Below, piece after piece: positions 1 to 64,000 of a DNA stretch of 64,000 nt; within the stretch, counting starts at the first letter, position 1; each line of letters starts with the position of its first letter. Below the pieces are notes generated by a model. That model was given only the letters and a program-made list of their open reading frames with translations, was not told where the DNA came from and made no database searches. The translations under genes were made by a program, and so were the position numbers. The DNA lies in NCBI GenBank assembly GCA_004297305.1, contig SCTR01000009.1, positions 124,001-188,000 on the forward strand. The letters are read 5' to 3'. This DNA comes from Actinomycetota bacterium. Lineage in GTDB: Bacteria > Actinomycetota > Actinomycetes > S36-B12 > FW305-bin1.

Positions 1-1
1 C

Positions 2-3000
2 AACGCGGGCGATGACAGCGGATTGGCACTCCCCGCGCTGCCGGAAGCCTGCCCGCGATGCGGTGGGAGTCAGGACAACCGAGATGCTGCGGTCTACTTC
101 GCCGGCAATGTCCGATCGCCGATTCGTGCACATACGTCTGGCCGCGCGCAGCTCAACCAAATGGCGGTCTCTCAGTTGTTCCGCAGCCTCGGGTCGGAGG
201 CGGCCGAGTCGAGGACGATCGTCTTCACCGACAGCCGGGACGACTCCGCGCGCATTGCCGCCGGGATCGCGCTCAACAACTTCCGCGACCAGGTGCGACA
301 GGTCGTCCGGCAACTGCTCCACGGGCGCGAGAACCCTGTTCCGATTCTGCGCGCACTCCTGCGTAACGAGCTGGATGGTGATGGCCTCGAACGCGCTGAG
401 ATGCTGCGTTCCAGCCGTCGGGAGCTGTTCGACAAGCTCCGACTGGAGAGTCTCGGTGCCGCTGACGCATCGGACTTGGCGACGATCGCTGCCGCAGAAA
501 GGGAGACCGAATCTCTGCCGTGGTCTAGGCTCATCCACGATGCCGAGCGGGTGATGCTTGAGGTCGGCGTGAACCCGGCTGGCCCGGGACCGTCGGTGGC
601 AGAAAGCGAGGGTGACGCCCCTTGGTATCGCGCCTACGCGCCGCCGATCCGCAACGCCTGGGAGCCGCTGACCGACGCGATAGCGCGGCCCATTCGCCAG
701 GACCGCTATCGGCTCACTGCGACCGCCGTCGCAGAGGCCGTCTTCGACCGTGCCTCGCGCGACCTCGAATCGACCCGCCTTGGAGTCGTGAGGGCACGGC
801 CGCTTGCACCCGACGGCTGGGGTTTCTCGACGGAGATCGCGGGGGACGTGGTCGCGAGCGTCATCCGGCTACTCGGGATCGCGAAACGATTCGAGGGCGG
901 GTACGCGGCTCGATCGAACTCAGCACCGAAGGTCGTCGGCACCTACCTCAAGAGGGTCGCAGCGAAGCAGCAGGTCGACTGGCAGACGCTGCTGTCGAAT
1001 GTCGGCGAGTTCCTCCGCGAGGGCGGGATCGTTGACGAGACATGGGCGCTCAGAACTCAGACTGGGCAGGATGCCCTTGAACTCAGGACCCCAGGCGACA
1101 AGGTCTGGGTCTGTGACAACTGCAGCACGACTCATCTGCACCCATCGGCTGGTGTCTGCACCAATGAGGAATGCCCGAACGGCGTGCTGCGCGAGGAGGA
1201 GTGGTCTGAGGAGCTCGACTACTACGGATGGCTCGCCTCGCAGCCGCTTCGACGTATGCGCGTCGCTGAGCTGACGGGCCAGACGCGGCTCGCTGACCAG
1301 CGGACGCGACAACGTCTGTTCAAGGGCGCTGTGCTGCCGGCGCCCGCCGAGAGTGGACTCGCTGACCCGCTTGACCTGCTTTCGGTAACGACCACGATGG
1401 AGGTCGGTGTCGACATCGGCTCCCTCCGAGCTGTTGCGATGGCGAACATGCCGCCCCAGCGGTTCAACTATCAGCAGCGCGTCGGTCGGGCTGGACGCTC
1501 CGGTCAGCCGTTCTCTTTCGCGGTCACCGTGTCGCGCGACCGCGCGCACGATGACTATTACTTCCAGGCGCCGGAGAAGATGACCGCGGCCGATCCGCCA
1601 CCACCGTTCATCGACTTGTCGCGACCGCGGATCGTTCGCCGTGTGATCGCTGCGGAGCTTCTGCGACGGGCATTCCTCGCCAGTCAGAATCCACCTCGGA
1701 GAACCGGCGACAGCATCCACGGCACGTTCGGCTCGGCGAGTGATTGGGCGTCGCGGCGCGCGGACGTCGAGGCATGGCTCCAGGTATCGAAGGATGTTCC
1801 AGAAGTCTGTGAGCGGTTCAGCGCGTACACCGCCCTCGATGTCGACGACCTCAAGAACTGGGCGCGGACTGGTCTGGTGACCGACATCGACGAAGCCGTC
1901 GGTAACCCGTACTTCCAGCACACCGAACTCAGCGAGTTGCTTGCGAACGCCGGCGTGCTCCCAATGTTCGGTTTCCCGACCCGGGTCCGTCCGCTCTACT
2001 CGAAGCCGCTTCGCGGTGCTGGCGATGCCGAGCGGCACACCGTCGCAGACCGTGACCTTCGCATGTCCATCACGGCGTTCGCTCCGGGAGCGGTCGTCGT
2101 CAAGGATGGTGCCGAGCACCTAGCTGTGGGCTTTGCTGCCTACAACATCATCGGGACGAGCGCGCGAGCGAAAGACCCTCTCGGGACACCTCTTCCGGTT
2201 CATCGCTGTGGGCAGTGTGGCAGCCTCGATACCCGCCCAACGGACGAGTCGCTCAAGTGCTCGGTCTGCGGCGAAGAGATGCGTGCGTTCTCGCTCTACC
2301 AGCCAGAGGGCTACCGAACGATCTACAGCCAGCCGGACTACGACGACTCGCACATCACACCGATGTACGCGGGATATTCCGAACTCTCCACGAACACCGA
2401 ACTTGGACAAGAGACGAGGCTCCACGGGGTCTCGCTCCGACTGCTTGAGCAGGCCGAAGTCGTCGCAGTGAACGACAACAACCGCAAGCTCTTCGATCTG
2501 AGTCGTCAGTCTGACGGCTCTGTTGTCGCGCAGAATCGTGACCTGTATCGGCGCCCGCTGCCTGAGTTCATGCGAACTGGCGGGCAAGCCCTCGACCCGG
2601 CCGCTATCGGCGAGGTTCGACGTACCGATGTGCTCCTGCTCGGACTTGACGCTCTGGCCCTCCCCGAGGGTGCGGTCGCAACGCTGCCTTGGGCGTGCCC
2701 GGCGGGCAAGGGTGCCCTGCTCTCCTTCGCCGAGTTGCTTCGCAACGCTGCCAAGGAGTACCTGGACATCGAGCAGTCTGAGCTTGAGGTCGGACTACAG
2801 CCGACGCGCAGCGGTGCCACCGTTTCGGCACGGGTATTCCTCGCCGACGCGCTCGACAACGGCGCGGGCTACGCGCTGGAGCTCGGAGCGTCGCCGACCT
2901 TCGAGAGGCTCCTGATGTCGATTCGGGATGCGACTGGAAAGCGACTGCGCGAAGACCCGCATGGGACGGCCTGCACATCGTCGTGCCCTGGATGCCTCCG

Positions 3001-3397
3001 CAACTACGAAAACCGCTTCAACCACTGGGCGCTGGACTGGCGACTCGGGCTTGACGTCGTGGATCTTGTGCTCGGGCGCAGTCTCGACTTATCCCGCTGG
3101 TCGGATCGCACCGCGACGTTGATGCAGAGCTTCGCTGATGGCTACGGTCCACACCTGCGAATCGAGCAGCACACGGTGAACGGCCTGCCAGCACTCGTCT
3201 CGCCGGAGGGTCGTGGGGCGGCTGTCGTCATCGGCCACCCGCTTTGGCGGCACGAGGACGCACACTGGAATCCAGAGGTGCGCCGGGCTGTAACCGAGCT
3301 TCGCGGGAGAGGCCTGTCGAGCGTCGCGGTCTCTGACACTTATGTCCTCGATCGGACCCCTATCAAGCTGTTCAACGCGCTACTTGAGGGGGTATAA
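2..3397 (+). CDS. Large DEAD/DEAH helicase with DUF1998 zinc domain, N-terminus outside window
   Basis: The reading frame is open to the left edge, so only the C-terminal ~1130 residues are seen and the ATPase half (Walker A/B) lies outside the window. Visible are a RecA-like second helicase domain with [27 protein letters not shown] (motif V) and [12 protein letters not shown] (motif VI), a four-cysteine insert (VCDNC ... CTNEEC, around nt 1110-1180), a zinc ribbon (CGQCG ... CSVCGEE, nt 2210-2275) and a C-terminal [19 protein letters not shown] motif typical of DUF1998/MZB domains. The order helicase core, long linker, DUF1998 is that of giant defence helicases such as DruE (Druantia) and DrmA (DISARM); which one cannot be decided without the N-terminus and left-hand neighbours. 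It lies about 0.8 kb upstream of the CRISPR locus on the same strand. It is probably a nucleic-acid translocase in an anti-phage system. Confidence 0.75.
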
Positions 3398-3704
3398 AGG
3401 GTGGCGCCGTGGCAAACAAAGTGGCAACAACCGCTGATGACGAGGCCCGTGTCGGCGCACTTCACGCAAGCCCCCCGGAACACAGTCCGAACGCAGCCGA
3501 CGCGACGACGTGGCTTCTCGCTGGCCCTCTCGCGGCGCACATTCCATGTGCTATCGGGCCCTGCGGAGACAACGTGCACCTGGACGCATTCTGTCAGGGC
3601 CGACATGAGCCGCAACGCCGTGACGACAGGCGAGAACGCAGGCTTCACGGCCCTGCGCGAGAGGGGCTGATCGAGTTCGACTCCCACAGCGTTCGCGGCG
3701 AACA
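3398..3704. other. Stretch without a recognisable gene
   Basis: Downstream of the helicase stop there are only short frames of 89-112 codons on both strands, rich in Arg, His and Pro and with no recognisable domain. I see no clear tRNA, repeat or terminator. It probably contains the 3' end of the helicase transcript and debris flanking the small helix-turn-helix ORF that follows on the minus strand. Confidence 0.4.
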
Positions 3705-4091
3705 TCACCGGGTCTTCGCACACACGGTGCCCCGGTGAACCCCGAACCGTCGCGCCAGCGCGTTAACGCTGATCCCTTGCGCGCGGGCTGTTTGCATAGC
3801 GTCCACTTCCTCGTCCGTGAGACGTGTTCGAGGTCGTCTCCTTGGCTCCGCGGCCGCACCGATGAGCGGATCATCGGGTTCGCTGTCATGATCGCCCGAG
3901 CCGCCAGACCCCTGATTCCACGCGGAAACCAGCCGCTCGACCCGTGGTGGCCTGTTCCCGTAGCGTTCCATTGCGTCCACCCTGTAACTCACGTCGTCCA
4001 CCGTGACGACGATGGCCAGCGAGTTGTTCACAACCGCCTTGTCGGAGACGACCCGGCCTCGTTGCTGGTCCGATCGTGGCCGCGTCTTCAT
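3705..4091 (-). CDS. Small protein with resolvase-like C-terminal helix-turn-helix
   Basis: Minus-strand ORF of 128 codons from the ATG at 4091; the frame stays open to an upstream ATG at 4250. The last ~40 residues (RTRLTDEEVDAMQ ... ISVNALARRFGVHRGTVCAKTR) closely resemble the helix-turn-helix found at the C-terminus of serine recombinases and related small DNA-binding proteins (LT-EEV ... A-G-S---LA--FGVHR-TV). No recombinase catalytic domain is present. The upstream part (SLAIVVTVDDVSYRVDAMERYG) is not recognised. It may be an intact small regulator or the tail of a degraded recombinase. It is transcribed toward the helicase and away from cas3, and the longer ORF version would overlap the cas3 start. 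Moderate doubt remains about whether it is expressed. Confidence 0.4.
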   Translation of the reverse strand: MKTRPRSDQQRGRVVSDKAVVNNSLAIVVTVDDVSYRVDAMERYGNRPPRVERLVSAWNQGSGGSGDHDSEPDDPLIGAAAEPRRRPRTRLTDEEVDAMQTARAQGISVNALARRFGVHRGTVCAKTR

Positions 4092-4236
4092 CTTTGTCGG
4101 TCCGGCGGCGTAGTGTCCGTCGCCTGGCAGACCCGATCGGTAGGGATTGCCACGGGGCTGGAACTCGTCGGCACGATGCGCGGTTCCACGGCAATGGGGG
4201 GCGACGATTCCAGACCGACCCAGCTCAACGGACGAC

Positions 4237-6540
4237 GTGCTTGATCGCACTCTGCGCAGGCCGCTGTGTAGCGATCCTGATCTCTACGCTCACACGCCGC
4301 CGCTGAGTGCCCCAGGGCGTTGGCATCTTTGGCGATCGCATTCGCTCGAGGTCGGGCGTCTCGCCGGAGACTTCGGCCGCCCATTTGGCGCAGATGCCCT
4401 CTGCCGCCTCATGGGCATCACCCACGACGCAGGCAAACTGACGGACGACGTGCAGCAGGCTCTGCGTCGTCGAGCTGGTGACCACCGTGGCAGGCTCGGT
4501 ACGCCGCATAAGGTTGAAGGTGCTGCACTGGCTGGGCTCTTGATGGAGGCAGGCAAGGTGGCGGCGGCCAAGGCAATGGCCTTGGCCAACTGGGGCCACC
4601 ACGGCGGCATCCCTGATTGGGGCGGCAGCGATGCCGCTGAGGCGCTCGGATTCATGCAGGACAATCCCACCTACCTCGACGACTTGGTCGCTCTGGTCGA
4701 CGACGAAACCTCAACGAATCTGCGGGAGCTCGCATCGTCCGTGGAGTTCCCAGGGTGGATAACGAGCCCTGCTCAACTCGAGATGTTCACCCGCATGTGC
4801 CATTCGGCGCTGGTCGATGCGGACTTCCTCGATACAGAAGCACACTTCCGCATGCTGTCAACACCGAGGCAGACCAGCGGGTTTGGGATCGAAAGGTTGC
4901 GCGCGACCTTCGAGGCGACGTACGAGCAGCGCTATTCCCCGCCTCCGGGCGGGGCGCCGACCGACCTCGGGCGACTGCGATGGCACTACTTCAACGAGGC
5001 ACGCAGGGTCGGAGGCAGCACGCCCGCGGTCGGCGGAGCGATCTTTCGTCTTCCCGCGCCTACGGGGAGCGGCAAGACGATGGCGGCCGCCGCCTTCGCA
5101 CTTGCCCATGCAGCGCGATTCGGCAAGCGCCGTGTCGTGGTCGCGGTGCCGTACACCTCGATCACGACGCAGAACGCGCAGGAGTATCGACATATGTTCC
5201 ACGAACTCGGCGACGAGGTTGTTCTGGAGCACCACTCCAACATCGTCGACGACGAGGTAGCGGACGACGAGTGGCGCCGATTTGCTGCCGCGAACTGGGA
5301 CGCCGAGTTCATCGTGACCACGACGGTTCAGCTGCTGGAGTCGTTGTTCTCGAACCGTCCATCGGCCACCCGCAAGCTGCATCGATTGGTGAACTCGGTC
5401 GTCGTGATCGACGAGGTGCAGTCGCTCCCGATCGACCTGCTACCGGCCATCTTGCGGATGCTGAAGGAGTTGAGCGCCCACTATGGGGTGACGTTCCTCC
5501 TCGCCTCGGCCACGCAACCGGCGTTCTGGAGCCTCGACGAGTGGCGTAACGTCCCGATGGTCGATCTGATGCCTGTCAGCGATGTACCGGTCGTCGCTCG
5601 ACGTGTCGACTACGACGTGCGCTCCACCCAGCAGTCTTGGGATGAGATCGCCGCCGAGGTCGGTAGCCAAGAGCAGGCTCTCGTCATCGTGAACACCACA
5701 GGTGACGCCCAGCGGCTGCATGACACGCTGACGGCTGCTGGAACGTCCGGCCGACCGGTGCGGCATCTGTCTACCCGTATGTACAACGCCCACCGAGCGG
5801 CAGTCTTGGACGAGGTCAAGTCGCTCCTGGCCGAGGGCCAGCCCGTGCTGCTGGTCTCGACGCAGCTGATCGAGGCTGGGGTCGATATCGACTTTCCGGT
5901 CGTCTATCGCGCGTTGGCGCCTGCCGATTCGATCGTCCAAAGCGCGGGCCGCTGCAATCGCGAGGGACGACTTGCTCAGCTCGGTCGCGTGGTCGTCTTC
6001 CATCCCACGGATGGCCATACGCCGGGGGGTCGCTATGCCAGCGCGACCGAGGTCACACGCTCGATGTTCGTTGACTGGGCTGAGCGGGCCGGGGTCCGCG
6101 GCGAGAGACCAGCCAAGCTCGGCGACCCGCATTGGATGGAGGAGTACTACCTACGGCTCTACCGCGATCGTTACGGGGCGGCGGCCCGTACAACGGGTGT
6201 TGAGATCAATGGGTACCGAGACGACCTCGCTTTCGTGCGGACATGCGAGCGCTTCCAGCTCATCGACGACGTGTCAGTCTCCGTCGTCGTCAACGACGGC
6301 GCGGACTCGTCAGGCCGCCTGGACTCCCTGCTCGACGAGCTGCGAAGCCCGGCTCATCTGCTGAGTCGTTCGGACCGGCGGCTGCTGAGCAGCGTCGCTG
6401 CCAGCGCACCTGCATGGAGCGTCCATGGCCAGTCAGCTCTGGTCGAGAAGCTGGCCGCCGGCCCGATCCTGTGGACCGGCGGCTACCACCCGCACGTTGG
6501 TCTCCTTCTGACGGAGGAGGGCGGTGTGACGGTGTGGTGA
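4237..6540 (+). CDS. cas3: CRISPR-associated nuclease-helicase Cas3 (type I-C)
   Basis: Cas3 is the effector recruited by Cascade to unwind and degrade invader DNA. The N-terminal HD nuclease domain shows H35 (WRSHSLE), H63-D64 (THDAGK), H91 (HKVEG) and HH121-122 (NWGHHGG). The SF2 helicase follows with Walker A PAPTGSGKT (~275), the Walker B-like VVIDEVQSLP (~390), motif III LLASATQPAF, motif V STQLIEAGVDIDFP (~542) and motif VI QSAGRCNREG (~570). I chose the GTG at 4237 (767 aa) because family similarity starts just after it (YAHTPP ... W ... H); the frame is open further upstream to an ATG at 4147, but that stretch looks non-family. It is the first cas gene, separated from cas5c by an unusually long 198-bp gap, while all later cas genes overlap or nearly touch. 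Its own promoter should lie upstream of 4237; none is obvious. Confidence 0.93.
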   Translation: MLDRTLRRPLCSDPDLYAHTPPLSAPGRWHLWRSHSLEVGRLAGDFGRPFGADALCRLMGITHDAGKLTDDVQQALRRRAGDHRGRLGTPHKVEGAALAGLLMEAGKVAAAKAMALANWGHHGGIPDWGGSDAAEALGFMQDNPTYLDDLVALVDDETSTNLRELASSVEFPGWITSPAQLEMFTRMCHSALVDADFLDTEAHFRMLSTPRQTSGFGIERLRATFEATYEQRYSPPPGGAPTDLGRLRWHYFNEARRVGGSTPAVGGAIFRLPAPTGSGKTMAAAAFALAHAARFGKRRVVVAVPYTSITTQNAQEYRHMFHELGDEVVLEHHSNIVDDEVADDEWRRFAAANWDAEFIVTTTVQLLESLFSNRPSATRKLHRLVNSVVVIDEVQSLPIDLLPAILRMLKELSAHYGVTFLLASATQPAFWSLDEWRNVPMVDLMPVSDVPVVARRVDYDVRSTQQSWDEIAAEVGSQEQALVIVNTTGDAQRLHDTLTAAGTSGRPVRHLSTRMYNAHRAAVLDEVKSLLAEGQPVLLVSTQLIEAGVDIDFPVVYRALAPADSIVQSAGRCNREGRLAQLGRVVVFHPTDGHTPGGRYASATEVTRSMFVDWAERAGVRGERPAKLGDPHWMEEYYLRLYRDRYGAAARTTGVEINGYRDDLAFVRTCERFQLIDDVSVSVVVNDGADSSGRLDSLLDELRSPAHLLSRSDRRLLSSVAASAPAWSVHGQSALVEKLAAGPILWTGGYHPHVGLLLTEEGGVTVW

Positions 6541-6589
6541 GCGTGCCTAACCCACTAGGTGTTGAGACTCCCGCCCGGTACGGGCGCAC
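6526..6589 (-). ncRNA. Candidate CreR/CreA-like crRNA: solitary degenerate repeat plus spacer-like guide
   Basis: Read on the minus strand from 6589 to 6561, this 29-nt element begins GTGCGC and ends GGGAGTCTCAAC, identical to the first 6 and last 12 bases of the array repeat. Between these, the array hairpin is replaced by a shorter one, GCCCG/CGGGC with loop TAC. The bases that follow (6560 downward) begin ACCTAGTGGGTTAGGCA and run into the antisense of the cas3 3' end. This guide matches a TTC-flanked site at 6687-6697 upstream of cas5c at 10 of its first 11 positions. Cas5c should recognise the hairpin and release the GGAGTCTCAAC-type handle. The 3' end is set here for a 35-nt guide by analogy with the array spacers and is not known. 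By analogy with CreR or CreA guides, it would direct Cascade to bind but not cleave, repressing cas5c-cas2. Confidence 0.6.
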
Positions 6590-6686
6590 ACGGAACTATG
6601 CCGTTCAAGTCGCCGCGCGCCTTCGGGCACCGGCAGCGACCAGAAGCCCGCATCTCGCTCGCCGAAGATCGAACATAGTTGCCTGT

Positions 6687-6700
6687 ACCCAGTAGGTGAA
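6687..6700 (-). promoter_or_regulatory. Predicted Cascade binding site (PAM plus seed) in the cas5c promoter region
   Basis: On the minus strand, TTC (6700-6698) is followed by ACCTACTGGGT (6697-6687). The guide of the solitary repeat at 6561-6589 starts ACCTAGTGGGT, so only position 6 differs, and position 6 is flipped out and not read in type I R-loops. TTC is the established type I-C PAM. After a one-base offset both sequences continue AGGCA. The site is 39-52 bp upstream of the cas5c ATG, overlapping or adjacent to candidate promoter elements (TTGCCT 6679-6684, TACGGT 6705-6710, CATAGT 6673-6678). Cascade bound here would block transcription of cas5c-cas8c-cas7c-cas4-cas1-cas2. Confidence 0.55.
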
Positions 6701-6738
6701 CAGGTACGGTACGCTGCTGCGAGAGTGGAGGAGGACTG

Positions 6739-7434
6739 ATGAGCGGGTCGCATCACAGCTGGGCCGAGGTGGCCACCGGAGGACCGTTCCGGTACTCCAG
6801 TCTCAAGGTGGAAGCCAGCGGGGATCTCGCCTGCTTCACGCGCCCGGAGCTGGCCAGCGAGCGGGTGAGCTATCCGATCATGACCCCGACGGCCGCCGTC
6901 GGCCTGCTTTCTGCCGTCTTCTGGAAGCCACAGTTCCGTTGGGTGGTTGAGCGCATCGACGTGCTCAAGCCGGTCAAGTGGACCACATTCCGGCGCAACG
7001 AGAGCGGCTCGGCGATCACTCGTGACCACGTTATGCGGGGGTACTTGGACGTCGACGACATGGTCCAGCAGCGGATGACGACGATGTTGCGCGACGTCAG
7101 CTATCGGATCCACGCCAACGTTAGCGTCCACCCCGAGGCTGATGAACAGGACCCCGCGAAGTGGCGGGATCAGTTCTTGCGACGAGTGAAGCGCGGCCAG
7201 TCCTTCCGCCAGCCCTTCCTGGGGATGCGCGAGCTCCATGCCGACGTCGTCGAGGCGGGAGACTCTGCGCCAGTCCAGTGGGACGAGGATCTCGGCATCA
7301 TGCTGCACTCAATTTCCTACGACGAAGGCACCGGCGCAGAGGCCTACGACTGGTTCGAGGCCAAGGTCAGCAACGGCGTGATGGAGATTCCGCGCAGCGG
7401 ACTGATGGCCGAACGCAGCGAAGGGACGGCGTAG
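6739..7434 (+). CDS. cas5c: Type I-C Cascade subunit and pre-crRNA endonuclease Cas5c
   Basis: 231 aa; Cas5d/Cas5c family RAMP. Type I-C has no Cas6, and none is present here, so this protein should cut pre-crRNA at the base of the repeat hairpin and then stay on the 5' handle. Family signatures are visible: GPFRYSSLKVE near the start, ERVSYPIMTPTAAVGLLSAVFWKP (Tyr45 sits where the catalytic tyrosine is expected), and RVKRGQSFRQPFLGMRE toward the C-terminus. A strong ribosome-binding site (GGAGGAGG) precedes the ATG at 6739. It is the first gene of a tightly packed cas5c-cas2 operon, with only 3 bp before cas8c. Immediately upstream is the predicted Cascade autoregulatory site. Confidence 0.94.
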   Translation: MSGSHHSWAEVATGGPFRYSSLKVEASGDLACFTRPELASERVSYPIMTPTAAVGLLSAVFWKPQFRWVVERIDVLKPVKWTTFRRNESGSAITRDHVMRGYLDVDDMVQQRMTTMLRDVSYRIHANVSVHPEADEQDPAKWRDQFLRRVKRGQSFRQPFLGMRELHADVVEAGDSAPVQWDEDLGIMLHSISYDEGTGAEAYDWFEAKVSNGVMEIPRSGLMAERSEGTA

Positions 7435-7437
7435 CCC

Positions 7438-9258
7438 ATGCTTCTTCGCGCGCTGAACCAGTATCGCGGCGACGACGATGTCGTCCCAGTCGGCTACGCT
7501 CGCAAGGCCGTCGGCTTCGTCCTCCAGATCGAGCCGGACGCGAGAGGCTGTTCGTTGCACTCGCAGTACGAGGTGGACGCAACGGACGACGGCAAGCAGA
7601 GGCGTGTCGCGCCGACCCGACTGGTTCCCAATATCGTCCGCACGTCCGGCCCTGTCCCGATGCTTGGGTGTGACAACGCCGGTTACGTCCTTGGTCGACC
7701 AAAGCCGGTGGACGACCCAGCCAAACTCGCCAAGGAGGCTGCCGTCGCGCAGCTCAAGGCACAGCTGTTCGACCAGCTCATCCAGGAGTACGCGAGTCAT
7801 ACTGGCGATGATGACGCTTGGACCTTCCTGCGTTGGCGCGAGAACGGATCGCCGGGCGTCCTCGATAGCGTCGGCCGGCTAGACGACTTCAGCGTCAAGC
7901 GCCTCGACCTTGATCTGATCCAGATTCAGGTCGGCGCATCCGGTCCAATTCATTTCAAACCGGCAGCGCAGCAGTTCTGGAGTGCCCGGGCAACCTCGTC
8001 GAAATCGGGGAGTACGACGAGCATTTGCCTGAGCTGCGGCCAGCTCCGGCCCGTAGTCGACACGCTTCCACAGTCGTTGACCGGAGCGCTGATACCGGCA
8101 ACGTCGACCTCGAACGTCGCGCTGTTGAGTGTCAACTTCGCAGCTGCGTCACGCGGCGCGTCTGGCACCGGCCTCAGGTCTGCGCCGATCTGTGCCGAGT
8201 GCGCCTCCGGAGCCGTATCAGCTTTCAACACTCTCGCCGCCTCGGAGACCAATCGTTGGGGTGGCAGAAGCGACGACCGCGCGACGATCTGGTGGACTAC
8301 TGGCACGACCGATGACATCAACGTCCTTGAGAATCCCGATCCCGAGCGCGTTCGGCGCTTTTATGAGGCGGCGGAGAGTGGACGTCGGCCGCTTGGTGTC
8401 TTGAAGAAGCGGGATGCCGAGAGGTTCTACGCACTCACATTCTCCGGCAATGTCGCTCGCCTGGTCATCCGGGACTGGATCGACCTGCCGCTCGACAATG
8501 TCAGCGCGAACGTGGTCGCGTGGTTTGAAGCAAGCGCGACGCCCGATCCGGCGCACGAGTACTTCGGGATCTCCGAGATGGCTCGGAGCTGCGGGGACTT
8601 CGTTCCCTCCGATGGCCTCTACTCCGCCATGCCAGAAGGCTCGCGGGAGGCTCTCCTGCGGTCCGCGTTGGCTGGCGCGGACTTGCCGCACAACATGCTC
8701 ACACGTGCTGTGAACCGGGCTCGTGCCGAGATCCACTACACGTCACTGGCGGACGCTCGCCAAGCCGGCGTTGTGCGTCGCCGCGCAAGCGCCCGCTTCG
8801 CCGTTATCCGTCTCATGCTGAACCGGTGGAAACCCAAGGAGATCGCCTTGCCCAAGTATCTCGATGAGGACCTCGATGACCCCGCATATCTGTCTGGCCG
8901 ACTGTTTGCGGAGCGGGAGTCACTCCAACACCAAGCGCTCGGAGATGTGAACTCCTCCATAGCGGACCGCTTCTTCGAACGTGCCTCCGCCAGTCCTATG
9001 AGCGTCGAACACTCGCTGGCGGCGCTGGAGAAGCAGCACCTGAAGGCATTGGCGCGCAGCGGCAAGCGCGAGGCCGCCGTCGCCATCGACAAGCGGCTCG
9101 GCGCACTCCACGAGCGAATCAGAGTTCAGGAGATTCCGAAGCGGATGCCAGTGGAGCAGCAGGCTCTCTGGATTTCTGGCTACTACCAGCAGCGGCAGGA
9201 GAACTTCCGAATGGCCGCGCAACGAAAGCAGAGCCCAACGAATACTGAGGATGACTAA
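7438..9258 (+). CDS. cas8c: Type I-C Cascade large subunit Cas8c (Csd1)
   Basis: 606 aa, within the usual size for Csd1/Cas8c. It is expected to recognise the PAM and recruit Cas3; in many I-C systems an internal start within the gene also yields the small subunit Cas11. The N-terminus LLRALNQYRGDD-DVVPVGYARKAVGFVLQI is family-typical. Two cysteine pairs, SICLSCGQ (around nt 8024) and PICAECASG (around nt 8190), could bind zinc. The C-terminal ~200 residues (YLDEDLDDPAYLSGRLFAERESLQHQALGDVNSSIADRFFERASASP) match the conserved helical part of Csd1 from which Cas11c is translated; I do not assign that internal start. The position directly after cas5c supports the call. Confidence 0.92.
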   Translation: MLLRALNQYRGDDDVVPVGYARKAVGFVLQIEPDARGCSLHSQYEVDATDDGKQRRVAPTRLVPNIVRTSGPVPMLGCDNAGYVLGRPKPVDDPAKLAKEAAVAQLKAQLFDQLIQEYASHTGDDDAWTFLRWRENGSPGVLDSVGRLDDFSVKRLDLDLIQIQVGASGPIHFKPAAQQFWSARATSSKSGSTTSICLSCGQLRPVVDTLPQSLTGALIPATSTSNVALLSVNFAAASRGASGTGLRSAPICAECASGAVSAFNTLAASETNRWGGRSDDRATIWWTTGTTDDINVLENPDPERVRRFYEAAESGRRPLGVLKKRDAERFYALTFSGNVARLVIRDWIDLPLDNVSANVVAWFEASATPDPAHEYFGISEMARSCGDFVPSDGLYSAMPEGSREALLRSALAGADLPHNMLTRAVNRARAEIHYTSLADARQAGVVRRRASARFAVIRLMLNRWKPKEIALPKYLDEDLDDPAYLSGRLFAERESLQHQALGDVNSSIADRFFERASASPMSVEHSLAALEKQHLKALARSGKREAAVAIDKRLGALHERIRVQEIPKRMPVEQQALWISGYYQQRQENFRMAAQRKQSPTNTEDD

Positions 9259-9259
9259 C

Positions 9260-10138
9260 ATGGCTTCTTACACGGATCCCACCGTCAAGCACGACGCGCT
9301 GCTGCTGTTCGAGGCGGTCGACTCCAACCCCAACGGCGACCCCGACAACGCGGGCAAGCCGCGGACCGATCTCGAGACCGGGCATGGCCTTGTGTCTGAC
9401 GCCAGCCTGAAGCGGAAGGTCCGCGACGTGGTGCAGTTCCAGGTCGACGAGGGGATGCTCTCACCTGCAGATCGCTACCAGATATTCATCCGGCGTGGCG
9501 TGTCGCTCAACGCGCAGCTAGAAGACGCGTACGGCGCCCTCGGGCAAGCGACCGGCAAGGGCGCCAAGGCGGACTTTGTCGCGAAGAGCGCCGAATACAT
9601 GGTCGCGCGCTACTTCGACGTACGGATGTTCGGTGCAGTGATGAGCACAGGCAATGCCTCTGCCGGTAAAGTTACCGGACCGGTGACAGTCGGGATTGCC
9701 CGATCGCAGGATCCAGTGTTGCCGATCGACATGGGCATCACGCGTACCGCGTCGACACAAGAGGAGAAGAAGGACAACGCGTCCCAGATGGGAAACAAGT
9801 CTGTCGTCCCCTTCGGACTCTACGTCTGTCGGGTCCACTACCAGCCTACGCGGAACAATCAGGTCTCCGAGGAGGATCTTCAGGTCCTCTGGACGAGCAT
9901 GGCGAACATGTTCGAGCTGACTCGAAGTGCCGCGCGTCCCGACATCTCGGTTCGCAACTTGTTTGTCTTCAGTCACTCGACCTCGCTGGGCAATGCGCCA
10001 GCGAGGAAGCTATTCGACAGCGTCACGATCGCCAAGGTGTCCGACCTCGACCTGCCCAGGACGTCGACTGACTACACAGTGACGCCGCCGGCGGCGAAGT
10101 CGCTACCGGACGGGGTGACCTTGACAACGGTTGTATAG
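9260..10138 (+). CDS. cas7c: Type I-C Cascade backbone Cas7c (Csd2)
   Basis: 292 aa from the ATG at 9260, which has GAGGA 8 nt upstream; an ATG at 9251 in the same frame overlaps the end of cas8c and is less likely. The N-terminus HDALLLFEAVDSNPNGDPDNAGKPRTD and GHGLVSDASLKRKVRDVV are signatures of the Csd2/Csh2 Cas7 family, RNA-recognition-fold proteins that polymerise along the spacer part of the crRNA. The stretch YFDVRMFGAVMS and the later VPFGLYVCRVHY are also typical. It sits between cas8c and cas4 in the canonical I-C order. Confidence 0.93.
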   Translation: MASYTDPTVKHDALLLFEAVDSNPNGDPDNAGKPRTDLETGHGLVSDASLKRKVRDVVQFQVDEGMLSPADRYQIFIRRGVSLNAQLEDAYGALGQATGKGAKADFVAKSAEYMVARYFDVRMFGAVMSTGNASAGKVTGPVTVGIARSQDPVLPIDMGITRTASTQEEKKDNASQMGNKSVVPFGLYVCRVHYQPTRNNQVSEEDLQVLWTSMANMFELTRSAARPDISVRNLFVFSHSTSLGNAPARKLFDSVTIAKVSDLDLPRTSTDYTVTPPAAKSLPDGVTLTTVV

Positions 10139-10140
10139 CT

Positions 10141-10722
10141 GTGGCGCTCGTCGACCAAGAGGACGCGTGGTTGCGATTGTCCACGCTGCAGCATTTCGCA
10201 TACTGTCCGCGGCAGGCGGCGTTGCTCATCGACGGCGTGTGGGCGGACAACTACTTGACCGTTCAGGGAACCGCGGGTCATGAGCACGTTGACTCGGGCA
10301 AGACTGACTATCGTCGAGGTGCGATCGTCCATCACCGAGTTCCGCTGGTGTGCCACCGCTGGAGGATCCGGGGCGTTGCCGATGCGATTGAGCAGGATGC
10401 GAATGGAACCTTGATGCCCGTGGAGCACAAGCGCGGGCGAGGCGCCGGCGACGAGTTCCCGAGTATCGTTCAGGTAGTTGGTCAAGCGCTCTGCCTTGAG
10501 GAGATGCTCGGGTCAACCGTCCCGGAGGTGGCGCTGTACATCACCAAGGAACGGCGCCGCGATCGCTACCGGACCGACGACTATCGGACTCGGGTTATCG
10601 CTCTAATCGAAGAGGCCCGAGTGCGGCTCCGTGGCCATATTGATCCAATCTTTCAAGCTCGCCTGTGCACGTCGTGCAGTGTGCAGAACGCTTGTCAACC
10701 ACGCGGAGCGCAGTGGCGATGA
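10141..10722 (+). CDS. cas4: CRISPR adaptation exonuclease Cas4
   Basis: 193 aa from a GTG two bases after the cas7c stop. RecB-like nuclease with an iron-sulfur cluster: Cys22 in FAYCPRQ at the N-terminus and the C-terminal CTSCSVQNAC supply four cysteines. Catalytic residues lie in GVADAIE (Asp) and VEHKRG (Glu-x-Lys), with the QVVGQALCLEE motif following. In type I-C, Cas4 works with Cas1-Cas2 to trim prespacers and to select and orient those with the TTC PAM. Its 3' end overlaps cas1 by four bases (ATGA), which implies translational coupling. Confidence 0.93.
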   Translation: MALVDQEDAWLRLSTLQHFAYCPRQAALLIDGVWADNYLTVQGTAGHEHVDSGKTDYRRGAIVHHRVPLVCHRWRIRGVADAIEQDANGTLMPVEHKRGRGAGDEFPSIVQVVGQALCLEEMLGSTVPEVALYITKERRRDRYRTDDYRTRVIALIEEARVRLRGHIDPIFQARLCTSCSVQNACQPRGAQWR

Positions 10723-11735
10723 CTGCGTACTTCCTGCGTACCCTGTTTGTGCACACCGCCGGTACGCGTCTCGTCCTCGACGGGGACTCTGTGCGTGCCC
10801 TCCGGGACGGCGCGCCACCTCGGAGACTCCCACTGAATGCGATCGACTGCATCACAGTACTGAGCGGGATAGACGTGTCGACTCCATTGCTCACACGCTG
10901 CGCTGCCGACGGCCGGACAATTGCGATCCTCAGCCGGTACGGAAAGCCGCAGGCGGTGGTGGAGGGTCCTGATAGCGGGCGCGGTCGGTTGCGGCGCGAA
11001 CAGTATCGAGCCCATTTCGACGAGGGACGACGTGACGATCTCGCCAGGTCGATCGTCGACGGAAAGATCATCCAGATGAGGTGGGCGATACGTCAGTGGA
11101 AGCGGGACGCTGCGCCGACGGAGGCTGGTCTCCTCGATGCGACGGCGACGGCATTGAACGAGGATCGGGAAGCTTTGGTTGGCTCGTCGCGAGCACAGGT
11201 GCTTGGAGTCGAGGGTGCCGCGTCGCGCAGGTATTTCTCGGGCCTAGCCGTGGCCCTCAAGTCACAAGACTTTCCGGGACGTCAGCGTAGGCCAGCTCTC
11301 GACCCCATCAACACCGTCCTCTCCTTCTTGTATTCGATGACGCGACTGTCCGTGCATGGCGCGGTGCACGCCGCCGGACTGGATCCGTTCTGCGGCTTCC
11401 TTCACGGTGATCGTGACAGTCAGCCGTCACTAGTGCTGGATCTCATGGAAGAGTTCCGTTCTGCCGCAGACCGTGTGGCAGTCTCGCTATTCAACCGGCG
11501 ACAGCTTCGTGACGAGCACTTCGAGTCAGCGCTTACTGGAGCAGTAACTCTATCGGAGAGTGGTCGCGAGACTGTCATGAGCGCGTGGCATCAACATCGG
11601 ATGCAGGAAGTCCGCTTGAAGGCGGCGCGGATGCCGATTCCGAATGCGGCGATCCCAATCGTCCAGGCAAACCTGATGGCCAACGCTATTCGCTCTGGCG
11701 GGGTATATGTTGGACACGAGTTGGTGATCCGATGA
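10719..11735 (+). CDS. cas1: CRISPR integrase Cas1 (type I-C)
   Basis: 338 aa from the ATG at 10719, which overlaps the cas4 stop as ATGA; the family-typical opening TAYFLRTLFVHTAGTRLVLDGD supports this start over in-frame upstream codons. The metal-binding catalytic residues are recognisable: Glu165 (GVEGAASRRYFSGLA), His229 (GFLHGDRDSQPSLVLDL) and Glu244/245 (DLMEEFR). With Cas2 and Cas4 it inserts new spacers at the leader end of the adjoining array. The size of that array, with its duplicated and paired spacers, suggests that adaptation was active in the recent past. Confidence 0.95.
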   Translation: MTAYFLRTLFVHTAGTRLVLDGDSVRALRDGAPPRRLPLNAIDCITVLSGIDVSTPLLTRCAADGRTIAILSRYGKPQAVVEGPDSGRGRLRREQYRAHFDEGRRDDLARSIVDGKIIQMRWAIRQWKRDAAPTEAGLLDATATALNEDREALVGSSRAQVLGVEGAASRRYFSGLAVALKSQDFPGRQRRPALDPINTVLSFLYSMTRLSVHGAVHAAGLDPFCGFLHGDRDSQPSLVLDLMEEFRSAADRVAVSLFNRRQLRDEHFESALTGAVTLSESGRETVMSAWHQHRMQEVRLKAARMPIPNAAIPIVQANLMANAIRSGGVYVGHELVIR

Positions 11736-12022
11736 ATGTTGTCGTCGCCTACGATGTCTCGACCGCTACAGCTGCAGGCGAACGTCGGCTTAGGCGGGTG
11801 GCAAGGATCTGTGAAGGTTACGGGCAGCGCGTTCAGTACTCCGTGTTTGAGGTGGTCTGCTCTCAGACAGACTTGGCGAAACTGGTAGCGAAGCTGGAAG
11901 ATGAGATCGAGCCAACAGAGGATAGCTTGCGGCTCTATCCAATCCACGGCAGCGACCTCGGCAGCGTGATTCAGCTCGGTCGGCGACGTGATATCCCGAA
12001 TGAGGATGCCTGGACGCTGTGA
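11732..12022 (+). CDS. cas2: CRISPR adaptation protein Cas2
   Basis: 96 aa from the ATG at 11732, overlapping the cas1 stop as ATGA. Small ferredoxin-fold protein that bridges two Cas1 dimers. NVVVAYDVST (Asp8) and VQYSVFEVVCSQTDLAKL are classic Cas2 features, and DSLRLYPI matches the fourth strand. It is the last gene of the operon; the CRISPR leader begins directly after its stop. Confidence 0.95.
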   Translation: MNVVVAYDVSTATAAGERRLRRVARICEGYGQRVQYSVFEVVCSQTDLAKLVAKLEDEIEPTEDSLRLYPIHGSDLGSVIQLGRRRDIPNEDAWTL

Positions 12023-12145
12023 GAACCGCCAGTGATGCTGTCGTGAGCGGCTCTCGCTCAGCACACCGGTGCCGATTGGCAACTTCAGTCACACCGGGTG
12101 GGCCTGCGTACTATGGGTCTCGCGCGTCCGGCCAGGTCAGATGCG
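12023..12145 (+). promoter_or_regulatory. CRISPR leader
   Basis: 123 bp between the cas2 stop and the first repeat. Its orientation is set by the decayed repeats at the opposite end of the array. A TACTAT hexamer at 12109-12114 is a plausible -10 element that would start the pre-crRNA about 25 nt before the first repeat; the -35 is poor (TTGGCA at 12076 is 27 bp away). No integration host factor site can be called by eye. Confidence 0.6.
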
Positions 12146-15100
12146 GTGCGCTCCGGCATCAAGTCGGAGTGGGAGTCTCAACCCGAAATCTCACGCCCGG
12201 TCGAGTGACCCTGGCACGGTGCGCTCCGGCATCAAGTCGGAGTGGGAGTCTCAACATGCGCGACCACTTGTCCTCGTCCAGCGGGTTCGATCCGTGCGCT
12301 CCGGCATCAAGTCGGAGTGGGAGTCTCAACACCTACGCAGGCCTGTTCGCGGTGCTCGGCACGGTGTGCGCTCCGGCATCAAGTCGGAGTGGGAGTCTCA
12401 ACAAGCTGACCGGCTCCCAGGTCGAGCAACTGCTGCCCGTGCGCTCCGGCATCAAGTCGGAGTGGGAGTCTCAACATCATCCTCATGGCCGCGCTGTGAC
12501 CGCGCCTGTGGTGCGCTCCGGCATCAAGTCGGAGTGGGAGTCTCAACAGGGCCTCCTTCCCCGGGACGAGCCGGGGTACAGCGAGTGCGCTCCGGCATCA
12601 AGTCGGAGTGGGAGTCTCAACCCTCGACCACGACAGGCTCCCTGCCCTCGTCGTGAGTGCGCTCCGGCATCAAGTCGGAGTGGGAGTCTCAACGGCCGCG
12701 CCACTGGCGTGTCGACGGTCGTGCCGCGGTGCGCTCCGGCATCAAGTCGGAGTGGGAGTCTCAACCTCGCCAACTCCCCGTACAACCCCGACCGGTTCTA
12801 GTGCGCTCCGGCATCAAGTCGGAGTGGGAGTCTCAACGCTGGGGTGGGTCTGCTTTTGGGTGTGCGACACCACGTGCGCTCCGGCATCAAGTCGGAGTGG
12901 GAGTCTCAACCCCCGGTATTGGGCGCGGCGTGAAGGCGTCATCGGGAGTGCGCTCCGGCATCAAGTCGGAGTGGGAGTCTCAACGAGGCCGCCGCGACCG
13001 GCACCGTCAACTACGTCCTCGTGCGCTCCGGCATCAAGTCGGAGTGGGAGTCTCAACCACGGCTCGGGCGCCGTCCAGAACTCGACTGTGTTGTGCGCTC
13101 CGGCATCAAGTCGGAGTGGGAGTCTCAACATCACCACCGTCGGATTCGTGAGCGACAAGAGCGGTGCGCTCCGGCATCAAGTCGGAGTGGGAGTCTCAAC
13201 CCTACCCGGCACACACAGGGCAGGCCCCACCATCGGTGCGCTCCGGCATCAAGTCGGAGTGGGAGTCTCAACGAGTCCATCCGCGGGAGCCCAGCACCAC
13301 CACTCGTGTGCGCTCCGGCATCAAGTCGGAGTGGGAGTCTCAACGCCACCCGTCGACCCGGTACTGGCGAGCGTCCGTGTGCGCTCCGGCATCAAGTCGG
13401 AGTGGGAGTCTCAACACGATGTTCACGATCACGGTCCCGGCCGGGGCGCGGTGCGCTCCGGCATCAAGTCGGAGTGGGAGTCTCAACTCTCTCCTGGTGC
13501 CACGTCTGGTGTTCCTGCCACGGTGCGCTCCGGCATCAAGTCGGAGTGGGAGTCTCAACACTCACCGACGACACGCGCTCCGCCACGTCGAAGATCGTGC
13601 GCTCCGGCATCAAGTCGGAGTGGGAGTCTCAACACCGGTGTGGTTGGTCGGCCGTTCCCCCGTTGACGCGTGCGCTCCGGCATCAAGTCGGAGTGGGAGT
13701 CTCAACCCAGGTCACTCTCGGCTCCTGGCCGACGAGCGGGTGCGCTCCGGCATCAAGTCGGAGTGGGAGTCTCAACCTCCCGCGCTTTGCGCCGGGGTAG
13801 GCGGATGACGGGTGCGCTCCGGCATCAAGTCGGAGTGGGAGTCTCAACTGGATCGCCTCCTGGTCCGCGTCAGGCGCGAGCTTGTGCGCTCCGGCATCAA
13901 GTCGGAGTGGGAGTCTCAACACCCTCGGCGACACGTTGCCGTCGCGCACGATCCAGTGCGCTCCGGCATCAAGTCGGAGTGGGAGTCTCAACGCCACCCG
14001 TCGACCCGGTACTGGCGAGCGTCCGTACGTGCGCTCCGGCATCAAGTCGGAGTGGGAGTCTCAACCTCAGCTCACGCAGGCCGGCCGGGCTGTCGGCGAC
14101 GTGCGCTCCGGCATCAAGTCGGAGTGGGAGTCTCAACTCGATGAAGCCCGCGCCGGAGTCCAGCCACGTCGGTGCGCTCCGGCATCAAGTCGGAGTGGGA
14201 GTCTCAACCCCATCGCGCTGGCGATCTCCAACCCGGAGAACGTGTGCGCTCCGGCATCAAGTCGGAGTGGGAGTCTCAACGCGCTAGGTGCAGTAGGTAA
14301 TGGTGCTGTGTGCGGAGGTGCGCTCCGGCATCAAGTCGGAGTGGGAGTCTCAACGAGTGGGACGACTCGACAGCTGCCGACGCCTACCGGTGCGCTCCGG
14401 CATCAAGTCGGAGTGGGAGTCTCAACCTCCGTGATGTGGTCGATGTGGTCAAGCGCGGGCTCGTGCGCTCCGGCATCAAGTCGGAGTGGGAGTCTCAACC
14501 GGCGCGCCTGGAACCGCTGGGAGGCGTCCCTGCAGTGCGCTCCGGCATCAAGTCGGAGTGGGAGTCTCAACACCCCCGCCCGGGTGAGCCGCTCGACCCC
14601 GTTCGTGTGCGCTCCGGCATCAAGTCGGAGTGGGAGTCTCAACTTGTCCCTGGCGTTTCGCCCGCAGACCTCGACGGTGCGCTCCGGCATCAAGTCGGAG
14701 TGGGAGTCTCAACCCGAGAATCCACGTCACGACCTCTTGCAACTTCATGTGCGCTCCGGCATCAAGTCGGAGTGGGAGTCTCAACAGGTCCCCCCACAGG
14801 GGGTGCCGGAAGGCCGGCCGGTGTGCGCTCCGGCATCAAGTCGGAGTGGGAGTCTCAACCGTCGTGGAGCCGCACGTAGGTGCGCCGATCCGCCATGTGC
14901 GCTCCGGCATCAAGTCGGAGTGGGAGTCTCAACCAGGAGGTCGCCGACGGGCGCACGGACACCGAGCGTGCGCTCCGGCATCAAGTCGGAGTGGGAGTCT
15001 CAACCCCTTACCCGTCGCGTACCTGGCGCGGGTGGCGGGGTGCGCTCCGGCATCAAGTCGGAGTGGGAGTCTCAACTCCAGGTAGGCGGCGGGCAGGACG

Positions 15101-18100
15101 ACCTGCAGGGTCGTGCGCTCCGGCATCAAGTCGGAGTGGGAGTCTCAACGCGAAGTTCCCCGCGCTGGCCGACTCGACCGCGGAGGTGCGCTCCGGCATC
15201 AAGTCGGAGTGGGAGTCTCAACTACGTGCGTGATCCGAACGTGCTACCGATCGTGTCGAGTGCGCTCCGGCATCAAGTCGGAGTGGGAGTCTCAACGCTG
15301 GTGAGCCTCACAGCGACGCCCCGGCGTGTGTGTGCGCTCCGGCATCAAGTCGGAGTGGGAGTCTCAACATCGACACCGCTTGGCAAGCCATCCAGACCTC
15401 GATGTGCGCTCCGGCATCAAGTCGGAGTGGGAGTCTCAACTCCGCCGCGCGCGCGTTCGCTTCGGCTTGTGCGCTGGTGCGCTCCGGCATCAAGTCGGAG
15501 TGGGAGTCTCAACTTGGCGCACGTCCTGTTGCCCGACGGCACAACGGTGTGCGCTCCGGCATCAAGTCGGAGTGGGAGTCTCAACTAAGGATGGTTCGGG
15601 TGTCGCAGGCGACACCCCTGTGCGCTCCGGCATCAAGTCGGAGTGGGAGTCTCAACACTGCACACGAGCGAGCCGTCCGATTCGTCGTGACCGTGCGCTC
15701 CGGCATCAAGTCGGAGTGGGAGTCTCAACCCGGTGATCCGCTCAGGCAGAGGTTCTCCAAGTGGAGTGTGCGCTCCGGCATCAAGTCGGAGTGGGAGTCT
15801 CAACATGGCCCGGTCGATGCCGGCGCTGATCGTGACCTTGTGCGCTCCGGCATCAAGTCGGAGTGGGAGTCTCAACACGCGGTCGTCAAGGCCGCGCACG
15901 ACGTAGCCGCGGTGTGCGCTCCGGCATCAAGTCGGAGTGGGAGTCTCAACCCGACGCCGACCAGGCCGCCCGCGACGCGGACCGGTGCGCTCCGGCATCA
16001 AGTCGGAGTGGGAGTCTCAACCTGGTCGAAGTTCCCCGCGACCGAACCGGTGTCTTTGTGCGCTCCGGCATCAAGTCGGAGTGGGAGTCTCAACACCGTC
16101 GATCAGTGGAACGCCCTGGACTCCGACCGAGTGCGCTCCGGCATCAAGTCGGAGTGGGAGTCTCAACGGTACGGCGCGCAGCCCGGTTCGCAGGCGACAC
16201 CACCGGGTGCGCTCCGGCATCAAGTCGGAGTGGGAGTCTCAACCGCCCAGGCGAGAAACGCCTCGTCGTCGTCGATGTCGTGCGCTCCGGCATCAAGTCG
16301 GAGTGGGAGTCTCAACTCCGCAGCAGCCCGGTCAGCAGCACGTCGAGCCGCGGTGCGCTCCGGCATCAAGTCGGAGTGGGAGTCTCAACATCGCCCAGCA
16401 CTACGGCAACGGGACGGCGGCGACGTTGTGCGCTCCGGCATCAAGTCGGAGTGGGAGTCTCAACCGGGCATACGCCGCGACCCGAGTCACGGCGTCCGTG
16501 GGTGCGCTCCGGCATCAAGTCGGAGTGGGAGTCTCAACCAGAACACCGTGAGTTTGCTCGCGGTTCCGTTGGCTGTGCGCTCCGGCATCAAGTCGGAGTG
16601 GGAGTCTCAACACCGTCGGCGTGCCCGACATCCCGCATCTGGCGGGGTGCGCTCCGGCATCAAGTCGGAGTGGGAGTCTCAACAACGTGGCCAAGGGCCG
16701 TCTCGGCCACCTGGCGACTGTGCGCTCCGGCATCAAGTCGGAGTGGGAGTCTCAACGTCGACGAAGGTTGAGGTCGAGGCCGGCCGTGAAGTGCGCTCCG
16801 GCATCAAGTCGGAGTGGGAGTCTCAACGGTACCGAAACGATGTCCTTGCCAGCAGTCCCGAGGGTGCGCTCCGGCATCAAGTCGGAGTGGGAGTCTCAAC
16901 CGCGGCATCGACGCGACAGTCAACGCGGTAGGCCCCGGTGCGCTCCGGCATCAAGTCGGAGTGGGAGTCTCAACCTGAAGCTGAACGACACTCTCACCGT
17001 CGATGCCAGTGCGCTCCGGCATCAAGTCGGAGTGGGAGTCTCAACGCGAAGCGCGGGAAATGCTCGCCGCTGTCTGGCCGGTGCGCTCCGGCATCAAGTC
17101 GGAGTGGGAGTCTCAACCATTTCGCCACAGTGGATGACCTGATCGAGCACCTAGTGCGCTCCGGCATCAAGTCGGAGTGGGAGTCTCAACTCCCGGACGA
17201 CGTCGGTCACCACGGTGATCATGCCGTGCGCTCCGGCATCAAGTCGGAGTGGGAGTCTCAACGCGACGCTCGCGAGATGCTCGCCGCTGTCTGGCCGCGT
17301 GCGCTCCGGCATCAAGTCGGAGTGGGAGTCTCAACAGGTCGTGGAGCCGGGCCAGAGCATCGTGCAAGGTGGTGCGCTCCGGCATCAAGTCGGAGTGGGA
17401 GTCTCAACTACCGCTGGCACTGGACGCCGGCAGTGACCCGCGTGTGCGCTCCGGCATCAAGTCGGAGTGGGAGTCTCAACGTACTCCGAGCTGCTGGGCG
17501 TGACGCCATGGGTGGTGTGCGCTCCGGCATCAAGTCGGAGTGGGAGTCTCAACCGGCGGCGGCGCAGAGCATCCGGCTTCGGCGGGGGTGTGCGCTCCGG
17601 CATCAAGTCGGAGTGGGAGTCTCAACAGCGTCATCGGACTGCGCGACGACGCTGGTGTGAGGTGCGCTCCGGCATCAAGTCGGAGTGGGAGTCTCAACAG
17701 CCGCACCGACTTGGAGCAGATCGTCGCCGACGGTGCGCTCCGGCATCAAGTCGGAGTGGGAGTCTCAACAAGGTGGCGGACTGATGCAATCCAACGAGAC
17801 CCTGCGTGCGCTCCGGCATCAAGTCGGAGTGGGAGTCTCAACCCGACCGCGATATGCACCTCGCCGGCGCGCTGCTCGGTGCGCTCCGGCATCAAGTCGG
17901 AGTGGGAGTCTCAACGCTGCCGCTCTGCGAACCACCGTTCGATCGTCGGCCAGTGCGCTCCGGCATCAAGTCGGAGTGGGAGTCTCAACCGGTAGGACGG
18001 CGGCCATGCTTGGCGTTCTTCGTCCGTGCGCTCCGGCATCAAGTCGGAGTGGGAGTCTCAACTCCGGCCCGGCCGTCACCCACTGCACGACGTGGCGGTG

Positions 18101-19380
18101 CGCTCCGGCATCAAGTCGGAGTGGGAGTCTCAACTCCCGGCACGACGAGTAGCCCCGCACCGGTCGGTGAGGGTGCGCTCCGGCATCAAGTCGGAGTGGG
18201 AGTCTCAACTCCTCGACCCGGTAGGCGAACCCCGCGACCCGCAGGCGTGTGCGCTCCGGCATCAAGTCGGAGTGGGAGTCTCAACACGTCCAAGTCAGTG
18301 CCGCCGTCAGTCTTGACCTTGTGCGCTCCGGCATCAAGTCGGAGTGGGAGTCTCAACTCCGTCGCCCCCGTAACCGGCGACCTGTGCTCGATGTGCGCTC
18401 CGGCATCAAGTCGGAGTGGGAGTCTCAACTTCACGCGCTTCATGTGCCTTGGCCTGGAGTACGTGTGCGCTCCGGCATCAAGTCGGAGTGGGAGTCTCAA
18501 CTCCGAGAAGGCGAAGCAGATGATGCGCGACGCGCAGTGCGCTCCGGCATCAAGTCGGAGTGGGAGTCTCAACCTCGCCTGGGCGGAATCGGCTGGTCGT
18601 GAGGACTTGTGCGCTCCGGCATCAAGTCGGAGTGGGAGTCTCAACGCCGATGGCGTCCACGACCGGCACTCGTGGACCGTCAGTGCGCTCCGGCATCAAG
18701 TCGGAGTGGGAGTCTCAACCTGATGGGGTACCTGAACGCCGACAAGGGTCGGCTCGTGCGCTCCGGCATCAAGTCGGAGTGGGAGTCTCAACACCGCCAG
18801 AGTTTGTCGACGGTGAACGGGTCGAGCGCGTGCGCTCCGGCATCAAGTCGGAGTGGGAGTCTCAACACCGTCGGCGACGCGCCGGCCCGCACATTGGCCA
18901 CGGTGCGCTCCGGCATCAAGTCGGAGTGGGAGTCTCAACAACACCAGCAAGGGGCCGTCCTGCTGCACGAGAACCGTGCGCTCCGGCATCAAGTCGGAGT
19001 GGGAGTCTCAACTCCGTCAGCAGGGTGTCGTCGATGTTCGTCTCCGACGTGCGCTCCGGCATCAAGTCGGAGTGGGAGTCTCAACCCGGCCAGGGTGTCA
19101 GTCTTCGCGGCCTGCGCCCCCGAAGTGCGCTCCGGCATGAAGTCGGAGTGGGAGTCTCAACCTCGGTCACGGCGTCACCGCGAACGTCCAAGCGCCATGT
19201 GCGCTCCGGCATCAAGTCGGAGTGGGAGTCTCAACTCGGTCGACGGGAGGGTCATCGGCACCAGCACGAAGCGTGCGCTCCGGCATCAAGTCGGAGTGGG
19301 GGTCTCAACAGGCGGTTTCGGCCGGTCCAGGAGTTCCAGCGAGGTGCGCTCCGGCATCAAGTCGGAGTGGGAGTCTCAAC
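12146..19380 (+). CRISPR. CRISPR array, 100 intact 37-nt repeats
   Basis: I counted 100 repeat starts from 12146 to 19344, at intervals of 70-76 bp (spacers of 33-39 nt). The repeat starts GTGCGCTCCGGC and ends GGGAGTCTCAAC. It folds as CTCCGGC/GTCGGAG (7 bp including one G-U) around the loop ATCAA, leaving 13 nt 3' of the stem, of which about 11 would form the crRNA handle. Two repeats near the far end carry single changes: the one at 19125 (ATGAAG for ATCAAG) and the one at 19273 (GGGGGTC for GGGAGTC). The repeat has no stop codon in any forward frame, so long false ORFs run through the array. Spacers 17 and 26 (13345, 13993) are the same sequence with different ends; spacers 68 and 71 (17046, 17263) are homologous. 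The leader is on the left, next to cas2. Confidence 0.99.
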
Positions 19381-19413
19381 ACGATCCTCCGCCACGGCGG
19401 ACCGGCACTAAGA

Positions 19414-19513
19414 GTGCGCTCCGGCGATAGGTCGGAGAGGAATCTCGCTCCGGACCCAGGGTACGTACTCTGCTCCGGGTCCCGGCGTGCTCTGGCATCA
19501 AGATCCGCGAAGC
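19414..19513 (+). repeat. Two decayed CRISPR repeats at the leader-distal end
   Basis: At 19414 the first 12 bases of the repeat (GTGCGCTCCGGC) and TCGGAG are intact but the loop and 3' part are changed. At 19487, exactly 73 bp on, a second relic reads GTGCTCTGGCATCAAG, with a 2-bp deletion and further drift. They mark the oldest end of the array. Confidence 0.75.
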
Positions 19514-19577
19514 AGGCGCCTACGGAAGCGAACCTCCAGTCGACCCGCTGGCGCAGCCGGGTCGAGGCCGTGTCGTA

Positions 19578-20384
19578 TCAGAGCCTCATGTGGCACAGGA
19601 TTTCGCCGTGGAGGACGGAGAACCATCCGTCTGGGGCCTCCGCCCACCGTCGCCAGCCGGCACTGATGCGTTCGAGGTCATCCTGGGTGGCCATCCCGGA
19701 GGTGACGACCTGCGTCGCCATCGCCGACTGCAGGATCCGGGCCTGCCATACCCCGCCCCACCACTCGCGGTCCTCGGGCGTCGAAAAGCACCACGTGCTG
19801 GAGGTCGCGGTCACGTCTCTGAGACCGGCCACGTGCGCCCATGACAGCAGCCGTCGACCGGCGTCGGGCTCGCCGCCGTTGGCCCGGGCGGCACGCTGGT
19901 ACAGGTCCATCCACTCGTCGAGTTCCGCGATTCTCGGGAACCAGGAGAACGCTGCATAGTCGCTGTCGCGCACCGCGACTAGCCCGCCTGGCTTCGTCAC
20001 CCGTGCCATCTCCCGCAGCGCCTGGACCGGGTCCCCGACGTGCTGGAGTACCTGGTGAGCATGCGCCACGTCGAAAGTCCCGTCCTCGTAGGGAAGTGCG
20101 CCCACGTCGGCCACATCGAACGCGACGTTCGTCTGGCCGCGCTCGGCGGCGGTGGCTTTGGCCAGCGCCAGTTCGTCCGGCCCGACTTCGGTGGCCGTGA
20201 CGCGGCGTACGCGCTGGGCGAGGTCCGCCGTGATCGTCCCGGGCCCGGCGCCCACGTCGAGCACGTGGTCGTCACGCGTCAGATGCGGCAGCACATAGGC
20301 GGCGGAGTTCTCCGCGGTGCGCCAGCGGTGCGAGCGAAGGACGGACTCGTGGTGTCCGTGGGTGTAGGTGGCCTCGCGTCCCAT
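19578..20384 (-). CDS. Class I SAM-dependent methyltransferase
   Basis: 268 aa from the ATG at 20384, chosen for its GAGGAGAG ribosome-binding site; an in-frame ATG at 20402 lacks one. The SAM-binding motif DVGAGPGTITADLAQ (motif I), ATEVGPDEL (motif II), DVGALPYEDGTFDVAHAHQVLQHV and EMARVTKPGGLVAV are those of the UbiE/MenG-like methyltransferases. The C-terminal third (STPEDREWWGGVWQARI) resembles a widespread actinobacterial subgroup whose substrate is unknown. It is divergent from the XRE regulator at 20504, with which it shares a 119-bp intergenic region, so that regulator may control it. Confidence 0.8.
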   Translation of the reverse strand: MGREATYTHGHHESVLRSHRWRTAENSAAYVLPHLTRDDHVLDVGAGPGTITADLAQRVRRVTATEVGPDELALAKATAAERGQTNVAFDVADVGALPYEDGTFDVAHAHQVLQHVGDPVQALREMARVTKPGGLVAVRDSDYAAFSWFPRIAELDEWMDLYQRAARANGGEPDAGRRLLSWAHVAGLRDVTATSSTWCFSTPEDREWWGGVWQARILQSAMATQVVTSGMATQDDLERISAGWRRWAEAPDGWFSVLHGEILCHMRL

Positions 20385-20503
20385 CTCGTGATCTCTCCTC
20401 AATATCGCGACGACGTCACCCCTAGCGTCGGACCGGTCGCGGAGCGGGGGAAGATCGTGACGTTCCTAGGAGTTCTGCACCCACCCACGATCGGAGGGCA
20501 GCG

Positions 20504-21274
20504 ATGGCGAGTGAGTTGGGGGCGTTCCTCCGAGCGCGCCGCACCGACGCTGCCCTGCAACCGGGTCAGGCCGCGGTTGGCCAGCGTCGGGTCAGTGGTC
20601 TGCGGCGGGAAGAGGTCGCCGCCGCCGCCGGGATCAGCATCGACTACTACGTCCGTCTGGAGCAGGGGCGCGAACGCAACCCCAGCGACTCGGTGCTCGC
20701 CGCGATCGCCCGCGTACTCCGGCTGAACGCCGACGCCGTCCAGCACCTCCGTACGCTGCGCGATGGCGTCCCGGAACCGACGGTGAACACGGACTCGTCC
20801 GAGACGGTCGCCCGTATGCAGCTGCTGGTCGACGCCGTCCGGCCGAACCCCGCCTACGTGCTGGATCGCCTCAGCACGATTGTCGCCGCCAACGCCGAGG
20901 GCCTGGCCCTCTTCGACGGCATTGAGGAGTTGCCGCCGCAGCGGCGCAGCACGCTTCGTTATCTGTTGACTGATCCGCGGGCGCGGACGATCTTCCTTGA
21001 CTGGGAGGACGTCGTACGCGGGGCGGTCGGTCACCTGCGCGCGGCCAACGCCGACGACCTCACCGAACCGCAGTTGCAGGCGTTCGTCGCGGAGCTCAGC
21101 GCCGAGAGTGAGCTGTTCGCGGGTTGGTGGAGCGGTCACGTGGTGCACCGTCGGCGTTCATCGACGTTGCGAATCCTGACCGCAGAGGGCGCCGTGGTCG
21201 CGCGCCGCTACGAGATTCTGCACCTTCCCGACGACCGCATGCGCATGACGATCTGGTTGCCGCCAATGGCATAG
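20504..21274 (+). CDS. XRE-family transcriptional regulator with MmyB-like ligand domain
   Basis: 256 aa; GGAGGG lies 6 nt upstream of the ATG. The N-terminal Cro/CI-type helix-turn-helix (LGAFLRARR ... RRVSGLRREEVAAAAGISIDYYVRLEQGRERNPSDSVLAAIARVLRL) is followed by the long C-terminal domain of the MmyB family (DAVRPNPAYVLDRLSTIVAANAEGLALF ... LFAGWWSGHVVHRRR), thought to bind a small hydrophobic ligand. Such regulators commonly act on the divergently transcribed neighbour, here the methyltransferase at 19578. A 7-bp inverted repeat GATCGTG/CACGATC (20453-20459, 20486-20492) lies in the gap. Confidence 0.85.
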   Translation: MASELGAFLRARRTDAALQPGQAAVGQRRVSGLRREEVAAAAGISIDYYVRLEQGRERNPSDSVLAAIARVLRLNADAVQHLRTLRDGVPEPTVNTDSSETVARMQLLVDAVRPNPAYVLDRLSTIVAANAEGLALFDGIEELPPQRRSTLRYLLTDPRARTIFLDWEDVVRGAVGHLRAANADDLTEPQLQAFVAELSAESELFAGWWSGHVVHRRRSSTLRILTAEGAVVARRYEILHLPDDRMRMTIWLPPMA

Positions 21275-21347
21275 CAGTCAACGACTCCCGCGCTTCGGCG
21301 CTCTCGCAGGGGACGGCAACCGGTCACCGTCAGCGCGGACCCCGTGC

Positions 21348-21641
21348 TCACTGGCTGCCGCGGGAGGTACGCGTGCGGGCCGCCTTCACCTCGTCCATGT
21401 GAGACTCCGCCCACCGCTTGATCTCGACCACAACGCCCATCAGGCTGTGGCCCAACGCAGACAGTTCGTAGTCCACCCGGACCGGCACCGTGGGCGTCAC
21501 CGTCCGGGTCACCAGCCCGTCCGCCTCCAACTCCCGCAGCGTCTGGGTGAGCATCTTCTGACTCACGCCGGCGACCTGCGCCGCGAGCTAGACGCCGATG
21601 CCGCGCAGGACCGCCGGATCTGGCCCGAGCCAGTCGCTCAT
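21348..21641 (-). pseudogene. HxlR-family regulator remnant with in-frame stop
   Basis: The minus-strand frame from 21566 encodes SQKMLTQTLRELEADGLVTRTV ... VDYELSALGHSLMGVVVEIKRWAE, the C-terminal two thirds of an HxlR winged helix-turn-helix. Reading upstream in the same frame gives LAAQVAGV, then a TAG (around 21589), then MSDWLGPDPAVLRGIGV back to an ATG at 21641, and another in-frame stop further up. The usual N-terminal HxlR helix with its cysteine is missing. It is probably a broken gene; translation of the C-terminal part from an internal codon cannot be excluded. Confidence 0.65.
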
Positions 21642-21727
21642 GAGAGGGGCGGCGACGAGATAGGCGACGAGGTAGCCGCGCTCGCTGAGGCGACGTCAGC
21701 CGTCACTCGCCTGCGCTTGGAGCTAGC

Positions 21728-22174
21728 TCATACTGACTGATGCCGTGACCCGTCGGCATCCCAGCTCTTGTGGTACGCGCCGTTCAATGGGATCCGTCGC
21801 GCCAACAGGACTCGGCGACTGAGCCGCCAGCCACCGTCGGTGCGTCGGAGGGTATCGAGGTAGGTACAGCTCGCCGACGTCCCATTTGCCATGACCCCCA
21901 AGCCCTTCGATATGGCAGTGGCCTCGTCGCCGCTGTCGCCGGTGATCACCACGTTCGTGACGTGGTGAGCCAACGGGTTGCCGTCGCCGAGTTCCAAGCC
22001 CGCGCGGCGGACCTCATCTATTCCCACCAGCTGCCCACCCCCGACGTCGGTGACGTCGTAGACGATGTCGGGTGTAAGCAGCTCGTGCAGTCGATCGAGC
22101 TGGCCCTGGTCGAAGAGATGTCCATGCAGCGACAGCGTTTCGCCGATGGCCCAGCGATCTTCAGCACTCAGCAT
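21728..22174 (-). CDS. SnoaL/NTF2-like protein
   Basis: 148 aa from the ATG at 22174, chosen because GGAGGAG lies just upstream; an in-frame TTG at 22186 is unlikely. The cone-fold pattern AIGETLSLHGHLFDQGQLDRLHELLTPDIVYDV ... GIDEVRRAG ... AHHVTNVVI ... TYLDTLRRTDGGWRLSRRVLLARR is the SnoaL_4/NTF2-like signature. Members are small hydrolase, isomerase or binding proteins; no catalytic role can be assigned. It is divergent from a TetR regulator, and a palindromic operator lies just upstream of its ribosome-binding site, so it is very likely that regulator's target. Confidence 0.8.
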   Translation of the reverse strand: MLSAEDRWAIGETLSLHGHLFDQGQLDRLHELLTPDIVYDVTDVGGGQLVGIDEVRRAGLELGDGNPLAHHVTNVVITGDSGDEATAISKGLGVMANGTSASCTYLDTLRRTDGGWRLSRRVLLARRIPLNGAYHKSWDADGSRHQSV

Positions 22175-22188
22175 CTGCTCCTCCAATA

Positions 22189-22239
22189 CCGGGGACCTCC
22201 CCGTTTATGTCTTCGCTAAGCTAACGGGGATGTCCCCGG
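22189..22239. promoter_or_regulatory. Doubled palindromic TetR operator
   Basis: Two copies of CGGGGANNTCCCCG, each a perfect 6+6 palindrome, lie at 22190-22203 (centre CC) and 22225-22238 (centre TG), 35 bp centre to centre. With flanking bases they form a 17-bp inverted repeat with one mismatch. The right copy covers the tetR start codon at 22230; the left copy sits just upstream of the SnoaL-like gene's ribosome-binding site. It should bind the TetR protein encoded alongside, giving repression of both genes. Confidence 0.8.
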
Positions 22240-22853
22240 AAAGCAACTCGCAAGGACGCCAGGTCGGGCTGCGGCCCCGGCGCGCCGACGCTGCGCGGAA
22301 CCGAGCGGTACTCGTCCAGACCGCCCGGAGCTTGTTCGACAAGCATGGGGTCGACGTGCCGCTGGACCAGATCGCCAAGCGCGCCGGCGTTGGCAACGCC
22401 ACCCTCTACCGGCATTTCCCGAGCCGCGCCGAGCTGATCGTGGCCGTCTATGCCAGCGAGGTCGAGGCTCTCCGGCAAGCCAGCGACGATCTCCTCGAAG
22501 ATCCCGACCCGGGCCAGGCCCTGACCAGCTGGCTACTCCTGTTCGTCCGCCACATCGCCACCAAGCAGGACCTGGCACTGGCTTTGCCAGACGACAACGA
22601 ACGCGGGGTGCTGTTCGGCGCATGGCACGCCACGATGCACGACGCCGCCTCGCAGCTTTTCGCCCGTGCCCGTGAGGCCGGAGCCGTTCGAGCCGGCATC
22701 ACGACCACCGACATGCTGGCGCTTGCCAGGGGCATCGCCCTGACTGGCCTGCCGAGCACTCAACTCGAGGCGCTGCTGGACATGGCCCGACATGGCTACC
22801 AGGCCGGCGACGAAGACCCGCCGTCGCCGATCCGTCGGGGTCGCGGAGTCTGA
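22230..22853 (+). CDS. TetR/AcrR-family transcriptional repressor
   Basis: 207 aa from the ATG at 22230. The N-terminal helix-turn-helix (RNRAVLVQTARSLFDKHGVDVPLDQIAKRAGVGNATLYRHFPSRAELIVAVY) is textbook TetR, and the C-terminal helical region with SWLLLFVRHIATKQDLA belongs to the SbtR-like ligand-binding class. It is divergent from the SnoaL-like gene, and its start codon lies inside one of two identical palindromes, implying autorepression. The ligand is unknown. Confidence 0.9.
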   Translation: MSPESNSQGRQVGLRPRRADAARNRAVLVQTARSLFDKHGVDVPLDQIAKRAGVGNATLYRHFPSRAELIVAVYASEVEALRQASDDLLEDPDPGQALTSWLLLFVRHIATKQDLALALPDDNERGVLFGAWHATMHDAASQLFARAREAGAVRAGITTTDMLALARGIALTGLPSTQLEALLDMARHGYQAGDEDPPSPIRRGRGV

Positions 22854-22857
22854 CTCG

Positions 22858-23901
22858 TCAGTTCGGCAACGGTCGTCGCGCGTCGTTGCCTCGCCTGTCG
22901 AGGTCGGGGTACGGCGCTGCCGCCGGCGCGAGATCGGGGAGGTCGAACGACGCGAACACGTCGGATGAAACGAATCCGGTGATGGCACTGAAGTGCGAAC
23001 CGCTCACGGTGAACACCTTGATAGCGAACGGCGTACGGTCCGGCGCATACACCGCCAAGGCGGGTTGCCGGTTGGCCGCCGTGGGCACCAGTTCCAGGGC
23101 CTGCCCGAACGGCGTGGCAAACAATCGCCGCAGGTAGACACCGATGCTGTCGCGACCGTGGAACCAGGACGGTGTCGGTGGCATGGCCATATCGGCATCG
23201 GCGCGCATGAGTGCCACGAGCGCGTCGACGTCGGCCGCTCGCCACGCGCTCACGTACTGCTGCACGAGGCCGGCGGCGTCGCCGGTCGGGCGGTGCAGCG
23301 CCGTGCTCGGCAGCCGGGCGTCGAGGAGCCTGCGTGCCCGCTGCAATGCGCTGTTCACGGCGGCTGGCGACGTATCGAGCAACTGCGCGGTTTCCGCGGC
23401 GCTGTAGCCGATGACCTCTCGCAGCAGCAGTATCGCCCGCTGTCTCGGAGGTAGATGCTGCACCGCGGCGACGAACGCCAGCTCGATGTGTTCGCGCGCG
23501 ACAACGACGGTGGACGGGTCCGCCTCGTCGTCGGGCAGGTCGAGCCAGGCATCGGGAATGGGCTGCAGCCACGCAGTGTCGAGGTCGTCCGGCGCCGGCG
23601 GCAGCTGCGGGTCAGCCGGTCCTGTCAAGGCGACAGGGAGTATCCGGCGGGCGCGGCGGTCCAACGCGTCCAAGCAGACGTTGGTGGCGATCCGGTACAG
23701 CCACGCCCGAACCGAGGAACGCCCCTCGAAGCTGTCGAGACGGCGCCACGCCTTGACCAACGTCTCCTGCACCGCGTCTTCGGCGTCCTCGGTGCTGCCC
23801 AGCATCCGGTAGCAATGAACCAGGAGTTCCCGGTGGTGCCGTTGCACGATCCGCTCGATGGTCGCGCGAGGGGCGTCGTCTGGGCGATCGATGGTGGTCA
23901 T
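22858..23901 (-). CDS. ECF sigma factor with C-terminal SnoaL-like domain
   Basis: 347 aa. Region 2 (HHRELLVHCYRMLGSTEDAEDAVQETLVKAWRRLDSFEGRSSVRAWLYRIATNVCLD) and region 4 (AAVQHLPPRQRAILLLREVIGYSAAETAQLLDTSPAAVNSALQRARRLLD) define an extracytoplasmic-function sigma factor. The last ~130 residues (VQQYVSAWRAADVDALVALMRADADMAMPP) form an NTF2/SnoaL-like domain, as in the SigJ/SigX5-like groups where this domain modulates activity in place of a separate anti-sigma factor. It converges with tetR (4-bp gap) and is divergent from an SRPBCC-family gene. Confidence 0.9.
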   Translation of the reverse strand: MTTIDRPDDAPRATIERIVQRHHRELLVHCYRMLGSTEDAEDAVQETLVKAWRRLDSFEGRSSVRAWLYRIATNVCLDALDRRARRILPVALTGPADPQLPPAPDDLDTAWLQPIPDAWLDLPDDEADPSTVVVAREHIELAFVAAVQHLPPRQRAILLLREVIGYSAAETAQLLDTSPAAVNSALQRARRLLDARLPSTALHRPTGDAAGLVQQYVSAWRAADVDALVALMRADADMAMPPTPSWFHGRDSIGVYLRRLFATPFGQALELVPTAANRQPALAVYAPDRTPFAIKVFTVSGSHFSAITGFVSSDVFASFDLPDLAPAAAPYPDLDRRGNDARRPLPN

Positions 23902-23996
23902 GACGGGCTCAGGCTAGATCGCCGTGGTCGTCGCGATGAATCGATACCGGAGATGCCGTCAGGACAGGTAGGGCCACCACGAGGAAGGGACTACCG

Positions 23997-24434
23997 ATGC
24001 CCACGATTCGCAACAGCGTGACCATCCAGGCCACTCCGGACGAGGTCTGGGCGGTCCTGTCGGACATGCCCGCCACCCGGCAGTGGTTGCCGGGTGTTGT
24101 CGCAGCCCGGCTGGACGGCGACCTGCGGGTGTGCACGATGGCCGACGGTCAACAGGTACACGAGCGCATCAGCGAGGTTTCCGACAAGGAACGTCGTTTC
24201 CGTTTCGACCACGTGCGGGTGCCTCTGCCGGTCCGTGAGTCCGGCGGCACGTTTACCACCGTCCCGGCGGCCGCTGGCGGCGCGACCGTCGTCGTGGAGA
24301 CCACCTTCGAGCCGCTCGATCCGGGCAGCGGCGACCAACTCACCTCCGGTGTGCGGGACGCGTTCCAGGCGTCGTTGGAGTCGCTGCGCATCTTCGTCGA
24401 GCAGGGCGTTGCCTGGGACGCGCGTTCACGCTGA
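23997..24434 (+). CDS. SRPBCC-family (polyketide cyclase/START-like) protein
   Basis: 145 aa. TIRNSVTIQATPDEVWAVLSDMPATRQWLPGVVAARLDGD is the usual opening of the helix-grip fold, and the C-terminal helix (VRDAFQASLESLRIFVEQG) closes it. The fold makes a hydrophobic ligand cavity; no enzymatic role can be read from sequence. It is divergent from the ECF sigma factor gene (95-bp gap) and is a candidate for its regulon. Confidence 0.8.
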   Translation: MPTIRNSVTIQATPDEVWAVLSDMPATRQWLPGVVAARLDGDLRVCTMADGQQVHERISEVSDKERRFRFDHVRVPLPVRESGGTFTTVPAAAGGATVVVETTFEPLDPGSGDQLTSGVRDAFQASLESLRIFVEQGVAWDARSR

Positions 24435-24528
24435 TAACTCCGTATACGGGCGGCATTCGGCCTGCGCGCGCTCGCTCGCTGACCTTCCGGCCCACCAGGC
24501 ACGGTTGACCAGGGCAGAATCTGGCACC

Positions 24529-25302
24529 GTGACCGACCCGATGTTCCATGCTGCCGACGGCTACGACCGGCTGATGGGCCGCTTCCTGCCCACACTCGCG
24601 CCCGCCTTCGCCGATGCCGCCGGCATCACGGCCGGCCAGCGCGTGCTCGACGTCGGTTGCGGTCCCGGCGGCCTGACGCGTGAACTCGCGGCCAGAGTGG
24701 GCCCGTCGCAGGTGACCGCGATCGACCCCTCGGCACCGTTCGTCGCCGCGTGCCGACAACGAGTACCCGCCGCGACCGTCCTGACCGGCGTTGCTGAGGA
24801 ACTGCCCTTCAGCGACAGCACGTTCGACGCGGCGTTGTCCTCCTTGGTCGTCGGGTTCATGTCGGACGCGCCAGCTGGAGTGCGGCAGATGGCGCGGGTG
24901 ACTCGGCCTGGGGGAGTCGTCGCTTTGAACTTCTGGGATGTCTTGCGGATGCGATCGCTGCAGGTGTTCTGGCAGGCCGCTGCCCGGGCGATCGGTGCTG
25001 TTCCGAACGATCGGGCCCTGGTCGGTGCACGGGAGGGCGATCTGGCTGAGTTGTTGATCGCGGCCGGCCTCGTCGATGTGGTGGCGACTGAGATCGAGGC
25101 CGTCGGAAACTACGACGATCTGGACGACCTGTGGTCCGGGTACACCGAAGGTGTAGGGCCGATCGGTCAGTACGTCGCTGCCCTGGACGCCGCACAACTG
25201 AGGGCCGTACGAGCTGCTGTGGCGGAAGATCTCCGTCAGCCGACCGGCCCGTTCACGCTCCGCGCCACCGCCTGGGTGGCGACGGGTCGCGTCCCGGTGT
25301 GA
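24529..25302 (+). CDS. Class I SAM-dependent methyltransferase
   Basis: 257 aa from a GTG at 24529; the frame is open further upstream, but that part overlaps the SRPBCC gene and lacks family similarity. Motif I VLDVGCGPGGLTRELA, VTAIDPSAPFV, AEELPFSDSTFDAALSSLVVGF and MARVTRPGGVVALNFWD are those of a UbiE/Coq5-like methyltransferase. The opening FHAADGYDRLMGRFLPTLAPAFADAAGI is common in this actinobacterial group. Substrate unknown. Confidence 0.82.
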   Translation: MTDPMFHAADGYDRLMGRFLPTLAPAFADAAGITAGQRVLDVGCGPGGLTRELAARVGPSQVTAIDPSAPFVAACRQRVPAATVLTGVAEELPFSDSTFDAALSSLVVGFMSDAPAGVRQMARVTRPGGVVALNFWDVLRMRSLQVFWQAAARAIGAVPNDRALVGAREGDLAELLIAAGLVDVVATEIEAVGNYDDLDDLWSGYTEGVGPIGQYVAALDAAQLRAVRAAVAEDLRQPTGPFTLRATAWVATGRVPV

Positions 25303-25404
25303 CCTCCGGCCGTGGAGGCCGTCATGGTGGCCCGGTGGAGCTGACAGCCGCACCCTGAGCCGCGGGTAGGATCCACCTCGCTCACGGCTGCGAAAGGGAG
25401 AGGG

Positions 25405-26940
25405 TTGGCGGAGGCTGGGCGATCCGCCCTTGAGACCAGCGGTGACGGCTCTGCCGATCTGACCGGCCCACAGGATCGACGGTCCCTGCTTCGGCGGGCC
25501 GCTCGCGGCATCCGTACAGCAGTCCGGTTGCCGATCACGTGGCTGGTTGCCGCTTTCTTCGTGCTCTACTCGATTTACGCCGTCTCCCGCCATCTGACGT
25601 ACCTCACGTCCGGCTACGACCTGGGCATCTTCGATCAAGCGGTGCAGCGATACTCGCAACTCGAGGCGCCGATCGTGCCGCTCAAGGGTGTCGACTACAA
25701 CATCTTCGGCGACCACTTCCACCCGATCATCTCGTTGCTCTCGCCGCTGTACTGGATCTGGGACGATCCGCGGACGCTGCTGATCGCCCAAGCCGCGCTG
25801 GTAGCCGGGTCGATCATCCCGGTCTGGGCCTTCGCTCGACGGCGGTTCACGGCGGTTCCGGCTCTCTTCGTCGCGGCTGCCTACGCCCTGTCCTGGCCGC
25901 TGCAAGGCATGATCGACTTCGACTTCCACGAGATCGCCTTCGCCATCCCGCTCATCGCCCTGGTCATCTACCTGATCGACATTCATCGGTACGGCCTCTG
26001 CCTGGTGACCGGCGCCGTCCTGCTGCTCGTGCGCGAGGACATGGGCGCCCTGGTCGTGTTCGTCGGGATCCTGCTCTTGCTGCGGCGACGGTGGTGGGAG
26101 GGCGCGGTCGCCGTCGGCCTCGGCCTCGCGGGCTACGTGATCGCGACAGCGATCGTGCTCCCGGCCTTCTCGCCGACCGGGCAGTTCGCCTATTGGAGCT
26201 ACGACGCACTGGGGCCCAATCTTCCCAGTGCCCTCGGGTATGTCGTACGGCATCCGTTCGAGACGCTGCGCCTCGCGGTCACGCCGTCGGCCAAGGTCGT
26301 CACCCTCCTCTGGCTGCTGGTGCCGACCGGCCTGCTGGCCCTGTTGTCGCCCTATCTGCTGCTGACTGTGCCGTTCCTCGCACAGCGATTCCTCAGCTCC
26401 CGCTACCAGCTCTGGGGAACGGAGTTCCACTACTCGTCGGTCATGGCGCCGATCGTCGCCATGGCTGCCACCGACGGTGCCGCTCGGCTGGTACGGCGGT
26501 GGCCCAGGCTGCGTGCGCTGCCGTTGGTGTGGTCGTCCGCGGCTCTGGCGGTGGCCTGCGCCGGGACGGTCTTTGTCCACGCCCAGTTCCCGTTCGGCCG
26601 GCTGCTGACCGGCGCGGCCTGGGCGCAGACGGATCGCACGAGGGCGATATCGGCGATTCTGCCCATGGTCCCGGCCGGTGAATGTGTGGAGACCGACGAC
26701 CGGATCGCGCCGCAATTGACCCACCGCAACTACGTGTCGCTGCCCGGGATTGCCGACGACCTGGCCACCTGGCTCGTCCTGGACCTGGGGCAGACCGAAA
26801 CTGGATATCTCGGGCCGACTCCGCAGGCGTTCATGGAGAAGTCACAGCAAGAGGGCTTCACTGTCGTACAAAAAGCTGGGGATATCGTGTTGCTCCATCG
26901 CGAATCACCAGTGAGTCCTCTATGCTCTGCGCAGTCATGA
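25405..26940 (+). CDS. DUF2079 integral membrane protein
   Basis: 511 aa from a TTG at 25405 preceded by a purine-rich GGGAGAGG. About ten hydrophobic segments start near residue 40 (LPITWLVAAFFVLYSIYAV). The conserved DUF2079 block HLTYLTSGYDLGIFDQAVQRY ... GDHFHPIISLLSPLYWI and MIDFDFHEIAFAIPLIAL are present. DUF2079 proteins look like GT-C fold glycosyltransferases without a proven substrate. It ends 27 bp before lsr2. Confidence 0.85.
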   Translation: MAEAGRSALETSGDGSADLTGPQDRRSLLRRAARGIRTAVRLPITWLVAAFFVLYSIYAVSRHLTYLTSGYDLGIFDQAVQRYSQLEAPIVPLKGVDYNIFGDHFHPIISLLSPLYWIWDDPRTLLIAQAALVAGSIIPVWAFARRRFTAVPALFVAAAYALSWPLQGMIDFDFHEIAFAIPLIALVIYLIDIHRYGLCLVTGAVLLLVREDMGALVVFVGILLLLRRRWWEGAVAVGLGLAGYVIATAIVLPAFSPTGQFAYWSYDALGPNLPSALGYVVRHPFETLRLAVTPSAKVVTLLWLLVPTGLLALLSPYLLLTVPFLAQRFLSSRYQLWGTEFHYSSVMAPIVAMAATDGAARLVRRWPRLRALPLVWSSAALAVACAGTVFVHAQFPFGRLLTGAAWAQTDRTRAISAILPMVPAGECVETDDRIAPQLTHRNYVSLPGIADDLATWLVLDLGQTETGYLGPTPQAFMEKSQQEGFTVVQKAGDIVLLHRESPVSPLCSAQS

Positions 26941-26967
26941 ACCGGGATCGTCCCGAGAGGAATTCTT

Positions 26968-27303
26968 GTGGCCAAGCGCGTGAAGGTCTCGCTTGTCGAC
27001 GATCTGGATGGTAGCCAAGCCAGCGAGACCGTCCGATTTGCTGTTCGGGGTACGACGTACGAAATCGACCTTTCCGCCAAGAATGCTGCTGCTTTCGACA
27101 GTGCGTTGGCCCGCTTCATCAGCGCCGGCCGCAAGGTCGGCCGCGGCAGCGCCAACGGCCGCGCGCGGACGGTGACCGCCACTCGGGTCGATGTCGACCT
27201 CGCTGCTGTGCGCGCTTGGGCGGCGTCGAACAACATCAAGGTCTCTCCTCGGGGTCGCGTGGCCGCGTCGGTGATCGACGCGTTCCGGGCCGCCGGAAAC
27301 TGA
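26968..27303 (+). CDS. lsr2: Lsr2 nucleoid-associated silencer
   Basis: 111 aa from a GTG with GAGAGGAA upstream. The N-terminal dimerisation domain AKRVKVSLVDDLDGSQASETVRFAVRGTTYEIDLSAKNAAAF and the C-terminal AT-hook-like domain VRAWAASNNIKVSPRGRV (RGR at 95-97) are diagnostic. Lsr2 coats AT-rich and horizontally acquired DNA in actinobacteria and acts as an H-NS analogue. It is a taxonomic marker for this window and a plausible silencer of the nearby accessory genes, which is inference. Confidence 0.96.
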   Translation: MAKRVKVSLVDDLDGSQASETVRFAVRGTTYEIDLSAKNAAAFDSALARFISAGRKVGRGSANGRARTVTATRVDVDLAAVRAWAASNNIKVSPRGRVAASVIDAFRAAGN

Positions 27304-27431
27304 GCGTCGCTCAGCCCTTTCGCCGCATGCGCCCGTGGGCCGTCGGCCGGTTTGGCCAGTCACAGCGCTGACGTCGTAGCCATACTGTCAAGGTGCTTGA
27401 CTAGCTGGCGCTTCCTGCCTACGGTGTCGCG

Positions 27432-27914
27432 GTGACCGAGGGCAGTGGGGCGACCGAACGCAGCGCAGAGAACGGGCGGCCGATCCCGCGGCTGCTGCAG
27501 TCGGCCCGCGGCGCGTACCGCGACGCGATCCGGCAAGGCCTGGACGCCGGTGGCTTCGACAATCTGCCGTGGAACGGCTTTCACGCGCTGGACAAGCGCA
27601 ACAGTGAGGTGTCGCCGGCCGAGCTCATGAATGAGCTGGGCATCAGCAAGCAGGCCGCAAGCCAACTGATCGACACCTTGGTGGTGCGCGGCTACCTGGA
27701 TCGTGCGATCAATCCGGATGACCGCCGTCGGATGACGATCCGGCTCACCGATCGTGGCAAGGCGGCCGCCGCTGCCATCGCCAGCGCGGTTCAAGCAGTC
27801 GACGACGAATTGGCCCGCCGAGTCACCCCGACCGACCTGGTCGGGCTTCGTTCCGGGCTGGCCGCGTTGTGCGATATCCGAGAGTCGCTCGGTATCTCGC
27901 GCGCGGACGGCTGA
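27432..27914 (+). CDS. MarR-family transcriptional regulator
   Basis: 160 aa from a GTG at 27432. The winged helix SPAELMNELGISKQAASQLIDTLVVRGYLDRAINPDDRRRMTIRLTDRG is typical of MarR, including the DDRR wing. It converges with the glutathione peroxidase gene (7 bp between stops). Its target is unknown; a peroxide-linked role is possible given the neighbour but not shown. Confidence 0.9.
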   Translation: MTEGSGATERSAENGRPIPRLLQSARGAYRDAIRQGLDAGGFDNLPWNGFHALDKRNSEVSPAELMNELGISKQAASQLIDTLVVRGYLDRAINPDDRRRMTIRLTDRGKAAAAAIASAVQAVDDELARRVTPTDLVGLRSGLAALCDIRESLGISRADG

Positions 27915-27921
27915 TCGCGGA

Positions 27922-28458
27922 CTAGAGGTAGTTGTCGAGGTCGGTCGCGATGGCGTCCGGCAGCACCGGCGGCTCGTAACGCTTGATGACCGTCCCGTCG
28001 CGTCCGACGAGGAACTTGGAGAAGTTCCACTTGACCTCGTCGGTCCCGACCGCATCCGGGCGGATCTTCGAGATGCTGTCGTAGAACGAGCCGTACGACG
28101 GACCGAAGTCGCCCGGCGCTTCGCTGCGAAGGTACTCGTACAGCGGGTCGGCGTCGGGGCCGTTCACGTCGATCTTGGCGAACACCGGGAAGGTGACGTC
28201 GTACGTCGTCGAGCAGAACGCCTGGATGTCCGCGTCGGTGCCAGGCTCCTGTCCTTTGAACTGGTTGCACGGGAAGCCGAGGAGCTGCAGGCCCAGCGGT
28301 GCCTTGGCGCGGTAGAGCGACTCCAAGCCTTCGTACTGGGGAGTCAACCCGCACTTGCTTGCGACATTGACGATGAGCAGGACCTGTCCCTTGTATTCGG
28401 TCAGTGGGACCTGGCGACCATCGGCGGCGGTGACGGTGAAGTCGTGCACACTGGGCAC
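27922..28458 (-). CDS. Glutathione peroxidase-family thiol peroxidase
   Basis: 178 aa from a GTG at 28458 with GAGAGG upstream; an in-frame ATG at 28509 would overlap the upstream amidohydrolase and adds a non-family leader. The peroxidatic cysteine is Cys36 (NVASKCGLTPQYEGLESLY), with the resolving tetrad partners in LGFPCNQFKGQEPG and VKWNFSKFLVGRDG. These bacterial non-seleno enzymes usually reduce hydroperoxides with thioredoxin. It lies 29 bp behind the amidohydrolase on the same strand and is likely cotranscribed with it. Confidence 0.93.
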   Translation of the reverse strand: MPSVHDFTVTAADGRQVPLTEYKGQVLLIVNVASKCGLTPQYEGLESLYRAKAPLGLQLLGFPCNQFKGQEPGTDADIQAFCSTTYDVTFPVFAKIDVNGPDADPLYEYLRSEAPGDFGPSYGSFYDSISKIRPDAVGTDEVKWNFSKFLVGRDGTVIKRYEPPVLPDAIATDLDNYL

Positions 28459-28487
28459 TGCAACCCTCTCGATCGGCCCGGCCGCCG

Positions 28488-29699
28488 TCAGGACAGCCGG
28501 AACATCCATTCGCCGTTGGCCCGCATGACCTGACGCAATTGGTCACCGGCCAGCCGGCGCAACACAGTCTCCGGCTCGTCGCCGTCCCAGTGAGGATAGT
28601 CGGTGGTGAACATCAGCCAGTCCGTGCCCATCATGGACAGCAGGGTGTAGAGGTCGCTGGCGACCCGCGGCTCGTCGATCGGCTGGGTGCCGAAGCGGAC
28701 ATGCCGCAGCAGCAACTCAGTCGGTGGCTCGGTGAGCCAGGGCACTTCGATGCGCAACTGCTGCCACGTGGTGTCCAGCCGCCACAGCGCCGCCATGAGC
28801 CACGAGAATCCGAACTCGATGAAAGCGAACCGCAGCTCCGGGAAGCGCTGGAACGTCGTGGAGAAGGTCAGGTTGTTGAGGTTCGACCAGCCGATGATGC
28901 CGTAGCCGGCCCGGCGCTCGGAGTAGTTCTCGACGATGCCGCCGCAGGCTTCCACCGACCCCTGATAGGCGCCCTCGGTGCCGCTGAGGTGGAGCAGGAT
29001 CGGCAGGCCCTGCTCCTGCGCCGCCTCGTAGATGGGGTAGTGGTGCCGGTTGCCGATCAGGATGTTCTGCAGCGGCATGTAGACCGCGGCGACCCCGCGA
29101 TGGCCGCCGACCCGGCGGATCTCCGCGGCGGCCTGGATCGGGTCCTGGACCGAGACGCACAGCGCGTAGCGGTACCGGGAGTCGTACTCGCACCAGTGCT
29201 CGAGGAAGTAGTCGTTGAAGCCGGAGCACAGCACCGCCGCTTCGTCGGGACCGGCCAGCGCGACGGCGAAGGCCGCCGCCTCCAGGCTGGTGGCCACGGC
29301 GAAGTCGACGTGGTAGCGCTCGAGGTAGTCGGTCTTGGTGAACTCGGGGTCGGACGCCGGCATCGCCCCGGGGTAGGCGGCGGCATCCACCCGAATCGCG
29401 TTGTCGGTGGGGTGCTTGATCTTGAGCGTCGACGGGTTCATCGAGGTGTCGGCCCGCTTCAACTCGAAACGCCGGCGCCATGCTGTCGGCAGGTACGGAT
29501 AGATGTCCTTGAAGCCGTGGACCGTGTGAATGTGCAGGTCGGCATCGACCAGGCCGCGGCGGTCTGCAAGGTCCGACTCCACGGCTGCGCCGGTCCGCCC
29601 CGCGACCTGGATACCGGTGCCCGTCCTCGCCGTCCCGCCACTGGAGGCGGGTCCGCCAGTCGCTGTGTCCGCGGTGGTCGTTGCGTCCATGGTGGTCAT
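28488..29699 (-). CDS. Amidohydrolase-2 family metal-dependent hydrolase
   Basis: 403 aa; GGAG precedes the ATG at 29699. TIM-barrel metal hydrolase of the ACMSD-like (amidohydrolase-2) type: VDADLHIHTVHGFKDI supplies the HxH-type pair near residue 55, PILLHLSG the barrel histidine, and FTTDYPHWDGDEPETVL the C-terminal Asp/His motif. Members act as decarboxylases or hydratases of carboxylated rings or as hydrolases. It is transcribed away from a second amidohydrolase (31184) and other degradation genes, and a palindrome lies 27-46 bp upstream of its start. Substrate unknown. Confidence 0.85.
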   Translation of the reverse strand: MTTMDATTTADTATGGPASSGGTARTGTGIQVAGRTGAAVESDLADRRGLVDADLHIHTVHGFKDIYPYLPTAWRRRFELKRADTSMNPSTLKIKHPTDNAIRVDAAAYPGAMPASDPEFTKTDYLERYHVDFAVATSLEAAAFAVALAGPDEAAVLCSGFNDYFLEHWCEYDSRYRYALCVSVQDPIQAAAEIRRVGGHRGVAAVYMPLQNILIGNRHHYPIYEAAQEQGLPILLHLSGTEGAYQGSVEACGGIVENYSERRAGYGIIGWSNLNNLTFSTTFQRFPELRFAFIEFGFSWLMAALWRLDTTWQQLRIEVPWLTEPPTELLLRHVRFGTQPIDEPRVASDLYTLLSMMGTDWLMFTTDYPHWDGDEPETVLRRLAGDQLRQVMRANGEWMFRLS

Positions 29700-29725
29700 C
29701 GGTGCTCCGTCTCGGTCACGACTGC

Positions 29726-29761
29726 GATCAACGAACCTGTTGATCAGCCGCCTTGTTGATC
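29726..29761. promoter_or_regulatory. Candidate operator: GATCAAC-N6-GTTGATC plus a third half-site
   Basis: A perfect 7-bp inverted repeat, GATCAAC (29726-29732) and GTTGATC (29739-29745), with a 6-bp spacer. A further direct copy, TGTTGATC, follows at 29754-29761, 16 bp after the same octamer at 29738. It lies upstream of the minus-strand amidohydrolase, in the position of a promoter operator. The regulator is not evident. Confidence 0.55.
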
Positions 29762-30405
29762 GCGCCCATGTCGGCCCCGGGCACAGTTGCCCGGTCGTTC
29801 CGTCGCATCAACCACATCAGCCGTTCGGGAGCGCGCCGACAGGACCGGAGCATCTATGCCGGAATCAAGGCAAGCTAACTCTGCTCGTCACGACTGTCAA
29901 GGGCGGTGATAGGTCGCCGCCGGTGAGGCGGTCGGCGAATGAAGGAGAACGGAAAGACGCACGGTGATTTCCGGGGCCGCCACTGAATCCATGCTAGACG
30001 GTCAAGCAGCCATACTCGGCGACGAATTCAGCCTCCTGCAGCGTTTCATCGGCAGGCCGATTCCGGCGTGCCTGACGGCACGTCGGCGACCCGGTTATGG
30101 GGCCCCGCGGGCCCTGCCATTGAGCCCATCTCGCGGTGCCGCGCTGGGCCCTCGTTGACAGTCATCGTGACCACCTCCGGCCAGCTGTGGAATACGGCCA
30201 GAACCGTTGACATCGCCACCGATCGCGCCTAGCGTCGCAGTCGCGTGGCAGGCGGCAAACTCGTTGCCCGACAGTCAACCTTGTCGTTCTGCAGACCGTC
30301 GAATAGCGCCGCATGGTCGACGTCAGACGAGCAAGCCGCCGGCTGCCACGCACAGCTCCGGCCAGCGGGGACAAGTCCCATTGACGCCGACGAATAGGGA
30401 GTCTC
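29762..30405. other. Long intergenic region between divergent catabolic genes
   Basis: 644 bp upstream of the isochorismatase-fold gene. It holds only short frames; one from a GTG at 29964 (64 codons) has a purine-rich stretch upstream but no recognisable product. Promoters for both gene arms should lie here; none is clear. A vague match to cobalamin riboswitch core bases around 29950-29990 was not accepted. Confidence 0.4.
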
Positions 30406-31065
30406 ATGTACGAGTTTCGTGGTCGTGAGGTGCTGACGACCGTCGAGGAAATGGTCGATCCGCGACACGCGGCCCTGCTGGTCTACGACGCGACGTACGC
30501 CTCGTGCGGCGACAGTTTCACGACGGGCTCGTTCATGCGTGCAGTCCCGGACATGCTGCCGCGCTGGGAACGCATTATCGAAGCGGCCCGGCAGGCCGGC
30601 GTACCGGTCATCTACACCCGTGTTCTGTTGTGCCTGGATGCCTACTCCGGCCCATTCCTCCGGTACCTGTCGAAATTCGTCAAGGATCCGACAGAAGGCA
30701 TTCCGTGGGTCGAGACCGAGGATCGCGGTCCGGAGAATCAGATCGTCAAGGAGATCGCGCCGCAGCCGGGCGACATCGTGATGGAGAAGTACTTCAACAA
30801 CGCCTATACCGGTACGGCGTTCGACCAGATCCTGAAGTCGCGCGGGATCAAGACCATCGTGCAGACCGGGATCAGCACGGAGTCCGGGATCGAGAACAAC
30901 GCCCGCTGGGCGATCATCGCCGGCTACTACCCGGTGATCGTGACCGACTGCGTCAACTCCGGCTATCCGGAGATGCACGCCTCGTCGCTGCGGTACATGG
31001 AGCGGTCGGCCGACCTGGCCACGGCCGACGAAATCATCGAGATCTGGTCGCGGCACTCATCGTGA
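30406..31065 (+). CDS. Isochorismatase-fold (cysteine hydrolase) protein lacking the catalytic cysteine
   Basis: 219 aa; AGGGAG lies upstream of the ATG. The fold is clear: ALLVYDATY (Asp28 at the catalytic aspartate site), VIYTRV, PGDIVMEKYFNNAYTGTAFDQIL (Lys128) and IKTIVQTGISTESGIENNARWAIIAGY. In active N-carbamoylsarcosine amidase/isochorismatase-like hydrolases the last motif carries the nucleophilic cysteine (TNVCVE type). Here the aligned residue is Gly161 (TESGIE), so the Asp-Lys-Cys triad is incomplete. It may be a non-hydrolytic member, or it may use another residue. It leads the plus-strand catabolic genes. Confidence 0.85.
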   Translation: MYEFRGREVLTTVEEMVDPRHAALLVYDATYASCGDSFTTGSFMRAVPDMLPRWERIIEAARQAGVPVIYTRVLLCLDAYSGPFLRYLSKFVKDPTEGIPWVETEDRGPENQIVKEIAPQPGDIVMEKYFNNAYTGTAFDQILKSRGIKTIVQTGISTESGIENNARWAIIAGYYPVIVTDCVNSGYPEMHASSLRYMERSADLATADEIIEIWSRHSS

Positions 31066-31183
31066 GCGCTCGGGTCACAAGCTCCGCCCCGGGACTAGTC
31101 TCGGGATCGTCCGGCAGGCACGGTCCCGGGCGCCCGATCTCGACGGCGAAGATCACTGCACGGTCTGGGAAGTGAGGGTTCCG

Positions 31184-32467
31184 ATGGACGACCCGATCGT
31201 CATCGTCTCCAGCGACGGCCACGCCGGCGCCCTGATGGCCGACTACCGGCCATACCTGGACGCGGCCTACCGCGAGGAGTTCGACGACTTCTTGATCGAA
31301 TGGAACGAGCACGGCTCGCGGAACTTCGACCCGCCGGCGTTGCGGTCACGGCTGGATCCGGCGGATGTCGAGGACTGGACGGCCAAGATGGTCGACACCG
31401 GCCGGCTCGACGGCTTCCCCGACCCGAACCGGCGGTTGCAGGAGGTCGAGAAGGAAGGCATCTGCGCCGAGGTCCTGTTCCCGGACTTCGGGATTCCGTT
31501 CGAACTGTATTCCCGCGGCATCGCCGCGACGCTGGGCCGGACGTACACCCTGGCCGACGACGGTCACCGGCAGGCAGCGTTCCGGGCGTTCAACCGCTGG
31601 CTGATGGACTACGTGAGTGCGGCGCCGGAGCGGTTCGTCGGGACCGCCGTGGTGAGTTGGCATGACGTCGACGCCGCGCTGACCGACATCAGAGCTGCCC
31701 ACGCCGGAGGACTGCGAGCGATCGTGCTTCCCGAGTTCTCCGGTGCCCGGCCGCTGTACCACCACTCCTTCGAGCCGATCTGGAATCTCATCGAAGAGCT
31801 GGGCCTCATCGTCAGCTCGCACGCCGGCATCTCGTCGACCTCCAACCAGCAGGTGGGCGCGACCGAGGTCGCGCATCCCGCCATGGCAGCGCGATTGTGG
31901 ATGCCGGAGTTGATGTTCCGCGTCCACAACATCCTGACGCACCTCATCTGGGGCGGCGTGCTGGAGCGGCATCCGACCATGAAGGTGGTCTTCACCGAGC
32001 AGGGATCGGGCTGGGTGGTGCCGCAGCTGGCCGACATGGACTACTCGTACGAGGGCAGTTACTTCCGCAGCGACTACAAGGATCTGATCCGCTCCAAGCC
32101 CAGTGAGTACTTCCGCCGTCAGTGCTACCTGGGCTCGTCATTGTTCTCCCGAGCCGAGATCAGTGCGCGCCGCACCATCGGCTTGGACAAGATGATGCTG
32201 GGGATGGACTTCCCCCACCATGAGGGCACGCTGGTCCACTCGACCCAGGAATACCTTCGAGCCACGTTGGGCGCCGCCGGCGTCCCGTTGGAGGAGGCCC
32301 GGTTGATGTTGGGCCTGACCGCGGCCGAGGTCTACGGCTTCGACCTCGAGCGGCTCGTGCCGGTCGCGGCCCGGCTGGGCCTGCAACCCGACCAGATCCT
32401 CTCCGAGCCGGACTACGAGCTCTATCCACGCGGCGACGTCCACCGGCCCGCCGTGCTGGCGATTTGA
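31184..32467 (+). CDS. Amidohydrolase-2 family metal-dependent hydrolase
   Basis: 427 aa from the ATG at 31184, preceded by GAGGG; an in-frame GTG at 31172 is the alternative. VIVSSDGHAG is the modified N-terminal metal motif found in this subgroup (DxH), with LIVSSHAGISS, HLIWGGVLERHPTMKVVFTEQGSGW and GMDFPHHEGTLVHST as the later barrel motifs. This is the same superfamily as the gene at 28488 but clearly divergent from it. Likely acts on a carboxylated or amidated intermediate; substrate unknown. It overlaps or abuts the following SDR gene. Confidence 0.87.
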   Translation: MDDPIVIVSSDGHAGALMADYRPYLDAAYREEFDDFLIEWNEHGSRNFDPPALRSRLDPADVEDWTAKMVDTGRLDGFPDPNRRLQEVEKEGICAEVLFPDFGIPFELYSRGIAATLGRTYTLADDGHRQAAFRAFNRWLMDYVSAAPERFVGTAVVSWHDVDAALTDIRAAHAGGLRAIVLPEFSGARPLYHHSFEPIWNLIEELGLIVSSHAGISSTSNQQVGATEVAHPAMAARLWMPELMFRVHNILTHLIWGGVLERHPTMKVVFTEQGSGWVVPQLADMDYSYEGSYFRSDYKDLIRSKPSEYFRRQCYLGSSLFSRAEISARRTIGLDKMMLGMDFPHHEGTLVHSTQEYLRATLGAAGVPLEEARLMLGLTAAEVYGFDLERLVPVAARLGLQPDQILSEPDYELYPRGDVHRPAVLAI

Positions 32468-32475
32468 GGCTTGCG

Positions 32476-33372
32476 GTGACCGAGGGCCCGGCACCAGGCC
32501 GACGCGCGGGCGGCGTCGCGGTGGTCTTGGGTGCTGCCGGCGGTCTCGGCGAAGGGGTCGCCCGCCGGCTCGCGGACGACGGCATGCGGCTGGTGCTGGC
32601 CGACGTCGACCGGGCGCCGGTGCACGACCTGGCCGACGACCTGGCCGCCGCCGGTCACCCGGAGGTCCTGGCACTGCGGACCGACGTCACCTCGACCGCG
32701 GACGTCACGGCATTGCGGGACGCCGCGGTCGATCGGTACGGCGAGGTGAACCTCGTCTTCAACACGATCGGCGTGACCACCATCGGCCCGTTCTGGAAGC
32801 TCAAGCGCGGCGACTGGGACTGGGTCATGTCAGTCAACCTGGCGGGCGCGCTGAACGTCACCGAGGCGTTCCTGCCGCAGTTCGTCGACACCGATCAGGG
32901 ACAGCTGATCCACACGTCCTCGACGACGGCGGTGGCGCCGGGCCGCGGCAACGCCGCGCCGTACGTCGCGAGCAAGGCCGCCCTGGTGGCCCTGTGTGAG
33001 GGCCTGCAGCAGGATCTGTGGGCTGCCGGTTCGCAGGTCACGGTGCACGTCGCCTTCCCCGGTACCGTGCAGTCCGAGATCGCCACGTCCGAACGGAATC
33101 GGCCTGCCGAGTTCGGTCCGCCGAGCATGGACCCGGCCGACGTCGCGCGGCTGCGAGCACATTCGCAGACCGCGGGTCTGCCCGGCACGACCGTGGCGGC
33201 GAATCTGCTCGGTGAACTCGACGAGGGCCGGTTCTACCTGTTCGGGCACGACACCGATCGGCAGGTCGCTGCCAGCCGGTACGAGGACATCACCAGCGGC
33301 ATCCTGTCGCGGGAAGCGCAGCCCGGCAGTTTCGACGTCCGGATGGCCTTGACCGAATCGCCGGGACGCTAG
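32476..33372 (+). CDS. Short-chain dehydrogenase/reductase
   Basis: 298 aa from a GTG at 32476 with GAGG 6 nt upstream; a TTG at 32464 overlapping the previous stop is the alternative. Rossmann motif VVLGAAGGLGEGVARRLA, VLADVDRA, NTIGVTTIGPF (NNAG position), SSTTAVAPGRGNAAPYVASKAAL (Ser-Tyr-xxx-Lys) and FPGTVQSEI are present. It is probably an NAD(P)-dependent alcohol/ketone oxidoreductase in the cluster's pathway. Confidence 0.87.
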   Translation: MTEGPAPGRRAGGVAVVLGAAGGLGEGVARRLADDGMRLVLADVDRAPVHDLADDLAAAGHPEVLALRTDVTSTADVTALRDAAVDRYGEVNLVFNTIGVTTIGPFWKLKRGDWDWVMSVNLAGALNVTEAFLPQFVDTDQGQLIHTSSTTAVAPGRGNAAPYVASKAALVALCEGLQQDLWAAGSQVTVHVAFPGTVQSEIATSERNRPAEFGPPSMDPADVARLRAHSQTAGLPGTTVAANLLGELDEGRFYLFGHDTDRQVAASRYEDITSGILSREAQPGSFDVRMALTESPGR

Positions 33373-33421
33373 CGACTCGGCCGACCATCGCCACAACGAT
33401 TCAAGAGGAAGTGACGCTTCG

Positions 33422-34243
33422 GTGTCGAACGCGACCATGACGATCACCCGCATCGGGGGCGCGCTGGGAGCTCGAGTCGACGGCCTGGACCTGGCGCACG
33501 ACGTCAGCGAGCAGACGATGGACCAGCTGCGCGCCGCGTTCGCCGAACATCAGTTGCTCGTTTTTCCCGGTCAGGCCCATATCAGCGCCGCGCAACAGGC
33601 GGCCTTCGCCCGGCGGTGGGCTGACCCCTACCTGACTCCCGACGAGGTGTCGCCACCCTGCGTTGACGGCGTCGTCGAGGTCATGGAACTGCGTACGGCG
33701 GCCAACACCAAGGCCCTGACCGATCAATGGCACTCCGACAACAGCTATGCCGCCGACCCGCCCTGGGCGACGTTCCTCATCTCGCGGCAGATTCCGGCCG
33801 CAGGCGGGGACACCATGTGGGCCAACCAGTACGCGGCGTTCGACTCGCTGTCCGACGAACTGAAGCGCGTGCTGCGGGAACTCAAGGCGGTTCACTGTTT
33901 CGACAACGGCCGCAACACACTGGTCGCGGCGGGGCTGAGCTTGACCGATCCCGGCGGCGTGCACCCAGTGGTCCGAGTCATCCCGCAGACAGGTCGAGAA
34001 GCCCTCTTCCTTAACGAGCGGTTCGCCTCCCACTTCGTCGGGATGACGTGGGCGGAGAGCCGTCCGCTCATGGACTACCTGACTCAGCGCAGCGTCCATC
34101 CGAACTTCACCTACCGGCACCGGTGGAGCCTGGGCGACCTGGTGATGTGGGACAACCGTTGCCTGCAACATTTCGCCATCAACGACTACACCGAAGAGCG
34201 CGTGATGCACCGGCTGACCATCGCCGAGAGCAGGGCGAGCTGA
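33422..34243 (+). CDS. TauD/TfdA-family Fe(II)/2-oxoglutarate dioxygenase
   Basis: 273 aa from a GTG at 33422 with GAGGAAG upstream; ATG 33437 is an alternative. The iron ligands are visible: His104 and Asp106 in QWHSDNSY, and His250 in CLQHFAINDY. Arg264 (MHRLTI) is placed to bind 2-oxoglutarate. ITRIGGALGARVDGLDL is the family opening. TauD/TfdA enzymes hydroxylate sulfonates, phenoxy acids or similar substrates. Together with two amidohydrolases and two SDRs it points to oxidative breakdown of an organic compound. Confidence 0.92.
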   Translation: MSNATMTITRIGGALGARVDGLDLAHDVSEQTMDQLRAAFAEHQLLVFPGQAHISAAQQAAFARRWADPYLTPDEVSPPCVDGVVEVMELRTAANTKALTDQWHSDNSYAADPPWATFLISRQIPAAGGDTMWANQYAAFDSLSDELKRVLRELKAVHCFDNGRNTLVAAGLSLTDPGGVHPVVRVIPQTGREALFLNERFASHFVGMTWAESRPLMDYLTQRSVHPNFTYRHRWSLGDLVMWDNRCLQHFAINDYTEERVMHRLTIAESRAS

Positions 34244-34263
34244 CCGGCGAAGCCGGCGACCCG

Positions 34264-35037
34264 GTGGCGCCACCGGCGGCCTTCAGCATCGACGGCTTGG
34301 TCATCGGGGTGACCGGCGCAGGCAAGGGCATCGGTCGCGGTATCGCCAGCCAGGCTGTGGCGGCCGGTGCCCGGGTGTTCGCCTGCAGCCGCACGGCGGC
34401 CGACCTGGCGAGCCTGCAGGCGGAGGTCGCCGAGTTTCCCGGCCAGTGCGCCACCACGGTGCTGGACCTCAGCGAGCCGGACGCTGCGACCGCATTCGCC
34501 GACTTCGGTGTGCAGACGTACGGCCGGATCGACGCCGTGGTGAACAACGTCGGCGGCAACCTGACGAAGGCGGCGCTGGACTACACCGCGGCCGAACTGG
34601 ACGGCCTCTACGCGTTGAACCTCAGAAGCACCTACCTGTGCTGTCTGGCGGCCGCGCGCGTCATGATCGACCAGCAGATCGCCGGATCGATCGTCAACAT
34701 CAGTTCACGGGGCAGTCTGGTGGCCTCGCCCTGGGTGACGCCGTACAGCGCCATGAAGGCCGGCGTGAATCACCTGACCCGGAGCCTGGCGGTCGAATGG
34801 GCCGAGCACGGCATCCGGGTCAACGGCGTCGCCCCCGGCGCGACCCTGACGCCGGCACTGCAAGGGCACGTCGACAGCACGGGCGTGTCCCTGGAGAGCC
34901 TGGGAGCGCGGGTCCCGCTGGGCCGCCGGGCGAACACCGTCGACGACGTGGTGTTCCCGGTGCTGTTCCTGCTCTCGCCTGCCGCGTCGATGATCACCGG
35001 ACAGCTCGTGGCCGTGGACGGCGGATCGTCCCTGTGA
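34264..35037 (+). CDS. Short-chain dehydrogenase/reductase (FabG-like)
   Basis: 257 aa from a GTG at 34264; the start is uncertain because the frame is open upstream through the dioxygenase gene. Classical SDR: IGVTGAGKGIGRGIASQAV, DAVVNNVGGNLTKAA, SIVNISSRGSLVASPWVTPYSAMKAGVNHLTRSLAVEWA (Ser-Tyr-Lys), VNGVAPGATLTPAL and ITGQLVAVDGGSSL at the C-terminus. Cofactor preference cannot be told with certainty. It lies 20 bp after the dioxygenase and is probably cotranscribed with it. Confidence 0.88.
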   Translation: MAPPAAFSIDGLVIGVTGAGKGIGRGIASQAVAAGARVFACSRTAADLASLQAEVAEFPGQCATTVLDLSEPDAATAFADFGVQTYGRIDAVVNNVGGNLTKAALDYTAAELDGLYALNLRSTYLCCLAAARVMIDQQIAGSIVNISSRGSLVASPWVTPYSAMKAGVNHLTRSLAVEWAEHGIRVNGVAPGATLTPALQGHVDSTGVSLESLGARVPLGRRANTVDDVVFPVLFLLSPAASMITGQLVAVDGGSSL

Positions 35038-35156
35038 CGGCGGCTCACCGATGGCAGTGCACTGACCGCAGTGACCTGACCGCAGTGACCTGACGAGATG
35101 GTGCGACGAGGACGTCCCGACCGCGGATGTCTCGACAACGGACGACAAGGACCAGG

Positions 35157-35603
35157 ATGCCGACGAACCTGACCGCGGACCAGATGCTGGCGATCGTGGC
35201 CGAACACAGTGCACGGGAACGGGACCGCGACTGGCCCGGGGCGTTGCGCACCCTGGTCGCCGACCCGTACTACGAGCACTACCCGAATCGGCTGCGGTTC
35301 ACCGGAGTCGAACCGATCGTCGAGGCCTGGAAGCGGTTGCTGCCGCAGCCGTGTTTCGACGCGGCGACCTATCAGGACTTCCACCGGGTCGAGTTCGTGA
35401 ACGGCGACGCCGTCCTGCACATCACCGACTGGACCTTCGCCGACGGCGATAGTCGGAAGGCAGCCAAACTCGTCGCGGTCTACACCTTCTCCGGCGACCT
35501 GATGGCGAGCGAAAAGGTCTGGTTCGACGCGACCCTGTTGAGCTACGTCGACAAGGCCCTCGACGCCGATTTCCGGGCAATGTCCGGCGTCGCGCTGTTC
35601 TGA
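35157..35603 (+). CDS. NTF2/SnoaL-like protein
   Basis: 148 aa from the ATG at 35157 with AAGGA upstream; an in-frame ATG at 35127 is less likely. TADQMLAIVAEHSARERDRDWPGALRTLVADPYYEHYPNRLRFTGVEPIVEAWKRLL and the C-terminal strand pattern with VAVYTFSGDLMASEKVWFD fit the NTF2-like cone fold. It is probably the last gene of the catabolic cluster. A short tandem duplication (CTGACCGCAGTGAC twice, 35060-35090 region) precedes it. Confidence 0.7.
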   Translation: MPTNLTADQMLAIVAEHSARERDRDWPGALRTLVADPYYEHYPNRLRFTGVEPIVEAWKRLLPQPCFDAATYQDFHRVEFVNGDAVLHITDWTFADGDSRKAAKLVAVYTFSGDLMASEKVWFDATLLSYVDKALDADFRAMSGVALF

Positions 35604-35881
35604 GCTTGCGTCAGGGGACGTGGTGAACCGCCCCGCCCCCTGCGGTCTGCGGTAGCGGCGGCGTCCGGCCAGGAGCCGGCATCGGGTTCCCGGACCTCCT
35701 CACCGTTGGGCAGGGTGGGCGAACCTGTCACCCGGACGGCCGGATGCGGCCGGATGCGGCCCGCCGCCGGCCCCTTGAAGCCCTAACCTGCCGCCGAAGC
35801 GGTGATCATCGGGAGCGCCACGCGGCCGACCCGAGCCGAGAGTCCGGCGAGGCGAGCAGTAGGGCTCGCGGGGGAGGTCGA

Positions 35882-38200
35882 ATGACCGCCGCGACCGCCG
35901 AGAGCCTGTCCGCCGGGCAACTCGGCCGCGCCCTGGCCGCCGGTGGCCTCCAAGTGCGGTACCAGCCGATCATCAGCCTGCCCGATCGGCGGGTCGTCGG
36001 CATGGAATGCCTGGCCCGGTTGCAAAACGGCGACGAACTCGTCGCACCCGCTCGATTCATCGCGACAGCCGAGACTCACGGACTGATCGCCGACCTGGGG
36101 GCAGAGGTCCTCCGGCAGGCGATCGCCCGCGTGGCAGGGTGGCGGCGCCAAGGCGACGGCCTGGCCGCGGTCTGGGTCTCGGTCAACGTGTCGCCCCTGC
36201 AATTGGCCGACCCGACGTTCCTTCCGCTGGTGCGATCTCTGCTGCGCGAATACTCCGTCCCGGCGAGCGCGCTGACGCTGGAGATCACCGAGACGGTGGC
36301 GACGGCAGGCGCCGTACAGCCGGCGCTGGAGGCGCTGTCGGCGTTCGGCGTACGGCTGGCCCTCGATGACTTCGGCACCGGATTCGCCACGCTGGACGGG
36401 CTCAAGCGCCTGCCGGTGCGCATGCTGAAGATCGACCGGACGTTCGTCTCGGAAGTCGCCACACCGTCCCGGGCCCGCGCGATCGTTCGTGCGGTCATCG
36501 CGCTGGCCGAGACCCTCGGCCTGTACGTCGTGGCCGAAGGGGTCGAGACCGAAGACCAACTCGTCGTACTGGAACAGCTGAACTGCCTGGCCGCCCAGGG
36601 CTTCTACTTCGCAGAACCGACCGAGACCCCGGAACTGGTCGATCTGCAGCAGGGCATCCGCCGCGCCCCCACCGGGACAGATCTGGCGACCCTGTGGCGC
36701 CCGGAACACGACGCGACGGTGCTCGCCGCCGCGCGGCTGCTGGCCATCCGGCCGTCCCGGGTGCGCGACACCGTGGTCGCCCTGTCCAGTGCCTGCGGCC
36801 GCCGGATGGGGCTCAGCGCCGGTTCGAACTACGTCACCCGCATGCTGTCGCTGGTGCACGACCACCGGGAACTGGTCCTCGCCGGCGACGACTGGGCGGC
36901 CCGGGTCCCCGGCGCTGCCGACCTGGCGACGGTGCTGGCCGACGGCCTGCCGCGGCCGGACCTTCCCATCGAGGTGCGCGTCGTGGCCGCCGCGGCCGGG
37001 GTCGGAGCCGTCCTGCGCGAGCGGCCGGACCTCGACCTCGCCAGTTGCTGCGAGCAGGTCGTGGCCGGCGGCACCGTCGACGACGAGGTTGCCGCCGTGT
37101 TGGTGTCGGTCGCCACCCGGCCCGTCCCGATCATCGGCATCGACACCGTGCTCGACACCGCCGAGGCGTACCACAGCGGTCGCAGCGGGGTCGAAGAGCG
37201 GATGCGCGCCCTCCTCGGCGTCACCCGGGCGATCGGCTCCACTCGCGACATGCGCGAACTGCTGCGGTTGGCCGCCGACGAGGCCCGCGCGGTGCTCGGC
37301 GCCGCGTCGCTGTCGGTCGAGCGCTGGGACCGGGAGACCGGCGTCCTGCGCACCCTGGTCAACGTCGGCGAACTCGGACCCGCGCAGGTCGTCTTCCCCG
37401 CCGACGAGTTCTATCCGCTGATCCAGTTCCCGGAGTCGCAGCGACTGCTCACCATGGGAATGCCGCACCTGCAGAGCGTCAACGACCCCACGTCCGACGA
37501 TGCCGAGGTCGGGATGCTGCGCCGGCTCGGGAAAGGATCGTGCGCCGCGGTTCCCATCCTCATCGAGGATCGGCTCTGGGGCCGGATGTATGCCACGACG
37601 TCGCCGGATCAGCCGGCGTTCGAGGCGCGCGACCTCGAGCTGCTCACCGCCGTCGCCGGCGTCGTCAGCACCGTCGTGGTGCAGGCCGAACACCTCGATG
37701 CCATGGCCCGGCAGGCATTCGAGGATGCCCTGACCGGCCTGGGCAATCGCCGGGTGGTCGACGATGCGCTGACCCGGTTGTCCGCCGACGGACGCCCCAC
37801 TGCTCTGGTGCTGCTCGACGTGGACGGCCTGAAGGAGATCAACGACTCGCTGGGACACGGAGCAGGAGACCTTGCGCTGCAGGTGCTGGGCGACGCCCTG
37901 TCGGCGAGTGTGGCCGGGGTCGACGGGGGCCTGGCCGGCAGACTCGGTGGCGACGAGTTCACCTTGCTGCTGCCCGACCACGATCTGCTCGCCGCCCAGG
38001 CCGTCGTCGTGACACTGCAGGAACGACTCGCGTCGCAGCGGGGACCGACGGTCTCCTGCGGGGTGGCGGTTGCCGCCGCGGGACCCTGGTCGGCCCGGGT
38101 GCTGCTCGCCGAAGCAGATGCCCAGGCCTACGCGGTGAAGCGCCGGCGCCGCGGCGACCGCCGCTCCACGCGGACGGCCAATCTCGATCGGGTACCCTGA
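35882..38200 (+). CDS. Cyclic di-GMP enzyme with EAL, GAF and GGDEF domains
   Basis: 772 aa from the ATG at 35882, with GGGAGG upstream; an in-frame ATG exists at 35744. The EAL domain is N-terminal (~20-260): VGMECLARL (EAL motif as ECL, Glu42 kept), NVSPLQL, LEITET, LALDDFGTGF, MLKIDRTFV and VAEGVETEDQL, so phosphodiesterase residues are largely intact. A GAF-like domain (~430-590) follows, then a C-terminal GGDEF domain (~610-770) with an intact GGDEF at 689-693. The order EAL-GAF-GGDEF is the reverse of the common GGDEF-EAL arrangement. No transmembrane segment is seen. The protein could both make and break cyclic di-GMP. Confidence 0.92.
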   Translation: MTAATAESLSAGQLGRALAAGGLQVRYQPIISLPDRRVVGMECLARLQNGDELVAPARFIATAETHGLIADLGAEVLRQAIARVAGWRRQGDGLAAVWVSVNVSPLQLADPTFLPLVRSLLREYSVPASALTLEITETVATAGAVQPALEALSAFGVRLALDDFGTGFATLDGLKRLPVRMLKIDRTFVSEVATPSRARAIVRAVIALAETLGLYVVAEGVETEDQLVVLEQLNCLAAQGFYFAEPTETPELVDLQQGIRRAPTGTDLATLWRPEHDATVLAAARLLAIRPSRVRDTVVALSSACGRRMGLSAGSNYVTRMLSLVHDHRELVLAGDDWAARVPGAADLATVLADGLPRPDLPIEVRVVAAAAGVGAVLRERPDLDLASCCEQVVAGGTVDDEVAAVLVSVATRPVPIIGIDTVLDTAEAYHSGRSGVEERMRALLGVTRAIGSTRDMRELLRLAADEARAVLGAASLSVERWDRETGVLRTLVNVGELGPAQVVFPADEFYPLIQFPESQRLLTMGMPHLQSVNDPTSDDAEVGMLRRLGKGSCAAVPILIEDRLWGRMYATTSPDQPAFEARDLELLTAVAGVVSTVVVQAEHLDAMARQAFEDALTGLGNRRVVDDALTRLSADGRPTALVLLDVDGLKEINDSLGHGAGDLALQVLGDALSASVAGVDGGLAGRLGGDEFTLLLPDHDLLAAQAVVVTLQERLASQRGPTVSCGVAVAAAGPWSARVLLAEADAQAYAVKRRRRGDRRSTRTANLDRVP

Positions 38201-38245
38201 CCGCGTGCCCGACTCCCCGACGCGACCTGTGGCCGAGCGCGGCAG

Positions 38246-40729
<2,484 letters not shown>

Positions 40730-40742
40730 GTTTCGCCCAGCC

Positions 40743-40792
40743 CTCCACTGACCGCGGTTCCGGCCTAGCACTCCACTGACCGCGGTTCCGGC
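40743..40792 (+). repeat. 22-bp direct repeat downstream of leuS
   Basis: CTCCACTGACCGCGGTTCCGG (plus C) occurs at 40743-40764 and again at 40771-40792, 28 bp apart. It lies between the leuS stop and degV. No hairpin or gene is associated with it. Confidence 0.8.
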
Positions 40793-40834
40793 GGTCGGGT
40801 TCGGGTCGGTATCAGGGGGCAGTAGCGTGTCGCC

Positions 40835-41680
40835 ATGGTGGCGGGCGCGGTGGCGGTGGTCACCGATTCCACCGCCAGTTTGCTCCCAGAACGCGCCGCT
40901 GCCGCCGGTGTCAAGGTCGTCCCGATCCAGGTGATCGTCGACGACGTCATCCGCGACGAGGGCACCGAGATCACCCCGGCGGACGTCGCCATTGCCTTGC
41001 GCGACAAGCGGTCGGTGTCGACCTCCCGGCCGGCGCCGGAGCGCCTCGCCGCGCAGTACCGCGAGCTGGCCGACAACGGCGCAACGCATATTGTGTCGAT
41101 TCACCTGTCGGCAGCGATGAGCGGCACGGTGGAGTCCGCGACGATCGCGGCGCGTCAGGTCGCGATCCCGGTCACCGTGCTGGACTCCCGCTCGGTAGCA
41201 CTCGGCCTCGGCTACGCCGTGCTGGCCGCGGCCGCAACCGCCAGTGCCGGAGCAGCTCCTGAGGCCGTGGCGGCCGCCGCCCGCGACCGGCTGGCGCGAA
41301 CCAGCGTGCTGTTCTACGTCGACACCCTCGACCGGCTGCGCGCCGGCGGCCGGATCGGCGCCGCGGCCACCCTGCTCGGCCAGGCGCTGCACGTCAAGCC
41401 GCTGCTGCAGCTGTCGGCCGGCGTGGTCGAGCCGGTCGAGAAGGTCCGGACCGCTGCCCGCGCGCTCGCCCGGTTGGAGGAGCTCGCCGCGATGCGCGCG
41501 GGCATCGGGGAGATCCGGATCGCGGTGCAGCACTGCCTGGCCGCCGACCGCGCCGCCGCGCTCGCCGCCCGGCTGCGCGACCGCCTGCCGCGCGCGGAAC
41601 TGGAGGTCGGCGAAGTGGGTGCGGTCCTCGGCGCCCATGTCGGGCCGGGCATGGTGGCCGTCGTCCTGGCGCCACGCTGA
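40835..41680 (+). CDS. DegV-family fatty-acid-binding protein
   Basis: 281 aa. VAVVTDSTASLLPERA, KVVPIQVIVDD, SVSTSRPAPERLAAQYREL, HIVSIHLSAAMSGTVESA and VLDSRSVALGLGYAVLAAA are DegV signatures; the Ser/Thr residues of TSRP and SAAMSGT contact the bound fatty acid carboxylate. In Firmicutes such proteins (FakB) present fatty acids to a kinase; the actinobacterial role is not established. It is often found next to comEA/comEC, as here. Confidence 0.92.
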   Translation: MVAGAVAVVTDSTASLLPERAAAAGVKVVPIQVIVDDVIRDEGTEITPADVAIALRDKRSVSTSRPAPERLAAQYRELADNGATHIVSIHLSAAMSGTVESATIAARQVAIPVTVLDSRSVALGLGYAVLAAAATASAGAAPEAVAAAARDRLARTSVLFYVDTLDRLRAGGRIGAAATLLGQALHVKPLLQLSAGVVEPVEKVRTAARALARLEELAAMRAGIGEIRIAVQHCLAADRAAALAARLRDRLPRAELEVGEVGAVLGAHVGPGMVAVVLAPR

Positions 41681-41716
41681 GGCGACGTTCACGACCGCGG
41701 CGACGTTGACGACAGA

Positions 41717-41840
41717 GTGACGTTCACAACCGACGTGCCGGTCGCAACCGCGGTGACATTCACAACCGACGTGCCGGTCACAAGCGCAGTGACGTCCACA
41801 AGCGAGTGACGTCCACAAGCGAGTGACGTCCACAACCGCG
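41717..41840 (+). repeat. Nested tandem repeats between degV and comEA
   Basis: Two 36-bp units (41717-41752 and 41753-41788, starting GTGACGTTCACAACCGACG and GTGACATTCACAACCGACG) are followed by two identical 17-bp units (GTGACGTCCACAAGCGA at 41789 and 41806) and a partial third at 41823. All units share GTGACRTYCACAA. The function is unknown; copy number is probably variable between strains. Confidence 0.85.
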
Positions 41841-41890
41841 GACAATGGGCTCAGCCGTCCCCAGGGCTTGGGACGCAGTCGATCTCAGCG

Positions 41891-42777
41891 GTGCTGCCGC
41901 CTAGCGTCCGTGAGGTGTCCCGAGACGAGAAGAGCGCAGCGCAGCGGTTGGCTGACCTTGCTGCGGCCTGGCGAGGCGACAGGGGCGCGGGCGACCCGGA
42001 CGCAGAGCTGGCTGGCGACGCTTCCTCGGCCACCGCGCGCGACGCTGGCTCGGCCGTTTCGGGTGGCGCCACCTCGTCCGTTGCGGCTTTCGCGGTCGAC
42101 GGCGCCGCCTCGGCTGCCGATCGCAACACCGAGCCCGCCGAGGGGATCCGGCGCGCCGACGGCCGGACCGTTCGCGCGATCGCCGCTGTGGTGGCCGTGG
42201 CGATGGTCCTCGCCGGGTGGTGGTGGTGGCAAGGCCGGCCCCGCGAAGTCACGCGGGCACCCGCTGCCGTGGTCAGCGGGCAGCCGGTCGCTGAGAAGGT
42301 GACGGCCTCGCCGTCACCGGCCGTGCGTGAGGTGGTCGTGCACGTGGTCGGCGAGGTGGTCCGGCCCGGGTTGGTCCGGCTGCCCGCCGGATCGCGGGTG
42401 GCCGATGCGGTGGGCGCCGCCGGGGGCCTGCGGCCCGGCGGTCATCTCGGCGGCGCGAACCTCGCCCGAGTGCTCGTCGACGGCGAGCAACTGGTGATCG
42501 GAGCGGGTGCTTTGCCCGGCCGCACCACGACCGACCCGGACACGGTGCCCGGCCGCACGACGACGGGGCCGGGCACCGGCGCGGCGAACGCGCCACTGGA
42601 TCTCAACGCCGCTACTACGGCGCAACTGGAGGAGCTGCCCGGGATCGGCCCGGTGCTCGCCGGGCGCATCGTGGCGTGGCGTGAGGAGCACGGCGCCTTC
42701 ACCGCGGTCACCGAGCTGCAGGAGGTCTCCGGCGTGGGAGACAAGGTGTTCGCGGCGATCGAGCGCCTGGTGAGGGT

Positions 42778-42781
<4 letters not shown>
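41891..42781 (+). CDS. comEA: DNA-uptake protein ComEA
   Basis: 296 aa; the start (GTG 41891) is uncertain, with further in-frame GTGs within 25 bp. A cytoplasmic Ala-rich segment leads to one transmembrane helix (AIAAVVAVAMVLAGWWWWQG, ~97-116), then a SLBB domain (VHVVGEVVRPGLVRLPAGSRVADAV) and a C-terminal helix-hairpin-helix DNA-binding domain (LDLNAATTAQLEELPGIGPVLAGRIVAWREEHGAF ... VSGVGDKVFAAIERL). In competent bacteria it binds double-stranded DNA outside the membrane and passes it to ComEC. Its stop overlaps the comEC start. Confidence 0.93.
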
Positions 42782-45372
<2,591 letters not shown>

Positions 45373-45427
45373 ACAGCTACTGCGACTGCCGGACGGCGAT
45401 GTCGGCGACTCGTGACATGCTCGGCCG

Positions 45428-46438
45428 GTGCCGGCTGCTCCCGCCCCCGTGACGCTGGTGTTCGGCCCGGAGACCGTCCTGGCCGAGCGGGCCGTGGACG
45501 AGGTCGTGGCGGCCGCCCGGGCCGTCGAGCCGAGCGCGTACCGGTCCGTCATTCGCGCCGGTTCCGGCGACCTGGCCGCCGCCTTGGCAGATGCCTTGGC
45601 CCCCAACCTCTTCGGTGAGTCGACGGTTGTCGTCGTCGAAGGCCTGGACGGCGCCGACGAGGCGGCGGCGCGGTTGGTCAAGCAGGCGTGTACCGAGCCG
45701 GTTCCCGGGCTCTGGCTGGTGCTGCTGCACCCCGGCGGGACCAAGGGCAAGGCACTGCTGGACCACATCCGCAAGGCCGGTGCCGTGGAGGTCGCATGTC
45801 CGGCGCTGAAGCGACGCCGCGACGTGATCGGCTTCCTCGGCCAGGAGCTGCGCCGCGAGAGCCGCCGTGCCCGACCCGAGGCGCTCGAGGCGTTGCTCGA
45901 TGCCGTGGGCATGGACCTGCAGCTGCTGGTGGGGGCGATCCGGCAGCTGGTTCGAGACGTCGAGACGGACCCGCTGGATATCGACGACGTGCATCGCTAC
46001 TTCGGTGGGGTCGCCGACGTCAGCGGCTTCGCGATCTCCGACGCGGTATGGGAGCGCCGTACGGTCGACGCGTTGGCGGACCTACGGTGGGCCGCAGAAT
46101 CCGGCGACCGGGGACGGCTGGGCCCGGCGACTGTCGGAGCCATGACCACTGGGCTGCGCGGTCTGGTCCGTTACGCCGGGGCGTCCAAGGCGCAGCCGGA
46201 GGCGGCATTGGCTGCCGCGGCGGGTGTCCCGCCCTGGAAGCTGCGGTCACTGCAGGCGCAGCTGCGCCGCTGGCGGCCCGAGCAGATCGTGGCGGCGACC
46301 AAGCGGCTCGCCCAGGCCGATGCTGCGGTCAAAGGCGGCTTACGGGAAGGCGAGCAGCTCGATCCGACGCAGAAGTTGTGGGCGCTGGAGCGGCTCGTGG
46401 TCGAACTGTCGGATCGCGACGACGCCGCGCGCTCCTGA
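45428..46438 (+). CDS. holA: DNA polymerase III delta subunit
   Basis: 336 aa from a GTG. PVTLVFGPETVLAERAVDEVVAAAR opens the clamp-loader fold, and ALAPNLFGESTVVVVEGLD, WLVLLHPGGTKGKALLDHIRK and the C-terminal collar helices (AQLRRWRPEQIVAATKRLAQADAAVKGGL) are family-typical. Delta opens the beta sliding clamp. The comEC-holA-rpsT order is widely conserved in actinobacteria. It converges with rpsT. Confidence 0.95.
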   Translation: MPAAPAPVTLVFGPETVLAERAVDEVVAAARAVEPSAYRSVIRAGSGDLAAALADALAPNLFGESTVVVVEGLDGADEAAARLVKQACTEPVPGLWLVLLHPGGTKGKALLDHIRKAGAVEVACPALKRRRDVIGFLGQELRRESRRARPEALEALLDAVGMDLQLLVGAIRQLVRDVETDPLDIDDVHRYFGGVADVSGFAISDAVWERRTVDALADLRWAAESGDRGRLGPATVGAMTTGLRGLVRYAGASKAQPEAALAAAAGVPPWKLRSLQAQLRRWRPEQIVAATKRLAQADAAVKGGLREGEQLDPTQKLWALERLVVELSDRDDAARS

Positions 46439-46452
46439 CCAGCTGCTGGCCT

Positions 46453-46621
46453 AGGCGGGCGCCCGCTCACCAGCCAGCGCGGCGGGCTGGTCCCGGTGTC
46501 AGCCGTGCCTGACCAGCGGCGGCGTTCGATCCGCCGCAGCGCGGCGGGCGGTCCCGGTGTCAGGCCTGCTGACCAGCGGCAGTGCTTGGCCAGAGCGTTC
46601 GATCCGCCGCAGCGCGGCGGG
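46453..46621. terminator. Repeated hairpins between convergent holA and rpsT
   Basis: Three GC-rich hairpins: ACCAGCC/GGCTGGT (46469-46475 with 46485-46491), and two copies of CCGCCGC-AGC-GCGGCGG (46531-46547 and 46604-46620). The latter sit inside a 27-bp direct repeat (46522-46548, 46595-46621) that starts GCGTTCGATCCGCCG. No U-tract follows, as is common in actinobacteria. They probably terminate both convergent transcripts. Confidence 0.6.
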
Positions 46622-46634
46622 CTGGTCTCGAGGG

Positions 46635-46904
46635 TCAGGCCTCGGCGAGAGCGGCAGCGCGCTTGGCGACCGCGGACTTCCGGTTCGCGGCCTGGTTCTT
46701 GTGGATGACGCCCTTGCTGGCGGCCTTGTCGAGCAGGGTGCCGGCCGCGCGGGCGAGCTCGGTCGCCTTCGCTACGTCGCCGGCGTCGGCGGCCTCGCGG
46801 AACTTACGAACCGCGGTCTTGAGCTGCGACTTGACCGCCTTGTTGCGCACGCGCGCCGCCTCGTTCGTGCGGATGCGCTTGATCTGCGACTTGATGTTCG
46901 CCAC
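46635..46904 (-). CDS. rpsT: 30S ribosomal protein S20
   Basis: 89 aa from a GTG at 46904 with GAAGG 6 nt upstream. [37 protein letters not shown] ... [22 protein letters not shown] is unmistakable bS20. It binds 16S rRNA at the bottom of the 30S body. The frame is open upstream, but the family start fixes the GTG. Confidence 0.98.
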
Positions 46905-47215
46905 GGTCAGCCTTCGGTCTCGTACAGCGGGTGGGTCGGCGCCCTGGCGCCGGCTTGTCAGCTCGCGCCGCCACCGACCGGTGCGCGCGGGCGCCACAGG
47001 ATACTCACCGCACCCGGCGGGCCGCCAAATCGGCAGGCCGCGGGGCAGCCCCGGCATTCGTGCGCGGACGTCCGTCGACGGCTGGTCATGCGACGATGGC
47101 CTGCCTCACCGGCTGGGCCATCCTGTCGGTGTGGGCCGGCGGCCGCGCGGGGCCGCCGGACGATCAACGGACGTAGCGGACGCCGGATGCCGGCGGCGGG
47201 AAGGCAGTCGTCAGC
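46905..47215. other. Divergent promoter region of rpsT and lepA
   Basis: 311 bp without a convincing gene. It must carry the promoters of both flanking translation genes; I could not identify -35/-10 pairs with confidence. A GGCGCC-CT-GGCGCC palindrome lies near the rpsT side. Confidence 0.4.
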
Positions 47216-49066
47216 GTGAGCGCTCGGGTCACTCCGCCGGCCCCGGGCCGCACCGATCCCGGCGACATCCGCAACTTCTGCATCATCGCCCACATCGACC
47301 ACGGCAAGTCCACGCTGGCCGACCGGATGCTGCAGCTGACCGGCGTGGTCGACAGCAGGTCGATGCGCGCCCAGTACCTCGACCGGATGGATATCGAGCG
47401 GGAACGCGGCATCACCATCAAGAGCCAGGCGGTACGGCTGCCGTTCCTGGCGGCAGACGGCCGTAGCTACGTCTTCAACCTCATCGACACGCCCGGTCAC
47501 GTCGACTTCACGTACGAGGTGTCCCGCAGTCTGGCGGCCTGCGAAGGCGCCATCCTGCTGGTGGACGCCGCCCAGGGCATCGAGGCCCAGACGCTCGCCA
47601 ACCTGTACCTGGCGCTCGAGGGCGATCTGCAGATCATCCCGGTGCTCAACAAGATCGACCTGCCGGCGGCGCAGCCGGACAAGTACGCCGCGGAACTGGC
47701 GCACATCATCGGGTGCGACGCCGCCGACGTGCTACGGGTGAGCGCGAAGACCGGCGACGGCGTCCGAGAACTGCTCGAAGCCGTGGTCCAGCAGGTCCCG
47801 GCCCCGGTCGGCGACGCCGACGGGCCGGCGCGGGCGCTCATCTTCGACTCCGTGTACGACACCTACCGCGGCGTGATCACCTATGTGCGGGTCGTGGACG
47901 GATCGCTGTCCACCCGCGAGCGCATCGTGATGATGTCGACGCAAGCCACCCACGAGACGCTCGAGGTCGGCGTCATCTCGCCTGAGCCGGTGCCGGCCGA
48001 CTCGCTCGGCGTCGGTGAGGTCGGCTACCTGATCACCGGCGTGAAGGACGTCCGGCAGAGCCGGGTCGGCGACACCGTCACTTCGTCGGTGCGCGCGGCA
48101 GCCGCGCCGCTGGGCGGCTACCGGGACCCGAAGCCGATGGTGTTCTCCGGGCTCTATCCCATCGACGGCTCGGACTATCCGCTGCTGCGGGACGCCTTGG
48201 ACAAGCTGAAACTCAACGATGCCGCGCTGGCCTACGAGCCGGAGACCTCGCTGGCGCTCGGCTTCGGATTCCGTTGCGGCTTCTTGGGTCTGCTCCACCT
48301 GGAGATCGTGCGCGAGCGGCTGGAACGGGAGTTCAACCTCGATCTGATCTCGACCGCCCCGAACGTGGTCTACCGCGTGGTCAAGGACGACGGCGCCGAG
48401 CTGGTGGTGACCAACCCGTCGGAATACCCGGCTGCCAAGATTGCCGAGGTGTACGAGCCGGTGGTGCGGTCGACGATCCTGACGCCGGGGGAGTTCGTCG
48501 GCACGATCATGGAACTGTGCCAGGCCCGTCGTGGCGCGTTGCTGGGCATGGACTACCTGTCGGAGGACCGGGTCGAGCTGCGGTACACGCTGCCGCTGGC
48601 GGAGATCGTGTTCGACTTCTTCGACCAACTGAAGTCACGGACCCGTGGCTACGCCTCGCTGGACTACGAGCCCACCGGCGAGCAGCGCTCCGATCTGGTC
48701 AAGGTGGACATCCTGCTGCACGGCGAACCGGTCGACGCCTTCAGCGCGATCGTCCACCGGGACAAGGCGTACGCCTACGGCGTCGCGATGGCCGCGAAGC
48801 TGAAGGAGCTCATCCCGCGGCAGCAGTTCGAAGTGCCGATCCAGGCGGCCATCGGCAGCCGGGTCATCGCGCGGGAGAACATCCGGGCGATTCGTAAGGA
48901 CGTGCTGGCCAAGTGCTACGGCGGTGACATCACCCGCAAGCGCAAGCTGCTGGAGAAGCAGAAGGAGGGCAAGAAGCGGATGAAGGTCGTCGGACGGGTC
49001 GAGGTGCCGCAGGAGGCCTTCATCGCAGCGTTGTCGACCGGGGAAGGCGTCGCCAAGACACGGTGA
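47216..49066 (+). CDS. lepA: Elongation factor 4 (LepA)
   Basis: 616 aa from a GTG. The GTPase domain has [19 protein letters not shown] (G1), [12 protein letters not shown] (G2), [10 protein letters not shown] (G3), NKIDLP (G4) and VSAKTG (G5). The LepA-specific C-terminal domain is present ([28 protein letters not shown] ... [24 protein letters not shown]). It back-translocates or remodels stalled ribosomes. Complete and of normal length. Confidence 0.98.
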
Positions 49067-49177
49067 GGGCACCGGTCCGCGCGGCCGCTGCGTAACGGCA
49101 GCCCGGGTCTCTAGTGTGGTGATCGACGTTCGGCGCACGTCGGTGACGGCGCCACCACACGCGGAGGTGGACTCTCG

Positions 49178-51028
49178 ATGGCCGCTGTGCCCGAGTTGGT
49201 GCGGACAACGGGGTCCCTGACGGCCGAGCTACCGCCGGAGGCGACCTGCGTCGGCCAGATGTTCCTGGACCGGGTGGCTCGCAGCCGCGACCGCGAGGCG
49301 TTTCGGGTACCGAACATGGTCGGCGGGTGGCGGTCGATCTCGTGGGGGGAGCTCGAGGTCGAGGTCGTCGAACTGGCGGCGGGACTGGTGGCTCTCGGAA
49401 TCGAGCCGGAGGACCGCGTCGCGATCGCCAGCAGCACACGGTTGGAGTGGATCGTCGCCGACCTCGCGATCATGTGCGCTGCGGCGGCCACGACCACGGT
49501 CTATCCCCAGACGCAGGCCGACGACATGGCTTACATCATGCGTGACGCCGGAGTCCGCCTGCTGTTCGCCGAGGACGCCGACCAGTTGGCCAAGGTCGAC
49601 GAGGAGCGGGCGGGGCTGCCCGATCTGGAGACCGTGGTGCTGATGCAGGGGGAGGGCGTCGGGTCCGCGGTGATGTCCTGGGAGGCGGTGCGGGCCGCCG
49701 GCCGGCAGCGGCTGGCCGAGAACGCCGCCACGGTCACCGACCGGGTGGCCGCCTCACGGCCGGATCACCTCGCAACGCTGGTCTACACCTCCGGCACGAC
49801 CGGGCGACCCAAGGGCGCCGAGCTGCCGCAGCGCTGCTGGACATATGAGGGCGCGACCATCGAGGCGCTCGACCTGCTCACCGAGGACGACGTGCAGTAT
49901 CTCTGGCTGCCGCTGGCGCACGTGTTCGGCAAGGTCCTGCTGTCGGCCCAGTTGCAGGTCGGCTTCGTCACCGCGGTCGACGGCCGGGTGGACCAGATCG
50001 TGACGAACCTGCCGGTGATCCGACCGACGTTCATGGCTGCCGTACCGCGGATCTTCGAGAAGGTGTACGCCGCGGTCCGCCGGCAGGCGGCGTCGGGTGC
50101 GAAGGCGAAGGTGTTCGACTGGGCCTTCGACGTCGGGCACCGGGCTGCGGCCAAACGCCGAGCGGGCGAGGACCTGGGGCGGGTTCTCGGACTGCAGCTG
50201 GCGGTGGCCGACCGGCTGGTGTTCAGCAAGATCAAGGAGCGGTTGGGCGGGCGCATCCGCTACCTGGTGTCCGGATCCGCGGCCCTGTCGCCGGACATCG
50301 CGGCCTGGTTCGAGGCCGCCGGAATCATTGTGCTGGAGGGATACGGGCTCACCGAGACCAGCGGATCGGTCAGCTTGAACCGGCCCGGTCGGATCGGGTA
50401 CGGCACCGTCGGCGAGCCGCTGGCGGGGACGGAGATGGCGACCGCGGCCGACGGCGAGATCCTGGTCCGTGGGCCCAGCGTGATGCGCGCCTACCGTGGC
50501 AACGAGGCGGCGACGGACGAGGCCATGCTTGCCGACGGGTGGCTCGCGACCGGTGACGTGGGGATCATCGACGAGTTGGGCCGGGTCGCCATCACCGATC
50601 GCAAGAAGGACCTGGTGAAGACCAGCAACGGCAAGTACATTGCGCCGCAGGCGATCGAGGCGCAGTTCAAGGCTATCTGCCCGCTGGTCGGCAACATCAT
50701 GGTCATCGCCGACGGCCGCCCGTTCGCCAGCGCGGTGGTCAGCCTCGACCACGACGCTGCCGCGGGTTTCGCGGCCTCCCATGGCCTGGCGTCGGTGGAA
50801 CCGGCACTGCTGGCAGCTGAACCCGCTGTGCGACAGGTGGTCGCGGACGCCTTCAGCTCCTTGAACAACCAGCTGAACCACTGGGAGACGATCAAGGAGT
50901 TCCGCATCCTGCCGCGTGACCTGACCGTCGAGGACGGCGAACTGACGCCGAGCCTGAAGGTGAAGCGCCGGGTGGTGCTGGACCACTTCGGTGAGATCGT
51001 GGACTCCATGTACGAGGGCCACCGATGA
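49178..51028 (+). CDS. Long-chain fatty-acid-CoA ligase (AMP-forming)
   Basis: 616 aa. ANL superfamily: VYTSGTTGRPKGAELPQRCWTYEG (P-loop A3), EGYGLTETSGSVSLNRPGRIGYGTVGEPLAGTEM (A5), GWLATGDVGIIDELGRVAITDRKKDLVKTSNGKYIAPQAIE (A7-A9) and TPSLKVKRRVVLDHF near the C-terminus (A10 lysine). This matches the FadD15/Faa1-like clade that activates long-chain fatty acids for beta-oxidation or lipid synthesis. It ends 18 bp before hemW. Confidence 0.92.
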   Translation: MAAVPELVRTTGSLTAELPPEATCVGQMFLDRVARSRDREAFRVPNMVGGWRSISWGELEVEVVELAAGLVALGIEPEDRVAIASSTRLEWIVADLAIMCAAAATTTVYPQTQADDMAYIMRDAGVRLLFAEDADQLAKVDEERAGLPDLETVVLMQGEGVGSAVMSWEAVRAAGRQRLAENAATVTDRVAASRPDHLATLVYTSGTTGRPKGAELPQRCWTYEGATIEALDLLTEDDVQYLWLPLAHVFGKVLLSAQLQVGFVTAVDGRVDQIVTNLPVIRPTFMAAVPRIFEKVYAAVRRQAASGAKAKVFDWAFDVGHRAAAKRRAGEDLGRVLGLQLAVADRLVFSKIKERLGGRIRYLVSGSAALSPDIAAWFEAAGIIVLEGYGLTETSGSVSLNRPGRIGYGTVGEPLAGTEMATAADGEILVRGPSVMRAYRGNEAATDEAMLADGWLATGDVGIIDELGRVAITDRKKDLVKTSNGKYIAPQAIEAQFKAICPLVGNIMVIADGRPFASAVVSLDHDAAAGFAASHGLASVEPALLAAEPAVRQVVADAFSSLNNQLNHWETIKEFRILPRDLTVEDGELTPSLKVKRRVVLDHFGEIVDSMYEGHR

Positions 51029-51046
51029 ACGGCGGCCGGCACGGCG

Positions 51047-52264
51047 ATGGCCTCACAGCCGCCTGACGGCGACCCGGCGCCCCGCGACGGCGCGCTGCCA
51101 CCGGATCGGCTCGCGGCGCTGGGGGAGCGGCCCTTCGGCGTCTACGTCCACGTGCCGTTCTGCTCGACCCGCTGTGGCTACTGCGACTTCAACACCTACA
51201 CCGCCGGCGAACTGGGTCCCGGGTCGAGCAGGTCGTCGTACCTGGACGCGGTGCTCGCCGAGGTGAGGCTGGCCCGCCGCGTGCTGGGACCGGCCGTGCC
51301 GCCGGCGACGACGGTCTTCTTCGGCGGCGGGACGCCGACGCTGCTGGCGCCGGACGAACTCGGCCGGCTGCTGGATGCCGTGGCGACCACCTTCGGCATC
51401 GCCGACGACGCCGAGGTCTCGGTCGAGGCGAACCCGGACTCAGTCGACGGTGCCGCCTTGCAGGCGTTGCGCCGCAACGGTTTCACCCGAGTCTCCTTCG
51501 GCATGCAGAGCGCGTCGCGGCACGTGTTGCAGGTGCTCGACCGGACCCATACCCCCGGCGGCGCGCTGCGCGCGGTGGCCGATGCGCGGGCGGCGGGGTT
51601 CGACCACGTCAACATCGACCTCATCTACGGCACGCCCGGCGAGACCGAACAGGACTGGCGCGACTCGTTGCAGGCCGCTGCGTCCAGCGGCGCCGATCAT
51701 GTCTCGGCGTACGCCCTGGTCGTGGAGGACGGCACGCGGATGGCGGCGCGGGTACGCCGCGGCGAACTGCCGGCACCCGACGACGACGAGGCTGCGGCGC
51801 GCTACCTGGTCGCCGAGGAGGTGCTGTCCGGCAGCGGGATGCGCTGGTACGAGGTATCGAACTGGGCCAAGCCCGGTGGGGAATGCCGGCACAACCTGGG
51901 GTACTGGCGTGGCGACGACTGGTGGGGCCTGGGACCCGGCGCGCACTCTCACGTGCGAGGGGTGCGGTGGTGGAACGTGCGGCACCCCACGGCGTACGCC
52001 GCGCGGCTGGCAGACGGCAGCTCGCCGGCGCAGGCCCGGGAGGTGCTCGATTCGCAGGACCGCTGGGTCGAGGACGTGCTGCTGCGGGTCCGGCTCGCCG
52101 AGGGTGTCGCGCTGGATGCCTTGGGACCGCGGGCATCGGTGGTGACCGCCCGGGCCGCCGCGGACGGGCTGGCCGAGGTCGATGCCTGGCGGCAGGGCCG
52201 ACTGGTGCTGACGCTGCGCGGGCGGTTGCTCGCCGACGCGGTCGTTCGCGATCTTGTCGCCTGA
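51047..52264 (+). CDS. hemW: Radical SAM heme chaperone HemW
   Basis: 405 aa. FGVYVHVPFCSTRCGYCDFNTYTAGEL carries the CxxxCxxC cluster motif with the extra HemW-type context, followed by TVFFGGGTPTLLAPDELGRLLD (GGGTP), EANPDSVD and RVSFGMQS. It lacks the extra cysteine before the cluster motif found in the true coproporphyrinogen oxidase HemN. Now regarded as a heme-trafficking protein inserting heme into respiratory enzymes. The position after lepA matches its usual actinobacterial neighbourhood. Confidence 0.93.
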   Translation: MASQPPDGDPAPRDGALPPDRLAALGERPFGVYVHVPFCSTRCGYCDFNTYTAGELGPGSSRSSYLDAVLAEVRLARRVLGPAVPPATTVFFGGGTPTLLAPDELGRLLDAVATTFGIADDAEVSVEANPDSVDGAALQALRRNGFTRVSFGMQSASRHVLQVLDRTHTPGGALRAVADARAAGFDHVNIDLIYGTPGETEQDWRDSLQAAASSGADHVSAYALVVEDGTRMAARVRRGELPAPDDDEAAARYLVAEEVLSGSGMRWYEVSNWAKPGGECRHNLGYWRGDDWWGLGPGAHSHVRGVRWWNVRHPTAYAARLADGSSPAQAREVLDSQDRWVEDVLLRVRLAEGVALDALGPRASVVTARAAADGLAEVDAWRQGRLVLTLRGRLLADAVVRDLVA

Positions 52265-52278
52265 GCCGCGGACGAGAA

Positions 52279-52310
52279 ACGGGCCGGGACGCTGGTGCGT
52301 CCCGGCCCGT
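52279..52310. terminator. Strong terminator after hemW
   Basis: Perfect 14-bp inverted repeat ACGGGCCGGGACGC / GCGTCCCGGCCCGT around the loop TGGT. It sits between the convergent genes hemW (+) and the DUF4870 gene (-), so it can serve both. Confidence 0.9.
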
Positions 52311-52351
52311 CGCCGTCAGCCCGGCACGGTGGTGGCCGGCGGAGTCGAACC

Positions 52352-52945
52352 TCAGGTCTTGATCAGCCGCAGGCTGTACGGGTAGCGGTACGCCTCGCCG
52401 CCGTACGACTTCACCGCCCCGATGATCGTGAAGACCAGGGACCCGATCGCGACGAACGCGATGGCGAGGAACAGCAGAACTCCCAGCGGAGCGAACACCA
52501 CGACGAAGATGATGGCCAGGATGTAGGCCGGGATCATGAAGATCGCGATGGTGATGATCCAGTTCAGGGCCTCGGTCGCTTGATCCTTCACGAACGCCGA
52601 ACGCTTGCCGAAGATGAGCAGGATCAGCAGCGGCGCGAGGAAGCTGAGCAGGAGCTGGCCGACGTAGGCGAGCATCGCCCACATGCGTTCGTCGCTGGGT
52701 GACAAGGGCGCCTCGCCGGCGGGGTAGCCGTAGCCGGGCGGCGGTTGCTGGTAGCCCGGTGGCGGCGCGTAGCCGGGAGCCGGTGGGGCTTGGTACCCCG
52801 GCGCGGGCGGCTGGTAGCCGGGCGGGTTCTGCCCGTATTGCGGAGCTGCCGGTGGCGGAGCCGGAGACGCCGGCGGCGGCGGAGCGGGCGGGACGTTCGT
52901 CCCCAGGGGGTCCTCGGGATGCGGCGGGCCTGGCTGATCGGTCAT
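52352..52945 (-). CDS. DUF4870 membrane protein with Pro/Gly/Tyr-rich N-terminus
   Basis: 197 aa from the ATG at 52945, chosen for GGAGGTG 6 nt upstream. The first ~85 residues are a proline, glycine and tyrosine-rich tail (PPGYQPPAPGYQAPP). The DUF4870 membrane domain follows: SPSDERMWAMLAYVGQLLLSFLAPLLILLIFGKRSAFVKDQATEALNWIITIAIFM, then two more helices. Function unknown; members of this family are small polytopic proteins widespread in actinobacteria. Confidence 0.88.
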   Translation of the reverse strand: MTDQPGPPHPEDPLGTNVPPAPPPPASPAPPPAAPQYGQNPPGYQPPAPGYQAPPAPGYAPPPGYQQPPPGYGYPAGEAPLSPSDERMWAMLAYVGQLLLSFLAPLLILLIFGKRSAFVKDQATEALNWIITIAIFMIPAYILAIIFVVVFAPLGVLLFLAIAFVAIGSLVFTIIGAVKSYGGEAYRYPYSLRLIKT

Positions 52946-53125
52946 GGGAAACACCTCCACCCCCATCGTGGCCTCATTGCGACCGGAATGGGGGGACGAG
53001 CGCAGCGGTCAGGTGGGTTTGCGTGCCCGGACAGTACCGGCGACGGTGGGTGTTCGGCGGTGAACTGCGCCGATCGCGCCGGGCTGCGCTACGGCGCACA
53101 AGCATCGAGCGTCGATCCGCGAAGT

Positions 53126-53953
53126 TCAGCCAGCGGTCACGAAGTCGACGAGTTCTTCGACCCGGCCCAGCAGCGACGGCTCGAGGTCGCTGTACGTCGA
53201 CACCCGCGCCAGCAGCGCCCGCCAGGCGCGCCCGGTGTCCGGATCCCAGCCCAGTTGCGCGCACACGCCCGATTTCCAGTCCGTCCCGCGGGGTACCGAC
53301 GGCCATCGGGCTATCCCGGCTGCTTCGGGCCGTACGGCGGCCCACACGTCGACATACGGATGCCCCACGACCAGGACGTTCCCGGCGTGCTCCGCGCTGA
53401 CCGCGTCGGCAAGGCGCGACTCCTTGCTACCAGCCACGTTGTGGTCGACGAGGACCCCCAGCCGGCGTCCCAGGCCCGGCTGGAACTCCCGTACGGCGTC
53501 GGGCAGATGATCGATGCCGCCCAGTTCCTCCACCACCACGCCCTCGATCCGCAGATCGTCGCCCCACACCTTCTCGACCAGTTCGGCGTCGTGGCGGCCT
53601 TCGACCCAGATTCGCGAGGCGCGGGCCACCCGCGCCCGCGTGGTCGCTACGGCGATCGAGCCGGAGGCGGTCCGTTTCGGGTTGGCGGCGACGGCGGTCC
53701 GCCGGACCAGCGTGACCCGCTCGCCCTCGACGAGGAAGCCGCCGGGCACGAGCAGGAACGGCCGTCGGCGGCCGTGCCGGTCCTCCAGGACTACGGCGTG
53801 CCCGTCGGGGCCGCGTTCCATCCCGACTACCGCCCCGCACCAGCCGGTGTCCGCGCATTCGACGACCAGCCCGGTCTCGGCGACGACCTGCCGTGGTGCC
53901 GGCCGTGACCGGCGCCCGGCCGACAACACGTCCGCGCCATACCTGTCCTGCAC
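53126..53953 (-). CDS. DUF3097 family protein
   Basis: 275 aa from a GTG at 53953 with GGAGG just upstream; the frame is open further but the family starts at VQDRYGADVLSAG. Conserved blocks include ASRIWVEGRHDAELVEKVWGDDLRIEGVVVEELGGIDHLPDAVREF and VLVDHNVAGSKESRLAD ... VLVVGHPYVDVWAAVRPEA, which resemble the core of TOPRIM-like folds (EGRHDAEL ... DHNVAGSKE). It is an actinobacteria-specific protein of unknown role, commonly near hemW, hrcA and dnaJ as here. Confidence 0.88.
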   Translation of the reverse strand: MQDRYGADVLSAGRRSRPAPRQVVAETGLVVECADTGWCGAVVGMERGPDGHAVVLEDRHGRRRPFLLVPGGFLVEGERVTLVRRTAVAANPKRTASGSIAVATTRARVARASRIWVEGRHDAELVEKVWGDDLRIEGVVVEELGGIDHLPDAVREFQPGLGRRLGVLVDHNVAGSKESRLADAVSAEHAGNVLVVGHPYVDVWAAVRPEAAGIARWPSVPRGTDWKSGVCAQLGWDPDTGRAWRALLARVSTYSDLEPSLLGRVEELVDFVTAG

Positions 53954-54211
53954 CGACCGCCTCCGTCTCGCCGTGGGCCACCGCAGGTGACCGCCGAGCG
54001 GGTGCGATCCTGCCGAGATCGGCAGCGCGGCACCGCATCGCGGCACCGGTCGGCGTGTCGGCCGTGCCTATCGGTGCTGTTTGTCGGCAGCTGCTGCCCG
54101 CAGTGCCGGCGCGATGGGCCGTGCGCTCCTGCGCATCGCGCCTCGCCCCGCACGCCGGCTCGTCCTGCGTTGCGGCACAGCGTCTTCTCGTCGGGTTCTC
54201 ATAGCGTCGTC

Positions 54212-56338
54212 ATGGCTCTGCCCGCCAGGCTGCCGGCCATGACGTCGACACTGCCCGGGCCCACCGCCGGCATGCAGCCGCATGCCCCCGGCTTCGCCCC
54301 GCCGGCCTCGTCCACCCCCGCCGCGCGACCCGAGGAGCGTCGGTCACTGCTCGGCCGGTTGGTTCGCGGCCGCACGGACGATCCGCGCTGGGTCCGCCCC
54401 GCCCTGCTGGCCGTCCTGCTGGGTACCGGGCTGCTCTACTGCTGGGGATTGTCGGCGTCGGGCTGGGCGAACTCGTTCTACGCCGCAGCGGTCCAGGCCG
54501 GTACCCAGAGCTGGAAGGCGTTCTTCTTCGGCTCGTCCGACGCGGCGAACTTCATCACCGTCGACAAGCCTCCCGCCTCGCTCTGGGTGATGGAACTGTC
54601 GGCGCGGATCTTCGGCCTGAACTCCTGGAGCATGCTCGTCCCGCAGGCCCTCGAAGGCGTTGCGGCGGTGGGGTTGTTGTACCTCGCGGTCCGTCGATGG
54701 TTCACCCCCGGCGCCGGCCTGCTGGCGGCCGCGGTGCTGGCGTTGACCCCGGTGGCGGTGCTGATGTTCCGGTTCAACAACCCGGACGCGCTGCTCGTGC
54801 TGCTGCTCGTGGCCGCGGCATACGCCACCATCCGGGCGATCGAACACGGCAGCACCAGGTGGCTCGTCCTGGCCGGCGCGGCGATCGGCTTCGGCTTCCT
54901 GACCAAGATGCTGCAGGCGTTCCTCGTCGTGCCGGCCTTCGCCCTCGCCTTCGTCGTCGCCGCACCAACCTCGTGGTGGCGTCGGCTGGGTTCGCTGGCG
55001 CTGGCGGGGCTGGCCCTGCTGGTGGCCGGCGGCTGGTGGGTCGCCGTCGTCGCGCTGCTGCCGGCGGACTGGCGGCCCTACGTCGGGGGCTCGCAGACCA
55101 ACAGCATTGTCGAACTGATCCTGGGCTACAACGGCCTGGGCAGGCTCAGCGGCGACGAGACCGGAAGCGTCGGCGGCGGCGCTGTGGGTTCGATGTGGGG
55201 GCAGACCGGCCTCAGCCGGTTGTTCGGTAGCGACTCCGGCGGCCAGATCTCGTGGCTGATCCCGGCGGCGCTGCTCGCCCTCGTCGTCGGCCTGCTGCTG
55301 ACCGCGAGGCGGCCCCGGACCGACCGGATGCGCGCGTCGTTTCTGTTGTGGGGCGGCTGGTTCGCCGTCACGTTCCTCGTCTTCAGCCTGATGGCCGGCA
55401 TCTTTCACGCCTACTACAACGTGGCGCTGGCGCCGGCCATCGGCGCCCTGGTCGGTACCGCAGCGGCCACGTTGTGGTCGAGGCGAACCCAGTGGTGGGC
55501 CCGGGCGCTGCTGGCGGCCGGAGTGACGACGACCGGGGTCTGGGCATTCGTGCTGCTGCGCCGTACGCCCGACTTCGTCCCCTTCCTGGCGTGGGTCATC
55601 CTGCTGGGATCGGTCGTCGCGGCCGCGCTGCTGCTGCTGCCACCGGTGCGCTCTGTAGCCGTGGCAATCGCCGCGGCGGGGCTGTTCGTCGTGCTCGCCG
55701 GTCCCTCGGCGTACGCCGCGCAGACCGCGGCGACTGCCCACGGTGGCTCGATCCCGTCGGCGGGGCCGGCCGCGCCCGGCGGCTTCGGTGGGCGCGGCGG
55801 CCTGGGTGGTGCCGGAGCGGCCGGGACGGCGGGACCGGGCGGGGCCGGTGGGCAACGTCCGGCCGGGCCGGGTACGCCGCCGACCGCTGCCGCCCCGCCG
55901 GTCGGCGGGTCGCCCCCTGCCGGGGGTGGGGCCGGTCAGCCGGGTGCAGCGCGTGGCGGCGCGGGTGGCCTGCTCGGCGGCAGTACGCCGAGCGCCGAAC
56001 TCACCGCGACGCTGTCGGCCGACGGCTCGGCGTACACCTGGGTCGCCGCCGCGGTCGGTTCCAACAGCGCGTCGGGCTATCAGCTGGCAACCGGGTACCC
56101 GGTCATGGCGATCGGCGGGTTCAACGGCTCCGACCCGGCGCCGAGCCTGGCGGCGTTCCAGCAGGAGGTGGCGGCCGGGCGGATCCACTACTTCGTCGGC
56201 GGCGGTGGCGGTTTCGGCCCCAGCCAGGGCGGCAGCAACGTGGCGAACCAGATAGCAACCTGGGTCGGTGACACCTTCACCGCCACAACCGTGGGCGGCG
56301 TGACCGTCTACGACCTGACGTCGCCGCGCGCTCAGTAG
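54212..56338 (+). CDS. ArnT/PMT-like GT39-type membrane glycosyltransferase
   Basis: 708 aa from the ATG at 54212; the frame is open upstream, but that region is the divergent promoter of the DUF3097 gene. A cytoplasmic ~70-residue Pro-rich leader precedes about a dozen membrane helices. SGWANSFYAAAVQAGTQSWKAFFFGSSDAANFITVDKPPASLWV carries the acidic first-loop motif and the DKPP element typical of this actinobacterial group. After the helices comes a Gly/Pro/Ala-rich linker (~530-605), then a small extracytoplasmic domain (LAAFQQEVAAGRIHYFVGGGG). It probably uses a polyprenyl-phosphate sugar to modify a cell-envelope acceptor. Its stop overlaps the convergent next gene by 7 bp. Confidence 0.88.
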   Translation: MALPARLPAMTSTLPGPTAGMQPHAPGFAPPASSTPAARPEERRSLLGRLVRGRTDDPRWVRPALLAVLLGTGLLYCWGLSASGWANSFYAAAVQAGTQSWKAFFFGSSDAANFITVDKPPASLWVMELSARIFGLNSWSMLVPQALEGVAAVGLLYLAVRRWFTPGAGLLAAAVLALTPVAVLMFRFNNPDALLVLLLVAAAYATIRAIEHGSTRWLVLAGAAIGFGFLTKMLQAFLVVPAFALAFVVAAPTSWWRRLGSLALAGLALLVAGGWWVAVVALLPADWRPYVGGSQTNSIVELILGYNGLGRLSGDETGSVGGGAVGSMWGQTGLSRLFGSDSGGQISWLIPAALLALVVGLLLTARRPRTDRMRASFLLWGGWFAVTFLVFSLMAGIFHAYYNVALAPAIGALVGTAAATLWSRRTQWWARALLAAGVTTTGVWAFVLLRRTPDFVPFLAWVILLGSVVAAALLLLPPVRSVAVAIAAAGLFVVLAGPSAYAAQTAATAHGGSIPSAGPAAPGGFGGRGGLGGAGAAGTAGPGGAGGQRPAGPGTPPTAAAPPVGGSPPAGGGAGQPGAARGGAGGLLGGSTPSAELTATLSADGSAYTWVAAAVGSNSASGYQLATGYPVMAIGGFNGSDPAPSLAAFQQEVAAGRIHYFVGGGGGFGPSQGGSNVANQIATWVGDTFTATTVGGVTVYDLTSPRAQ

Positions 56339-57126
56339 CCGCCGAACACGCCACGCAACTCGTCCAGGGTGATCGGGCCACCGATCGTCACGCCGGCCGG
56401 GGTGTGGGGGCCGGCCGACAGCCGGCCGCCCAGCAGTCGCAACAGGGCCTCGGCAGGCATCGCCACGACTCCGTCGGGTTCGTCGGGGACCGTGTCGAAC
56501 CGGACCGTGCCGTCGATGACCAGCCCCCGGCTGGTCTGCGGCGCGACCGTGTCGAGCCGAAGCCGTACCGAACGCCCGGCCACCGCCTCCGGTTTGCCGA
56601 TGCGGCCCAGGATGGTCCCGATCCGGTCCACCGCGATGCCGGCGAGGTCGGCGGGAATCGTTGCGGCCGAGTCGAAGGCCACGTCGATGTCCCAGCTGTG
56701 CAGGGCCAGTTCGACCAGGCGAAGGCCCGCAGACGTCGCCAGGTCGACCGGCTCGGCGAAGAACCCCAACCGGAAGCGGATGTCCGCCCGTTCCTGCGGG
56801 GTGAGTGCCTCGTATCCCTCGACGAGGTCACGGCTGGCGCGGACGAATCCCGCGGCCTGGTCCTCCGGCGTCATCGCGTCCCACCGCGCCCAGATCCCCT
56901 GGTTGAAATCCGGGCCGCGGTCGTCGGCGCCGCCGAGCGCGACCTGCAGGTTGGCCTGCGCGATCTGCGACCCGCTGCCGAGGTGGCTGAGTACCCGCGC
57001 GACGGTCCACTGGGCGGCGCCGGAGGGCCGGCGGAGGTCCTCCTCGTCCAGCAGGCGCACCCGGGCGCTGAGCCGGTCGTGGCTGCGACGCATCGCGGCG
57101 AGGACGTCGTCGGTGCCGGTGGCCAT
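56332..57126 (-). CDS. Maleylpyruvate isomerase-like (DinB fold) protein
   Basis: 264 aa from the ATG at 57126 with GGAGG upstream. [54 protein letters not shown] is the mycothiol-dependent maleylpyruvate isomerase N-terminal (DinB-type four-helix) domain, with a metal-type histidine in [19 protein letters not shown] gives the second conserved histidine. A C-terminal SCP2-like segment ([11 protein letters not shown] ... [19 protein letters not shown]) follows. Such proteins are actinobacterial thiol-linked enzymes of mostly unknown substrate. Confidence 0.85.
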
Positions 57127-57231
57127 GCGCTGACCGCCTCCTTGGAGGTGTGCGGGGTGGGCGAGCCGGAGCGTACGACGCTGCTCCCACGCCGCGGCGA
57201 GGCCGGGGTCGCGGCGGGACCAGTCGTACAC

Positions 57232-57258
57232 TTGGCACTCGGCCTACCCGAGTGCCAA
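57232..57258. promoter_or_regulatory. CIRCE operator upstream of hrcA
   Basis: TTGGCACTC-N9-GAGTGCCAA, a perfect 9-bp inverted repeat with the exact 9-bp spacing of CIRCE (consensus TTAGCACTC-N9-GAGTGCTAA). It is 47-74 bp upstream of the hrcA start. HrcA should bind here and repress its own hrcA-dnaJ operon until heat shock. Confidence 0.95.
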
Positions 57259-57305
57259 GTGCGGTGTGCTCACGACGATCCGGCGCCCTGTCAGGAGGTG
57301 GCGAG

Positions 57306-58325
57306 ATGCTCGACGACCGCAAGCTCGCCGTCCTGCGCGCCATCGTCGAGGACTACGTGGAGAACCGTGAGCCGGTCGGCTCCAAGGGGATCGCCGACCG
57401 GCACCGGCTCGGCGTGTCCCCGGCGACGATCCGCAACGACATGGCCGCGCTGGAGGACGAGGGCTACATCGCGCAGCCGCACACCAGCGCCGGACGGGTC
57501 CCGACCGACAAGGGTTACCGGCTGTTCGTGGACCGGCTGGCCGGCGTCAAGCCCATGTCACCGGCCGAGCGGCGGGCGATCCACACCTTCCTGGACGAGG
57601 CCGTCGACCTCGACGACGTCCTGGTCCGCACGGTCCGCCTGCTGTCCCAGCTGACCAAGCAGGTCGCGCTGGTGCAGTACCCGTCGCTGGTGCGTTCCAG
57701 CGTGCGTCATATCGAGCTGGTCGCCCTCACCCCCACCCGGTTGATGCTCGTGCTCATCGCCGACACCGGTCGCGTCGAGCAGCGGGTGGTCGAGGTGCCC
57801 GCGCCGCTGGAGGAGGCGACCCTCGTCGAGCTGCGGACCGCGATCAACGGCGCGGTCGGCAACCGCCGGTTCGCCGAGGTCGCCGACGGCGTGGCCGAGC
57901 TGCCGTTGCGGTTCGATCCGGCCGCCCGACCTGCGGTCGCCGCGGTCCTCGCGACCCTGCTGGAGACGGTGGTCGAACGCGCCGAGGAGCGCGTCGTCCT
58001 CACCGGGACGGCAAACCTGGCCCGCTTCGGCGATGCGTTCCCCTCGACGATCCGGCCCGTGCTGGAAGCACTGGAGGAGCAGGTCGTCCTGCTGACCCTG
58101 CTCGGCGAGGCGACCTCGCCGGATCTGCTGACCGTCCGTATCGGCCACGAGAACACCGTCGAGGGGCTGTCGGCCACCTCGGTGGTGACGATGGGTTACG
58201 GCCGGGCCGATCAGGCCGTGGCCCGGCTGGGCGTCGTCGGTCCCACGCACATGGACTATCCCGGGGCCATCGGGGCGGTGCGAGCCGTCGCGCGCTACCT
58301 CGGGCATCTGTTGACCGAGCAGTAG
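57306..58325 (+). CDS. hrcA: Heat-inducible repressor HrcA
   Basis: 339 aa from the ATG at 57306 with GGAGGT upstream. The N-terminal winged helix [75 protein letters not shown] is the HrcA hallmark. The C-terminal GAF-like domain ends with [25 protein letters not shown]. It is an autoregulated repressor acting at CIRCE, whose folding depends on GroEL. Confidence 0.98.
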
Positions 58326-58355
58326 CGCCATCCGGGCCGTCGTCCGGCGGTTCGC

Positions 58356-58419
58356 CGCACGACGACGACCCACGACCACATACCGACGAAAACGACGTAC
58401 GACGACGACATACGACGAC
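58356..58419 (+). repeat. ACG-rich simple repeat between hrcA and dnaJ
   Basis: The 115-bp gap is dominated by imperfect ACGACG runs (ACGACGTACGACGACGACAT). No gene is seen. It may act as an unstructured linker carrying the dnaJ translation start region; no clear ribosome-binding site beyond GAGGGG is present. Confidence 0.6.
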
Positions 58420-58440
58420 TGAGGGGCACCGACCAACACC

Positions 58441-59565
58441 GTGGCGACCGACTACTACGCAGTGCTCGGCGTGGCGCGTGACGCCGCCCCCGACGAGATC
58501 AAGCGCGCCTACCGGCGGCTGGCGCGGGAACTGCACCCCGACGTCAACCCCGATCCGGCCACCCAGGACCGGTTCAAGGAAGTGACCGCGGCGTACGAGG
58601 TGCTGTCCGACCCGGAGAAGCGGCAGGTGTACGACCTCGGCGGCGACCCGCGCGCAGCCGGCGGCGGCTTCGGGCCAGGTGCCGGCGCCTTCGGTTTCGG
58701 CGACATCATGGACGCGTTCTTCGGTGGTGCCGGCACTCGCGGACCCCGGCCCCGTACCCGTCGCGGCCAGGACGCCCTGATCCGGCTCGACGTGGAACTG
58801 GCCGACGCGGCGTTCGGCTCGGTCCGCGAGCTGACCATCGACACCGCGGTCGGCTGTCCGTCCTGCCACGGGGCGGGGACGTCGCCGGGCACCGAGGTCG
58901 TGACCTGCACGATGTGCCGCGGCCGCGGTGAGGTGCAGAGCGTGCAGCGGTCGTTCCTCGGCCAGGTCATGACAGCCCGGCCGTGCCCGCAGTGCCAGGG
59001 CTTCGGCACCCTCATCCCGCACCCGTGTCCGGAGTGCGCCGGCGACGGCCGGGTCCGGACCCGTCGCACGCTGTCGGTCAAGGTCCCACCCGGCGTCGAG
59101 ACCGGGGTGCGTATCCAGTTGACCGGCGAGGGCGAGGTGGGCCCCGGCGGTGGGCCGCCCGGGGACCTGTACGTCGAGATCGTGCAGCTCGACCACCCGG
59201 TGTTCTCGCGCAGCGGTGACGACCTGCACGCCACGGTGACGGTGCCGATGACCGCGGCCGCCCTCGGCCACACGCTGGAACTGCAGACCCTGGACGGCGC
59301 CGAGCAGGTCGAGCTGCGCCCGGGTACCCAATCGGCGTCGGTGATCACATTGCGCGGCAAGGGAGTTCCCCACCTGCGCGGCAGTGGACGCGGCGACCTG
59401 CACGTCCACGTCGACGTCCAGACACCGCAGCGACTCGACGCCCGGCAGGAGGAACTGCTGCGCGAACTCGCCGCGCTGCGCGGCGAGGAATCGCCCAGCG
59501 GAGACCTGTCCAACGGGCAGCACGGCCTGTTCGCCCGCCTGCGGGATGCGTTCACCGGCAAGTGA
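58441..59565 (+). CDS. dnaJ: Chaperone DnaJ (DnaJ2)
   Basis: 374 aa from a GTG. J domain with HPD (residues 32-34 in RELHPDVNPD), a short Gly/Phe region (GGGFGPGAGAFGFGD), a zinc-binding region with four CxxCxGxG motifs (CPSCHGAG, CTMCRGRG, CPQCQGFG, CPECAGDG) and the C-terminal substrate-binding domain. Stimulates DnaK ATPase. Located in the HrcA-regulated operon; this is the hrcA-linked paralogue usual in actinobacteria, the other being next to dnaK. Its stop overlaps rsmE. Confidence 0.97.
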   Translation: MATDYYAVLGVARDAAPDEIKRAYRRLARELHPDVNPDPATQDRFKEVTAAYEVLSDPEKRQVYDLGGDPRAAGGGFGPGAGAFGFGDIMDAFFGGAGTRGPRPRTRRGQDALIRLDVELADAAFGSVRELTIDTAVGCPSCHGAGTSPGTEVVTCTMCRGRGEVQSVQRSFLGQVMTARPCPQCQGFGTLIPHPCPECAGDGRVRTRRTLSVKVPPGVETGVRIQLTGEGEVGPGGGPPGDLYVEIVQLDHPVFSRSGDDLHATVTVPMTAAALGHTLELQTLDGAEQVELRPGTQSASVITLRGKGVPHLRGSGRGDLHVHVDVQTPQRLDARQEELLRELAALRGEESPSGDLSNGQHGLFARLRDAFTGK

Positions 59566-60308
59566 GTCCGCCGGTCTTCCTCGTCGCGCCGCAGGTCCTC
59601 GACTCCGTCGCCGGGGGTCGCATCGTGCTGGACGGAGCCGAGGGACGGCACGCGGTGACGGTGCGCCGGCTGCGGGTCGGGGAACCGGTGGAACTGGTCG
59701 ACGGGGCAGGCACCCGAGCCCACGGCGTGGTCGCCGAGGTCGCCGGTCGCGACCAGCTCACCGTCGAGGTCGGCCGGGTGCACCACGAGCCACCGCCGCA
59801 GCCTCGGGTGGTCGTCGTCCAGGCGCTGCCGAAGGGGGACCGGGGCGAGACCGCCGTGGAGACGCTGACCGAGGTCGGCGCGGACGTGATCGTCCCGTGG
59901 GCGGCCGCCCGCAGCGTGGCCCGGTGGGACGTGCAGCGGGCGGAACGGGGCCTCGCGCGGTGGCGGGCGAGCGCCCGGGAGGCCAGCAAGCAGGCGCGAC
60001 GGGCCCGCGTCCCGGAGGTCACCGGTGTCGCCAGCACGGCCGAGGTCGACCAGCTGCTGCGGTCGGCGCGGCTCGGCCTGGTGCTGCACGAGTCCGCGGC
60101 GCTACGGCTGGCCGCGATGCGGCTGCCGGAGGCCGGCGACGTGGTCATCGTGGTCGGCCCCGAGGGCGGCATCGACGACGATGAACTCGCGGGCTTCGTG
60201 GCCGCGGGTGGACTCGCCGTACGACTGGGCCCGACGGTGTTGCGGACGTCGACGGCCGGCACCGCGGCGGCCGCCGTGGTCCTCGCGGCGACCGGCCGGT
60301 GGACCTGA
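59562..60308 (+). CDS. rsmE: 16S rRNA (uracil1498-N3)-methyltransferase
   Basis: 248 aa from a GTG overlapping the dnaJ stop. SPOUT-family knot motifs: VVIVVGPEGGIDDDELAGF and VRLGPTVLRTSTAGTAAAAVV. The N-terminal PUA-like domain (GGRIVLDGAEGRHAVTVRRLRVGEPVELVDG) binds RNA. It methylates U1498 of 16S rRNA. Conserved position after dnaJ. Confidence 0.96.
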   Translation: MSPPVFLVAPQVLDSVAGGRIVLDGAEGRHAVTVRRLRVGEPVELVDGAGTRAHGVVAEVAGRDQLTVEVGRVHHEPPPQPRVVVVQALPKGDRGETAVETLTEVGADVIVPWAAARSVARWDVQRAERGLARWRASAREASKQARRARVPEVTGVASTAEVDQLLRSARLGLVLHESAALRLAAMRLPEAGDVVIVVGPEGGIDDDELAGFVAAGGLAVRLGPTVLRTSTAGTAAAAVVLAATGRWT

Positions 60309-60333
60309 GCGGGGACCTGCGAGGATCCGCGCC

Positions 60334-60675
60334 GTGAACGACTGCCTCTTCTGCCGCATCGTCGCCGGTGAGATTCCGGCGACGGTGGTCCTCGAGGACG
60401 CCGACGTGCTGGCCTTTCGCGACGTCGCGCCACAGGCGCCGGTCCACGTCCTGGTCGTACCGAAGACCCACCACGCCGACGTCGGGTCACTGGCCGCCAC
60501 CGACCCCGCCCTGGCCGGTGCCGTGCTCGACGCGGCGGCCCGGGTGGCCGCTCAGGAGCAGCTCACCGGGGGCTTCCGGCTCGTCTTCAACACCGGCCGC
60601 GACGCCAGCCAGAGCGTGCTGCACGTGCATGCCCACGTCCTCGGCGGACGAGACCTGGCGTGGCCGCCCGGCTGA
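60334..60675 (+). CDS. HIT-family nucleotide hydrolase
   Basis: 113 aa from a GTG. NDCLFCRIVAGEIPATVVLEDADVLAFRDVAPQAPVHVLVVPKTHH and the histidine triad SVLHVHAHVLGG mark an HINT-like protein, a nucleoside phosphoramidase acting on adenylated substrates. The opening LFCRIV with zinc-type residues is typical of the bacterial HINT branch. Confidence 0.95.
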   Translation: MNDCLFCRIVAGEIPATVVLEDADVLAFRDVAPQAPVHVLVVPKTHHADVGSLAATDPALAGAVLDAAARVAAQEQLTGGFRLVFNTGRDASQSVLHVHAHVLGGRDLAWPPG

Positions 60676-60808
60676 GCGCCGCTGCTGCGTCGAGGCGGCG
60701 AACGACCGGGCGTCAGCGGCGTACGGCGCCGTACCATGGCCGTCCGAACAGCTCGTCCTCGCAGTCGACCACGGAAGGGCAGGACAGCGGCCTGCAGCAG
60801 GCCCGCCC

Positions 60809-61834
60809 ATGACGAGTACTCCCGAAGCGCAGGCCAAGATCGTCATCCCTGCCTCGCAGCCCATGGTGGCCGTGCTGGGCCCCGGTGACGAGTTGCTGCG
60901 GGTCATCGAGTCGGCCTTCCCGCACACCGACGTGCACGCCCGCGGCAACGAGATCACGGTGACCGGCACGCCGGCCGACGTCGGGCTCGTCGAGCTGCTG
61001 GTGGCGGAGCTGCTGACGGTGCTGCGGACCGGGCAGGCCCTGACACCCGATTCGGTCGAGCGGTCGATCGCCATGCTGCGCGCCAGCGCCGAGGCCAGCC
61101 CCTCGCAGGTCCTGACGGCGAACATCCTCAGCAGCCGGGGCCGGACCATTCGGGCGAAGACGCTGGGACAGAAGAAGTACGTCGACGCCATCGACGCCCA
61201 CACCATCGTGTTCGGGATCGGTCCGGCTGGTACGGGCAAGACGTACCTCGCGGTGGCCAAGGCGGTTCAGGCTCTGCAGTCCAAGCGGGTCAACCGCATC
61301 ATCCTGACCCGGCCGGCGGTCGAGGCCGGCGAGCGGCTGGGCTTCCTGCCCGGCACGCTGAGCGAGAAGATCGACCCCTACCTGCGGCCGCTGTACGACG
61401 CGTTGCACGACATGGTGGACCCCGATTCGATTCCCCGGCTGATCACCAGCGGCACGATCGAGGTGGCACCGCTGGCCTACATGCGCGGCCGCACCCTCAA
61501 CGACGCGTTCATCATTCTCGACGAGGCGCAGAACACCTCGGCGGAGCAGATGAAGATGTTCCTCACCCGGTTGGGTTTCGGTTCCACCATGGTCGTGACC
61601 GGCGACGTGACCCAGGTCGACCTGCCGGCGGGCACCGCGAGCGGGCTGCGGGTGGTGCAGGAGATCCTGTCGGAGGTCGACGACGTCGCCTTCTGCCGGC
61701 TGTCGGCCCACGACGTGGTGCGGCACAAGCTCGTCGCGGCGATAGTCGAGGCGTACGGCGTGTACGACGAACGGGTCTCGGCCGACGGCGAGGCGCCGGT
61801 CAGCACCCCGGTCCGTGCCGCGCGGGGCCGGTGA
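60809..61834 (+). CDS. phoH: PhoH-family ATPase
   Basis: 341 aa from the ATG at 60809; the frame is open upstream but overlaps the HIT gene. An N-terminal KH-like region precedes the P-loop ATPase: GIGPAGTGKTYLAVAKAV (Walker A), TRPAVEAGERLGFLPGTLSEKIDPYLRPLYDALHDM and FIILDEAQNTSAEQMKMFLTRLGFGS (Walker B). It forms a conserved module with ybeY and the CNNM gene in ribosome/RNA metabolism. Confidence 0.95.
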   Translation: MTSTPEAQAKIVIPASQPMVAVLGPGDELLRVIESAFPHTDVHARGNEITVTGTPADVGLVELLVAELLTVLRTGQALTPDSVERSIAMLRASAEASPSQVLTANILSSRGRTIRAKTLGQKKYVDAIDAHTIVFGIGPAGTGKTYLAVAKAVQALQSKRVNRIILTRPAVEAGERLGFLPGTLSEKIDPYLRPLYDALHDMVDPDSIPRLITSGTIEVAPLAYMRGRTLNDAFIILDEAQNTSAEQMKMFLTRLGFGSTMVVTGDVTQVDLPAGTASGLRVVQEILSEVDDVAFCRLSAHDVVRHKLVAAIVEAYGVYDERVSADGEAPVSTPVRAARGR

Positions 61835-61838
61835 CGTC

Positions 61839-62309
61839 GTGACCGTCGAAGTCAACAACGAGTCCGGCGTCGACGTCGATCTCGTTGCGTTGCAACAGCA
61901 AGCGAGCTACCTGCTCGACCGCCTGCGGATCCACCCGCTGGCGGAGTTGTCGGTGGTGCTGAAGGACGAACCGGCGATGACCGAGTTGCACGTGCGATGG
62001 ATGGACGAGGCGGGCCCGACCGACGTGATGTCGTTCCCGATGGACGAGCTGCGGCCGGCCCGCGACGACGCCGAGCCCGAGGAGGGCATGCTCGGCGACG
62101 TCGTGATCTGCCCGCAGGTGGCGGTACGGCAGGCCGTGCAGGCCGGCAAGTCGCTCGGTGAGGAACTCGCCCTGCTGCTGACCCACGGGATCCTGCACCT
62201 GGTCGGCTTCGACCATGCCGAGCCGGCGGAACGGCAGGAGATGTTCACGCTGCAGGCTCGCCTGCTCGCCGAGTGGGAAGGACAGCGGACCCCGGGTGGG
62301 CGACGATGA
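61839..62309 (+). CDS. ybeY: Endoribonuclease YbeY
   Basis: 156 aa from a GTG at 61839, four bases after the phoH stop. The zinc site HGILHLVGFDH matches the HGxLHLxGxDH family motif, and WMDEAGPTDVMSFPMDE is also diagnostic. It participates in 16S rRNA 3'-end maturation and 70S quality control. The stop overlaps the following start (ATGA). Confidence 0.97.
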   Translation: MTVEVNNESGVDVDLVALQQQASYLLDRLRIHPLAELSVVLKDEPAMTELHVRWMDEAGPTDVMSFPMDELRPARDDAEPEEGMLGDVVICPQVAVRQAVQAGKSLGEELALLLTHGILHLVGFDHAEPAERQEMFTLQARLLAEWEGQRTPGGRR

Positions 62310-63661
62310 GCGCCACCGACGGCTGGCTGATCGCGCTGGCGGCCGTGCTGGTGGCGTTGTCGTCGCTGTTCGCGATGGTCGAAACGGCGCTGACCCGGGT
62401 GTCGCGGACCCGGGTCGAGGAGTTGCGACGCGACGAAGTCCGTGGCGCCCAGCGGTTGTCCCGGGTGCTGGTCGACCGGGTCCGCGTGGTAACCGTCCTG
62501 CTGTTCCTCGGGATCGTCACCTCGGTGTCGGCGGTCGCCGTCGCGACGTTCGTCTGCGTCGACGCGCTGCCGTGGCCGGTGGGCTGGGCGGTCGCGCTCG
62601 CGGTCGCCGTCATGGTCGTCATCTCGTACGTCGGCATCGGTGTCGCCGCGCGGACGATCGGCGGCCAGCATGCCGAGCGGGTGTCGTTGCGCTGGGCGGG
62701 CTTCGCCGGGGCGCTGGCGACGCTGCTGGGCCCGGTGTCGCGCCTGCTCATCATCATCGGCAACGCGATCACCCCCGGCCGCGGCTACCGCGAAGGCCCG
62801 TTCGCCACCCAGGCGGAGTTGCGTGACCTGGTGGATCAGGCCGGAGCGGCCGAGGTCATCGCGGACGACGAGCGCCAGATGATCCACTCGGTGTTCGAAC
62901 TGGGCGACACGATCGCGCGTGAGGTGATGGTGCCCCGGACCGAGATGGTCTTCGTGGAGCGCACCCGGACGCTGCGGCAGGCGTTGTCCCTCGGGCTGCG
63001 CTCGGGTTACTCCCGTATCCCCGTGGTCGGCGGCGGCCCGGACGACGTCGTGGGCATCGTGTACCTCAAGGACATCGCCCGGCGGGTCTTCGAGCATCAC
63101 GAGGCCGAGCAGACCGAGCGGGTGGAGTCCTTGATGCGCAAGGCTTCCTACGTGCCGGATTCCAAACCCGCCGGCGAGTTGCTGCGCGACATGCAGGCCG
63201 AACGCGTGCACATGGCCGTGGTCGTCGACGAGTACGGCGGTACCGCCGGCATCGTCACGATCGAGGACATCCTCGAGGAGATCGTCGGGGAGATCGCCGA
63301 CGAGTACGACACCCAGGCGCCGGAGGTGGAGGAACTGCCCGGCGGTGCCTGGCGGGTCAGCGCCCGGATGCAGGTCGACGACTTCGCCGACCTGGTCGGG
63401 CTGCACGTGGTCGGCGAGGAGGAAGGCGTCGACACCGTCGGCGGCCTGCTCGCCAAGCGGCTGGGCCGCGTCGCCATTCCCGGCGCCCTCGTCGAGGTCG
63501 AAGGCCGTCAGCTCGTGGCGGAGTCGGCCGCCGGCCGGCGCAACCGGGTGGTCACGGTGCTGGTTCGGCCGGCGCCGGTCGCGCCGCCGGAGCGTCGCGA
63601 CCAGGCCACCACCGGGGATCGCGTCGCTCCTGCCAGTGCCGGGACGGCCGTCGATGGCTGA
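62306..63661 (+). CDS. CNNM/HlyC-CorC family transporter-like protein
   Basis: 451 aa from the ATG at 62306. DUF21/CNNM membrane domain (LIALAAVLVALSSLFAMVETALTRVSRTRVEEL and further helices), a CBS pair (VMVPRTEMVFVERTRTLRQALSLGLRSGYSRIPVV ... VGIVYLKDIARRVF; VDEYGGTAGIVTIEDILEEIVGEIADEYD) and the C-terminal CorC_HlyC domain (WRVSARMQVDDFADLVGLH). It is related to Mg2+ efflux/homeostasis proteins. In actinobacteria this gene regularly sits between ybeY and era. Its stop overlaps the next gene. Confidence 0.94.
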   Translation: MSATDGWLIALAAVLVALSSLFAMVETALTRVSRTRVEELRRDEVRGAQRLSRVLVDRVRVVTVLLFLGIVTSVSAVAVATFVCVDALPWPVGWAVALAVAVMVVISYVGIGVAARTIGGQHAERVSLRWAGFAGALATLLGPVSRLLIIIGNAITPGRGYREGPFATQAELRDLVDQAGAAEVIADDERQMIHSVFELGDTIAREVMVPRTEMVFVERTRTLRQALSLGLRSGYSRIPVVGGGPDDVVGIVYLKDIARRVFEHHEAEQTERVESLMRKASYVPDSKPAGELLRDMQAERVHMAVVVDEYGGTAGIVTIEDILEEIVGEIADEYDTQAPEVEELPGGAWRVSARMQVDDFADLVGLHVVGEEEGVDTVGGLLAKRLGRVAIPGALVEVEGRQLVAESAAGRRNRVVTVLVRPAPVAPPERRDQATTGDRVAPASAGTAVDG

Positions 63662-64000
63662 GCCGACGGGGGAGTCGATGGTTGAGTCGTCGCCGGTCAC
63701 AGCCGAGGACGCCAAGCTCGTCACGCTCGCGCGCGGGGCCCGCGCGCGGGTGGACGCCGCGGAGGGCGCGGCCGTCCGCGACGAGACGGGCCGGACCTAC
63801 AGCGCGGCCACCGTGGGCCTGACCAGCCTCGCGCTATCGGCGCTGCAACTGGCTGTGGCGCAGGCGATCGCCGCCGGCGCTCGCGGAATCGAAGCGGCCG
63901 CCGTGGTGACCGCCGCCGCGTCGGTGCCGCCCACCGATCTCGCGGTGCTGCGCGAGGCCGGCGGCACGGACGTGCCGGTCCTGCTGGCCGGGCTCCGCGG
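63654..64000 (+). CDS. Cytidine deaminase-fold protein without zinc-site motif, partial at right edge
   Basis: ATG at 63654 overlaps the previous stop and the frame is open to the window end, giving 115 residues so far. AEDAKLVTLARGARARVDAAEGAAVRDETGRTYSAATVGLTSLALSALQLAVAQAIAAGARGIEAAAVVTAAA follows the cytidine deaminase layout (AxGAAV ... DGR-Y-G--VE), but where the enzyme has its HAE zinc/catalytic motif this protein has SALQLAVA. Proteins of this kind occur upstream of era in actinobacteria and are often annotated as cytidine deaminase. A true deaminase activity is doubtful from what is visible. Confidence 0.75.
   Translation, partial: MAEPTGESMVESSPVTAEDAKLVTLARGARARVDAAEGAAVRDETGRTYSAATVGLTSLALSALQLAVAQAIAAGARGIEAAAVVTAAASVPPTDLAVLREAGGTDVPVLLAGLR

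Follow-up and report, generated by a model that had tools for sequence, protein, structure and literature searches.

Type I-C CRISPR-Cas systems comprise Cas3, Cas5c, Cas8c, Cas7c, Cas4, Cas1 and Cas2 and recognize a TTC protospacer adjacent motif (PAM). The seed of type I systems spans positions 1-5, 7 and 8 (PMC5071653), and in type I-E systems a mismatch in the seed may block interference while permitting priming (PMC13122317). A close parallel to the spacers considered here comes from the type I-C system of Legionella pneumophila Toronto-2005, where pairs of spacers against the element LME-1 were taken to reflect an escape to which the host responded with primed re-acquisition (Rao et al., 2016, PMC5071653, Fig. 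7B).

The window analysed here, a stretch of 64,000 nucleotides, carries a type I-C CRISPR-Cas locus with a complete cas set and a single array, laid out as follows.

4147..6540, + strand: cas3 (TIGR01587, TIGR01596)
6739..7434, + strand: cas5c (TIGR01876)
7438..9258, + strand: cas8c (csd1; TIGR01863)
9251..10138, + strand: cas7c (csd2; TIGR02589)
10141..10722, + strand: cas4 (TIGR00372)
10665..11735, + strand: cas1 (TIGR00287 over its cut-off; best E-value for TIGR03640, Cas1c)
11732..12022, + strand: cas2 (PF09827, TIGR01573)
12023..12145, + strand: putative leader region, from cas2 to the first repeat
12146..19380, + strand: CRISPR array, 100 repeats of GTGCGCTCCGGCATCAAGTCGGAGTGGGAGTCTCAAC and 99 spacers
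19414..19450, + strand: degenerate terminal repeat at the trailer end

Compared with type I-C systems generally, the gene set and its order are alike, and TTC is also found at the protospacer of spacer 70 (see below); the point of difference is Cas8c, which matches TIGR01863 (E 2.5e-62) with 211 bits, slightly below the curated cut-off of 218.65 bits, whereas the profile scores of Cas5c and Cas7c exceed their cut-offs. The repeat of 37 nt is also distinct from that of the Legionella system, which measures 32 nt and has a different sequence. A scan with Cas8c for related loci found none, and a genome-wide search placed the repeat in the array only (12146-19380), within a genome of 2.68 Mb in 13 contigs. 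Perfect copies make up 98 of the 100 repeats, the 2 substitutions in 3,700 repeat bases both lying at the trailer end (19125 and 19273), and the spacers are 33-39 nt long. Since the cas operon and leader are found on the upstream side of the array and the degenerate terminal repeat on the downstream side, spacer 1 was the last to be gained and spacer 71 predates spacer 68, which bears out the polarity given in the initial annotation. A further stretch of 33 nt precedes the degenerate repeat, so that the array may once have had a 100th spacer. Separately, a 16S rRNA match at G000 C2:233398-234754 consists of two abutting pieces (model positions 9-873 and 875-1387), with the 3' end missing.

Two of the spacers, each flanked by perfect 37-nt repeats, are the subject of this analysis.

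17046..17080, + strand: spacer 68 (newer), 35 nt, GCGAAGCGCGGGAAATGCTCGCCGCTGTCTGGCCG
17263..17298, + strand: spacer 71 (older), 36 nt, GCGACGCTCGCGAGATGCTCGCCGCTGTCTGGCCGC

The two are identical at 31 of 35 positions with no offset, differ at positions 5, 8, 11 and 14, and share their 5' start, with one additional 3' base in spacer 71. Parsing of the array and pairwise comparison gave exactly the coordinates, common start base, identity and positions of difference that had been noted earlier. An all-against-all comparison of the spacers (4,851 pairs), with three Markov-shuffled arrays as the control, returned only this pair and spacers 17 and 26 (34/34 identical) as related. The score of the 68/71 pair is 25, the third-best pair reaches 8.5 and the shuffled arrays 7.5-10, and the likeness is thus far above chance.

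All four mismatches between spacers 68 and 71 fall in one codon phase, for which simple combinatorics gives a chance of 0.025. As a yardstick, 79 homologous actinophage helicase regions were aligned and segments adjoining a TTC shared by the two aligned sequences were compared; among the 2,511 segments with exactly four differences (over 82 sites, and hence not independent), the differences share a single codon phase in 37% and are confined to the first 14 nt in 4.3%. The one-phase pattern is what coding DNA is expected to give, and the crowding of the mismatches at the seed end is mildly unusual, an observation made post hoc. Read forward, the spacers encode (E/D)AREMLAAVWP, with three of the four changes synonymous and one conservative. 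This translation, reported in the initial annotation, is right, but the annotation omitted the reverse-strand frame, which uses the same wobble positions and reads GQTAASISRAS in both spacers, so that by direct reading of the sequence 4/4 changes are synonymous. In contrast, a 3-periodic Markov model that had learned from actinophage genes, and whose accuracy for a single 35-mer is 83%, favours the forward over the reverse strand by 2.1 and 3.0 nats for the two spacers. Synonymy and the Markov model thus point to opposite strands as the coding one.

Because the two spacers start at the same base, differ by changes at wobble positions and have different lengths within an array of stable repeats, they are best read as having been acquired separately, from a coding site that two related elements have in common, a reading to which we assign a probability of about 0.85. 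The earlier proposal, acquisition from the same gene site of two related phages, stands on these grounds as far as the two captures of one coding site are concerned; the phage as donor, the gene and the strand are presumptive. In mechanistic terms, Cas4-Cas1-Cas2 would have cut beside one TTC motif, giving both spacers the same first base, and imprecise trimming of the far end would have left 35 nt in spacer 68 and 36 nt in spacer 71. Spacer 71 would have been gained first, followed by spacers 70, 69 and 68; between the captures, or between co-circulating lineages, four consecutive wobble positions would have changed, leaving the protein nearly or fully unchanged. The second capture may have been provoked by weakened interference, since two seed mismatches could prime, or may simply reflect the same site being sampled again by chance where few phages were around.

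The evidence for the PAM and for a phage connection comes from a spacer between the two.

17191..17225, + strand: spacer 70, matching an actinophage DNA helicase/methylase gene

In Arthrobacter phage EvePickles, the helicase/methylase gene agrees with spacer 70 at 33/35 positions, with TTC directly 5'; Mycobacterium phages agree with it at 31/35, and the matched phage sites are preceded by TTC or TTT. Many actinophages and IMG/VR contigs carry this site, with TTC at 93 of 101 matching sites, which share one conserved codon and so amount to approximately one independent case of the PAM. When all 99 spacers were compared with ca. 0.95 Mb of phage and related loci, spacer 70 alone matched at this sensitivity. 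Through spacer 70, the assignment of TTC as the PAM is supported, and with it the seed end and orientation are fixed for the array. The TTC that the initial annotation placed upstream stands in this sense, as the PAM of the array; beside the 68/71 protospacer the TTC is inferred, as is the phage donor. The actinophage match of spacer 70 makes an actinophage donor plausible for its neighbours. The 68/71 site is absent from the spacer 70 phages and from the whole contigs examined, so a common donor for spacers 68-71 is conjectural.

Isolated phages, plasmids, IMG/VR, GTDB genomes, ca. 900 sampled relatives and the organism's own genome yielded no protospacer for either spacer 68 or spacer 71, and the search of actinophage genomes suggested with the initial annotation, using both spacers and the peptide to seek a coding protospacer flanked by TTC, likewise found none. 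Degenerate peptide patterns on both strands, in strict and relaxed form, gave best matches in IMG/VR of 23-27 of 35-36 nt, without TTC; one of these pattern matches (L007) was rejected as a baseplate-type gene in another frame. Matches at 35-36 nt in isolated phages had E values of ca. 0.4 or worse, and the forward-frame phage candidates (mycobacteriophage methyltransferase fragments, a Rhodococcus phage head-tail adaptor and a Gordonia phage gene) were set aside at 20-26 nt with other peptides. No match was returned by tblastn with the forward peptide, by a pattern scan of GTDB or by the whole array against plasmids, and genomes of 119 order relatives, 396 of the phylum and 395 of the class gave chance-level matches only. 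The forward peptide resembles two unrelated families at 9/11 residues, MuB-like AAA+ ATPases (DVREILAAVWP) and a HIT protein (DTREMLAAAWP). The two MuB-like transposition proteins (L130 and L138), which were also among the best IMG/VR pattern matches, lack TTC and do not fit at the DNA level. Because two unrelated families reach the same score and neither fits the DNA, (E/D)AREMLAAVWP is not diagnostic of the donor gene.

The second related pair in the array serves as a comparison.

13345..13378, + strand: spacer 17, 34 nt, identical over 34 nt to spacer 26
13993..14028, + strand: spacer 26, 36 nt, same site as spacer 17

Here one protospacer gave rise to two spacers trimmed differently at the 3' end, and the difference in length (34 versus 36 nt) argues against duplication within the array; the repeated, independent gain of one spacer that is treated in PMC8047081 is alike in that an identical site appears twice in one array. 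The protospacer of this pair was not found in IMG/VR (25-nt core) or, outside the array, in the order relatives. Two same-site pairs among 4,851 correspond to a pool of ca. 2,400 sites (95% CI ca. 670-20,000), which at 30.8 TTC sites per kb equals one to two phages of 40-60 kb (interval ca. 0.4 to 16). Roughly this number of same-site pairs would already arise if one or a few phage lineages were sampled at random. The members of the pairs are 3 (68/71) and 9 (17/26) spacers apart, with p of ca. 0.03 for both falling within 9, and this proximity in the array suggests that each pair falls within one short period of exposure.

A more specific form of the two-capture reading was put forward in the initial annotation, namely that the phage changed its seed under pressure from spacer 71, that interference failed while priming occurred, and that the escaped variant was captured as spacer 68. 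As a special case of the two-capture explanation it does not compete with it for probability, and it is possible but doubtful. Two of the changes are at seed positions 5 and 8, where mismatches should make interference less effective, and the 14 nt nearest the PAM contain all four, an arrangement found in only 4.3% of the four-difference segments from homologous phage genes, although this p-value is post hoc and the segments are not independent. The Legionella type I-C precedent was so interpreted (PMC5071653), and seed mismatches in type I-E systems can block interference yet allow priming (PMC13122317). On the other side, one seed change is enough for escape, while four synonymous changes resemble the divergence of lineages, and random sampling is in keeping with how many same-site pairs there are. 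In fact, no escape by change in the seed or elsewhere in the spacer region can have occurred in the 17/26 pair, and because this identical site was captured twice in the same array, re-capture does not need escape. The proposed escape of the variant through seed changes is weakened on these counts.

The two spacers might instead derive from two paralogous or repeated copies of a gene in one element, both captured in the same period. The separation of spacers 68 and 71 by just three units would accord with this, and no donor genome is in hand that would exclude it; a second copy was not present in the phage and viral records searched, none of which is the donor, and we regard this origin as improbable.

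Lower still in probability is a donor in the chromosome of another actinobacterium, a HIT-domain gene beside pgsA, captured during uptake of DNA from relatives. In one genome, the sequence coding for the C-terminal end of a HIT protein (LLGDTREMLAAAWP) matches spacer 71 at 30/36 nt and in frame.

L191 1491-2315: C-terminus of a HIT-domain gene beside a phosphatidyltransferase-like (pgsA-like) gene, 30/36 nt to spacer 71, chance-level

With the presumed PAM included, the spacers read (L)R(E/D)AREMLAAVWP, which resembles the end of the HIT protein. However, where both spacers encode A at the (E/D)-A-R position, 61 of 65 distinct HIT genes encode T and the other 4 encode S, TTC stands at the PAM position in none of the 65, and the HIT gene of the organism's own genome matches at just 22/36. 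The MuB-like peptide is equally similar (9/11), and with 395 genomes searched the match is no better than chance, one control match having arisen in the same search. The HIT gene was rejected as donor on the finding that 0/65 distinct genes have the A codon or TTC. That the pair records a housekeeping gene of the HIT/pgsA region captured from two related actinobacterial species, and not from phage, is rated marginally lower again; were it true, the pair would be a CRISPR memory of DNA exchange between bacteria.

The weakest alternative, that the spacer 71 unit was duplicated and one copy then mutated within the array to become spacer 68, follows the frequent reading of repeated spacers as duplications (PMC8047081) but has next to no probability, as the adjoining repeats are perfect, changes confined to wobble positions have no meaning inside an array, and the rate observed in the repeats predicts 0.02 mutations in 35 nt (p of ca. 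5e-9 for four); divergence within the array is excluded by the low count of repeat substitutions together with spacer lengths one base apart.

Read as two captures of one coding site, spacers 68 and 71 are a further example of the pattern already published for Legionella type I-C, and represent a clean but ordinary renewal of immune memory against a diversified invader. Re-capture alone is no evidence of escape, which is a caution for studies that read homologous spacer pairs in that way. An array with one wobble-diverged pair and one identical pair is a compact natural record from which the pool of phages met by the host can be estimated. In both organisms, two spacers of different age in one type I-C array are directed against overlapping sites of one element. 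In Legionella the older spacer is mismatched in the seed or PAM, and here likewise two of the four mismatches are in the seed; the Legionella element has been identified and is matched perfectly by the newer spacer, whereas here the pair is known without its donor. Unlike the Legionella pairs, both spacers here start at exactly the same base and all four changes are at wobble positions, and what this locus adds to the known pattern is an unusually clean wobble signature together with an internal control, the 17/26 pair.
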